The notes under the pieces: model-generated
What the model saw: only the letters and a program-made list of their open reading frames with translations
What the model was told of the DNA's origin: nothing
Databases searched by the model: none
Translations under genes and position numbers: made by a program
In this document: positions 1-43,532 of the stretch, in pieces
Layout of the letters: every line of letters starts with the position of its first letter
Position numbering within the stretch: the stretch's first letter is position 1
Assembly (NCBI GenBank): GCA_002721705.1
Contig: PBLJ01000060.1
Span: 1 to 43,532, forward strand
Length of the DNA: 43,532 bases
Direction: 5' to 3'
Source of the DNA: Opitutia bacterium
Lineage (GTDB): Bacteria; Verrucomicrobiota; Verrucomicrobiia; Opitutales; Seribacteraceae

Positions 1-1055
1 CAGCCCGTTTGCAAACGATTTACGAAATCAAAGATGACACCTTGGTAATCGCCATCTACCTTTTGCAGGGAGACTCGCATGATATTGGACCGACCTTGGT
101 CACCAATGAACATTTGGTTCTCGAAGGGGCCAAACTTACCGCCCGTATAGTTGAAAATAGGTTCACCGGGAGAAGTGGCCAATTCGCCGTGTGGAATCCA
201 GACAGCGGGGCGCGTCCATAATTTTTCGTAGTCCTTGAGGGCAATGGCATTGAGGTCTTTCCCCTTGAAGTCGGGGTGGTCCCACAGTGATGAGGGATGC
301 CCGTGAAAGCGGCCTTTCACGATATGGTGGAGGGAGCTGGTGGCTTCCCAATCGCCTTGGTTGTCGGTGAAGAACAATTCGTCATCTTTATTGATTCCGA
401 TGCCGGCGGGTGATCGCAACCCCGAGGCAAAGGGTTCGAACTTGCCCTGTGGAGTGACCTTGAAGCACCAACCCCGGTATTTGGCCGCCCGCCCCATCTT
501 TCCTTCCGTGTCCTTATATCCAGTGGTCCACACCCGTGCGAGGTCCCACTTTTTGCTTCTTGCCCAACCTGGCCAGGAGAGCGAGGTGTTGAGCGTCCCG
601 TAGAAGTTGCCCTTGCTGTCGCGCACCAAACCAAAAGCGTACTCGTGGTAATTGTCCGTCACGCCCCAGCCAGCGTTGAAGTTTTGGTAAAGATCGGCCC
701 GGCCGTCGCCATTGGTGTCGACCAATTTCGTGATTTCACCTCGTTGGATAACGAAGGTTTCCGAGGTTTTCGGATCGATCCAGAGGCCGAGCGACTCGTG
801 CAAGCCGTCCGCGAACAAACTCCACTGCTTTTTGGAGACGACGTACTTCCATACCTCCCCCTCGCGAGTGCAAAGCATGAGGGATCCGTCCGGGGCGAAT
901 TCCATGCCTCCGACGCCAAGGGACACGCCTTCCGGCGTCTCGACTTTCTCGGCGGTGTACCCCGCGGGTATGCGAGCGGGCTTGTCTTGAGCGTGAAGTG
1001 GAGTGGCCAAGGCGATGGCCGTGGCTGCGGAAAAAAGAAAGAAGGAAATTTTCAT
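1..1055 (-). CDS. Secreted beta-propeller protein, PVC dehydrogenase/sorbosone dehydrogenase-like (3' end cut by window)
   Basis: The reading frame opens at an ATG at 1053-1055 and runs off the left edge, giving 351 visible codons and no stop. Residues 1-22 form a Sec signal peptide (hydrophobic core, then AHAQ-like cleavage site LHAQ). The mature part starts with a typical propeller entry (PAGYTAEKVETPEG) and carries calcium-type DTNGDGRAD loops (residues 113-121), as in the PVC-type putative membrane-bound dehydrogenase and glucose/sorbosone dehydrogenase families. These are usually periplasmic, and many bear a C-terminal heme c, which would lie outside the window if present. The gene follows the blue-copper gene by 18 bases on the same strand, so the two are probably co-transcribed and could be an electron donor/acceptor pair (inference). 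The substrate cannot be read from the sequence. Confidence 0.85.
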   Translation of the reverse strand, partial: MKISFFLFSAATAIALATPLHAQDKPARIPAGYTAEKVETPEGVSLGVGGMEFAPDGSLMLCTREGEVWKYVVSKKQWSLFADGLHESLGLWIDPKTSETFVIQRGEITKLVDTNGDGRADLYQNFNAGWGVTDNYHEYAFGLVRDSKGNFYGTLNTSLSWPGWARSKKWDLARVWTTGYKDTEGKMGRAAKYRGWCFKVTPQGKFEPFASGLRSPAGIGINKDDELFFTDNQGDWEATSSLHHIVKGRFHGHPSSLWDHPDFKGKDLNAIALKDYEKLWTRPAVWIPHGELATSPGEPIFNYTGGKFGPFENQMFIGDQGRSNIMRVSLQKVDGDYQGVIFDFVNRLQTG

Positions 1056-1073
1056 GGCTGCGCTGGAAACGTT

Positions 1074-2141
1074 TTATTTGCGTTCAAGGCTGACGAAAAA
1101 TTCCGCCGCTTGTTTTTTGGGAACTTTCAATACACCTGTCTTTGGGGACCAGTTGCCGGCCGTGGAGGAGACCTGCAGGCCTTCTCCCTTCAACAGCAAG
1201 TAAACGTCGCCCGATGCATTTTTTACCCGAAACCCATAAGTCAGAGCCTTGGCGCCCGGTCGTCCCGTCACGGTCTGGCTAACCTTTGCGCCATCCACTT
1301 CGAAGAGAAAGGCCGGGTTGCCGAGTCTCGAGTACCCACCGAACCTTGCCTTTGGCGCCTTGTCGGGGTTTCCGATCCGCAAAGGGAATTCCGTTGCTCC
1401 CACGTCAAACTTTTCACCCAGTATGCGGCAAGTTCCGCCTCCGCGTCCCTTGCGGTCGGGGCCCACGTTGAGAAAGCCGCCCGTCCAACCGAACCGCACC
1501 ATTAGTTTCTCGGCATCGAAAAGGTAATTCACGCCCCCGGGCAAACCGACGGCAATGGAGCGCCCCGAGTCGACGTCCTTGACGTGAACCCTTACCACCC
1601 GCGGTTCGTCGCCCACCTCGAGGATTCCGTTTCTCGGTGTGGTGTTCTCGGCCACGATTTTGTTGGCTTGGGCAATGGCGTTCTCCGGGTCTTCACTGAC
1701 CTTCATGATGCCTCGCATGGTAAGCGAATGACCGGGGAAGGTGCAGACGTATGGGTAGTCACCCGTTTCCTTTGGGGCGGTGAAGCTGACGGTTCCCTTT
1801 TTGCCGGGTTGAACGAGGCCTATGCTGGCGAGGATGGCTCGGTCGTCGGGGATAAAGCCCTTCTTCATGCCTTCGGCTCCTAGTTGCAAGGCTTCCTCGG
1901 CAATCCGGGCGAGGTCTTCCTTGCCTCCTTTGGCAAGCAGCCAGTTATGGATCATTTCATCGCTGTTGTCCAAGGTCACGCGTACTTGGGACCCGGGTTT
2001 CACCGCAAAGGCTTCGCTGGCATAGCGAAGTTGCCCATGCAAGGTGCCGATTACGACGTCGTGATCGATTTTCTTGTCTGCTCCGTGGGCGACTAGGCAG
2101 CCAAGGAGACAGTAGACATAGGAGAAGCAGGTTGGTTTCAT
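1074..2141 (-). CDS. Secreted azurin-like blue-copper protein with unrecognised C-terminal domain
   Basis: 355 residues with a Sec-type signal peptide (about 1-20). Residues 28-150 are a cupredoxin domain. His65 (in MIHNW), Cys133, His138 and Met142 (in VCTFPGHSLTM) fit type-1 copper ligands, and the C-x4-H-x3-M spacing is that of azurin. The expected role is single-electron transfer outside the cytoplasm. Residues about 155-355 are a second, beta-rich domain that I do not recognise; it contains GRGGG and FGWTGGFLNVG segments. I have an impression that similar segments occur in PVC cytochrome proteins, but I cannot confirm that. The gene lies directly upstream of the truncated propeller gene (18-base gap). 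Near-identical copper-site sequences occur in two other proteins of this window, at 18053-19426 and 37547-40879. Confidence 0.85.
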   Translation of the reverse strand: MKPTCFSYVYCLLGCLVAHGADKKIDHDVVIGTLHGQLRYASEAFAVKPGSQVRVTLDNSDEMIHNWLLAKGGKEDLARIAEEALQLGAEGMKKGFIPDDRAILASIGLVQPGKKGTVSFTAPKETGDYPYVCTFPGHSLTMRGIMKVSEDPENAIAQANKIVAENTTPRNGILEVGDEPRVVRVHVKDVDSGRSIAVGLPGGVNYLFDAEKLMVRFGWTGGFLNVGPDRKGRGGGTCRILGEKFDVGATEFPLRIGNPDKAPKARFGGYSRLGNPAFLFEVDGAKVSQTVTGRPGAKALTYGFRVKNASGDVYLLLKGEGLQVSSTAGNWSPKTGVLKVPKKQAAEFFVSLERK

Positions 2142-2194
2142 GGGAAGTCAGGAAGTTGTCGATCGGTTGCGAGCAAGGCAAGACCTGAACTTAA

Positions 2195-2207
2195 TTTGTT
2201 CAACAAA
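2195..2207. promoter_or_regulatory. Palindrome upstream of the blue-copper gene
   Basis: TTTGTTCAACAAA is a perfect inverted repeat with 6-base arms around one central base. It lies in the 87-base gap between the mutarotase-symporter stop and the blue-copper gene start, 54-66 bases before that start. It could be an operator for a small dimeric regulator, or a weak transcription stop signal for the upstream gene. No T-run follows it, so a simple intrinsic terminator is less likely. Confidence 0.25.
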
Positions 2208-2228
2208 CTTGCAAATATGCCTGTTTAC

Positions 2229-5009
2229 TCACAATGGCAAAGACCGCTGTGATTCTTTTCTCGTACTCCATGTGAGACCTGCCGTGGATCCTGTTGCAGT
2301 TCGTGGTATCAGGTAGCTCGCTATCAAGCCTATCAGAAAGCAGGAACCTAGGCCGGCAAAGGCGTAGAACCATGGATGCACGGGAGCCCATGTCTTCAGG
2401 GAAAACACCGTCACGGCGGAAGCAACCAGACCGATGAGAGCACCCTTTGCATGTGCTTTGTCTGCGAACAGAGCGAGCAAGAACAAACCACCCAAGCCTC
2501 CTCCAAAGAGCCCGAGAAAATCAACGAATTGATCCCAAAGCGACTTGATGTCGCTGCCTGCGAGGACTAGCGCCAAGGCTGTGCCTGCCACGCCTACCAC
2601 GATCGTCGCGATGCGAGCCACCTTGAGTTTTCGTTCATCCGAGGCATCGGGATGATAACGTCCATGAAAGTCGGTCGTGACGGCGGCAGCCACACTGTTC
2701 ATGCTGCTGTCCAAGCTGGACATGGCGGCGGCGAAGAGGCCTGCGATGACAAGACCCGCGATCCCATCCGGCAGTTGGTCGACGACGAAGAAGGGCAAGA
2801 TGGCGTCATTGGTGTTGAGATGCGGATTGAGAGTTTCTGGATTGTTGGTGTAGAATACGTATAGGGCGGCTCCCACGAGGAAAAACAGGAGGGTGGCCGG
2901 TATCGTCAGCGCTGCGTTGGTCCAGATGCCTCGGGCAGAGGCTTGTTCGTCCTTGGTGGTCAAGTATCGTTGGACGACGGTTTGGTCACTGCCGTAGCTA
3001 ATGACGCTGGCTGCCAGTCCGCCGAGCATGAGCGTCCACAAGGTGGGTTCGGAAAGGTTCCAGCTCAGATCCACGCAACGCAGTTTTTCCGCTGCGTCGG
3101 CTTGGTTCATCATGCCTTGAAAACCGCCTGCGGTTTCCCCGGCAATGGTAGCGACCACGTAAATCGCGCCGCCCAGCAACACCACAACTTGTATGACGTC
3201 CGTCCAAATCACGGCCTCGATACCTCCCATCGTTACGTAGATGATGCACAGTACCCCCATGACCAGTATACAGGTGTTTACGTCCACTCCGGTCACCACT
3301 TGCAAGGCGAGCGAAGGCAGGAGGAGAACGATACCTATGCGAGCCAGTTGCAGGAGTATGAAAAAGCTGCTGGCGACTAACCTTACGACCGCATTGAATC
3401 TTTTTTCCAAGTATTCATATGCGGTGGTGACGTCCAGTTTGCGGTAGAAGGGGAGAAAACAGAACACGATCAAGGGAGCGACCAGCACGATGGGCAAATT
3501 TCCGAACAGGTAGGTCCAGTCGGTGGCATAGGCCTTGGCTGGCAGAGCCATGAAGGTGATGGCGCTCAACTGGGTGCCAAAAATGCTCAAGCCGGCGGCC
3601 CACCAAGGAATTCGTCCACCCGCCTTGAAGAAGTCTTCCGGCGACTTTTCCTTTCTCGCCAAATACACGCCGATGAAAACGAGTACGGTGAGATACAGGC
3701 CCACGACGACGTAATCCAAGGTGCCGAAGCCTTCTTTTCCGGCGGGTTTTCCCAACAGGACTTCGGTGGTGCGCACGCCTGGAGAGAATTCACCCGAGGG
3801 GATTATGAGGTATGACCTTTCCTTGCCTCCATTGATCGATAGATTCCATTCAACCGCTTGCGTGGTGACCGGAAAAGGTGTGTCTGCTTCGCCCATCTTG
3901 GTCCAGGTGTTCGTGATGGTATGGTAAGCCAAGACGTCCGGTGAGAATCCCGTATGTTTCTCGTGAAAAAGCCGGTGCTTGGCTTGGAGCTCATCCCATT
4001 CTACGGATCCCTTCTTGGTTGTGTTCTCAACTTCATTTTTCAGGGCTGCAATGCGTGCGTTCATTGCTTCGATCTCGAGGAAACGCTTACCGTCCGCACC
4101 GCCGAAAACCCCAACGTGAGCCGCTCCCACGGGGGCTCCAATACCTGCCATGACACACAGAGTTTGGCCGTCACCCGACGAAACGTCGGCAAGTTGCGTC
4201 CAAGTTTTACTAGTTGGCTCATACTTGTAGGCATCGGTCAGGAGCTCCGTGGGCATCCCTGTTTTGGGTAGCCGTCCACTGAAGAGAAAAAAGCAATCGT
4301 TCCGGCCATCGCTTTGGGCGGCCGCCACGGGCAAGACGCGGGGGGGGCCAGGCCATGCGGGGAGTTCCTTCCAAGTGAAATCTCCATCCGGTTTGTCTTC
4401 TTCGGAGAGGTCGAGGGCCCAAAAGTTTTTGGTGGCCTTGCCTTTGGCCGTTTCCTGTCCACCAGCCAAATATACGACGTCACCAACCTTTACCCCAGCC
4501 ATGTAGGCGAGCGGGCGAGGCAAGTCGGGCAACGGTTGAATCTTCACCTCTTTTTCCTTCGGCAACCACTGGAGGCGGATAACGTCCGCGTGAATGCGCT
4601 CGGCGTCGCTGCCGCCGATGCAGATCACCCCTTTTTCGGTGGAGATGGCTACGCCGTAGGCAATCGGGTGGGGTAATTTGAGCTTGGGGGACCTGAACCA
4701 ATCCTTTTGAGGCTTGCCCGTTGCGTCCTTTTCCAAGACGTAGACATCGTCCCACCAGATCTTCTTGCCGCCCAACCAAGGCATTTGCTCCGGAAAGTTG
4801 GCTCCACCCGCAACCAGCAAAGCGCCTTCGTGTACGCCGACGTAAGGACCTGCCAACCCACTCTGGTTTGATTCATTGTGGGCAGGCGGCAGATCGGGCA
4901 GTGACGTCCATTCGAAAACCGCATCTCCCGAGGAATGGTTTTCATCAGTGTCACTACACCCAGCGAACGCCAAGAGTGAGAAAAGAGCGATTGGAAGCGA
5001 TTTGCGCAT
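2229..5009 (-). CDS. Cyclically permuted mutarotase (kelch) fused to sodium:solute symporter
   Basis: 926 residues. Residues 1-17 are a lipoprotein-like signal with lipobox LAFAGC. Residues about 30-415 are a kelch-type six-bladed propeller with the hallmarks of the cyclically permuted mutarotase family related to NanM (GGANFPEQMPW, WWDDVYVLE, GGSDAERIHADV). From about residue 428 to 915 there is a full sodium:solute symporter (SSS) domain with about a dozen hydrophobic helices, starting DYVVVGLYL and including the conserved second helix GLSIFGTQLSAITF. NanM converts the alpha anomer of N-acetylneuraminate to beta. The fusion would deliver the right anomer of a sialic acid or other sugar directly to a Na+-driven importer. 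No sialate lyase or kinase is in the window, so the substrate is uncertain. The gene is 45 bases downstream of the SMP-30-like gene, on the same strand. Confidence 0.9.
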   Translation of the reverse strand: MRKSLPIALFSLLAFAGCSDTDENHSSGDAVFEWTSLPDLPPAHNESNQSGLAGPYVGVHEGALLVAGGANFPEQMPWLGGKKIWWDDVYVLEKDATGKPQKDWFRSPKLKLPHPIAYGVAISTEKGVICIGGSDAERIHADVIRLQWLPKEKEVKIQPLPDLPRPLAYMAGVKVGDVVYLAGGQETAKGKATKNFWALDLSEEDKPDGDFTWKELPAWPGPPRVLPVAAAQSDGRNDCFFLFSGRLPKTGMPTELLTDAYKYEPTSKTWTQLADVSSGDGQTLCVMAGIGAPVGAAHVGVFGGADGKRFLEIEAMNARIAALKNEVENTTKKGSVEWDELQAKHRLFHEKHTGFSPDVLAYHTITNTWTKMGEADTPFPVTTQAVEWNLSINGGKERSYLIIPSGEFSPGVRTTEVLLGKPAGKEGFGTLDYVVVGLYLTVLVFIGVYLARKEKSPEDFFKAGGRIPWWAAGLSIFGTQLSAITFMALPAKAYATDWTYLFGNLPIVLVAPLIVFCFLPFYRKLDVTTAYEYLEKRFNAVVRLVASSFFILLQLARIGIVLLLPSLALQVVTGVDVNTCILVMGVLCIIYVTMGGIEAVIWTDVIQVVVLLGGAIYVVATIAGETAGGFQGMMNQADAAEKLRCVDLSWNLSEPTLWTLMLGGLAASVISYGSDQTVVQRYLTTKDEQASARGIWTNAALTIPATLLFFLVGAALYVFYTNNPETLNPHLNTNDAILPFFVVDQLPDGIAGLVIAGLFAAAMSSLDSSMNSVAAAVTTDFHGRYHPDASDERKLKVARIATIVVGVAGTALALVLAGSDIKSLWDQFVDFLGLFGGGLGGLFLLALFADKAHAKGALIGLVASAVTVFSLKTWAPVHPWFYAFAGLGSCFLIGLIASYLIPRTATGSTAGLTWSTRKESQRSLPL

Positions 5010-5054
5010 GTATTCAGTAAAAAAGGTCGAGGTGGCAGGCGTTCTTCCTTGTGC

Positions 5055-6155
5055 TCAGGTCATATGGGCGCCGATGGCGTCGACGTAGACGGCGTACAGG
5101 CTATGGCTGGCGGTCATGAATAGGCGGTTGCGCTTGCGCCCGCCGAAGCAGACGTTGGAGCAAATCTCGGGAAGAAGGATCTGGCCGATACGGGTGCCGT
5201 CCTTGGGTTCAAAAACATGTACGCCATCGAAGCCGGCCCCGACCCAGCCTGCGCTGGCCCATATGTTTCCATCGACGTCGCAGCGGATGCCGTCGGCTCC
5301 ACCGGTCTTCTCGACCCCATCGACCTCCATCGTCATGGAAGCGAACACCCGGTCCTTCTTCAGTTTTTCACCATCTACTTCCCACACCTTGATGTTTTTG
5401 CCTTTTCCCGTGTCGGAAACGTAGAGCTTGTCGAGGTTGGGAGAGAAACAGAGGCCGTTGGGCTTGTCTATCTGGTCGGCCACCTTGGTGACCTTGCCTG
5501 TCTTGTCGTCGATGCGATAAATCGATTCCTTGTGATGCAGAGGACCCTTGTTGCCTTCGTAGTGCCACATGCTGCCGTAGCCGGGGTCGGTGAACCAGAT
5601 CGAGTTGTCACCCTTGTGCACCACGACGTCGTTGGGGGCGTTGAATGGCTTGCCCTCGAATTCCTTGGCCAGTACGGTGACCGTCCCGTCGTACTCGTAA
5701 CGCACCACGCGGCGGTTGCCATGTTCGCAGGATAATTGGCGTCCCTTGTAATCGAAAGTATTGCCGTTGCTGTTGCCGCTAGGCTTGCGGAAGAGCGTTA
5801 CGCGGTTGTCGTCCTCGACCCATCGCAATTGGATGTCGTTGGGAATGTCACTGAACACGAGGTATCGTCCCACGCCGTTCCATGCGCAACCCTCGGTCCA
5901 AAGGGTATCGGGGTTGGTGTAGAGTCGGCGAATCGGCGTATTGCCTAGCTTGTACTTGTTGAATCGCGGATCGAGGGAGATGATGTCCGGATCCGGGTAG
6001 CGGGTCGGGTTCTTGCCCGACCAGTCGCGAGCCAATAGGGAAGTGGCTCCCAAGGTGGAAGCGGCGGCGAGGAAGGATCGGCGTCCGGGAGCGGAACAGT
6101 TGGCGGATGATAGGGAAGACTCTTTCATGGGTATTGCGTGCTGAAGTTTGTCCAT
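5055..6155 (-). CDS. SMP-30/gluconolactonase/LRE-like protein, Tat-exported
   Basis: 366 residues with a twin-arginine signal (GRRSFLAAAS, residues 24-33). A second in-frame ATG at 6126-6128 would give a more usual 357-residue form; neither start has a clear ribosome site. The mature part is a six-bladed SMP-30 propeller. Probable metal and active-site residues are Glu89 (TEGCAW), Asn175-Asp176 (APNDVVV), Asn233 (KPNGL) and Asp288 (GGADGIRCD). The family includes calcium- or zinc-dependent lactonases that open sugar lactones such as gluconolactone, and export implies a periplasmic substrate. It would fit downstream of an extracytoplasmic sugar dehydrogenase. It precedes the mutarotase-symporter gene by 45 bases, which suggests a shared transcript. 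It is divergent from the aldo/keto reductase gene across a 142-base gap. Confidence 0.88.
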   Translation of the reverse strand: MDKLQHAIPMKESSLSSANCSAPGRRSFLAAASTLGATSLLARDWSGKNPTRYPDPDIISLDPRFNKYKLGNTPIRRLYTNPDTLWTEGCAWNGVGRYLVFSDIPNDIQLRWVEDDNRVTLFRKPSGNSNGNTFDYKGRQLSCEHGNRRVVRYEYDGTVTVLAKEFEGKPFNAPNDVVVHKGDNSIWFTDPGYGSMWHYEGNKGPLHHKESIYRIDDKTGKVTKVADQIDKPNGLCFSPNLDKLYVSDTGKGKNIKVWEVDGEKLKKDRVFASMTMEVDGVEKTGGADGIRCDVDGNIWASAGWVGAGFDGVHVFEPKDGTRIGQILLPEICSNVCFGGRKRNRLFMTASHSLYAVYVDAIGAHMT

Positions 6156-6297
6156 TGGGTTGCTGCTGGTGTAAGTGGGGATTTACATCTCGCGACGTTT
6201 TGCGTTTCTGCGCAAGCCCGAAGGCTTCTTTCGCTTTGTTTCCATTTTAATCGTCAGGCTTTTTATCCGATGTCTTGACGTCGAGGCATCCCCTTGA

Positions 6298-7341
6298 ATG
6301 CTCATTCGTTCGATGAGCGATTCCTACCAACCAGACCCCCAACGATACAACGGGCGCATGCCGTATCGCCGGTGTGGGCGCTGGGGAATCCAATTGCCCG
6401 CGATCACCCTTGGGTGCTGGCACAATTTTGGCGGAGATATCGTCACTGATAACCAGCGCGCCATGATCTACGCGGCTTTCGACGCCGGTATCACGCACTT
6501 CGACCTAGCCAACAACTATGGCCCACCCTACGGCTCGGCCGAGATCAACGTTGGGAAAATCCTCAAGGACTTGCCGCGCGACGAAATCCTCATCACGAGC
6601 AAGGCGGGCTACGACATGTGGCCGGGCCCCTACGGGGAGTGGGGCACTCGGAAATATCTGCTCGCGAGTCTCGACCAGTCGCTCGAGCGCATCGGGGTCG
6701 ATTACGTCGACTTTTTCTATTCCCATCGTTTCGATCCCAAGACCCCGCTGGACGAAACCATGGGCGCCCTCGACACCGCGGTGAACCAAGGCAAGGCGCT
6801 CTACGCCGGAATCAGCAGCTACTTGGCCGACCAGACGAGGGAGTCCGTTCAGGTCGCCAAGGACCACGGCTTCGCTCCCCTTGCCATACATCAGCCCAAT
6901 TACTCCATGCTGAATCGCTGGATCGAGAATGGACTGATGGACACCTGCGGCGAACTTGGTCTCGGCATCATCGCCTTTTGCCCGTTGTTCCAAGGTCTTT
7001 TGACCGACAAGTACCTCGACGGCATACCCGATGGTTCTCGTGCTTCCCTAGAGCATTCACCACTGCGCCAATCGGAGGTGAATGAACAAAACTTGCGTGT
7101 GATCAGGGAGTTGAACGATCACGCTGGGGAGCGTGGCCAGACCTTGGCCCAGATGGCTCTTTCCTGGGTTCTGCGCGACGAGCGGGTGACCAGCGCATTG
7201 ATCGGAGCGAGCCGCCCCGAGCAAATTCTGGAGAACTGCAAGGCGGCTAAGCAAACCGACTTCTCCGACGACGAACTCGCTAAACTGGACCGTATACTGG
7301 CCAAGGCCAACCTGCCGAAATCTCTTTGGGCGAAGGAATAG
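6298..7341 (+). CDS. Aldo/keto reductase, YghZ-like
   Basis: 347 residues, cytosolic, with no signal. The aldo/keto reductase barrel has its catalytic tetrad at Asp69 (FDLANNYG), Tyr74, Lys102 (TSKAGYDMWPGPYG) and His143 (FFYSHRFDP). The Y-D-M-W-x-G-P-Y-G stretch and overall length match the YghZ/L-glyceraldehyde-3-phosphate reductase branch, which uses NADPH to reduce small aldehydes. A second ATG at 6313 (MSDSYQPDPQRY) matches the usual N-terminus of this branch better and may be the real start; neither has a strong ribosome site. The gene is divergent from the SMP-30-like gene and convergent with the omega-amidase gene, whose stop is only 14 bases away. It is most likely a monocistronic housekeeping or detoxification gene. 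Confidence 0.93.
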   Translation: MLIRSMSDSYQPDPQRYNGRMPYRRCGRWGIQLPAITLGCWHNFGGDIVTDNQRAMIYAAFDAGITHFDLANNYGPPYGSAEINVGKILKDLPRDEILITSKAGYDMWPGPYGEWGTRKYLLASLDQSLERIGVDYVDFFYSHRFDPKTPLDETMGALDTAVNQGKALYAGISSYLADQTRESVQVAKDHGFAPLAIHQPNYSMLNRWIENGLMDTCGELGLGIIAFCPLFQGLLTDKYLDGIPDGSRASLEHSPLRQSEVNEQNLRVIRELNDHAGERGQTLAQMALSWVLRDERVTSALIGASRPEQILENCKAAKQTDFSDDELAKLDRILAKANLPKSLWAKE

Positions 7342-7355
7342 CCCCTTCGCGCCAA

Positions 7356-8141
7356 TCAACTACCGGGAGCAAAGTCCTCGCGAGCGTGTTCCAGAACGGG
7401 GAACTTTTTCCGCCACTCTTCCAACGCACTTAGGTTCAGTTCCGCCGATATCACGGTTTCGGCTTCACCGGCATCTGCCAGAATTTCGCCGTACGGATCG
7501 ACGATTATGCTGCGACCGCAGTATTCCAGCGAAGGATCGTTGCCCGTGCGGTTGACACCCACCACGTAGGCGAGGTTCTCGATCGCGCGGGCTCGCAAGA
7601 GCGTGATCCAATGTTCAATCCGTACCGCCGGCCAATTTGCGATAACGGTGAACAGGTTGGCTCCCTTTTGCGTCCCGATTCTAAAAATTTCCGGAAAGCG
7701 CAGGTCGTAGCAAATGAAGGGGCAGGCCGTGAAGCCACCTAGTGGAAAGATGATCACTTCGTCTCCTGCATCGTAGCTTTCGTGTTCGCCGTAGATGGCG
7801 GCCGGATGCGTCTTTGCATAGGAGCCGATTCGCTCGCCTTCCGGGGAGAAGGTAACCGAGACATTGCGGCCTTTTTCGATGGAATCCGAGGGGATCGTCA
7901 TGCCGGAGATCACCCAAGCCTCATGCTGGCGGGCCAAGTTGGTGAGAAAGGCTTCGGTTTTTCCCGGTTCGTCCGCCGTGGTGAGGGAGACGTTCATGCT
8001 GAAACAGGTCGGAAAAGTTTCAGGTAGAACGATCAAGTCACCCGGAGACACCCCTGCGTCCGCAACCAATTGAGCCGCCTTCTCGTAGTTGGCTTCCTTG
8101 TCTTCCCAGACTTGGTCGAGCTGGACGGCATGTACTTTCAT
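7356..8141 (-). CDS. Nitrilase-superfamily omega-amidase (YafV/Nit2-like)
   Basis: 261 residues from the ATG at 8139-8141. A TTG 15 bases upstream is in frame but a less likely start. The carbon-nitrogen hydrolase triad is present: Glu41 (VLPETF), Lys110 (YAKTHP) and Cys144 (FICYDLRFPE). The residues around the cysteine and the overall length fit the YafV/Nit2 omega-amidases, which hydrolyse alpha-ketoglutaramate or alpha-ketosuccinamate to the 2-oxoacid and ammonia. It is cytosolic. It lies 46 bases downstream of an aminotransferase gene on the same strand. This is the expected partner: a glutamine-using transaminase makes alpha-ketoglutaramate and the amidase removes it, pulling transamination forward, for example in methionine salvage. 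Confidence 0.9.
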   Translation of the reverse strand: MKVHAVQLDQVWEDKEANYEKAAQLVADAGVSPGDLIVLPETFPTCFSMNVSLTTADEPGKTEAFLTNLARQHEAWVISGMTIPSDSIEKGRNVSVTFSPEGERIGSYAKTHPAAIYGEHESYDAGDEVIIFPLGGFTACPFICYDLRFPEIFRIGTQKGANLFTVIANWPAVRIEHWITLLRARAIENLAYVVGVNRTGNDPSLEYCGRSIIVDPYGEILADAGEAETVISAELNLSALEEWRKKFPVLEHAREDFAPGS

Positions 8142-8187
8142 GATGACGGTGGTCAATAAGAGCGTATTTGGTGGAAAAGCATAACCA

Positions 8188-9378
8188 TCATCCTGTCAAT
8201 GCCGCCAATCCCGAGCCCAACCGGTCGAGCGCTTCCTCGCAGGTTGCGAGGTCGAGTACTCCATAGGCGATGCGAAGGTAGCATGCCTTATCCAAGCCGA
8301 AGGCCGAGCCCGGAATGACCGCCACCTTGTGATCCTCGATCAGCCGGCGAACCAGTTCCAAGGAGGGCAGGGTACTGTTAACCTTGAGCAATACGTAGAA
8401 AGCGCCTTGAGCGGAGGCGGCCGTGGCGAACGCGCCCCATTCAGCCAGTCGCTCGAGCAATAATTTGCGAACTTCCCTTGTCTTGGCCAGTTGATCCTCG
8501 CAATAGGATCGGCCAACTTGCAAGGCGCCGACGGCAGCGTATTGGGAAACCACCGGCGGGCAGATCAAATTGGTGTCCTGTATCTTTTTGACAGCCTCCA
8601 GAAGCTGGGGCGGCGTCACCATGTAACCTATGCGCCAACTGGCGAATCCATAGGCCTTGGATAGAGAATAGATGGAGATGACGTGTTCGTCGGCTCCATC
8701 GGAGGAACCGGGTGAGAAATGGCGGGCTTGGTCGAAGGTGAAGTACTCGTAGGCCTCGTCACTGACGTGAAACAGGTTGAATTCCTGGCACAACGCGGTC
8801 ACGTCCCGCAGATCCTCTTCGGGGTAAACCGCCCCCGATGGGTTGTTGGGCGAAATCGTGACGATGGCCCGGGTGCGTTCGGTGATGGCGGAACGCAGGG
8901 CGACCAAGTCGAGTTGATGGTTGTCCAAAGTGGGCGCGATGACCGGTTGACACCCCAGCATGGTGATGGCCATCTCGTGGTTGAAGTAATAGGGGGCGGG
9001 TAGGATGATTTCATCTCCGGGATCGGTGATAGCAAGGATGGCGTTGATGAATGCCATGTTGGCTCCTGCGGTGACGAAAATTCTTTCCAACGGATTCAAG
9101 GTGATGCCGTTCTCGTCCCGTAGTTTATTTCCTATCAGGTCGAGTAGGGGAGGAATTCCTTGAGCCAGTTGATACTTGTGGTTGTCGGGATCCTCCCGAA
9201 AGCGATCGATCCCTTCGTAGGCTGCTTCAGGAGGTCCCCAATCGACCACTCCTTGACCCAGTGAGAGAGTGCCTGGGTTGTCGCGCGTCCATTCCCCCAC
9301 TATGGGGATGACCGGAGGCTGAATGGATGCAGCTCGAATTGCTTGAGAAAACCGCTCCTTTGATGCCAGCTCGTTCAT
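8188..9378 (-). CDS. PLP-dependent aminotransferase, class I/II
   Basis: 396 residues, cytosolic fold-type I aminotransferase. The PLP lysine is Lys241 (YSLSKAYGFASWR). Other cofactor residues are Asn179 (SPNNPSG), Asp207 and Tyr210 (SDEAYEYF) and Arg249; a C-terminal arginine (YLRIAYG) should bind the substrate carboxylate. The length is normal for the AspC/YbdL/glutamine-transaminase-K group. The adjoining omega-amidase gene favours a glutamine-linked transaminase acting on a 2-oxoacid such as 4-methylthio-2-oxobutyrate or phenylpyruvate, but substrate choice cannot be fixed from sequence. The start is an ATG at 9376-9378, 36 bases after the metallo-beta-lactamase-fold gene on the same strand. 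Confidence 0.92.
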   Translation of the reverse strand: MNELASKERFSQAIRAASIQPPVIPIVGEWTRDNPGTLSLGQGVVDWGPPEAAYEGIDRFREDPDNHKYQLAQGIPPLLDLIGNKLRDENGITLNPLERIFVTAGANMAFINAILAITDPGDEIILPAPYYFNHEMAITMLGCQPVIAPTLDNHQLDLVALRSAITERTRAIVTISPNNPSGAVYPEEDLRDVTALCQEFNLFHVSDEAYEYFTFDQARHFSPGSSDGADEHVISIYSLSKAYGFASWRIGYMVTPPQLLEAVKKIQDTNLICPPVVSQYAAVGALQVGRSYCEDQLAKTREVRKLLLERLAEWGAFATAASAQGAFYVLLKVNSTLPSLELVRRLIEDHKVAVIPGSAFGLDKACYLRIAYGVLDLATCEEALDRLGSGLAALTG

Positions 9379-9414
9379 CAGCCAGTTCCCAAGCCAGCGT
9401 TGCTTATCTCGTCT

Positions 9415-10470
9415 CTAACGAGATTGGGTTTTGTATGTGACTTTTGCTCCGTTGCGCGGATTGCTCATGGTATAGGTTTTGCCGTCAGCGGCTACGGAGA
9501 GCTTTAGGTAGTGTCCCTTGCACTCGTCCCGGTCGGTCAGGTTGGCGACGTATTTTTCAACTGTATTGTTCTCGGGGTCTTTTTTTCGCAAGTTCTTGTG
9601 CACTTGCCACATGGCTTGGATGGACTTGCATCCCTTGAGGGCGGCGAAGCTACCGGCGCCGCATCCCTTGGTGTGGCCGTTGTTCATCACCGAAACCGTG
9701 GGCTTCAGGCTGTTGATGAGGATCGGGTTGTTGCTGGAGTCGAGGCCGTGGTGGTTCACTTGGTAAACGTCGACCGTGCCTATCACGTTGAATGGCGTGA
9801 CCAACTTGGCCTCCACGTTCCAAGTGAGGTCGCCGCAGTCGATGAAGCGAAAATCGCCCAACTCGAAGAGAGTGGCTACGCTGTTGGCGTTGTCGGAAAG
9901 ATCCTCCGGTTTGGCCGGCACGGTGCCGGTCAGTGGATTCTTGGCCAAGCGGACGTTTGGCGGGGGCTGAATGATCTTTTGGTTGGCCACCACACAGGTC
10001 ACTTTGAGCTTGGCTGACCCTTTTGCTTGCTTCAGGGGGAAGACGTAGCCCGGCTCGACGACGTTTCGGCTGTCCACCTTCATGTTGCGGTAGGGTCTTA
10101 TCAGTTGAGGAAAGAGGGGGTTTTTGCGGTGCCTGTCCGGGCTTTTCGCGGGTATGCCGTTGTCGTTGACCAGACCGATGGGCATGAGGTTCGCCAGCAT
10201 GGCGGCTCCCCCGTAGTGGTCGCCGTGGAAATGAGTCGTTATGAGGTGATCGATCTTCTTCAAGCCGGCCACCTTGGTGGCGACTTCGTGGATGCGCCCG
10301 GCATCGCGAGTTCCGGGATTGCCGGTATCGACCAGCAGCGATTCGCCTGCCGGTGTAACCACGAGGGTGGCGGCCCCGCCCTCCACGTCCACCCAGTATA
10401 CGTCGAGCGTGCCTTTGGCATGAAGAAGGGGAGCAGTGAACAAGAGCAAGAGTAAGGGTGAGATTCTCAT
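9415..10470 (-). CDS. Secreted metallo-beta-lactamase-fold hydrolase (ComEC-like domain)
   Basis: 351 residues with a Sec signal peptide (about 1-18, LLLLLFTAPLLHAKG). The fold is shown by the metal motif THFHGDH (His80, His82, Asp84, His85), LLVDTGNPG (residues 45-53), the IDCGDLTW strand that should supply another metal-binding aspartate, and a downstream NHHGLDSS that should supply a histidine. The order matches the stand-alone ComEC/Rec2-like metallo-beta-lactamase domains often secreted by PVC bacteria and Bacteroidota. The role is uncertain: nuclease, phosphodiesterase or lactonase are all possible. The gene sits 28 bases downstream of the first DUF1501 gene and 36 bases upstream of the aminotransferase gene, so it may belong to either transcript. 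Confidence 0.85.
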   Translation of the reverse strand: MRISPLLLLLFTAPLLHAKGTLDVYWVDVEGGAATLVVTPAGESLLVDTGNPGTRDAGRIHEVATKVAGLKKIDHLITTHFHGDHYGGAAMLANLMPIGLVNDNGIPAKSPDRHRKNPLFPQLIRPYRNMKVDSRNVVEPGYVFPLKQAKGSAKLKVTCVVANQKIIQPPPNVRLAKNPLTGTVPAKPEDLSDNANSVATLFELGDFRFIDCGDLTWNVEAKLVTPFNVIGTVDVYQVNHHGLDSSNNPILINSLKPTVSVMNNGHTKGCGAGSFAALKGCKSIQAMWQVHKNLRKKDPENNTVEKYVANLTDRDECKGHYLKLSVAADGKTYTMSNPRNGAKVTYKTQSR

Positions 10471-10498
10471 GGGTTGTGTTTTTGAATTTTGGCCGGAC

Positions 10499-11899
10499 TT
10501 AAAGCAAGATATCCTTCACCACGCGGGCTTTTTCCACCCCTGTCAACCGTGTGTCGAGCCCTTGGTGCTTGACCGTGAAACGCTCCGCGTCGATACCGAG
10601 TTGGTGAAGCATGGTGGCGTGCAAATCGCGGACGTGCACGACGTTTTTCTCGGCATGGTAGCCCAGTTCATCGGTTTCGCCATAACCCACACCACCCTGG
10701 ATGCCTCCTCCAGCCATCCACATGGAAAATCCTTTCACGTGATGATCGCGTCCAGCCCCTCCTTTGCCTTGAAACATGGGAGTACGGCCGAATTCTCCGC
10801 CCCAAACGACCAAGGTGTCCTTCAACATGTCGCGTTGCTTGAGGTCTTGTATGAGAGCCCAAGTGGGCTTGTCGGTAAGACCGCAGCATTTGTTCATGTA
10901 TTGAACCAATCCGCCGTGGTGATCCCAACCCCTGTGATAGAGGTGGATGAAGCGCACGCCGCGCTCGGCCAGCCTGCGGGCGAGCAGGCAGTTGGAGGCA
11001 TAGGAACCGTCGCCTGGCTTGGCTCCGTACATGTCGAGGATGTGTTTCGGTTCCTTTGAAACGTCCATCAGTTCGGGAACCGAGGCCTGCATGCGAAACG
11101 CCATTTCATAGGCGGCGATGCGGGTTGCAGTCTCGGGATCGTTGATGGTCTTGTTTCGGTGCCCATCGAGGGCCGTGATGGCATCCACCAATTGCGATTG
11201 GGATTCCCTCGTGATTCCCTTGGGATTACGGACGTAATGAACGGGATCACCAGTTGAGTTGAATTCCACTCCTTGGTGCCGGCTTGGCAGAAACCCGGCT
11301 CCCCACTGACGGGAGGCGATGGGTTGCGGGTTGCGTCCTCCCACGCTGGTCATGACGACGAACCCGGGCAAATCCTTGGATTCACTGCCCAATCCGTAAT
11401 TCACCCAGGCGCCCATTGAGGGCCGCCCATTTATGGCCGTCCCTGTGTTCATGAAGGTGTGGGCCGGGTCATGATTGATTTGCTCCGTCACCATGGAGCG
11501 AATGATGGCGATATCGTCCACCATCTTGGCTGTCCAGGGCAGGAAGTCGCTGACGTATTGACCGCTTTGGCCGTACTTCTTGAATTTCGTCAAGTGCCCT
11601 TGCACCTTGAGCTTTTGCCCCTGTAATTGAGCGATGGGTTGTCCCTTGGTGTATGAATCCGGCATGGGTTGCCCATTCAGTTGGTCGAGCTTTGGCTTGT
11701 AGTCGAAAGTCTCGAGATGAGAGGGCCCCCCGGCCATGCATAGAAAGATGACTCGTTTGGCTTTTGCCTTGGGCAAGAGGTACGCTGGCTTGGCGCCAGC
11801 CTGACCACTTTCGGCCAGCAGGAGATTGAGAGCCGCCGATCCAAGACTCAAGCCGGAGCCGGCGAGGAAGGCGCGTCGATTAATTGGTGTGGACGTCAT
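10499..11899 (-). CDS. DUF1501 protein, Tat-exported (copy A)
   Basis: 466 residues with a twin-arginine signal (NRRAFLAGS, residues 7-15). It belongs to the DUF1501 family, which has the alkaline phosphatase/sulfatase-like fold. Conserved family stretches visible are MAGGPSHLETFDYKP, HDPAHTFMNTG, YHRGWDHHGG, GGEFGRTPMFQG and GRDHHVKGFS; the clustered Asp/His residues should bind metal. The catalysed reaction is not established for the family. The start codon lies one base after the stop of the DUF1549/DUF1553 gene (TGA-C-ATG), so the two are translationally coupled. This pairing is typical of Planctomycetota and Verrucomicrobiota. A paralogue with nearly the same motifs is at 14253-15641. 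Confidence 0.92.
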   Translation of the reverse strand: MTSTPINRRAFLAGSGLSLGSAALNLLLAESGQAGAKPAYLLPKAKAKRVIFLCMAGGPSHLETFDYKPKLDQLNGQPMPDSYTKGQPIAQLQGQKLKVQGHLTKFKKYGQSGQYVSDFLPWTAKMVDDIAIIRSMVTEQINHDPAHTFMNTGTAINGRPSMGAWVNYGLGSESKDLPGFVVMTSVGGRNPQPIASRQWGAGFLPSRHQGVEFNSTGDPVHYVRNPKGITRESQSQLVDAITALDGHRNKTINDPETATRIAAYEMAFRMQASVPELMDVSKEPKHILDMYGAKPGDGSYASNCLLARRLAERGVRFIHLYHRGWDHHGGLVQYMNKCCGLTDKPTWALIQDLKQRDMLKDTLVVWGGEFGRTPMFQGKGGAGRDHHVKGFSMWMAGGGIQGGVGYGETDELGYHAEKNVVHVRDLHATMLHQLGIDAERFTVKHQGLDTRLTGVEKARVVKDILL

Positions 11900-11900
11900 G

Positions 11901-14147
11901 TCAGCGTCTTAGGTTGGTTTCCGCTAGGTTCAGGATGGCTCGAGCTACAGTCGTCCATGCGGCATCTTCCTTTGCGCCCTTGGCTGGGAGAAGCGCCTTC
12001 AGGGTAGCGCGCTCGAAGTTGTCCGGTTTGCGTGACACGGCATGGCGAAAGGCGAAGTCCAGCCTTGTGTCGGTTGAGCCGCCGCCCTTGGCCAGAATAC
12101 GCTTGGCGAATGCTTGGGCGGCTTGCACGAAAGTGGGGTCATTGAGCAACACCAAGGCAGCCAATGGTGTGTTGGAGCGGGCGCGCTGGGCGGTGCATTC
12201 CTCGCGTCTGGGGGCGTCGAATGCCTTCAACATGGGATGAAGAAATTGTCTTTGCCAGTGTACGTATATTCCCCGTCTCCACAGGCGTTGATCCTTGTGG
12301 TGTGTGTATTTCCGAGTCGGGAAATTGAGATGGCGATAATAGCCCGCGGGTTGGTAGGGCTTGACGCTTGCTCCTCCTATCTCGCGTTCGAGGAGACCGC
12401 TTATGGCCAAGGCGTTGTCGCGGATGGATTCAGCCGGCAACCGGCGGATGTTTTGGAAACTCGCGTGGACCTTCTGCGTGACAGCGGCTTGGCGATAGGA
12501 GCGGCTGAGGACGATTTCCTTGATCAAGTCCTTGATGCGCCAGTCCTTCTCAATGAGGCTCATGGCCAAGTTGTCGAGTAGTTCAGGATGATCGGGGGGT
12601 TGCCCCTGCCCACCGAAATCGGTCAAGTCGGGAGATAGTCCCTGACCGAAGAGCAGGTACCATAAACGGTTGGCTAGCACGCGGGCAGTAAGCTTGCCGG
12701 ATCCTTTTTCCGAGTCGGTCAGCCAATTCGCCAAGTCGAGCCTAGTGAGCCGTTTTTCAGAGGCTAGTTTTCCCATGAAGGAAGGGATAGCGGGCTCGAC
12801 CACGGGACCGCTTTCATCCAACCAGTCACCTCTTGGCAGGATACGGGTCACGCGCGGCTTGGTCGCTCGGGTGATCATGGTCTTGCGAGTCGCTTTCTTC
12901 AGTTTCTCTCGAGTGGCTTTATCCGCCTTGATCTCTGCCAGAAGTTCGGGCTTGGGCTCAGTGATTTGGCGCCTTTCCTTGTCTACGATGATCTGCTCCA
13001 GTTTATCCAGTTTTTCACGTTGTCGCCTACTCAAGACGTTGATTTCCGGATCCCGTCTGGTAGGAAGGCTGTTGGTGCCGTTCTTGAGGTGAGCGGTATC
13101 TCCGATGTCTGCGAAGAAGGCCGCCATGGAATAGAAATCCTTGGCTGTATAGGGATCGTATTTGTGGTCGTGGCATTGGGCGCATCCGATCGTCGCGCCC
13201 ATCCATACCTCGGAAACGTTGCGCACGCGATCGGCCGCGTACATGGCGACGTATTCCTTTACTTGCACGCCCCCCTCGTGGGAGGTTTGGAGCAGTCGGT
13301 TGTATCCCGTGGCGATCGTTTGGTCGATGGTGGGCTCGGGAAGGAGGTCGCCGGCTAACTGTTCTCGGGTGAACTGGTCGAATGGCAGGCCGTCGTTGAA
13401 GGCATCGATCACCCAGTCGCGATAGGGAGAAATACTGTGGTCTTGGTCGCCATGGTATCCCACGGTGTCTGCAAAACGCACCAAATCGAGCCAGTAGGCG
13501 GCCATTTGTTCACCATGGTGTTCGGAAGCCAACAAACGATCGACCATTTGCTCGTATGCCTTGGGGCTTGGGTTGGCCGCGAAGGCTTCGACCACCTCTG
13601 GTTCCGGAGGCAAACCGATCAGGTCGAAGTGGAGTCGCCTGACCAGAGTTACCGAATCTGCATCGGGAGCAGGGCGTTGTTCGTTTCCCTCGAAATGTTT
13701 TAGGGTGAAGCGATCGATCCAGCTATGCGGCCACTTGGCATCCTTGACCTTGGGGTTTTCGTGTTTCCTTGGGGGCACGTAGGCCCAGTGCTCGGACCAA
13801 GCCGCTCCTTCCTTTATCCATCGGGAAATTAAATTTTTCTCTTTAACGGTAAGCGTTTTTCCGGAGTCCGGGGGTGGCATGAGATCGTCCTCGTCGTCCG
13901 TGGTTATTCGGTAGATGAGTTCGCTGGCTTGTGGGTCTCCTGGTACGACTACCTTGTTCTTCGGATTCTTTGCGGAATCTTCCACGTCAAGCCGGAGCTT
14001 GGCTTTGCGGTGCTCCTTGTCCGGGCCGTGACAAAAGATGCATTTGTCCGAGAGGATGGGTCTAATCTCGCGATTGAAGTCCACTTCACGAGCTTGCGTT
14101 CCAATCGACAAGGCAAGCAGCAAGGGGGCTAGGCGAACAGTATTCAT
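11901..14147 (-). CDS. Planctomycete-type cytochrome, DUF1549/DUF1553 protein (copy A)
   Basis: 748 residues with a Sec signal (about 1-19). Residues 22-110 are a PSCyt1 cytochrome-like domain with the heme c motif C36-I-F-C39-H40. A DUF1549 region follows (about 145-345), with a second CxxCH-type motif (CAQCHDHKYDP). DUF1553 (PSD1) fills about 475-710. An acidic/basic helical linker lies between them. The proteins are exported heme proteins whose substrate is unknown; the constant pairing with DUF1501 suggests a two-component extracytoplasmic enzyme. The stop codon is one base before the DUF1501 start. A palindrome lies 37-50 bases before the start codon, as for copy B. Confidence 0.92.
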   Translation of the reverse strand: MNTVRLAPLLLALSIGTQAREVDFNREIRPILSDKCIFCHGPDKEHRKAKLRLDVEDSAKNPKNKVVVPGDPQASELIYRITTDDEDDLMPPPDSGKTLTVKEKNLISRWIKEGAAWSEHWAYVPPRKHENPKVKDAKWPHSWIDRFTLKHFEGNEQRPAPDADSVTLVRRLHFDLIGLPPEPEVVEAFAANPSPKAYEQMVDRLLASEHHGEQMAAYWLDLVRFADTVGYHGDQDHSISPYRDWVIDAFNDGLPFDQFTREQLAGDLLPEPTIDQTIATGYNRLLQTSHEGGVQVKEYVAMYAADRVRNVSEVWMGATIGCAQCHDHKYDPYTAKDFYSMAAFFADIGDTAHLKNGTNSLPTRRDPEINVLSRRQREKLDKLEQIIVDKERRQITEPKPELLAEIKADKATREKLKKATRKTMITRATKPRVTRILPRGDWLDESGPVVEPAIPSFMGKLASEKRLTRLDLANWLTDSEKGSGKLTARVLANRLWYLLFGQGLSPDLTDFGGQGQPPDHPELLDNLAMSLIEKDWRIKDLIKEIVLSRSYRQAAVTQKVHASFQNIRRLPAESIRDNALAISGLLEREIGGASVKPYQPAGYYRHLNFPTRKYTHHKDQRLWRRGIYVHWQRQFLHPMLKAFDAPRREECTAQRARSNTPLAALVLLNDPTFVQAAQAFAKRILAKGGGSTDTRLDFAFRHAVSRKPDNFERATLKALLPAKGAKEDAAWTTVARAILNLAETNLRR

Positions 14148-14183
14148 CTTCAGGATTCTTCACCTTGAAGAAAGGATGAATTG

Positions 14184-14197
14184 TTGCCAAGCGACAA
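14184..14197 (-). promoter_or_regulatory. Conserved palindromic element before DUF1549/DUF1553 copy A
   Basis: On the minus strand the sequence is TTGTCGCTTGGCAA. It is an inverted repeat of TTGYC/GGCAA around GCTT, with one G-T pair. It lies 37-50 bases before the ATG, exactly the distance of the sister element at 18011-18024. Its TTGGCA half could serve as a -35 box, with 17 bases to a weak -10 (CAAGGT). It could equally be a regulator operator or an RNA hairpin. Confidence 0.45.
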
Positions 14198-14224
14198 TCC
14201 ATTCCTGTGGAGAGTTTCCCAATG

Positions 14225-14238
14225 ACCCTTTTCAGGGT
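14225..14238 (-). other. Small hairpin after DUF1501 copy B
   Basis: ACCCT-TTTC-AGGGT forms a 5-bp stem with a 4-base loop, 15-28 bases past the stop codon of the second DUF1501 gene. There is no T-run on the minus strand, so it could be a weak terminator or an mRNA 3'-end stabiliser. The 105-base gap holds only this hairpin and the palindrome at 14184-14197. Confidence 0.25.
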
Positions 14239-14252
14239 GGAGACAAATGGTT

Positions 14253-15641
14253 TCAAGCAAGGGTTTTTCGAATAACCCGACCTTTGACGTCGGTTAAGCG
14301 AAAGTCTCTACCTCTATAGCGAAAGGTCAGTTTCTCGTGATCCAGACCCGTAAGGTGAAGCATCGTGGCATGTAGATCATGGACCGAGACCCGGTCTACG
14401 GCCGCGTTGTATCCGAAGTCGTCGGTCTCACCGTATGTCAAACCACCCTTGATGCCCCCACCGGCCATCCAAAGGGAAAAGGCCTTGATGTGATGGTCCC
14501 TGCCTGATCCCTGAGCCATGGGAGTGCGGCCAAACTCGCCTGCCCAGACGACCAAGGTGTCATCGAGCATGCCGCGTTGCTTGAGATCTTGGATGAGGGC
14601 CGCGGATCCTTGGTCGACGAGCTTGGTCGTCGCCCGCATGCCGTTTTCTATGCCGCCATGATGATCCCAGCCGCGATGGTAAAGCTGAATGAAACGCACC
14701 CCGCGTTCGGCGAGTCGCCGGGCCAGCAAACAATTGCCTGCAAAGGAGCCATCCGCACCCTTGGTACCATAAAGGTCGAGGATGTGCTTGGGTTCCGTCG
14801 AAACGTCCATCAAGTCGGGTACGCTGGTTTGCATGCGAAACGCCAGTTCGTATTGCCTTAGTCGAGTGTTGATGGCGGGATCCTTCACTTGGCCCGCCCT
14901 GATTTGGTTGAGGGCTTGTGAAGCATCGATCACGTTGCCCTGACTTTGCCTGGAAACACCGGCTGGATTCTTGACGTAAAGAACGGGGTCTCCCGTGGAA
15001 TGAAAGGGAGATCCTTGGAAACGGCCTGGGAGGAAACCGCTGTGCCATTGGCGGGCGGATATGGGTTGGTTTTGGCCACCACCAGTGGACGTGAGCACGA
15101 CGAAACCGGGCAAATTTCTAGTTTCGGAGCCGAGCCCGTAAAGAAACCATGAACCCATGGCGGGACGCCCGCTTATGGTGGTGCCGGAGTTCATGAAGGT
15201 GTGGGCGGGATCATGGTTGATGGCCTCGGTGTACATCGAGCGTATGATGCATATGTCGTCCGCTATCTTCGGAATATGCTGAAACACTTCGCTCATCTGC
15301 TGGCCCGATTGGCCGTGGCGGTTGAATTTGAAGTAAGGACCTCGGCAAGTAAGTTTCTTGCCTTGCAGTTGAGCAATGGGTTGACCCTTGGTGAAGCTGT
15401 CCGGCATAGGCTGTCCATTTCTCTCCGCAAGCACTGGCTTGTAGTCGAAGCTCTCCAAATGCGAGGGACCACCGGCCATATAGAGAAATATGATCCGTTT
15501 GGCCTTGGCTGTCGTGGGCAACAAGGCTTGGGTGGACGATTGTTCCGCTTGCAGCATGGACCCAAAGGCTAGGCTACCCAATCCGGCTGCGGTTTGGCCA
15601 AGAAAGGAGCGGCGGCAAACGCTTTGTTGGAGAGGTTCCAT
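14253..15641 (-). CDS. DUF1501 protein, Tat-exported (copy B)
   Basis: 462 residues from the ATG at 15639-15641. A longer frame from 15704 exists, but it would overlap the upstream gene by 58 bases and push the Tat signal away from the N-terminus. The twin-arginine motif is CRRSFLGQT (residues 9-17). Family stretches match copy A closely: MAGGPSHLESFDYKP, HDPAHTFMNSG, YHRGWDHHGG, GEFGRTPM and GRDHHIKAFS. It should be a periplasmic metal-binding protein of unknown reaction. It begins five bases after the stop codon of the upstream DUF1549/DUF1553 gene, so the same gene pair has been duplicated in tandem. Confidence 0.92.
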   Translation of the reverse strand: MEPLQQSVCRRSFLGQTAAGLGSLAFGSMLQAEQSSTQALLPTTAKAKRIIFLYMAGGPSHLESFDYKPVLAERNGQPMPDSFTKGQPIAQLQGKKLTCRGPYFKFNRHGQSGQQMSEVFQHIPKIADDICIIRSMYTEAINHDPAHTFMNSGTTISGRPAMGSWFLYGLGSETRNLPGFVVLTSTGGGQNQPISARQWHSGFLPGRFQGSPFHSTGDPVLYVKNPAGVSRQSQGNVIDASQALNQIRAGQVKDPAINTRLRQYELAFRMQTSVPDLMDVSTEPKHILDLYGTKGADGSFAGNCLLARRLAERGVRFIQLYHRGWDHHGGIENGMRATTKLVDQGSAALIQDLKQRGMLDDTLVVWAGEFGRTPMAQGSGRDHHIKAFSLWMAGGGIKGGLTYGETDDFGYNAAVDRVSVHDLHATMLHLTGLDHEKLTFRYRGRDFRLTDVKGRVIRKTLA

Positions 15642-15646
15642 CAGGA

Positions 15647-17974
15647 TTAGTTCCTGGTGATGGTTTCGTGCAAGTTGAGGATCACCCGGGCTAGGGAGGT
15701 CCATGCCGCCAGTTCCACTGGGTTCAGGTTTGCATCAGCCGGTTTTTCACCGGTTTTCAAGAAGGCGTGGGCATCTTTTTCGTTTTCTGCATAGATGGCG
15801 CGCTCCTTCTCCAGAAGGTTTTGCAGGACGCCGATCTCCTCCTTGGTCGGTGGGCGAGCCAAGGCGAGGCGGAAAGCTAGGTCGAGTCGCTCGAGGTCCT
15901 TCGCATGGGCACCGATTATTCGTTCGGCGAAGATTCGGGCCGCTTCCACGTAGGTGGGGTCATTGAGGAGGACGAGGGCCTGTTGCGGCGTATTGGATAT
16001 GGGACGTTCCGCCACGCATTCCTCGCGGGCGGGGGCGTCGAAAGCTTGTAGACTGGGATGCCAAAAGGAACGACGCCATAGTGTGTATAGGCCACGGCGA
16101 TAGAGTTCATCACCTTTGTCTTGGACGTATTTTCCCGAGTTATAAAGGCGAAACCAATAGTTGGCGGGCTGGTAAGGCTTCACGCTTCGACCACCGATTT
16201 TCGGGACCAAGAGACCACTGATGGCGAGTGCGTTGTCCCTAATGAATTCAGCCTCCAGACGAAAAGAAGCCTGCCTGGCCAACAGACGGTTTTCAGGATC
16301 CAGGTCGATGGAAGATGGATGATTGGATGATCGGCGATAGGCTTCACTGAGAACAATTTGTCGAATGAGATTCTTTACGTCCCAGCCGTTTTCCATGAAT
16401 TCAACGGCCAGCCAATCGAGCAGTTTGGGATGGGTGGGCCTTTCTCCTTGGGAACCGAGATCGTCGAGGTCTCGAGCGAGGCCTTTGCCGAAGAATTGCT
16501 TCCAGATGCGGTTCACGAACACGCGGGCGGTCAGTGGGTTGTCGCGGGAAGCGATCCAGCGGGCGAGGTCGAGGCGGGTGGCCCGCCGATCCCCTAAGTT
16601 CAGTTTTCCGAGAAAGGCTGGGACCGAGGGAGACATGACGGGGCCCGTTTCATCCAACCAATTGCCGCGAGGCAGCATGCGAACGGTGCGTGGCTTGGCA
16701 TTGAGGGTAACGAGTGTCTTTGGCCACTTTTTGGAGTTTGAAATTTTGGTTATGCTTTCCTTGAGTTCCGCGATGCGCTTGTTGAGGGCATCTTTCTCCT
16801 CTTGGAGCACAGTGTCCTTGGTCTTTTCCCGCAGGCCCTTCAATTGGTCTTCCAAGTCGGCCCATTGGTCGAGATCGGCATAGGTCGGCATGGCCGTGTG
16901 TTCTGGATACCCCACGCCTCGTTCCTTTACGTCCGCGAAAAAGGCGGCGAAGGAGTAAAAGTCCTTCATCGTGAAGGGATCGTACTTGTGGTCATGACAT
17001 TCCGCGCATCCCATGGTGGAGCCAAGGAAGATGGCGGCCGTGTTGCGTACGCGATCCGCTGCATATTTCGCTACGTACTCCTTTGCTTGCGCTCCACCCT
17101 CGCTGGTGGTCTGGTTCATTCGATTGAAACCCGATGCAATGAGCCAACTGCGCTGCTCCAAGGGATCACCTTCGAGCAAGTCGCCCGCTAATTGTTCGAT
17201 AACGAAACGGTCATAGGGCTTGTTCTCGTTGAAGGAGCGAATGAGGTAGTCGCGGTAGAGCCAGCAATCTCGCAAACGGTCTTTTTGGTATCCTACGGAG
17301 TCAGCGTAACGGACAAGGTCCAGCCAAGGCACAGCGAGTCTCTCGCCGAAGTGAGGAGAAGCTAGAAGATCGTCGACCAGTTGCGTGTAAGCCACAGTTG
17401 AAGGATTGGTCACGAAGGCTTCTGTTACGTCTGGTTTCGGGGGTAACCCAATTAAATCTAAGTGCAGTCGCCTGACAAGGGTTCTAGGGTCAGTAGCCAG
17501 GGCAGGGGAAAGGTTGGCTGGCGCCAGTCGCGCGAGAACGAATTGGTCGATGGGATCGAGATCTTTTCCGGCCTTTGGAACGGGAGGGCGGATGGGGGCA
17601 GTATAAGCCCAGTGATCCTCCCATTTCGCACCTTGCTCTATCCACTTCTTGATCGTGTTGACTTGCGGCGAAGTGAGGGGTTTCGGGAATTTCCGCGGGG
17701 GCATGCGTTCCTCGGGATCCCCATGAGTTATCCTGAGATACAATTCGCTCTGCTCCGGTTTTCCAGCCACCAGCAAAGTAGGCTCGCGTTCACCGAACAA
17801 ATCCTCCTTCCGATCCAGTCTCAATTTGGCTTTCCGCTGCTTTTCATCCGGCCCGTGGCAGGCGAAGCAATGGTTGGATAGTATAGGGCGAACGTCGCGG
17901 TTGAACTTAATCTCGCGAGCCTGCGAGGCAGGCAAACAAGCGAACAGCAACGCAATGACTTGAACCATCTTCAT
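15647..17974 (-). CDS. Planctomycete-type cytochrome, DUF1549/DUF1553 protein (copy B)
   Basis: 775 residues with a Sec signal (about 1-19). The PSCyt1 domain has C36-F-A-C39-H40 at precisely the same residue numbers as copy A, followed by DUF1549 with CAECHDHKYDP and DUF1553. It is longer than copy A mainly through a lysine/glutamate-rich coiled-coil linker (KGLREKTKDTVLQEEKDALN, about residues 382-401) and a C-terminal insert (LLEKERAIYAENEKDAHAFL). This suggests the copies have had time to diverge. It is probably translationally coupled to DUF1501 copy B. It is preceded by the palindrome at 18011-18024, 37 bases from its ATG. Confidence 0.92.
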   Translation of the reverse strand: MKMVQVIALLFACLPASQAREIKFNRDVRPILSNHCFACHGPDEKQRKAKLRLDRKEDLFGEREPTLLVAGKPEQSELYLRITHGDPEERMPPRKFPKPLTSPQVNTIKKWIEQGAKWEDHWAYTAPIRPPVPKAGKDLDPIDQFVLARLAPANLSPALATDPRTLVRRLHLDLIGLPPKPDVTEAFVTNPSTVAYTQLVDDLLASPHFGERLAVPWLDLVRYADSVGYQKDRLRDCWLYRDYLIRSFNENKPYDRFVIEQLAGDLLEGDPLEQRSWLIASGFNRMNQTTSEGGAQAKEYVAKYAADRVRNTAAIFLGSTMGCAECHDHKYDPFTMKDFYSFAAFFADVKERGVGYPEHTAMPTYADLDQWADLEDQLKGLREKTKDTVLQEEKDALNKRIAELKESITKISNSKKWPKTLVTLNAKPRTVRMLPRGNWLDETGPVMSPSVPAFLGKLNLGDRRATRLDLARWIASRDNPLTARVFVNRIWKQFFGKGLARDLDDLGSQGERPTHPKLLDWLAVEFMENGWDVKNLIRQIVLSEAYRRSSNHPSSIDLDPENRLLARQASFRLEAEFIRDNALAISGLLVPKIGGRSVKPYQPANYWFRLYNSGKYVQDKGDELYRRGLYTLWRRSFWHPSLQAFDAPAREECVAERPISNTPQQALVLLNDPTYVEAARIFAERIIGAHAKDLERLDLAFRLALARPPTKEEIGVLQNLLEKERAIYAENEKDAHAFLKTGEKPADANLNPVELAAWTSLARVILNLHETITRN

Positions 17975-18010
17975 TTTCGACGGCGTGCATATTGAAAGCC
18001 GGTAAGTTTT

Positions 18011-18024
18011 TTGCCAAGCGGCAA
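18011..18024 (-). promoter_or_regulatory. Conserved palindromic element before DUF1549/DUF1553 copy B
   Basis: On the minus strand the sequence is TTGCCGCTTGGCAA, a perfect TTGCC/GGCAA inverted repeat around GCTT; the stem can extend to TTTTGCC/GGCAAAA. It differs from the element at 14184-14197 by one base and has the same 37-base distance to the ATG. TTGGCA could be a -35 box, with 17 bases to CAATAT, which would leave a very short mRNA leader. Confidence 0.45.
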
Positions 18025-18052
18025 AAGTCGTCCGGTTCGATCCAAGGAATGT

Positions 18053-19426
18053 TTATTCCACTACGCGCATGACGCCCCGCATGAGCATGTGGTGTCCTGG
18101 AAAGGTGCAAAGGTAGGGATAGTCGCCCGGTGCGGGCGCGGTGAATTCAATGGTGGCCTCCTGACCATTGTCGAGCATGGAGGAACCCCAAAGTATCTTG
18201 TCCGTGTTCGGGCGAAATTGCTTGGCGAATCCCTCGGCTCCCATCGCCACCGCCAAGGCGGCCACTTCATCGGCGGTCCCGGGTTTGACGAACAGTATGT
18301 TGTGCGGTGGGAAATCGTTGTTTTTGAAAGTAACGGTTACTTTTTGCCCGGTTCGCGCGGTGAATTCCTTGACGTCGTAAAGGAGTTTTTCCTTCACGCA
18401 GGAAATGACGATGCTGAATTCATCGCCTTCAATGGCTTCCGTGGCATCAACAAAGCCCGCTCCCGCGACGTTCATTTCAAGGGAATAGAACCCGGTGCGG
18501 GCAGTTACGAAGAGGGTCTTTCCATTTTTGCCTCCAAAACAGACGTTGGAAGGTTTTTCAGGGAACTCGATTTCAGTGATTTTCTTGCCGGTGGGGTCAT
18601 AAACCAAAACGGCGCCGGAGGTGAGGTAGAGGTTTCCCTTGTTGTCGAGGGTCATGCCATCCGAGCCTGACTCCACGAACAATTTCTTGTCCGACAAAGT
18701 GCCCTCTTCGCCCTCTTCGACGGTGTAGCGAAAGGTTTTACCCTGTCCCGGATCGGCCACGTAGAGTGTTTTTCCGTCAGGTGAGCCGATTATCCCATTG
18801 GGACGCTTCAATTCTCCATCCACTCGTAAAACCTGATCCCTGTAGGGGGTGATGAAATAGAGGTGTTCCCCGTCTTGGGAGAGGTCCTGCTTGCCATAAT
18901 TTGGGTCGGTGAAGAAGACGCCGTTATTGGGGTGAATCCAGAGATCGTTCGGTTTGTTGAAGGGGCGCCCGTCATACTGGTCGGCCAATAATTCCTTTTC
19001 GCCACCGTCGTCCAAGTAGAAGGAGTTGACTTGCTGCGACAGGCCTTGGCAGGCGAACAGGTCGCCTTCCTTGGAGAAATAGAGACCATTGGCTCCACCC
19101 GAGTTTTCCATGTAAACGGATGCCGTCTTTGCCTTCACGTCCCATTTATGGATCCGGTTGTTGGGAATATCCGTGAAGAAGACGTTTCCGTCAGGACCCG
19201 TTGCGGGGCCTTCGGTGAACTTGAAACCGCCTGCTAATTTCACGGGTTCCGCTCCTTTGGCAACAAGCCCATCCTCTTTGGCGACAGGTGTCTGCCGTTC
19301 TTCCCCCTTGCCGGTTTTGGATTGTTGGTAAGGCGAAGGGCCGGCTTTTGGTGTCCTGGAGCCTTGGTCTTGGGCACAAGAAGACAAAACAGCGACTGAT
19401 ACAAGTAGCGAAAGCAATTTCTTCAT
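18053..19426 (-). CDS. Lipoprotein fusing SMP-30 propeller to azurin-like blue-copper domain
   Basis: 457 residues from the ATG at 19424-19426; a TTG 21 bases upstream is a poorer start. The signal peptide ends at lipobox VLSSC, with lipidated Cys17. After a polar linker comes an SMP-30/gluconolactonase propeller (about 55-325) with Glu72, Asn160-Asp161 (KPNDLW), Asn210 (RPNGII) and Asp256 (GSDGMT) as likely metal-site residues. Residues about 335-457 are a cupredoxin with ligands His375 (PPHN), Cys440, His445 and Met449 (CTFPGHHMLM). The family knowledge gives lactonase or sugar oxidation on the propeller and one-electron transfer on the copper domain. Joining them suggests a substrate-oxidising or redox-sensing lipoprotein. 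The gene is 98 bases downstream of the SGNH-propeller gene's stop, on the same strand. Confidence 0.88.
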   Translation of the reverse strand: MKKLLSLLVSVAVLSSCAQDQGSRTPKAGPSPYQQSKTGKGEERQTPVAKEDGLVAKGAEPVKLAGGFKFTEGPATGPDGNVFFTDIPNNRIHKWDVKAKTASVYMENSGGANGLYFSKEGDLFACQGLSQQVNSFYLDDGGEKELLADQYDGRPFNKPNDLWIHPNNGVFFTDPNYGKQDLSQDGEHLYFITPYRDQVLRVDGELKRPNGIIGSPDGKTLYVADPGQGKTFRYTVEEGEEGTLSDKKLFVESGSDGMTLDNKGNLYLTSGAVLVYDPTGKKITEIEFPEKPSNVCFGGKNGKTLFVTARTGFYSLEMNVAGAGFVDATEAIEGDEFSIVISCVKEKLLYDVKEFTARTGQKVTVTFKNNDFPPHNILFVKPGTADEVAALAVAMGAEGFAKQFRPNTDKILWGSSMLDNGQEATIEFTAPAPGDYPYLCTFPGHHMLMRGVMRVVE

Positions 19427-19485
19427 GTTTGCAGGGAGGCTCTTCAAAGCCTGGTTTTACTTTCCTTCCATTCTAAGGAAATCTC

Positions 19486-19497
19486 GCCGCAAGCGGC
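19486..19497 (-). terminator. Short GC hairpin after the SGNH-propeller gene
   Basis: GCCGCAAGCGGC is a perfect palindrome, a 4-5 bp GC stem with a tiny loop, 28-39 bases past the SGNH-propeller stop. On the minus strand it is followed by GAGATTTCC, which has only a short T-run. It is a possible weak terminator, or part of the control region of the next gene, whose ATG is 60 bases downstream. Confidence 0.25.
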
Positions 19498-19524
19498 TCC
19501 AATCAAACTGGTCCAATCTTGCGA

Positions 19525-21975
19525 TTAAAGACGATCACGCCAGAATTGCTCTACTGTCTTGGCGGCGACGCGTGCATTGCTCTCCTTGGAATTGAGGAGT
19601 GACTGCAGGAGTTCCTTGTTCACCACATTGTGTTGCTGATGGACCCAAAGCCCTTCGAGTTGGGCGTTGGGATCCTTGTTTTTCTTCAGCCAGTCCTTGG
19701 TAGCCTTGATGACCTCGTCGGTGTCTCGACTGCTTAACTCGAATCGAGCCCGCAAGCGTATGTTGTAGGTATTGTGCTTGAGCAGGTCGAGTACCACTGG
19801 AAGCGGTTGTCCCACCACCTTGACGTGCTTCATAAGGGGGCGATCCTTTACCTTGATTCGAAAAATGCGGCCGTGGTTTTTGTCGCGGTTTGGGTCGCGC
19901 ACGTTGTGCTGCATGTGCCCGATGATGACGTTTTGCCAATCCGCCACGTAGAGGGCTCCGTCGTCGCCGATTTCGAAGTCGGTGGGACGGAAGTTCCGGT
20001 CCTTCTTGGAGACTAGGAGATCCTCGATTTGCGTGCCTTGAACATTGCCGTTTTCATCGGTTGCAAGGGTGTACTGCTTGATGCCCAGGAAACCGATGGA
20101 ATTGCAGATGAGGAAGTTTCCGTTGTTGCGCTCGGGGAAGTGATCACTGGATAGAATTCCGCTTGAAGGCACGGGACGCACGGTTTTCTTGAGCAAACTT
20201 TGCATCTTGAAACCGCCTTTGCCATCAGGGCGTACCTGATAGGCTCGGCCACCGGTTCCATCGGTTGCGAAATGATAACCCCAATGATTGAAGGATACTC
20301 CGTGTGGGTTGGGGCTGTTGTTGGCGTGGAAGGAGTATTCGAAAGTACGGGGGTTGAAGCGGTACATTGCGCTGTTCCCGTGCTGTTGGGGACCTTTCCA
20401 AGGGGTTTCCACGTTGGACACGTGGAACACGCCGCGTTGGTAATAGACGTAGCCCCCGGGGCCAAAGGTCAGGTTGTTGGCGGCATGGTGGGTGTCGGCT
20501 GAGTCGATGCCGTGCATGATGCGAATGCGGACGTCGGCTTTGTCGTCGCCATCGGTATCCTTGAGGAATATAAGGTCGGGTGCCGAAGCCACGATTACTC
20601 CGCCATTCCAGAAGGTGAAGCCGGTTGGGTTGTGGACCTTGGCGAAGACGATGGACTTGTCCGCTACGCCGTCCCGGTTCTCATCGGGGAGAATGGAGAT
20701 GGTGTCTCCCATTTCCTTGAGTGGTTCCCATTTTGGGTAAGTACGCCAAGAGGCGACCCAGAGTCGACCTTTGGGACCGACGCCTAGCTGTACCGGGTTG
20801 ATGGCTTCGGGAAACATTTCCTCGGAGGCGAAGACATTGGCTTCGAGCCCTTCGGCCAACTCGAGTTGCTCAAGCGTTTCCTTGGGAGTTTTATACTGTG
20901 CGGTACCCTCTTTGCCTGCATTGCTGCTACGCGATTTTCCGCCGATGTTTGATTTCACTGCCACGGGGGGAGGTACGTTGGAATCGTCTGCCACGATGGT
21001 TTTGCCCTTGGCGGCGGCATGAACCACCTTGTCGCGATTCGCCGTCATGACGTCGATCATCGTGAGTTCGTGAAAAAGCGCGTCCTTGTTGGATTGGTTA
21101 TCCACGAAGCGCAGGCCCGAGCGTCCGCCCCAAACGTCGTTGCCGTCGGTCGCCCGGTAGCGGTTGAACCAGTGCCAGTTCTTTTTCAGTACGGCTTCCT
21201 TGGTCTGTTTCAGGTGCTTGTGGTTGGTGGGAGCGTCTTTTCCAAATAATGTCTTGAGAATGACTTCAGCGATTTGCCGATTGCCATCATCGGTCAGATG
21301 GATGCCATTCATCGTAAGGTTTTCGCCGCTCTTGGCGTAGAGTTGTTGGGAAGCCCCGAAAAGATCGACGTACTCCACGCCTTTTTCCTTAGCCACCTCA
21401 GCGGTGGCGGTGGCGTAGGCGGCGAGGTGCTTGTTTTGTTCTTTTCCATCGGGCAAGTTCGGATTGCCGAGATCCTCATGGGCAATGGGAGAGAACAAGA
21501 CGATGCGCGGGGCGCTCTTGCCGTTGTATTGCTTGCCTTTTGTTTCGTCTATCCACTTGGAAAGGGTACCCTTGTAGGCGCCTGGATTCTTGTCCCATGC
21601 TTCGTTGGCCCCGAAGAAGGTCAGGATGACGTCCGCCTTGGAGATGGTGAGGTAGTCGTGTGGGTTTATGAAACCGCGGTTGCGGGGTCGCTTGTCCACT
21701 TTGTCTCCGCAAAAACCGTGGTTACGGAAGACCAGTTCCTTGTCGGGCATGGCGAGTTGGGCATAGGTTTCCAGCCACCCGTGGTGCTGCATCCGTTCAG
21801 CCAAAGCGTTTCCGAGGAGCACGACGTGGTCTCCTTTGTTCACCTCCAGGGCTTTTGCTTCCGGAGACGCGCCTATCAAGATAAGCGAGAAGAGCGCCGC
21901 CGGAGCGATGCCTGGAAGTTGTTGAAATTTCGCAAGAATTTGCGAAAATGCTTTTTTCGTGAGCGATCGTTTCAT
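19525..21975 (-). CDS. SGNH-hydrolase-like domain fused to PVC dehydrogenase propeller, no electron-transfer domain
   Basis: 816 residues with a long signal region (hydrophobic about 22-42). Residues 45-250 have the SGNH fold, but block I reads LLGNALAER, so the catalytic serine position holds Ala57. Gly90, Asn124 (FGANEAW) and His226 (NGIHL) are in place. From about residue 380 to 735 comes the PVC-type membrane-bound dehydrogenase propeller (LAEGLEANVFASEEMFPEAI, DENRDGVADK, DTDGDDKADV, FRPTDFEIGDDGALYVADW). The last 80 residues are HEAT-like helices, ending at QFWRDRL. Relatives usually continue into a C-terminal heme c or, as at 37547-40879, a copper domain. I see neither here. It is probably extracytoplasmic and sugar-related; the enzyme activity is unknown. 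Confidence 0.87.
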   Translation of the reverse strand: MKRSLTKKAFSQILAKFQQLPGIAPAALFSLILIGASPEAKALEVNKGDHVVLLGNALAERMQHHGWLETYAQLAMPDKELVFRNHGFCGDKVDKRPRNRGFINPHDYLTISKADVILTFFGANEAWDKNPGAYKGTLSKWIDETKGKQYNGKSAPRIVLFSPIAHEDLGNPNLPDGKEQNKHLAAYATATAEVAKEKGVEYVDLFGASQQLYAKSGENLTMNGIHLTDDGNRQIAEVILKTLFGKDAPTNHKHLKQTKEAVLKKNWHWFNRYRATDGNDVWGGRSGLRFVDNQSNKDALFHELTMIDVMTANRDKVVHAAAKGKTIVADDSNVPPPVAVKSNIGGKSRSSNAGKEGTAQYKTPKETLEQLELAEGLEANVFASEEMFPEAINPVQLGVGPKGRLWVASWRTYPKWEPLKEMGDTISILPDENRDGVADKSIVFAKVHNPTGFTFWNGGVIVASAPDLIFLKDTDGDDKADVRIRIMHGIDSADTHHAANNLTFGPGGYVYYQRGVFHVSNVETPWKGPQQHGNSAMYRFNPRTFEYSFHANNSPNPHGVSFNHWGYHFATDGTGGRAYQVRPDGKGGFKMQSLLKKTVRPVPSSGILSSDHFPERNNGNFLICNSIGFLGIKQYTLATDENGNVQGTQIEDLLVSKKDRNFRPTDFEIGDDGALYVADWQNVIIGHMQHNVRDPNRDKNHGRIFRIKVKDRPLMKHVKVVGQPLPVVLDLLKHNTYNIRLRARFELSSRDTDEVIKATKDWLKKNKDPNAQLEGLWVHQQHNVVNKELLQSLLNSKESNARVAAKTVEQFWRDRL

Positions 21976-22138
21976 CGTTCTATGTTGGTTTCGTTTTGTT
22001 GGCTGAAATTGTTATCTGGCTTCAGGTCACTTGTTTTTAGTGAACGAGAAGGAAGGGAGGGTTAAAAACGAAGCTAGGCGCGGCTTATCCCTTGGCGAGT
22101 GTTTTCTTTCATGAAGCCGTACTAATTTTTCCAAGCAG

Positions 22139-22168
22139 AAGGCGGAACGCCCTGAGGAGTTCCGCCTT
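22139..22168 (-). terminator. Hairpin terminator after the EF-hand gene
   Basis: AAGGCGGAAC and GTTCCGCCTT are perfectly complementary 10-base arms around a 10-base loop, 32-61 bases past the EF-hand stop codon. It is the strongest hairpin I noticed in the window. The tail lacks a long T-run on either strand. It lies in the 224-base gap between the EF-hand gene and the SGNH-propeller gene, and would separate their transcripts. Nothing else was seen in that gap. Confidence 0.6.
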
Positions 22169-22199
22169 CATTAGTTGGAAATAGTCTGTGCTTAGGGAC

Positions 22200-22700
22200 T
22201 TACTTTTCCGCTTCGTCCTTTTTCTTGCCGCCTTTACCCTTCTTGCCGCCTTCCTTCTTTGGAGGAAGTTTCTTGGGTTTGTCTTTCAGGGCAGCCATCC
22301 TGGCATCCTTGACTCGTTTCTTGTCTTCGTCGCTGATTTTAGCGCGCTCGTCCTTGTCGAGTTTACCGTCCTTGTTTTCGTCGTATTTCCCCGTGATCTC
22401 CTTTTGCAAAGCTCTCATTTCCTCCGAGACAGCAGGCCCTTTTTTCCTAGGGCCACCGATACCGGCATCCTTGATGCGCTTCTTGTCCTCGTCGCTGATC
22501 TTAGCGCGTTCCTTAGGGGTGAGTTTGCCATCCTTGTCGGCGTCGTATTTCTCCCTGATCTCTTTCATCAGTTCGCGCTGGTCTTCATTCAGGGCGGGAC
22601 GCGGCTTCTTGCCCTTGGCGGGCTTTTTTTCACCATCGGCGGCAAAAGCGGAGCCTAGACCGATGGCGCAGGCGGTGAGCAAGGTAATGAATGTCTTCAT
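22200..22700 (-). CDS. Secreted EF-hand protein with lysine-rich tail
   Basis: 166 residues with a Sec signal (cleavage near AFAAD, residue 20-21). Two canonical EF-hand loops are present: D53-A-D55-K-D57-G-K59-L-T61 with Glu64, and D107-E-N109-K-D111-G-K113-L-D115 with Glu118. Each is followed by a degenerate second loop (ISDEDKKR). The two units, residues 44-82 and 98-136, are an internal duplication. The tail from about 140 is very rich in Lys and Gly. It should bind calcium outside the cytoplasm and, being highly basic at its end, may contact nucleic acid or acidic polysaccharide (inference). It stands alone, with a hairpin terminator downstream and a divergent isomerase gene upstream. 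Confidence 0.85.
   Translation of the reverse strand: MKTFITLLTACAIGLGSAFAADGEKKPAKGKKPRPALNEDQRELMKEIREKYDADKDGKLTPKERAKISDEDKKRIKDAGIGGPRKKGPAVSEEMRALQKEITGKYDENKDGKLDKDERAKISDEDKKRVKDARMAALKDKPKKLPPKKEGGKKGKGGKKKDEAEK
22293..22409 (-). repeat. EF-hand internal repeat, unit 2
   Basis: Codes for residues 98-136 of the EF-hand protein. It is a clear direct repeat of 22455-22571 at a 162-base period, with matching stretches such as tcgtcgctgatyttagcgcg and the Lys-Ile-Ser-Asp-Glu-Asp-Lys-Lys-Arg segment. Confidence 0.75.
22455..22571 (-). repeat. EF-hand internal repeat, unit 1
   Basis: Codes for residues 44-82 of the EF-hand protein; partner of 22293-22409. The nucleotide similarity as well as the protein similarity points to duplication within the gene. 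Confidence 0.75.
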
Positions 22701-22726
22701 GGGATTTCTTTTTTGTTTGGATTAGG

Positions 22727-22746
22727 TTGTTCCCCTTTTGGGACAA
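22727..22746. promoter_or_regulatory. Inverted repeat before the EF-hand gene
   Basis: TTGTTCCCCTTTTGGGACAA on the plus strand has arms TTGT(T)CCC and GGGACAA with one unpaired base, 27-46 bases before the EF-hand ATG. It lies in the 198-base divergent gap shared with the isomerase gene and could be an operator or a 5'-leader hairpin. Confidence 0.3.
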
Positions 22747-22898
22747 AAGGCATGTTTTTGGGATAAACGACGCATGATTCCAAAAGGTTGCGCTTTTCTC
22801 AATTACTTTCGGTAAACTCACGGCTTTTCCTGCTATAGAATTTCTCTCCTGATCTTAAACGGCTTGCTACTTTACTTTGGGCGGTTTTTTCTTGAGGC

Positions 22899-23828
22899 AT
22901 GCCAACCTTGAAAAGACGTGGATTCCTGAAGTCGGCATGGGCCTTGCCCGCCTTGGCTTCACCCCTTCATTTGTCCGCCCATCCGTCCGCAAAACACAAA
23001 CCCAAGATCAAGCTGGGAGTTTCCAGCTACTCCTATTGGCATTTCCGGCCGCCCAAGGTTTCCATTCAGCAGGTCATAGACAAGGCGGCTCATCTCGGTG
23101 TGCAAGGAGTGGACGTCCTGCATCGCCAAATGGATTCGGAGAAACCGGATTACCTGCAGAAACTCAAGAGACATGCTTTTCTCAACGGGGTAGACCTCAT
23201 TGGCTTGTCCATTCACCAAGATTTCGTGGAACCCACCCCAGAGGCTCGCAAGCGCAACGTGGAGCACACCAAGAAGTGCATCGAGCTTGCTTTCCAAATG
23301 GGCATTCCCTGCATTCGCCTTAATTCCGGGCGTTGGGGAACGGCGAAAAATTTCGACCACCTCATGGAGTTGCGTGGCAAGGAACCCATCCTCAAGGGTT
23401 ACACTTTGGACGATGGTTTCCGTTGGTGCATCGACTGCATCGAGCAGTGCCTGCCCAAGGCAGCGGAGTGCGGGGTGCATCTCGCGCTCGAGAATCACTG
23501 GGGACTGACCCGTACGCCGGAGGGCTTGCTTCGCATTGCCAACGCCATCGAATCACCATGGCTCGGCGTACTCATGGATACGGGGAACTTCCTGGAAGAT
23601 CCCTACGAGAAGTTGGAGCAAATCGCCCCCAAAACCACTTTCGTGCAAGCCAAGACCTATTACGGGGGAGGGGAGTGGTACACCTTGGATCTCGACTACG
23701 ACCGTATTGCCGCGATTCTGAGGAAGGTTGGTTATTCAGGTTACGTGTCCTTGGAGTTCGAGGGCAAGGCCCCAGCCGACGAGGGCGTGGCCAAGAGCAT
23801 CGCCATGCTACGCAAGGCATTTGCCTAA
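22899..23828 (+). CDS. Sugar phosphate isomerase/epimerase-like TIM barrel, Tat-exported
   Basis: 309 residues with a twin-arginine signal (KRRGFLKSA, residues 5-13). The xylose-isomerase-like TIM barrel starts near residue 38 (LGVSSYSYWHF). Likely metal ligands are Glu198 (ALENHWG), Asp227 (MDTGNF) and Glu286 (SLEFEG). In the segment FVQAKTYYGGG, where many family members have His, no histidine is present. The family includes epimerases of 3-keto sugars and of ketohexoses; export means the substrate is outside the cytoplasm. GAGG stands just one base before the ATG, too close to act as a normal ribosome site. The gene is convergent with the 1712-residue gene, stop to stop 13 bases apart. Its neighbours suggest a part in extracytoplasmic sugar conversion. 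Confidence 0.88.
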   Translation: MPTLKRRGFLKSAWALPALASPLHLSAHPSAKHKPKIKLGVSSYSYWHFRPPKVSIQQVIDKAAHLGVQGVDVLHRQMDSEKPDYLQKLKRHAFLNGVDLIGLSIHQDFVEPTPEARKRNVEHTKKCIELAFQMGIPCIRLNSGRWGTAKNFDHLMELRGKEPILKGYTLDDGFRWCIDCIEQCLPKAAECGVHLALENHWGLTRTPEGLLRIANAIESPWLGVLMDTGNFLEDPYEKLEQIAPKTTFVQAKTYYGGGEWYTLDLDYDRIAAILRKVGYSGYVSLEFEGKAPADEGVAKSIAMLRKAFA

Positions 23829-23841
23829 TAGGCTCCTTCCC

Positions 23842-26800
23842 TCAAGGATTTCTCAAGTAGGCGAGGAGATCGGCCACGCCTTGCGGATTCAAGGCGCTTT
23901 CCATACCTTCCGGCATCAAGGAGGCGCCGAGGGAACGAACGTTGGCAAGGTTTTCCCTTAACACCGTGGTTTCCTGACCCGCTGCCGTGCGAATGGTGAG
24001 GGCGTTGGCTGTTTCCGAGGCAATGACGCCGGTTAGAGCCGAGCCGTCCTTCCTGATCACGAGATAGGCTGTGTAGGTTGTTTCCACTGCCCGGTTCGGG
24101 TCAAGAATACCGACAAGCCAGTCTTCAATTGGCTTGGAGGAAAAGGCGGTCAAATCCGGACCTACCTTGTTGCCCTCGCCTTTGAAGCTATGACACAACT
24201 GGCAATTATTCTTGAAGAGCAGTTTTCCTTTCTCTGCCTTGCCTTCCAGCTCGGCGACTTTTTCATAAGCTTGGAGAACCTTTTCACGGTTGGCGTTGAT
24301 GACGCCTAGAAGGTCTTTTGCCTTTTGGGAGATTGGGGCGTTGGGGTGCTGGATAAGTTTTTGCTTATGGGCTGGACTGATCTGGGCAGCAGTCAACTTA
24401 CCGGCCTTGATGGCGTCGAGTAGTTGGTCGGTTGACTCGTCTTGGTGGAGAAGGTGATCCGTTACCCCGACCCGTTCATTTGGCCCATAGGAATGCCATT
24501 GAGCCAGCAGTGTTGAGGTGGTCAGAGAATGGTTGAGTTTGGGCAGGGCGCTCAAGGCTGCCTTGCGAATGAAAGGCAATTTGTCCGCAGCAAGAAGTTT
24601 ACTCAGGAGCCCCATGTCCTCTTTTTGCTTGGTTGGGCCACGCCCCAGAAGTTTGATCGCGGAAACCCTTGTGGAATCCTCCGCATTCTCGTCTTGAGCC
24701 GTTACCCGAACGTTTGAAAAAACGGTTTCAATAGCCTGGGTTCCCTCCTTGGAATTCTTGGCCAATCTTTTTTGAAACTGAACCAAGCTTTCCTTACGTT
24801 GCTCGATTGCATCGACAAATCCTGCCATCAAGGTGAATTGTCGCTCCATATTCTTTTCGGCGGCAGTCTCTTTCAATACCCGCGTAAGAGAGCTCAAGTG
24901 GTCGTCGAGGATGGCGTAGCGAATGAGATCGGAGACGAGGTCAGCGGGGGCTTTCGCCTTTGCCTCGAACAGTAGTTTCAGCATGGCGGCTGCATGGGGA
25001 GAGGATGAGCTCTTTATCGCCACTTGGACCCGCGGTTCCGAGGTATTGGCAAGCGCAAGCGAAACCAGTGCTTCCGCTGCCTTCGGATCCCTCCATTCGC
25101 CCAAAGAAAATCCTACTTGTCTACGGACCCTGATCGATTCGTCATTGATTCTCGAGGCAATTAAATCCCCATGCTTCTTCTCGCAGACACGAACTGCATG
25201 TTCGCGAACACCAGGATGTAAGTCCTGCAAGGCTTGCTTCAACACTTTATCATCCAAGCCGTTCAGGCCTTCCAGTATGCATAGGGCCTGCAGCCGAACC
25301 TTGGGGCTCTTCGCCGTATGAACCAGCTTCCTCAATTCGATCGAAGCGGCCTTGTCTTTTCGTTCCAGGAGCAAGCGATGAACGGTGTCGCGCTGCCAGC
25401 CATTTGGACTGTCCAGTAAGGATACCAGCTCTTGGGCGGACTTTGTTTCCAGGATCGGCGTCTTGCGGAGCTTGGCGCCTTTGGGAAACACTCGCCAGAT
25501 GCGTCCCCGGTCAGCCCCTTCCCGCAAGTTCACCCTGCTTTGCATGGTTGGGGGAATCCACTGCGGGTGTTCGATGACAAGGCGGTACATGTCGGCCACG
25601 TAGAGGGCCCCGTCGGGGCCGGTCTTGGTCATGGTGGGGCGGAACCAATTGTCCGAACTGGCTAGGAATTCCGACTTCTCCTCACCTTTGGCCCGTCGAC
25701 TGGTAAAGGTGACGCCATCTGGCTCAAGGACTTCCCGATGGACCAGGTTATGGACCGGCTCGCTGATGAATACGCTGGTCCTGAATTCGGCTCCGAAAAG
25801 TTCGTCCCGATAGGGAGATGGGCTATTCGCGCTGGTTACGTTTCCGTATTGATTGGGGCCGTTTGGCCTTTCCATTTGAGGACTGATAGGGAAGCACCGA
25901 CGTGAATCCCTGTAGTTAAAGAGTGTTTTCTTGGTATCCTTGACAACCAATTGACGGTTTCTCGAAATATAATGGTGAGGCAGGTGTATGTGCCAAAGCC
26001 AGTTTGGGTTGTTGTTTCCAAACCAGTTGCCCCAGTCGTCCCTGCGCAAACCGAACTGAGTTTGATTGAAGAGGGTTTCCATTTCGCCTGTTACTTTGAA
26101 ACGGAAGTCACGTCCGTTGATGTTTACGCTTTTACCTGTTGCGGTACTTTTGATGATACCTCCACTGTCTCCGTTGGCGGCATAAATCCAATTGTCCAAA
26201 CCAAGCTCAAACCCGTTCATTCGGTGTTGCTGGTTACCTTCTCTAAAACCAGAAAAGAGCACTTTCCTTAGATCGGCTTTGCCGTCCCCATTGGTATCCT
26301 CGGCATAGAGGATTTCGGGGGCTGCGCTTACCAGAACGCCTTTGCCCCATGGCATGACTCCGGTAGGGAAATTGAGTCCGGAGAGAAATACGGTCGAACG
26401 ATCGTATTTTCCATCCTTGTCCGTATCCTCGAGGTATCGTACCACGCCTCCGGGTTTCCCTTGGCCGTCCAAACCCAGTGGGTAGTCGCCCATTTCCGCG
26501 ACCCACAGTTTCCCGTCCGCTCCCCATTCGAAGGCCACCGGATCAAGAACCAGCGGTTCGGCGGCTACCAGTTCAACCGTGAAGCCGTCCCTTGCTTGCA
26601 GGCATTGCAGGGATTCTTGCGGCGTTCTTGCCTTTGGGGCGTCAAAGGCAAGGAGTTGTTTGAAGGAACGCCTGTCCACCTTTTGGGGCAACTTGGCGGT
26701 GTCCTCGTTCTGCACCCAGAGGTGATCACTGTGAAACCAGGCGCCGTTGTTCGGATATTCACCGCCTCTTGAAATCATTGGGATAGCTTTGCTGTCGCTA

Positions 26801-28980
26801 CGTTTTCCTTTTCCCACGGTATAACTCCATCCCGGATGCCATCCGAGCCCTGGGTTGATGCGCGTTTCCCAAAGGTGGATGCCCCAGTGGTCTTCATCGG
26901 AAAACACGATGTCATCAAAACCGTCCACATTAAGGTCTACAAACCGCAGACCTTCGCTCGCATAATTTATATTTTTGGGCAGGCCATAGGGTCGTGCGCG
27001 CCAGCTATTCTTTTTTCCATCCCAACCGTAAACTTTTTCCCCGATGAGCTCGCAAACGCCGTCATTGTCAATATCGCGAAGGAAGCCTATTTCCTCGTTT
27101 GGTTTACCGATTTCGGCAGAGAGTTTCTTTAGGTTTTCGACTATGTTTTGTTCGGCGTCGATTGCAAACCAGCGGCGGGACCCAGCACCCAATGAGCGCA
27201 CGGAAAAACTTATGGGGCGCGTCTTCTTAACGGTGTCTTTCTGCAGAATGAAAAAGAAGTAGCCACCGGAATCGAGATCCGTGATCCACCTCGGAAGATA
27301 AACCACCTCCACGGACCCGTCCTTTGCCTGCCAACGGGAAAATTCACGAGACAGATCAAAATGCAACGCATCCTTGCCATCCACCGCCAGCATGAAACCA
27401 GCGGTGCTGGGTTGGCTTTCGTAACCAAGACCACCGGTGAGACACAACGTGATGGGCTTGTCCGGATTAGCCTCCATCAATGGACTTTCCCAGTTCAACG
27501 CTTTTTCCTTGGACAATTGGCGGATCAGGTGACGGGTGGTCATGGTGCCGGTGAAGTCGTACCAATCGGACTTTTCCCCCTCGTTCTTGGTAATCCGTTC
27601 AAGAGCCGGCTTGGTATTGGCGATTAACTGGTGGGTTTTCTTGAGGCTAGTGGGCGATTTGTTGGATTGCTTCAAGGCATTCGTCTGCGCGAACTGCCAG
27701 CCATCTTCCTTGAAGGTCCAGATTTGCCCGTTGCCCTTCGCGTCCATAATCGAGGCCTCGCCTGATTTTTCCAATACGCCGGCAATACCTTGCGCTGGAT
27801 TAAAGGGCAACTTGTGTTCGGTCCAAGACGATTGTTTCGGATTCCAAATACGCGTCCGGTTTTGTTCGCCTATCAACACGTCCATGAACCCATCATTGTT
27901 GGCATCGAGAATGCGAACTGCGTTGTCCTTGCCGGCTTTGTCGCGAAGCGAACTGCCATGCAGCAGATTTTGATTCAAGCGCTCGAGGCATTCCTTGAAG
28001 TTCAGGAACTTCACTTTGCTTCCGTATGTTTCCTCTGCGTAATTGATGAAGGAAACGAATTGTTCCGAACTACTCCATCCGTGGGGATGGAAGCAAAAGT
28101 TCATTACACCTTGCTTGTGAACGGTTACGTCCAATGCTCTTTTCCAATCCTCAAGCATTTGAGGGTTTTGGTTTCCAATCAAATTTTGGGCTTCCCAGTC
28201 GCTTGGAACGGTGCAGGGGAATTCCCAACAGTTTGGCTTGATGACGTAGGGATAGGGGTAATCCTCGATGGTGCCGACGTAAGAAGAGATTTTTTCCAAG
28301 TACTTCCCAAAGGTTTCCTTGCCGTCGGCATCGATGACTAGCTTGCGAGGCACGGACTTGTCCTTGGCGGTGAAGACATTGAAGACAGAGGAGTCGATTT
28401 GAAGGTAATTGCCCTTGGCGGTGGATCGTGAGTAGATTTCCGCGAAAAACCGCGGGCTTACGCTGTTCATGGAATCGCAGCAGGGCATCCTGTAGGCAAC
28501 CGGATGGTTGCCTGGAATACTGGCCAATAGATCGAGGCTGTTATGGACGTTGTCGAAAGCGCGCCTAAAGTGTCCTTGCTGAAGCAACGGACAGGGATGG
28601 GACAGGGTATGCACCTCGATGGTGACACCTTCAGCCAGCCACTTTTGAGCTTGGGGATGGTCGGGCTTGAAGAAGTTGGTGAAAATACTGACCGGGGCTC
28701 GCCCGTCGATTTTCTTCAACCTTTCAAGAATGGGGCGCAGAAAAGCCTCGTATTTCTCAGGTCCTCGCATGTCGTCGATGCCCAAGGTGACAACGGCCTC
28801 CACTCCTTTTTCGCCGACCCATTGGGGTGTCGTCAGTTTCGGGAAATCCCGATGCGGATAAAACGGATCGACCTCTTCTAGGTAGGTGAGTCGATTTGCC
28901 GGGCTTTGGGGGACATGGGTCGCCGCCCCAAGCCCATTGGCAATTACGAGCAACAGCGTTAATCCTAAATTGTAAGGCAT
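23842..28980 (-). CDS. Giant secreted deacetylase/FG-GAP/propeller/HEAT/cytochrome c protein
   Basis: 1712 residues from the ATG at 28978-28980, two bases past the upstream stop; a longer frame exists but overlaps that gene. After a signal peptide (1-21), residues 60-290 look like a NodB-type polysaccharide deacetylase: Asp69-Asp70 (GIDD, where TFDD is usual), His124 and His128 (HTLSH), and the R164-M-P segment. Residues about 365-720 contain FG-GAP/VCBS-type repeats (DANNDGFMDVLIG, DLNVDGFDDIVF). About 795-1210 is the PVC dehydrogenase propeller (DTDKDGKYD, DTNGDGKADL), about 1215-1560 are HEAT repeats, and 1575-1712 is the PVC heme c domain with CQLCH at 1593-1597 and a probable Met ligand in SLMPEG. 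It could bind a glycan, deacetylate and oxidise it, and pass electrons on (inference). Confidence 0.88.
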   Translation of the reverse strand: MPYNLGLTLLLVIANGLGAATHVPQSPANRLTYLEEVDPFYPHRDFPKLTTPQWVGEKGVEAVVTLGIDDMRGPEKYEAFLRPILERLKKIDGRAPVSIFTNFFKPDHPQAQKWLAEGVTIEVHTLSHPCPLLQQGHFRRAFDNVHNSLDLLASIPGNHPVAYRMPCCDSMNSVSPRFFAEIYSRSTAKGNYLQIDSSVFNVFTAKDKSVPRKLVIDADGKETFGKYLEKISSYVGTIEDYPYPYVIKPNCWEFPCTVPSDWEAQNLIGNQNPQMLEDWKRALDVTVHKQGVMNFCFHPHGWSSSEQFVSFINYAEETYGSKVKFLNFKECLERLNQNLLHGSSLRDKAGKDNAVRILDANNDGFMDVLIGEQNRTRIWNPKQSSWTEHKLPFNPAQGIAGVLEKSGEASIMDAKGNGQIWTFKEDGWQFAQTNALKQSNKSPTSLKKTHQLIANTKPALERITKNEGEKSDWYDFTGTMTTRHLIRQLSKEKALNWESPLMEANPDKPITLCLTGGLGYESQPSTAGFMLAVDGKDALHFDLSREFSRWQAKDGSVEVVYLPRWITDLDSGGYFFFILQKDTVKKTRPISFSVRSLGAGSRRWFAIDAEQNIVENLKKLSAEIGKPNEEIGFLRDIDNDGVCELIGEKVYGWDGKKNSWRARPYGLPKNINYASEGLRFVDLNVDGFDDIVFSDEDHWGIHLWETRINPGLGWHPGWSYTVGKGKRSDSKAIPMISRGGEYPNNGAWFHSDHLWVQNEDTAKLPQKVDRRSFKQLLAFDAPKARTPQESLQCLQARDGFTVELVAAEPLVLDPVAFEWGADGKLWVAEMGDYPLGLDGQGKPGGVVRYLEDTDKDGKYDRSTVFLSGLNFPTGVMPWGKGVLVSAAPEILYAEDTNGDGKADLRKVLFSGFREGNQQHRMNGFELGLDNWIYAANGDSGGIIKSTATGKSVNINGRDFRFKVTGEMETLFNQTQFGLRRDDWGNWFGNNNPNWLWHIHLPHHYISRNRQLVVKDTKKTLFNYRDSRRCFPISPQMERPNGPNQYGNVTSANSPSPYRDELFGAEFRTSVFISEPVHNLVHREVLEPDGVTFTSRRAKGEEKSEFLASSDNWFRPTMTKTGPDGALYVADMYRLVIEHPQWIPPTMQSRVNLREGADRGRIWRVFPKGAKLRKTPILETKSAQELVSLLDSPNGWQRDTVHRLLLERKDKAASIELRKLVHTAKSPKVRLQALCILEGLNGLDDKVLKQALQDLHPGVREHAVRVCEKKHGDLIASRINDESIRVRRQVGFSLGEWRDPKAAEALVSLALANTSEPRVQVAIKSSSSPHAAAMLKLLFEAKAKAPADLVSDLIRYAILDDHLSSLTRVLKETAAEKNMERQFTLMAGFVDAIEQRKESLVQFQKRLAKNSKEGTQAIETVFSNVRVTAQDENAEDSTRVSAIKLLGRGPTKQKEDMGLLSKLLAADKLPFIRKAALSALPKLNHSLTTSTLLAQWHSYGPNERVGVTDHLLHQDESTDQLLDAIKAGKLTAAQISPAHKQKLIQHPNAPISQKAKDLLGVINANREKVLQAYEKVAELEGKAEKGKLLFKNNCQLCHSFKGEGNKVGPDLTAFSSKPIEDWLVGILDPNRAVETTYTAYLVIRKDGSALTGVIASETANALTIRTAAGQETTVLRENLANVRSLGASLMPEGMESALNPQGVADLLAYLRNP

Positions 28981-28982
28981 AT

Positions 28983-30311
28983 TCAAGTCGTGGCGGCTAT
29001 TTCCCAACCTTTGCGATATTTCCGCTTCAAGAACTTGGAAAGATCCCCATGGGGCCCCTTTAATTGCATGGGCTCCGCTTGCCAAGAGAGATGTTGTCCT
29101 TTGTGACGAACCGCAACGTTTCCTAGCAATACCGCTTCGGTGAGAGGACCTGCATAGTCAAAGCCATCACTTGGTTGCTTGCCCGAAAGGATACCGTCGA
29201 GCCAACCGTGGAAGTGATCTTGGCCATCCGCAAGTTGGTATGCGTAGTCGGCGAATTTTTCCTGTGGGTATAGTTTGGGAGCTCCCACGTGCGGGACCAC
29301 AAGGGTTCCTTCATCCCCGATAAATAGTGAGCCACTGCTGGGAACCCTTTCGTTTCGAGGCAAATGCCTTCCTCTGTCTTTCGGCAATCGGTTGCCGTCA
29401 TACCAAGTAATGGGAAGGATTTTTCCTGTCAGGTCGGTGCCTGGAAACTTGTATTCCACTACGTTTTGGGCAGGCCACACCTCGTCGTTCATGCCGGAAT
29501 GATAGGAACACTTGATTTCGGTGGGAGCTTCCTTGATGCGAAGGGCCGTGAATACTGGATCGAGTATGTGACACCCGAAATCACCTAGGGCTCCGTTGCC
29601 GAAGTCCTGCCAGTCGCGCCATCCCCATGGATGGTAGACCTTGCCTTCGACGTAGGGGCGTTCAGGAGCTACCCCGAGCCAAACGTCCCAAGCCAAGGTG
29701 TTTGGCACGGGAGCAGGTGTCGGTCGATCAATATGTCCGGATTTACCATGCCCCGAGGCGGCCACCCAGGAATGGACGCGTTGCACTTTGCCGATGGCGC
29801 CTTTTTGGATGAGTTGAACCGCGGTGCGATAGAAGGAGTGCGAATGGATTTGGTTGCCCATCCGGGTAATTACTTTTGATTTTGCCGCTTGGAGGCGCAT
29901 CTGACGCGCTTCCCATACGTTGTGGGTGAGCGGCTTTTGACAGAAGAGGTGTTTTCCTTTTCGCATGCAATCCAGACTCACGCGGGCGTGCATGTGGTCG
30001 GGTGTGCCGACGGTCACGGCATCCACCTTGTCGCCCATCTTGGCAAGCATTTCACGGTAGTCCTGAAAGACGGACGCATCAGGGTTTTCCTTTCGGGCGC
30101 TTGTGGTGCGAACAAGGTCCACGTCGCACAAGGCGACGTACTTCGCCTTGGCGTGACTGGACATGGCTCTGAGGTCCGCTCCACCTCGTCCCTCTGTGCC
30201 TACGGCGGCGAGTTGCAGTTTCGAGTTCAGGTTGCGACCGCTCACTATGGAGGGAGCCATCGCAAGGGCGGAAAGAGTGGTGGAGGATTGAAGAAAACTT
30301 CGGCGATTCAT
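28983..30311 (-). CDS. Gfo/Idh/MocA oxidoreductase, Tat-exported
   Basis: 442 residues from the ATG at 30309-30311, chosen because the Tat motif NRRSFLQSS then begins at residue 2; a 505-residue frame has no signal at its start and overlaps the upstream protease gene. The Rossmann domain has GTEGRGG (38-44), an atypical nucleotide loop. The usual EKP is QKP here (Gln125-Lys126-Pro127), keeping the catalytic lysine. GDFGCHILDP lies in the second domain. The family oxidises or reduces sugar hydroxyls with NAD(P), usually tightly bound when the protein is exported. It follows the protease gene by 22 bases and precedes the giant deacetylase-cytochrome gene by 2 bases. Confidence 0.9.
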   Translation of the reverse strand: MNRRSFLQSSTTLSALAMAPSIVSGRNLNSKLQLAAVGTEGRGGADLRAMSSHAKAKYVALCDVDLVRTTSARKENPDASVFQDYREMLAKMGDKVDAVTVGTPDHMHARVSLDCMRKGKHLFCQKPLTHNVWEARQMRLQAAKSKVITRMGNQIHSHSFYRTAVQLIQKGAIGKVQRVHSWVAASGHGKSGHIDRPTPAPVPNTLAWDVWLGVAPERPYVEGKVYHPWGWRDWQDFGNGALGDFGCHILDPVFTALRIKEAPTEIKCSYHSGMNDEVWPAQNVVEYKFPGTDLTGKILPITWYDGNRLPKDRGRHLPRNERVPSSGSLFIGDEGTLVVPHVGAPKLYPQEKFADYAYQLADGQDHFHGWLDGILSGKQPSDGFDYAGPLTEAVLLGNVAVRHKGQHLSWQAEPMQLKGPHGDLSKFLKRKYRKGWEIAATT

Positions 30312-30333
30312 TGGTTTTGTTTTTTTGAAATAT

Positions 30334-31035
30334 TTACTTCTTTCGCTTGGGAGGTTTGGGCCGATCGACCCAAGCCGCTTTTTCGCCGCTTTTGGCCATG
30401 ATACCGTCAATCCATTTTCGGACGGCAGCTGGTTGTGTGGCGCGACCGCCACCATGAATAATTCCGAACAGGACGTGTTCTTTCTTGTCGGGACTTTCAA
30501 TCACCCATCCTCCTCCGCTGTCACCGGCTTTGCCCGGATTGTCCGCTTTCTTCGTTATATGCTTTGCGTGCAAACCAGTGCCCTTTGCTCGTCTGTCTCG
30601 ATGAAAATGTAGCCCGCCCGAGTGCCCCACCAGGGTAAAGGGCACAACGCCGTCTTTTTCGATCAACGAGTTTTTAAGCAAGGAGACGGGTTCCACGCTC
30701 TTGATGGGTCTTTTCAATTGCAGGAGGGCCAAATCCCCCTTCGGCGCAAGGAAGGCTTTCTCCACTCGAACCGTATTATCCGGACCGAATCGAAGCTCCA
30801 CCCTTCGTTTGTTTGGGGTAAGGGCTTTGGCTCTCGCCACGTGGGTTGCCGTGAGAGCCCAAGAGGGAGAGATTAGAATCACAGTCCCCGTACCGATTCT
30901 TTTACTGTCGACGTGATAGCCTCGCCAGCCTCCACAATAGCGAAAAGTCGGCTTCTTGGCTACCTGTTCTTTTCCGTTCGTGATGCCTGCGAACAGCAGG
31001 GCGATAATGAAGAGCTTAACGACGTTGGGTATCAT
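30334..31035 (-). CDS. Small secreted trypsin-like serine protease
   Basis: 233 residues from the ATG at 31033-31035, chosen because it gives a clean signal peptide (MIPNVVKLFIIALLFAG) and avoids overlapping the upstream oxidoreductase gene. The chymotrypsin-fold triad is His65 (LTATH), Asp101 (KGDLALLQL) and Ser173 (AGDSGGGW). The domain is short, with no PDZ. The C-terminus is basic (RPKPPKRKK). It lies between two Gfo/Idh/MocA genes on the same strand with gaps of 11 and 22 bases, so it appears to be a member of their operon. A role in maturing or turning over an extracytoplasmic partner is possible. AAGG stands about 13 bases before the start. Confidence 0.82.
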   Translation of the reverse strand: MIPNVVKLFIIALLFAGITNGKEQVAKKPTFRYCGGWRGYHVDSKRIGTGTVILISPSWALTATHVARAKALTPNKRRVELRFGPDNTVRVEKAFLAPKGDLALLQLKRPIKSVEPVSLLKNSLIEKDGVVPFTLVGHSGGLHFHRDRRAKGTGLHAKHITKKADNPGKAGDSGGGWVIESPDKKEHVLFGIIHGGGRATQPAAVRKWIDGIMAKSGEKAAWVDRPKPPKRKK

Positions 31036-31046
31036 GATGAAAGACC

Positions 31047-32372
31047 TTACAGTTTGGGCAACACGTAGGGCTTCCGCCATTCAGGGCGACCCCGGAGGGC
31101 GTTGGCTTCTTCGTCGTTTTCGAAGGTTTCGGTTTTGGGTTCGAGGCGAAGGGAGCGGTCGAGGCGAGCGGAGAGGTTGCCCGCATGGCAAAGAACGGAA
31201 GCACGATGCCCTACGGTCTCAAGGTCGCAATTAGGCCTTTTGCGGGAGCGTACGCAATCAATGAAGTTGGCGACGTGGGGCGTGGCGTCGGAGTTGCCGC
31301 CTTCTTGGGCGATCACCTTGCCACCTCTTTCGATGGCTTTCCAGCCGCCATTGCCGATGACTAGTTGCGCTTTGTCGCCATAGACGACGGCTCCCTCGGT
31401 TTCCCCCATTTGGCGATAAGGCGTCCAAAGCTTGAGCTCATAGGTTAGGATCCGTGGGGTGGGGGAGTCATAGCGATAGGTTACCTGCATGGTATCCGGA
31501 AATTCCTGGTCGTCGTCATAATACCACTTCCCACCCGCCGCATGGATTGTTCGGGGATGGTGAAGTTGCGGCGCCTTTTCCCATTCGAGGCAGGCGTTGA
31601 GCATGGCAAAGGCCATATCGATGCGGTGCACGCCGTCGTTACCGAGGTCGCCCGTTCCGTAATCGTAAAACCACCGCCAACGTCCATGGAAGCGGTTGGG
31701 GTTGAAGGGATGTTTGGGAGCAGAGCCAAGCCAGAGATCGTAGTCCACCTCGGCAGGAGGCTTTCCATTGGGTGGTCGTCCAATTCCTCCTTGGCGGGCG
31801 CTTTCCCAGCCCTTTGCGAAAAGGCATCGGCCGATTCCTCCTTCGCGACAAAACTGCATCGCGGTCTGCAGTCTGGCCGTCGAACGGTGTTGGGAACCCA
31901 TTTGAACGATTCGCTTGTGCTTGCGCATGGCCTCGACCATGCGTTGTCCCTCGACGATGTTGTGGCCGTCAGGCTTTTCGACGTAGACGTCCTTGCCCGC
32001 TTGGCACCCGAGTATGGTGGGTATGGCGTGCCAGTGGTCGGGAGTGCCTACGCAGAGTACGTCGATCGTGGGATCGTCGATGATGGGGCGAAAGTCCTGC
32101 ATGGCCTTCGGTTTCTTCCCCTGCATTTTCCCAACCAATTCCACCACTGGGCGAAGTCGCCTCAAGTCCACGTCGGCGATGGCGGCTATCTCGACGTCGG
32201 GGTGAGCGGCAAAGATACGGTTAAGGCGCGAGGCCCGTCCACCCGCCCCGATCATGCCCGCCCGAATGCGATCGTTCGGCGAACCCTTCTTGGCAAACCC
32301 TTTTTGCAGGGCGAGGACGGGGAAACCAAGAGCAGAGGTTTGGAGGAAGCGGCGACGACTTTTTGCGTTCAT
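31047..32372 (-). CDS. Gfo/Idh/MocA oxidoreductase, Tat-exported
   Basis: 441 residues with a Tat motif SRRRFLQTS (residues 5-13). The dinucleotide loop is GAGGRA (42-47), the catalytic-lysine motif is E132-K133-P134 (YVEKPDGHN), and GDLGNDGVHRID provides the second-domain histidine region. PDHWH at 111-115 is typical of PVC and Bacteroidota secreted members. It should interconvert a hydroxyl and a keto group on a sugar or cyclitol outside the cytoplasm. It is 21 bases downstream of the isomerase gene, 11 bases upstream of the protease gene, and in line with the oxidoreductase at 28983-30311, so these form one minus-strand operon with the giant cytochrome gene. Confidence 0.92.
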   Translation of the reverse strand: MNAKSRRRFLQTSALGFPVLALQKGFAKKGSPNDRIRAGMIGAGGRASRLNRIFAAHPDVEIAAIADVDLRRLRPVVELVGKMQGKKPKAMQDFRPIIDDPTIDVLCVGTPDHWHAIPTILGCQAGKDVYVEKPDGHNIVEGQRMVEAMRKHKRIVQMGSQHRSTARLQTAMQFCREGGIGRCLFAKGWESARQGGIGRPPNGKPPAEVDYDLWLGSAPKHPFNPNRFHGRWRWFYDYGTGDLGNDGVHRIDMAFAMLNACLEWEKAPQLHHPRTIHAAGGKWYYDDDQEFPDTMQVTYRYDSPTPRILTYELKLWTPYRQMGETEGAVVYGDKAQLVIGNGGWKAIERGGKVIAQEGGNSDATPHVANFIDCVRSRKRPNCDLETVGHRASVLCHAGNLSARLDRSLRLEPKTETFENDEEANALRGRPEWRKPYVLPKL

Positions 32373-32393
32373 TGCAAGTGGGTTTGAACCGGG

Positions 32394-33341
32394 TTACGAA
32401 TGCAACCCTGCGATTACGGTTTCGAGGAATTCGCGCGCACGGCGAGCAAGGGCATCGATTCCTTCGGGTTTGGTTGGACGGGCAACCAGGGGAGCGAAGA
32501 TGTTTTCGCAACATAGCGGCATGACGCGCCCGGTGAAGGCGACGGGTTGGAGCAGGCGGTAATGGTCGATTTCACCGAGGCCGGGGCCGCAGTCTTGGTC
32601 CTTCGGCCAGTTGCGGTGGTCCTTGATGCAGAAACTGCGCACTTCCTTGGCGCACTTCTTGATATCGGGGATAGGGTCTAGGTCGAGATAGTCCATGACG
32701 TTGCCGGCGTCGAAGTTAACCCAGATGCCGGCGTCGTCCACTTCGCGTACTATCTCCGCGCAAGCCTCGCCCGTACCGGTGGTGCCGCCATGTTGCTTGA
32801 CCACGATAATCACCCCGTGGTCGCGAGCGATGGGGCCGAGTTTTTTAAACCTCTCGATCCACAGTTTGCGATTGCCTCCCTTGGTATGGCCAAAAGTCAG
32901 AACTTGCGGGATGCCCGCTGCCTCGGCCTGCAGGATACGATTTTTCAATGCCTCGAAGCCATTCTTGTGCTCCGGATAAACGGTGGAGAACATCATGACG
33001 GGTTTGAGGCCCAAGTCGCGGCAACGCTTGCCCAGGTCCTTGGCTTTTTTAGGGGGAGCGTCGACGGGCATCACGGGAACGCGTTTGCCTGAACCCGTTT
33101 CATCGTGAGAGGTGCCCCACGCCACGTATTCGTAACCCGCTCCCTTGATTCCCTTGAGGGCTCTCTCCAAGGGAAACTTGGAGTAGGGCAGGGTCATGCA
33201 GGCGATCTGAAAATCGGTCAACCGAGGTTTAACCTCTTCCACTTTGGATGATGCCCTTTGAGCCAAGGCCATGGTTCCCGCCAACCCCGTGGAGCGAAGA
33301 AAGGAACGCCGATCGAATGTAAGAGGGATCGTGTTCTTCAT
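32394..33341 (-). CDS. Sugar phosphate isomerase/epimerase-like TIM barrel, Tat-exported
   Basis: 315 residues with a Tat motif DRRSFLRST (residues 10-18). The xylose-isomerase-like barrel begins near residue 44 (QIACMTLPYSKFPL). VVKQHGGTTGTGE, VNFDAGNVMDY and CIKDHRNW mark metal or substrate loops (His, Asp, His). It differs clearly in sequence from the isomerase at 22899-23828. It is first in the minus-strand set isomerase, oxidoreductase, protease, oxidoreductase, giant cytochrome, and divergent from the DUF1080 gene across a 105-base gap. That arrangement of epimerase with oxidoreductases and DUF1080 resembles 3-keto-disaccharide utilisation loci. Confidence 0.9.
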   Translation of the reverse strand: MKNTIPLTFDRRSFLRSTGLAGTMALAQRASSKVEEVKPRLTDFQIACMTLPYSKFPLERALKGIKGAGYEYVAWGTSHDETGSGKRVPVMPVDAPPKKAKDLGKRCRDLGLKPVMMFSTVYPEHKNGFEALKNRILQAEAAGIPQVLTFGHTKGGNRKLWIERFKKLGPIARDHGVIIVVKQHGGTTGTGEACAEIVREVDDAGIWVNFDAGNVMDYLDLDPIPDIKKCAKEVRSFCIKDHRNWPKDQDCGPGLGEIDHYRLLQPVAFTGRVMPLCCENIFAPLVARPTKPEGIDALARRAREFLETVIAGLHS

Positions 33342-33405
33342 TACAGGTTCATCTTTGGGGCTGATTTCGAATTGGGATAGGAATCAACTTGCTTAGGACA
33401 ATGCT

Positions 33406-33415
33406 CTTGCGCAAG
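33406..33415. promoter_or_regulatory. Palindrome in the isomerase/DUF1080 divergent gap
   Basis: CTTGCGCAAG is a perfect 10-base palindrome, 32-41 bases before the GTG of the DUF1080 gene and 65-74 bases before the isomerase ATG. It is a candidate operator for both divergent genes; short palindromes arise often by chance. Confidence 0.2.
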
Positions 33416-33446
33416 GAAAAGTCCGTCCCCTTCAATATTAAACCTC

Positions 33447-34241
33447 GTGAAGACCTTTCTGACACTTTTGCTTACGACCTGTCTGGTGACGTCGGCCAAG
33501 AGCCCTGAACCGGTTGCCCCGACCAAGACCATCGAGCTTTTCCAGGCGAAGGATTTGAGCGGATTCACCACTTGGCTGGAAGGTATTGGAGGGAAGGATG
33601 AGAAGGGTGTTTTTTCGATCAAGGACGGGGTGCTTCGGGTGTCCGGAGCGGGGCGTGGTTACGTCGGCCCCAAACAAGCCTACAAGGACTATCACCTCAG
33701 GGTGGAATACAAGTGGGGCAGGAAGACGGATGGCGGCAAGTACGTGCGAAATTCGGGTTTGCTCATCCATGCTACGGGTCCGGAGGGTAATTCAGGAGAC
33801 AAGTGGATGGCTTCGGTGGAGTGCCAACTGGCACAAGGGTGTGAAGGCGACCTCATTGTGATTCGAGGGACCGACTTCGACGGCAAGACGATCCCCGTCA
33901 CCGTCACCAGTGATACCTTGAAAGCTCGCGACAATCGTACCCGCTGGAACCCCGGTGGAAAGCCGACCAAGTGGTATGGACGACAATTTTGGTGGGCCTT
34001 GCATGATCCCGATTTCAAGGAACTGATCGACACCCGTGGGCGCTGGGATATCGCCTCTCCTCTCGGGGAATGGACCAATGTCGAAGTGATTTGCGTGGGT
34101 GCTCGCATCGCCATTAAGGTGAACGGAGTCACCGTGAATGAGGTTTACGAGGTATTCCCGGCAGGTGGACGAATTCTTTTTCAAAACGAGGGACACGAGA
34201 TTTTCTTTCGCAACGCCATCCTCCAACCCGTCAAAAAATGA
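33447..34241 (+). CDS. Secreted DUF1080 protein (3-keto-disaccharide hydrolase family)
   Basis: 264 residues starting at GTG (33447-33449), with a signal peptide (1-17, FLTLLLTTCLVTSA). The rest is one DUF1080 domain, a concanavalin-like beta-sandwich, with typical ends (IELFQAKDLSGFTTW; ILFQNEGHEIFFRNAILQPV). The Pfam family is now named for members that split 3-keto-glycosides made by neighbouring oxidoreductases. Whether this one is an enzyme or only a glycan-binding module cannot be read from the sequence. The next gene, an oxidoreductase, starts seven bases after its stop, so the two are one transcript. Confidence 0.87.
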   Translation: MKTFLTLLLTTCLVTSAKSPEPVAPTKTIELFQAKDLSGFTTWLEGIGGKDEKGVFSIKDGVLRVSGAGRGYVGPKQAYKDYHLRVEYKWGRKTDGGKYVRNSGLLIHATGPEGNSGDKWMASVECQLAQGCEGDLIVIRGTDFDGKTIPVTVTSDTLKARDNRTRWNPGGKPTKWYGRQFWWALHDPDFKELIDTRGRWDIASPLGEWTNVEVICVGARIAIKVNGVTVNEVYEVFPAGGRILFQNEGHEIFFRNAILQPVKK

Positions 34242-34248
34242 GGCAGCC

Positions 34249-35541
34249 ATGAAACTTGAACGAGCATGTACCCGACGTAACTTTATCTCTCAATCGGCCG
34301 CAGTTGGCGCAGGTGCCTTGGCTGCGACCAACTTGGCCGCTGCCGCGGATAAGAAGGCCTCTCCCATAAAGATCGGCCTCGTCGGTTGCGGCGGACGCGG
34401 CACCGGAGCTTGCCGCCAGGCTTTGCTGGCGGATCCGGGAGCAAAGCTCGTGGCCATGGCGGACATGTTCTCTGATCGCTTGGAGGGAAGCCTCGAGCGT
34501 TTGCAGGTCCTTCCCGCGATTACGGACAGAATAGAGGTGCCCGAAAAGAAACGGTTCGTTGGATTCGAGGCCTTCGACAAGTTGCTGGCCAGCGGTGTGG
34601 ACGTCGTCCTGCTTGCCACGCCACCGCACTTTCGGCCCGCCCACTTGGAAAAAGCGGTGACTGCAGGGGTGCACGTCTTTGCCGAAAAACCCGTAGCCGT
34701 GGATGGTCCGGGCATTCGATCCGTGCTGGCGTCCTGCCAATTGGCGAAGAAGAAGAAATTGTCCGTGGTCTCGGGGCTTTGCCTGCGTTACTCCTACGGT
34801 TTTCAAGAACTCGTCCGACGTCTGCAAGACGGCGCCATCGGCGATATCCTTTCCCTGCAGGCCAACGACTACCGAGGCTCGATTTGGTACAAGGAGCGCC
34901 AACCTGACTGGACGGACATGCACTACCAGATGCGCAACTGGTACTATTATACTTGGCTGTCCGGCGACTTCAACGTGGAGCAACACGTTCATTTTCTCGA
35001 CGTCTGCTCATGGGCCAAGGGGGCTTACCCCGTGAAGGCCATCGGCATGGGCGGACGCCACGTGCGAACGGAAAAGAAATACGGCAACATCTTCGACCAT
35101 CATTCCATCGTCTACGAGTATGCCGACGGAGCTAGATTGTACAGCAACACCCGTCAGATGAAGGGTTGCAAGAGCAACCTGAGCGCCGAGGTCCAGGGAT
35201 CCGCCGGCCGAGCCCGTTTTTCCGAGAGACGCAATGGAGTGACCCTCGACGCCAAGGGCAAGGACCTTTGGGTGTATCGCGGAGAGAATAACGACGTTTA
35301 CCAGACGGAGCACGATGAACTCTTTGCCAGCATACGCTCAGGCCAACCCATCAACAACGGGGAGTACATGGCAAAGAGCACCCTCCTTGCCATCATGGGT
35401 CGCATGGCTACCTACACGGGTCAGGAAATCACTTGGGACATGGCCCTCAACTCCAAGGAAGTCCTTGGTCCGGAGAAGTACGAGTGGGGTCCGGCGCCTA
35501 CTGTTCGCATCGCCATGCCCGGATTGACGAAGTTCATCTAG
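34249..35541 (+). CDS. Gfo/Idh/MocA oxidoreductase, Tat-exported
   Basis: 430 residues from the ATG at 34249-34251. A GAGG ribosome site sits 5-9 bases before it and the Tat motif TRRNFISQS follows at residues 8-16; a longer frame lies inside the preceding gene. The nucleotide loop is GCGGRG (46-51) and the catalytic motif E146-K147-P148 (FAEKPVAVD). The stretch NVEQHVHFLDVCSW holds the second-domain histidines. It is co-transcribed with the DUF1080 gene. The expected job is extracytoplasmic oxidation of a sugar at a ring hydroxyl, or the reverse. Its stop overlaps the stop of the PIG-L gene on the other strand in the four bases CTAG. Confidence 0.93.
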   Translation: MKLERACTRRNFISQSAAVGAGALAATNLAAAADKKASPIKIGLVGCGGRGTGACRQALLADPGAKLVAMADMFSDRLEGSLERLQVLPAITDRIEVPEKKRFVGFEAFDKLLASGVDVVLLATPPHFRPAHLEKAVTAGVHVFAEKPVAVDGPGIRSVLASCQLAKKKKLSVVSGLCLRYSYGFQELVRRLQDGAIGDILSLQANDYRGSIWYKERQPDWTDMHYQMRNWYYYTWLSGDFNVEQHVHFLDVCSWAKGAYPVKAIGMGGRHVRTEKKYGNIFDHHSIVYEYADGARLYSNTRQMKGCKSNLSAEVQGSAGRARFSERRNGVTLDAKGKDLWVYRGENNDVYQTEHDELFASIRSGQPINNGEYMAKSTLLAIMGRMATYTGQEITWDMALNSKEVLGPEKYEWGPAPTVRIAMPGLTKFI

Positions 35542-36356
35542 AACGGCCACAGCGTGGCTCGCTTTTCGTCGTCCAACCGGGAGGCGTATTCGCTTATTTC
35601 ATAGGCTTCGCATAAAGTGACGGCTTTTCCACGTTCCTCGCCGTAGGTCGCGACGAGGGCATCGCGGAAGCGATTGGCTCGCTCGCCGACTTGATCGATG
35701 AACCACTGACGCAGCCAATCGAGTTTTGCGTCCTCCTCGTCAGGCACTTGGTCCAGTACGCCTTCCTCATAAGGCAACCACTCGAAGACTTGGGTGCGGT
35801 GACAAGCCAGCATATCGATGATGGAGTCGACTTGTCCGTCGACGTCGAGGACGAGATCCGGCCTGAAAGGCGAGGGTCGGGTGAAGAGGTCCGCCATGTA
35901 GAGGATCACTGGGTCATTGAAGAGAGGAGGCACCTCCGGCAATACCTTGGGCACGGTGACCAAGTAGGAGGCATCCTGGGTGAGTTGGCCGACTGCGCGA
36001 TGGTCCGGATGGTAATCGCAGGGTCGATGCGTCAGCACGAGATCGGGACGAAAGGAGCGCATTTCACGAATTACGCGGTCACGGTTTTCAATAGACGGTT
36101 CGAGGTGAGCGTCGGGCAGGTTCCAGTTGAGGTATTCGGCTCCAATCACCTTGCCTGCATTTGCCGATTCCTCTTGGCGAAGTTCCCGCAATTCCTCGGA
36201 GGAGCGTTCGTGGTGACCAGCTGCTCCGTCGGTCATGGAAATCAGTTTGACCGTGGCATCCAGTTCCTTGCGGTAACGGGTCAGCAATCCGCCGGCGTGG
36301 TATTCGGCGTCATCGGGATGGGCCCCGATAAGCAGGATGCGTGGAGGCACGGACAT
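35538..36356 (-). CDS. PIG-L (LmbE-like) deacetylase, cytosolic
   Basis: 272 residues, no signal. PIG-L family hallmarks are AHPDD (His13, Asp15, Asp16) and DYHPDH (His116, His119), which bind zinc; the family removes acetyl groups from N-acetylglucosaminyl compounds. The TDGAAGHH segment is typical. It is divergent from the cytosolic oxidoreductase at 36477-37523 across 120 bases and convergent with the Tat-exported oxidoreductase. A natural role would be deacetylation of an imported N-acetylated sugar or its derivative, but a thiol-cofactor (BshB-like) role cannot be excluded from sequence alone. Confidence 0.92.
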   Translation of the reverse strand: MSVPPRILLIGAHPDDAEYHAGGLLTRYRKELDATVKLISMTDGAAGHHERSSEELRELRQEESANAGKVIGAEYLNWNLPDAHLEPSIENRDRVIREMRSFRPDLVLTHRPCDYHPDHRAVGQLTQDASYLVTVPKVLPEVPPLFNDPVILYMADLFTRPSPFRPDLVLDVDGQVDSIIDMLACHRTQVFEWLPYEEGVLDQVPDEEDAKLDWLRQWFIDQVGERANRFRDALVATYGEERGKAVTLCEAYEISEYASRLDDEKRATLWPF

Positions 36357-36383
36357 TTCGGTTTGCGTTGGTTTTTATCTTGC

Positions 36384-36411
36384 GACTCTCGAATAGGCGA
36401 AAAGACTCTCG
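36384..36411. promoter_or_regulatory. Direct repeats in the PIG-L/oxidoreductase divergent gap
   Basis: GACTCTCG occurs at 36384-36391 and again at 36404-36411, spaced 20 bases (about two helix turns). It is a possible tandem binding site between divergently transcribed genes. Only two copies exist, so chance is not excluded. Confidence 0.25.
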
Positions 36412-36476
36412 GTCCTTATCGTTCCCCTTTCGGACTCATTCGCCAATCCCAAAACTCGTTACCCAAGGAATTTCCC

Positions 36477-37523
36477 ATGGCCAAATACAACGTTGGAATC
36501 ATCGGCTACGGTTGGGCCGCCACGGCCCATATCAATGCCATCAACGCCTGCCCCGACGCCGAGGTCGTCGCAATCTATTCTTCACGACCGCTCGACAAAG
36601 ACGAGCTGAAGCAACGCTATGGGTCCGACATCACGCCCTACCGCGACGTCAAGAAATTGATCGCGGACGAAAACGTCAACGTGGTGGACATTTGTAGTTA
36701 TCCCTACCAACACGCCAAGCAAGCCATCGCGGCGGCGGAAGCGGGCAAACACCTCATCGTCGAGAAACCCTTGGCTCTTTCCTTGAAGGACGTGTACGCC
36801 ATGCAAAAGGCGGCCAAGAAAGCCGGCGTGGGCACATGCGTTTGTTTCGAGGCCTGGTTCTCGAACCAGTTTCAGTCGACCAAGGCCATCATCGACAAGG
36901 GTTTGCTTGGTTCCATCCATTACGGGGAAATCGATTACTACCATGGAGTAGGTCCTTGGTATGGTCAGTATCGTTGGAACGTGAAGAAACGGGCTGGTGG
37001 CAGCAGTTTGCTGTCTGCGGGTTGCCATGCCATGGACGCTCTTCGCGGGTGCATGGAAGGTGAAGTGGTGGAGGTCAGCAGTTACGCCACCCAATCGCAG
37101 CACAAGTACTTCAAGAAATACGAGTACCCGACCACCACCGTGACCATCATGAAGTTCAAGGACGGGCGCGTGGGCAAGACCGCTTCCGTGCTCGACTGTC
37201 TGCAGCCCTACTATTTCCACACCCATTTGGTCGGTAGCAAGGGAAGTTTGCTCGACAACAAGTTGCATTCCGAAGACCTCAAGTCGGACAAGACCGAATG
37301 GAGCGAGCTTTCCATGAAACTGGTCGACTCGGGTGACGTCGCGGATCATCCCTACCAAACTCAGTTCGAGGCCTTTTTCGATGCCATGAACAAGGGCAAG
37401 GATATGCCGCACACCAGTCTCGATGAGGCCGTCCTCTCGCATGAAATCATTTTCGCAGCCGATCTTTCCGCCGCCAAAGGTCGTCCGGTCAAGATCTCCG
37501 AGATTCGCAAGACGGGCAAGTAA
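36477..37523 (+). CDS. Gfo/Idh/MocA oxidoreductase, cytosolic
   Basis: 348 residues from the ATG at 36477-36479, with AAGGA about 12 bases upstream. The open frame continues far to the left, but that part is antisense to the PIG-L gene. The nucleotide loop is GYGWAA (10-15), the catalytic motif E96-K97-P98 (IVEKPLALS), and SAGCHAMDALR is the substrate-site helix. Unlike the other three oxidoreductases here it has no signal, so it acts in the cytoplasm. It is followed after 23 bases by the SGNH/cupredoxin gene. It may process the sugar after uptake, alongside the divergent PIG-L deacetylase. Confidence 0.93.
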   Translation: MAKYNVGIIGYGWAATAHINAINACPDAEVVAIYSSRPLDKDELKQRYGSDITPYRDVKKLIADENVNVVDICSYPYQHAKQAIAAAEAGKHLIVEKPLALSLKDVYAMQKAAKKAGVGTCVCFEAWFSNQFQSTKAIIDKGLLGSIHYGEIDYYHGVGPWYGQYRWNVKKRAGGSSLLSAGCHAMDALRGCMEGEVVEVSSYATQSQHKYFKKYEYPTTTVTIMKFKDGRVGKTASVLDCLQPYYFHTHLVGSKGSLLDNKLHSEDLKSDKTEWSELSMKLVDSGDVADHPYQTQFEAFFDAMNKGKDMPHTSLDEAVLSHEIIFAADLSAAKGRPVKISEIRKTGK

Positions 37524-37546
37524 ACCGACGTAGCGTGACCTTTGCC

Positions 37547-40500
37547 ATGATCAGGATTGCTCTGGCGGCCTTGCTTTCGTTTTGGGCTTCGTACGCTCGG
37601 GCTCAATTGGAGTTCAAGAAGGGGGATCGCATCCTGCTCTATGGTAATTCCTTCGTCGAGCGCTTGCAGGAAGATGGGCGCTTCGAAGCGTCGCTGCAAT
37701 TGGCCCATCCCGACAAACACCTGCAATTTCGTAGTTTGGCTTGGACGGGTGACGAGGTGGGATACCGTTTGCGGCCCGAGCGCTACGTCAACCATCTCAA
37801 GAAGTTGCTCGACCAATGGCCGGCGAACGTCGTGATCCTTGGCTTCGGCCTGAACGAGTCTTTTGCAGGTGAAAAAGGATTAACCAAGTTTCGGGCTGAC
37901 TTGACGGGCTATCTCAAGGAAATCGAGAGGCGCCATCCCGATGCGAGAGTCATCCTTCTTTCCCCCATCGCCACGGAAGACCTGAAGCATCCCCACTACC
38001 CAGATCCGCAAAAGCGCAATGCGGAAACAAAGCAATACCTCGAGGTCATGTCCAAAGTGGCGACCGAGCGAAAGGTGGGATTCGTCGACCTCCATACACC
38101 CAGCAAGGAGGCTTATGCTCGTCATGACGCGCCGCTGACCGAGAACGGCATTCATCTCAATGACGCCGGTCACCAATGGGTTGCCGCCCATTTGGCTCGC
38201 GAGCTCTTGGGAGAGGCGGCTTTTGCCAAGGTGAAACCAAGCCGGGCGGCGGAGGTGGCCAAGGCGGTTTCCCGCAAGGCGGGATACGTCGCAACCATCG
38301 TTCGACCGGTCAACACGGTGCTCTACTTCGGTGTTCGCGGGCGAGCCAATGAATACAACGCCGACATGCCTCGCTACCACGCCTTGGTTGCAAAAGCCGA
38401 TGCCGTTACTCATGCCTTGTGTAAAGACACGAAGCTCGCTTTCGATGCCACCCCTTTGACCTTGGAGCCTCTGGTCAAAAAGGAACCGGTCGCCCTGCCG
38501 TCACCGGCCGAGATGCTGAGGTCCTTCCAGGTGGCGGATGGTTATAAAGTGAATCTCTTCGCCTCGGAGAAGGAATTTCCTGAATTACGCAATCCCGAGC
38601 AGATCGCCTTCGATGCCCGTGGGCGCCTTTGGGTGGTCACCATGCCTTCCTTTCCCAGCACCATTCCCGGGGACGTTCCCCATGACAAGATCATCGTGCT
38701 GGAAGACACCGACCACGACGGCAAGGCGGATAAATCGACCATCTTCGCCGACCAACTGAACGTTCCGGATGGCTTGGCTTTCTACAAGGACGGCGTAATC
38801 ATTTCCCATCAACCTCGTCTTGTCTTCATGAAGGACACCACTGGCGACGGCAAAGCCGACCTGAGTCGTGAAATCATGCGAGGCATCGACGTCACGGATG
38901 CCCATCATGGCGGCATGATCGCGATGGGTCCCATGGGGAACGTCATGTTTTGCGACGGGGTTTTTCACCGTTCACAACTGGAGACTCCTCATGGCGTCAC
39001 GAGAGGCGTGGATGCCACTACCTACCGCTTCGACCTGCGCAAGGGTACCGTGGAGCGTGAATACCAAACTTTGACTCCGAACCCTTGGAAGATCACTTGG
39101 GACCGTTGGGGGAACTTGTTCCAAATGTATGGCGACGGCTTCGTGCAGGACAGTCATGCCATTCCCTGGACCCCCTTTGGTGTTTATCACCCCTTCAAGC
39201 GAGCCATTAGCGTGGCCTATGGAAAAGGGTCAGCCGCGGCCGTCATTTCCAGTCCCAATTTCCCCGATGAGTACCAGCAAGGCATGGCCTCGGCCGTCTT
39301 GCTCCGCAAATGCTTCGTGTCGATCTCCAAGCACAAGGCGGACGGGGCTTATTTCAAGGCCAGCGATCGCCTGGACGTCTTGTCTTCCCCTAACCAACTG
39401 TTCCGTCCGGTGGACATTGCCTTCGGTCTCGACGGCGCAATGTACGTCTCGGACTTTTGCTCGCGTATCATCGGGCATGCCCAGAACTCCATGCGCGATC
39501 CGCGCTGGGACCCTCAGTGTGGACGAGTTTGGCGGATCGTCCATACAGGTAAGCCTGTTGTCAAGGAGTGGCCCAAAATCGAGGGAGGCTCGACCAGCGA
39601 ACTGCTCGATTTACTGAACCATCCGCAGGACTTGGTGCGTGATCACGCCCGCCGCAAGTTAAGACACACCACCGGCATTGTCCCGATCCTTGATCGCTGG
39701 CTGAAGACCGTCGACATGGACGAACCAGCCTTGGAAGCTCTTTGGATTTTGCAGGATCAGGACGAGGTCCGCCAGAGCCTCTTGGAGAAGCTTCTGGGCT
39801 CCTCCGATGCCCGCATTCGGGCCGCCGCCACCCATTTGATCCGTTTTCAGGCGGACCAGCTCAAGGATCCGCTGGCTTTGCTCAAGAAAATGGCCAAGGA
39901 CCCGCACAAGCGGGTACGAACAGAGGTCATTCAGGTGGTCTCCCATTTGCAACGCAAGGATCCAGCTTATGCTTCCTTACTGGGGCAAGTGAAGGTGGAA
40001 GGCGACAGGTCATTACAGACCATTCTCGAGGACGCCAGTCACGGTGTGAGGTCTGGTCAAGGTCCCGAGATCCCCGTCATGGAAAAGCCCCAGTCGGGGA
40101 AGTTGACCCATTGGTTTCTCAAGGAAGGAGAAAAGCCCGAGCGAGTGTACCAAGTCGGTGGATCCGCTGGTTCTTTCGGCTCGATGCGTACCTTCGTACG
40201 TTCCTCAAAGGCCGAGCGGGCCATTCTCTCCATTCGGCACAGCTACGTGAAGGTATTCCTCAATGGTGTTCCCGTCATTTCCTCCGCCAACTGGTGGAGC
40301 TCCGACTGGAACGTTCAGGTCGACCTACGTGCCGGGGTGAATCAGATCGAGGCGAAATACGTCAAGGGAAGGGGGGCGAGGGGCTATGCCCCGGTATATT
40401 TGTTCGATCCCTTGGGGCAAGCCCTCGAGAATCTGGAAACCTCCAAGGACGAAGCTTCTCTAAAGATTCTAGCCACTGCCTACGACAAGGCACATGGCTT

Positions 40501-40879
40501 GAGCGAGGGCGAAGTTCGCATCAGCGCCGTGCCGAACCAACTGGCCTTTTCACCGACCGAGTTTCGGCTTCCGGCCGGAGGGAAGGTGAAGCTGACTTTC
40601 GACAACCCGGACATCCAGATCCATAATTTGGTGATCGTGAAGCCCGGTTCGGCAGACGAGGTGGGTTTCCTAGCCGACCAAATGGCTCAGGATCCCGATG
40701 CCTTCGCCAAGCATTTCGTGCCTGCCAGCGACAAGGTCGTTTGGTCTACCCCGCTGGTTAACGCCAACCAGAAGGTGGAACTGGATTTCATTGCCCCGAA
40801 GGAACCAGGGCGTTATCCCTTCCTTTGCACTTTCCCCGGTCATTGGCGTGTCATGAAGGGCTTGCTGGTCATCAAATAA
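37547..40879 (+). CDS. SGNH/propeller/HEAT protein with C-terminal blue-copper domain
   Basis: 1110 residues from the ATG at 37547-37549; a GTG 12 bases upstream is the alternative. A signal peptide (1-19) is followed by an SGNH-like domain (about 22-225) with Ser35 (YGNSF), Gly68, Asn103 (FGLNES) and His203 (NGIHL), so this copy keeps the serine that the 816-residue paralogue lacks. About 315-680 is the PVC dehydrogenase propeller (DTDHDGKADK, DTTGDGKADL, DIAFGLDGAMYVSD), about 690-820 are HEAT repeats, and about 850-970 a beta-rich linker. Residues 985-1110 are a cupredoxin with His1026 (QIHN), Cys1094, His1099 and Met1103 (CTFPGHWRVM). The copper domain takes the place that heme c has in related proteins. 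It is likely periplasmic and downstream of the oxidoreductase in one transcript. Confidence 0.9.
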   Translation: MIRIALAALLSFWASYARAQLEFKKGDRILLYGNSFVERLQEDGRFEASLQLAHPDKHLQFRSLAWTGDEVGYRLRPERYVNHLKKLLDQWPANVVILGFGLNESFAGEKGLTKFRADLTGYLKEIERRHPDARVILLSPIATEDLKHPHYPDPQKRNAETKQYLEVMSKVATERKVGFVDLHTPSKEAYARHDAPLTENGIHLNDAGHQWVAAHLARELLGEAAFAKVKPSRAAEVAKAVSRKAGYVATIVRPVNTVLYFGVRGRANEYNADMPRYHALVAKADAVTHALCKDTKLAFDATPLTLEPLVKKEPVALPSPAEMLRSFQVADGYKVNLFASEKEFPELRNPEQIAFDARGRLWVVTMPSFPSTIPGDVPHDKIIVLEDTDHDGKADKSTIFADQLNVPDGLAFYKDGVIISHQPRLVFMKDTTGDGKADLSREIMRGIDVTDAHHGGMIAMGPMGNVMFCDGVFHRSQLETPHGVTRGVDATTYRFDLRKGTVEREYQTLTPNPWKITWDRWGNLFQMYGDGFVQDSHAIPWTPFGVYHPFKRAISVAYGKGSAAAVISSPNFPDEYQQGMASAVLLRKCFVSISKHKADGAYFKASDRLDVLSSPNQLFRPVDIAFGLDGAMYVSDFCSRIIGHAQNSMRDPRWDPQCGRVWRIVHTGKPVVKEWPKIEGGSTSELLDLLNHPQDLVRDHARRKLRHTTGIVPILDRWLKTVDMDEPALEALWILQDQDEVRQSLLEKLLGSSDARIRAAATHLIRFQADQLKDPLALLKKMAKDPHKRVRTEVIQVVSHLQRKDPAYASLLGQVKVEGDRSLQTILEDASHGVRSGQGPEIPVMEKPQSGKLTHWFLKEGEKPERVYQVGGSAGSFGSMRTFVRSSKAERAILSIRHSYVKVFLNGVPVISSANWWSSDWNVQVDLRAGVNQIEAKYVKGRGARGYAPVYLFDPLGQALENLETSKDEASLKILATAYDKAHGLSEGEVRISAVPNQLAFSPTEFRLPAGGKVKLTFDNPDIQIHNLVIVKPGSADEVGFLADQMAQDPDAFAKHFVPASDKVVWSTPLVNANQKVELDFIAPKEPGRYPFLCTFPGHWRVMKGLLVIK

Positions 40880-40902
40880 CTGCTCCTCCTATCTTCACAA
40901 GC

Positions 40903-41757
40903 ATGAGAGAATTCTTTTGTGGGCTGTTTTTATCGCTTTTGCTCGCTGGTTGCGTAGGTGATGGCAAGGAAGCCGAGGAGATTGAGGGTTTGCGTGGGGA
41001 GATAGCCCGACTACAAGCCGAAAACGGACGGATGGACAGCAAAGGTGATGAAGCGGGTCGTGATTCGTCGGGGGAAAAAGTTTCCTTCCCTCCTCTGCCT
41101 TTGAAGTGGCAATCCAAGGGTGGCATTGCAGAGGCCACCGAGGACTTGAGGGCCTTGCACCTTGCTGCCCAAAGATACCTGGACGCAAACGATGACGTCT
41201 GGCCCCAGGCGCCCCGCTCCATTCACTTGGAATTCTGGGAAGCCGAACTTAAGCCCTTTGGAGCGACGGCGGAGCATTGGAGGCATTCCGAACATCCGTT
41301 GAAGGACAAACAACCTTACTATAGGGCTTTCCCCATTGAAGCGAAAAAAGGGGCCCCTTATCAAAATGAATACCAGCCTTGGTTTGGCACCAGATCCGAC
41401 CTCGGTGGGATCGCCATTGAGATAGAAATCCTCTCAACTGGATACTTGGTGGATTTGCATAGAGAACACATGGTTCAAGTGCCGGTGGATACAAGGAATC
41501 AAACCCTGACCCAGTTGACGGGTAACCTGGCCAAGATCAATATTCGCCCAAGCGGCGCCTATGTTGTGATGGGCAAAGAATTTACCGAGGAACAGGTTTC
41601 GGAATGGTTGACTGCCAAGGTCGACAAGACACCGGACCTCAAGGTGCTCATCCGCTGCGACAAGGAAGCCAAGCACCTCTACTTGGCCAATCTCATGTCG
41701 ATTTGCCGCCATCTTGGTGTACCGAAGGCGAACATCGCCATAAAAACCGAGAAGTAA
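40903..41757 (+). CDS. Lipoprotein with coiled coil and ExbD/TolR-like C-terminal domain
   Basis: 284 residues from the ATG at 40903-40905. The signal ends in lipobox LLLAGC (Cys17). Residues 21-45 form a short coiled coil (EEIEGLRGEIARLQAE). Residues about 75-165 (DLRALHLAAQRYLDANDDVWP) resemble the soluble part of pseudopilin-type proteins. Residues about 200-284 look like the periplasmic domain of ExbD/TolR (INIRPSGAYVVMGKEFTEEQ, LKVLIRCDKEAKHLYLANLM, LGVPKANIAI). ExbD normally has an N-terminal transmembrane helix and works with ExbB; here a lipid anchor replaces it and no exbB is nearby. The function is therefore unknown. It starts 23 bases after the cupredoxin fusion gene and converges on the protease gene. 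Confidence 0.8.
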   Translation: MREFFCGLFLSLLLAGCVGDGKEAEEIEGLRGEIARLQAENGRMDSKGDEAGRDSSGEKVSFPPLPLKWQSKGGIAEATEDLRALHLAAQRYLDANDDVWPQAPRSIHLEFWEAELKPFGATAEHWRHSEHPLKDKQPYYRAFPIEAKKGAPYQNEYQPWFGTRSDLGGIAIEIEILSTGYLVDLHREHMVQVPVDTRNQTLTQLTGNLAKINIRPSGAYVVMGKEFTEEQVSEWLTAKVDKTPDLKVLIRCDKEAKHLYLANLMSICRHLGVPKANIAIKTEK

Positions 41758-41784
41758 ACGGACCTAACCGTCACTCTTGAGCCC

Positions 41785-43203
41785 TCAGTTCTCGTGAAAA
41801 AACAAGGGGGCGGCTGGCTGGCGTTCCCCTCCTTCGAACTCGACGTCGAAGCTGAGGGCTGCATCGCCTTGGGCCTCGAAATAGTCGATGCGTATCGGTA
41901 AAAACCCTTTATGGAAACGGAAGAGGCGTCCGGCGTCCTGGGCGGGGTGGAGACCGTCGTTGTCGATGACGAGCTGGTCTCCGATATGAAGAATCCCGCC
42001 GTCGTCGGAATTGATGATCAAGCGATAGGTGCCGTCTTCCGGAATCTTGAGAAAACCTTCCAATGAGATGGCGAAGTCATCGGTTTTTGGGTCTGACATA
42101 CCCACGATATCCAAGGCTCGCGCGATGCCTTCCTTGACGACTTTCTGTTTCGCCATGTCAGGCGTCTTCACGAAACTGCCGAGACAGACCTTGAACCGCA
42201 GTCCGGGCGTGGGGTTCTTTAGTTCGACGGTTTCAGGTTCTTCGTAGGGAGCCAGCTTTAGTTTCACTTCCCGTTTTTCCTTTGCCCTCCCTATGGTGAG
42301 CTTCAGTTCGTCACCGACCTCCTGTTCCAGTAGCCTGGCCATCCAGTCGATCGGGCCTTGGAGAGCTTTTCCGTTGATGGCCAAGACATGTTCGCCGTTT
42401 TTGATGCCCGCCTTGGCGGCGGGGCCGTTTTCCTCCACCTCGATCACTTTCACTTCCCTCGAAAGCGGATCGATGAGTAGGCCGGTCTCGAACGCCTTCC
42501 GGATTTCCGGGGAAAAGAGCTCGATCAGATTTTGGCGGACACGATCTATGGGTATGGCGAAGTTGATATTCTCTTCCCCGGGGCTCTTGTTGGAGACTAC
42601 CCCAATTTGTTCACCGAGGGCATTGATCAACGGACCGCCTGAATTTCCTTGGTTGCTGGCGGCGTCGAATTGAATGAATCGATCCCTGACGTCATGACGA
42701 AGGTAATGGACGACCAGTGCGTTGGGCGCGGTCAGCATGAAATTGGGCGAACTGATTATGCCACTGGAATAAACGATGCCCCGTCCCCCGGGATTACCCG
42801 CGCAGAGAATGGGTTCGCCGGTCACGAGGTCGTTACTGCGTCCCAAGCGAAGGGGTTTGACTGCCTTGGGAGGTTTTGCCCGCAAGAGGCATAGGTCCTT
42901 TTCCGGGATACGTCCGACAATGGAGTAGTTGATGGGGTCCTGGTCCTTGAATAGGACGACCCCTGGGTTACCGCCGATGACATGATCGTTGGTCAGGACG
43001 TAGCCGTCCTTGTGAATGAGGCTCCCGCTCCCCATGTTCAGGACATTGCCCTTTTGGCTGAACAGGGCGGCTACAGCGTGTTCCGTTTTTTGGACCACCC
43101 GCACGATGGGAGTGTGTCGAGGCGAACCCCTTTCAGGGGGTGCCGGCAGATCGATTGTCGAGAGGCCGAAAATCAGTGACGCGATGATTCCACGAAGGCC
43201 CAT
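41785..43203 (-). CDS. HtrA-like serine protease with PDZ and C-terminal PA14 domain
   Basis: 472 residues with a short signal peptide (about 1-19). The trypsin-like domain (about 35-225) has His74 (TNDHV), Asp103 (KDLCLL) and Ser188 (GNSGGPL), as in DegP/DegS-type proteases. A PDZ domain follows (about 235-325, VEENGPAAKAGIKNGEHVLAINGK). Residues about 365-460 are PA14-like (FLKIPEDGTYRLIINSDDGG, LHIGDQLVIDNDG), a fold usually tied to carbohydrate binding. A PA14 domain on an HtrA protease is unusual. It may target the protease to glycans or glycosylated proteins at the envelope. It is 18 bases downstream of the truncated DUF1080 gene and converges on the ExbD-like gene with a 27-base gap. 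Confidence 0.9.
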   Translation of the reverse strand: MGLRGIIASLIFGLSTIDLPAPPERGSPRHTPIVRVVQKTEHAVAALFSQKGNVLNMGSGSLIHKDGYVLTNDHVIGGNPGVVLFKDQDPINYSIVGRIPEKDLCLLRAKPPKAVKPLRLGRSNDLVTGEPILCAGNPGGRGIVYSSGIISSPNFMLTAPNALVVHYLRHDVRDRFIQFDAASNQGNSGGPLINALGEQIGVVSNKSPGEENINFAIPIDRVRQNLIELFSPEIRKAFETGLLIDPLSREVKVIEVEENGPAAKAGIKNGEHVLAINGKALQGPIDWMARLLEQEVGDELKLTIGRAKEKREVKLKLAPYEEPETVELKNPTPGLRFKVCLGSFVKTPDMAKQKVVKEGIARALDIVGMSDPKTDDFAISLEGFLKIPEDGTYRLIINSDDGGILHIGDQLVIDNDGLHPAQDAGRLFRFHKGFLPIRIDYFEAQGDAALSFDVEFEGGERQPAAPLFFHEN

Positions 43204-43221
43204 GACCTTCCCTTTCGCTTC

Positions 43222-43532
43222 TTACAGCTCCTTGATCCGAATATTACGGAAATGGAGGTTATTCGGTTCGCCGTGGTCCTGCAGGGAAATGTAGCCTTCC
43301 AAGGGGCGATCGCCGACACCGGATTGTTTGCCTTCACCTTTTTTGTCGAGTTGGTGGTCGATGATCTTTTCACCGTTTAGCTCGACTTGAAGATGGTATC
43401 CCTTGCAGGTCACGATCATTTTGTTCCACTCGCCTGGCTTCTTCGACATATTCTTGGAGGCGCCGACGGTGCGTATGATACCACCATGATCATGGTGCCC
43501 CATCTTGTCGTCGGGCTTGCCGAAAGAGTCCA
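43222..43532 (-). CDS. DUF1080 protein (5' end cut by window)
   Basis: Only the C-terminal 103 codons are visible; the frame is open to the right edge, so the start lies outside the window. The visible part has the DUF1080 end pattern: GEWNKMIVTCKGYHLQVELN, then GYISLQDHGEPNNLHFRNIR and the final strand IRIKEL. It is the second DUF1080 protein of the window and a different paralogue from 33447-34241. Eighteen bases separate it from the HtrA-like protease gene, so they are probably co-transcribed. Confidence 0.85.
   Translation of the reverse strand, partial: DSFGKPDDKMGHHDHGGIIRTVGASKNMSKKPGEWNKMIVTCKGYHLQVELNGEKIIDHQLDKKGEGKQSGVGDRPLEGYISLQDHGEPNNLHFRNIRIKEL

Follow-up and report, generated by a model that had tools for sequence, protein, structure and literature searches.

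The 43,532-nucleotide stretch of Opitutia bacterium DNA analysed here (the window) contains an open frame in which a polysaccharide deacetylase domain is followed by FG-GAP-type repeats, a propeller, HEAT repeats and a heme c domain. It raises two questions: is this one gene, and what could a single chain do with a deacetylase at one end and a heme at the other? The frame runs for 1712 codons without interruption on the minus strand, and the stop codon of the upstream Gfo/Idh/MocA gene (TGA, 28985-28983) ends 2 bases before its ATG; the TTG start in the listed frame of that upstream gene is probably too early. The features are:

23842..28980, minus strand: whole gene, 1712 aa, open from the ATG at 28980 to the stop at 23842-23844, with 64 single-frame full-length homologues
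28912..28980, minus strand: hydrophobic N-terminal stretch, residues 1-23, likely Sec signal, sequence MPYNLGLTLLLVIANGLGAATHV
27976..28848, minus strand: NodB/CE4 deacetylase domain, residues ~45-335 (PF01522, PdaC profile match, predicted fold, invariant residues)
27673..27975, minus strand: FG-GAP-type beta region, first part, residues ~336-436 (D-x-N-x-D-G-x-x-D motif, weak PF01839, high-confidence strands)
27094..27672, minus strand: insertion of ~190 residues within the FG-GAP region, residues ~437-629 (mostly absent elsewhere, pLDDT <50)
26647..27093, minus strand: FG-GAP-type beta region, second part, residues ~630-778 (PF13517 at 636-692, pLDDT ~90)
25480..26622, minus strand: DUF7133/TIGR02604 propeller, GSDH-like, residues 787-1167 (Pfam 517 bits, NCBIfam 266 bits, fold, profile)
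24256..25476, minus strand: HEAT repeat region, residues ~1169-1575 (PF13646, HEAT_2, in four stretches; helical model)
23845..24255, minus strand: heme c domain TIGR02603, C1593-x-x-C1596-H1597 (NCBIfam 127 bits)
28983..30500, minus strand: upstream Gfo/Idh/MocA oxidoreductase gene (PF01408 and PF19051)

Reading the frame and its stops upheld the coordinates of the initial annotation, which named no strand, and the two-base spacing that it gave after the oxidoreductase gene, and Pfam and NCBIfam matches upheld its list of domains throughout. The protein is likely exported via a Sec signal, to judge from the hydrophobic N-terminus; attachment of heme c requires export too.

The first question was answered by homologues. 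A scan of species genomes gave 471 relatives, and among the best 80 of these we found 64 full-length homologues in a single frame, with the same domain order and 42-75% identity from near the start to the end. Verrucomicrobiota and Planctomycetota supply most of them, and a few are from metagenome-assembled genomes with other labels. The combination, which had been taken as new, thus belongs to a widespread family of these two phyla and is not confined to this genome, while the reading as one gene rather than two stands. Frames were broken at four loci, by runs of N (L005, L063), an in-frame stop (L020) or frameshifts (L030); with 64 intact frames, a two-gene or frameshift artefact is ruled out. 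The fusion gene is real and conserved, and probably functional. The broken frame of L020 (7935-12935) has one in-frame TAA with an extra stretch before it, and is possibly a pseudogene or an assembly error. At L115 (907-3693) the frame stops early in the DUF7133 domain, after 929 codons, and the next 7 kb have no DUF7133 match; this is a truncated gene or an assembly fault.

Is the N-terminal domain a deacetylase? Polysacc_deac_1 (PF01522) matches residues 61-167 at 19.2 bits when the protein is searched, against a gathering cut-off of 23.1, and at 24.4 bits, above that cut-off, in the genome search; homologue L068 scores 24.6 bits. A profile of the domain run against the PDB picked out PdaC (E 1.4e-5), and motifs 1 to 3 of the two lined up. 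In the AlphaFold model the domain has pLDDT mostly >90, and its top PDB fold matches (3rxz, 5znt, 5z34, 8t0j, 1z7a, 5jmu and 6h8l) are polysaccharide, chitin or peptidoglycan deacetylases and ArnD, PdaC (6h8l) included, which bears out the proposed NodB/CE4 fold.

The active-site residues are conserved without exception. In an alignment of 65 sequences, with pairwise identity as low as 38%, D69, D70, H124, H128, R164, P166 and H298 are invariant (65/65). The motif 1 pair D69/D70 (base and metal ligand) aligns to LTFDDG of PdaC, the motif 2 His-x-x-x-His (H124/H128) to HSWSH and the motif 3 Arg-x-Pro (R164/P166) to RPP; for H298, order and position are the sole grounds for calling it motif 5, the aligned PDB region stopping before it. 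Asp70, His124 and His128, named in the initial annotation as candidate metal ligands, therefore correspond to residues of motifs 1 and 2 in PdaC. Its description of GIDD as a variant motif did not hold up, because Ala (36), Gly (20) or Ser (9) precedes the Ile in the 65 sequences, so that xIDD of this kind, mostly AIDD, is the norm for the family. The invariance of the motif residues rules out a degenerate deacetylase. The domain shares its fold, motifs 1-3 and a motif-5-like invariant His with CE4/NodB deacetylases (PdaC, chitin deacetylases, ArnD), but differs from the solved members in its distant sequence, in its motif 1 (AIDDMR) and motif 3 (RMPCCDS), and in being fused to redox domains. 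From alignment and model together, we infer that it is an active CE4-type enzyme.

The FG-GAP-type region that follows has the D-x-N-x-D-G-x-x-D motif near residues 355-370, with a weak PF01839 match at ~357-373, and FG-GAP_3 (PF13517) at residues 636-692, below cut-off here and above cut-off in L055 and L068. The insertion between its two parts was modelled at pLDDT <50, has no Pfam match (residues ~437-629) and is largely missing in most homologues. A related stretch was found in the ceramidase-like open reading frame next door in L006 (6129-8159), so the insertion may be a mobile domain in its own right.

The propeller is the part on which the second question turns. DUF7133 matches residues 787-1167 at 517 bits, and TIGR02604 scores 266.5 bits against a cut-off of 122.2. 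The fold matches include the sGDH structures 8re0, 5min and 1c9u (probability 1.00, target TM 0.47-0.49), and also luciferin-regenerating enzyme. When a DUF7133 profile of 183 sequences was compared with a GSDH alignment built from related genomes, 284 columns were aligned at P 1.7e-10, against P 0.14-0.59 for ten column-shuffled controls; with a profile restricted to the narrow family, the match to GSDH was merely local and trivial. His919, invariant in the 65 sequences, aligns to the His of the GSDH motif NHNGG, which is catalytic in sGDH. The propeller thus has its fold, a profile match and this His in common with GSDH (PF07995; sGDH/aldose sugar dehydrogenase), and looks to be of dehydrogenase descent, as judged by profile and model. 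It differs from GSDH in that PF07995 finds no match in the fusion protein up to E 1, in the far larger chain, and in having Gln973-Thr974 at the columns where GSDH has Arg-Asn, the PQQ contacts of sGDH. Because of this replacement, use of PQQ by the propeller seems doubtful. Some 20 other DUF7133 sequences have Arg-Asn-Pro at these columns. A search of 16 genomes for PqqC gave no match anywhere, controls included, and is silent on PQQ either way. One DUF7133 paralogue (L106, 748-3423) matches both DUF7133 and GSDH and is a bridge between the two families.

Behind the HEAT repeats, TIGR02603 matches residues 1580-1710 at 127 bits (cut-off 68.15), with Cytochrom_C at 1582-1636; the nearest solved relative of this domain is Kustd1711. 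C1593, C1596, H1597 and M1689 are invariant in the 65 sequences, and Met1689, in an invariant Met-Pro, is by its conservation the probable axial heme ligand. The homologue L055 (7092-12962) has extra residues beyond the heme domain, with a weak CBM_35 match below cut-off.

The loss of the PQQ-binding Arg-Asn could mean that the deacetylase head is the sole enzyme, and that neither the propeller nor the heme tail is catalytic, both serving in anchoring, binding, or electron storage and sensing. It would also be in keeping with such a role that the front half stands alone in three genomes (G242, G612, G559), as proteins of 649-693 residues that end at the FG-GAP/DUF7133 junction. We nevertheless consider this unlikely: the propeller is conserved as well as the CE4 domain among homologues (median identity 60% and 58%, respectively), His919, Asn922, Asp958 and Arg960 are kept in most DUF7133 paralogues, and the heme ligands do not vary.

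The stand-alone deacetylase and FG-GAP proteins lie at

L114 1414-3492
L116 2257-4230, minus strand
L119 1633-3579

In a tree of the deacetylase domain, L114 is firmly within the fused proteins, so at least this one seems to have lost its rear half at a later stage; L116 falls among the fused proteins without resolved support, and L119 is on a long branch whose place is unsure. Hits of the deacetylase-domain profile came from 8 genomes out of 188 in the same class, from 16 in a sample of 294 from the Singulisphaera phylum and, in a sample of 195 from the source genome's own phylum, from that genome alone; this sole match reflects a patchy distribution. There was one copy per genome, except for one genome with two. 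The fusion was likewise single-copy in 15 genomes picked for having it, and none of these 15 had a separate deacetylase of its kind.

How does the protein relate to known systems? The source genome has 30 DUF7133 matches in ~26 genes, some genes having two, and at least 15 of the ~26 proteins have a heme c motif or a cupredoxin. The heads joined to DUF7133 include CE4 (the fusion gene), GDSL esterases (L094, L098 and two in the window) and ThuA (L087, L092, L093). Since one genome has DUF7133 with all three heads and with either heme or cupredoxin as the tail, the order of sugar-handling head, DUF7133, HEAT and electron carrier is a recurrent plan, of which the CE4-headed protein is one version. 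The GDSL and ThuA fusions follow this plan, a sugar-handling head joined to DUF7133 and often to HEAT and a tail with heme or cupredoxin; they differ in the kind of head, and in the GDSL group the DUF7133 match is split or shorter. The two examples in the window are a GDSL esterase and DUF7133 fusion at 19525-21975 (minus strand) and a GDSL esterase with DUF7133, HEAT repeats and a cupredoxin tail at 37535-40879 (plus strand).

Residues 787-1712 fit the PVC-type heme-binding CxxCH proteins (TIGR02604 and TIGR02603; DUF7133), with HEAT between; these models describe the rear half only, and the CE4 and FG-GAP half falls outside the family definition. The fusion counts as a variant within the PVC-type heme-binding proteins and not as a kind of its own. 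We found no description of a deacetylase-headed fusion in the open-access literature, a scope outside which most subscription papers lie. By its description, one precedent in plan is fungal: CcPDH of Coprinopsis cinerea (AA12) combines a PQQ domain that oxidises sugars with a heme domain and a module for glycan binding (PMC4332668). CcPDH differs in its N-terminal heme b, C-terminal CBM1, PQQ binding and lack of a deacetylase, and the PQQ Arg-Asn is missing in the fusion.

A related protein, Lac161_ORF7, is the one tested example with TIGR02604, HEAT and heme c; it has them in the same order, with no deacetylase or FG-GAP reported, and has been reported as a beta-galactosidase, rather than a dehydrogenase, that hydrolyses lactose with a Km of 1.8 mM (PMC5342196). 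The DUF7133 propeller might accordingly be a glycoside hydrolase, the protein both deacetylating and cleaving a glycan and the heme serving some other purpose. This we find distinctly improbable, as it rests on a single report, the propeller is GSDH-like, and the many heme or cupredoxin domains among the DUF7133 proteins of the genome point to redox work.

We favor, with moderate confidence, an exported, self-contained glycan-processing enzyme that deacetylates its substrate, then oxidises the sugar and hands the electrons on to the heme of the same chain, given the invariant CE4 motifs, the CE4 fold, the GSDH profile match and the invariant heme ligands. Deacetylation, the substrate, sugar oxidation, the cofactor, the electron path and export are each what we infer from these features. 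The CE4 domain would strip acetyl groups, most likely the N-acetyl groups of an amino-sugar glycan, with the metal held by Asp70, His124 and His128, Asp69 acting as the base and His298 as the acid. The FG-GAP region may be a calcium-binding spacer or a glycan-docking surface. The propeller would then oxidise the exposed sugar, with His919 as the putative catalytic base, while the HEAT arm would position the C-terminal heme c, which would accept the electrons and pass them to the respiratory chain. The sGDH fold matches, His919, the GDSL and ThuA heads, the sugar genes nearby and the CcPDH precedent argue for sugar oxidation; Gln973-Thr974 in place of Arg-Asn, the lack of a PF07995 match and the reported activity of Lac161_ORF7 weaken it. 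The front halves that occur alone mean that the two halves need not share one target molecule. The most specific form of the proposal, that one chain couples glycan deacetylation to oxidation by a propeller with a cofactor other than PQQ, with electrons to its own heme, is tentative and rather unlikely.

The gene neighbourhood bears on this in two ways. Within ~15 kb of the fusion gene there are one 3keto-disac_hyd, four Gfo/Idh/MocA and two AP_endonuc_2 (sugar isomerase-like) genes, which would fit keto-sugar handling, and DUF1080 proteins work on 3-keto sugars (PMC9007349). The propeller could then yield 3-keto sugars for the nearby 3-keto-glycoside hydrolases and Gfo/Idh/MocA proteins, with deacetylation clearing the way. 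This proposal is rather improbable, since those genes are not conserved beside distant homologues, and genes of these types are abundant in Planctomycetes (PMC5673643). When homologue loci were compared, no neighbour was common to the distant ones and no conserved operon partner emerged; AP_endonuc_2, EF-hand or Gfo/Idh/MocA neighbours are kept in the closest relatives only. The lack of conserved sugar-related neighbours counts against the glycan-processing enzyme that we favor, while a chain kept whole as its neighbours vary fits a unit that works alone.

PVC bacteria are rich in DUF7133 proteins that end in a heme or copper tail, and there is no agreement on what these catalyse. In the deacetylase-headed type the first step can be recognised, the active site is invariant and the architecture is fixed. 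This type thus provides a concrete substrate hypothesis, an acetylated glycan, from which to work out what DUF7133 does and whether the breakdown of polysaccharides in these bacteria sends electrons straight into respiration outside the cytoplasm. If the proposal is true, the protein would represent a new esterase-oxidoreductase class, with the GDSL- and ThuA-headed DUF7133 proteins as sister types. The architecture stands out and lends itself to testing, while the oxidation step is our reading of it.

Three other loci in the window encode sugar-related proteins. A gene cluster at 33447-37523 has a 3-keto-disaccharide hydrolase gene, Gfo/Idh/MocA genes and, on the other strand, a PIG-L de-N-acetylase gene. 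At 18053-19447 (minus strand), an SMP-30/gluconolactonase-like domain and a C-terminal cupredoxin share one chain. At 2229-5009 (minus strand), a sodium:solute symporter has an N-terminal kelch domain resembling N-acetylneuraminate epimerase, in a single chain of 926 residues.
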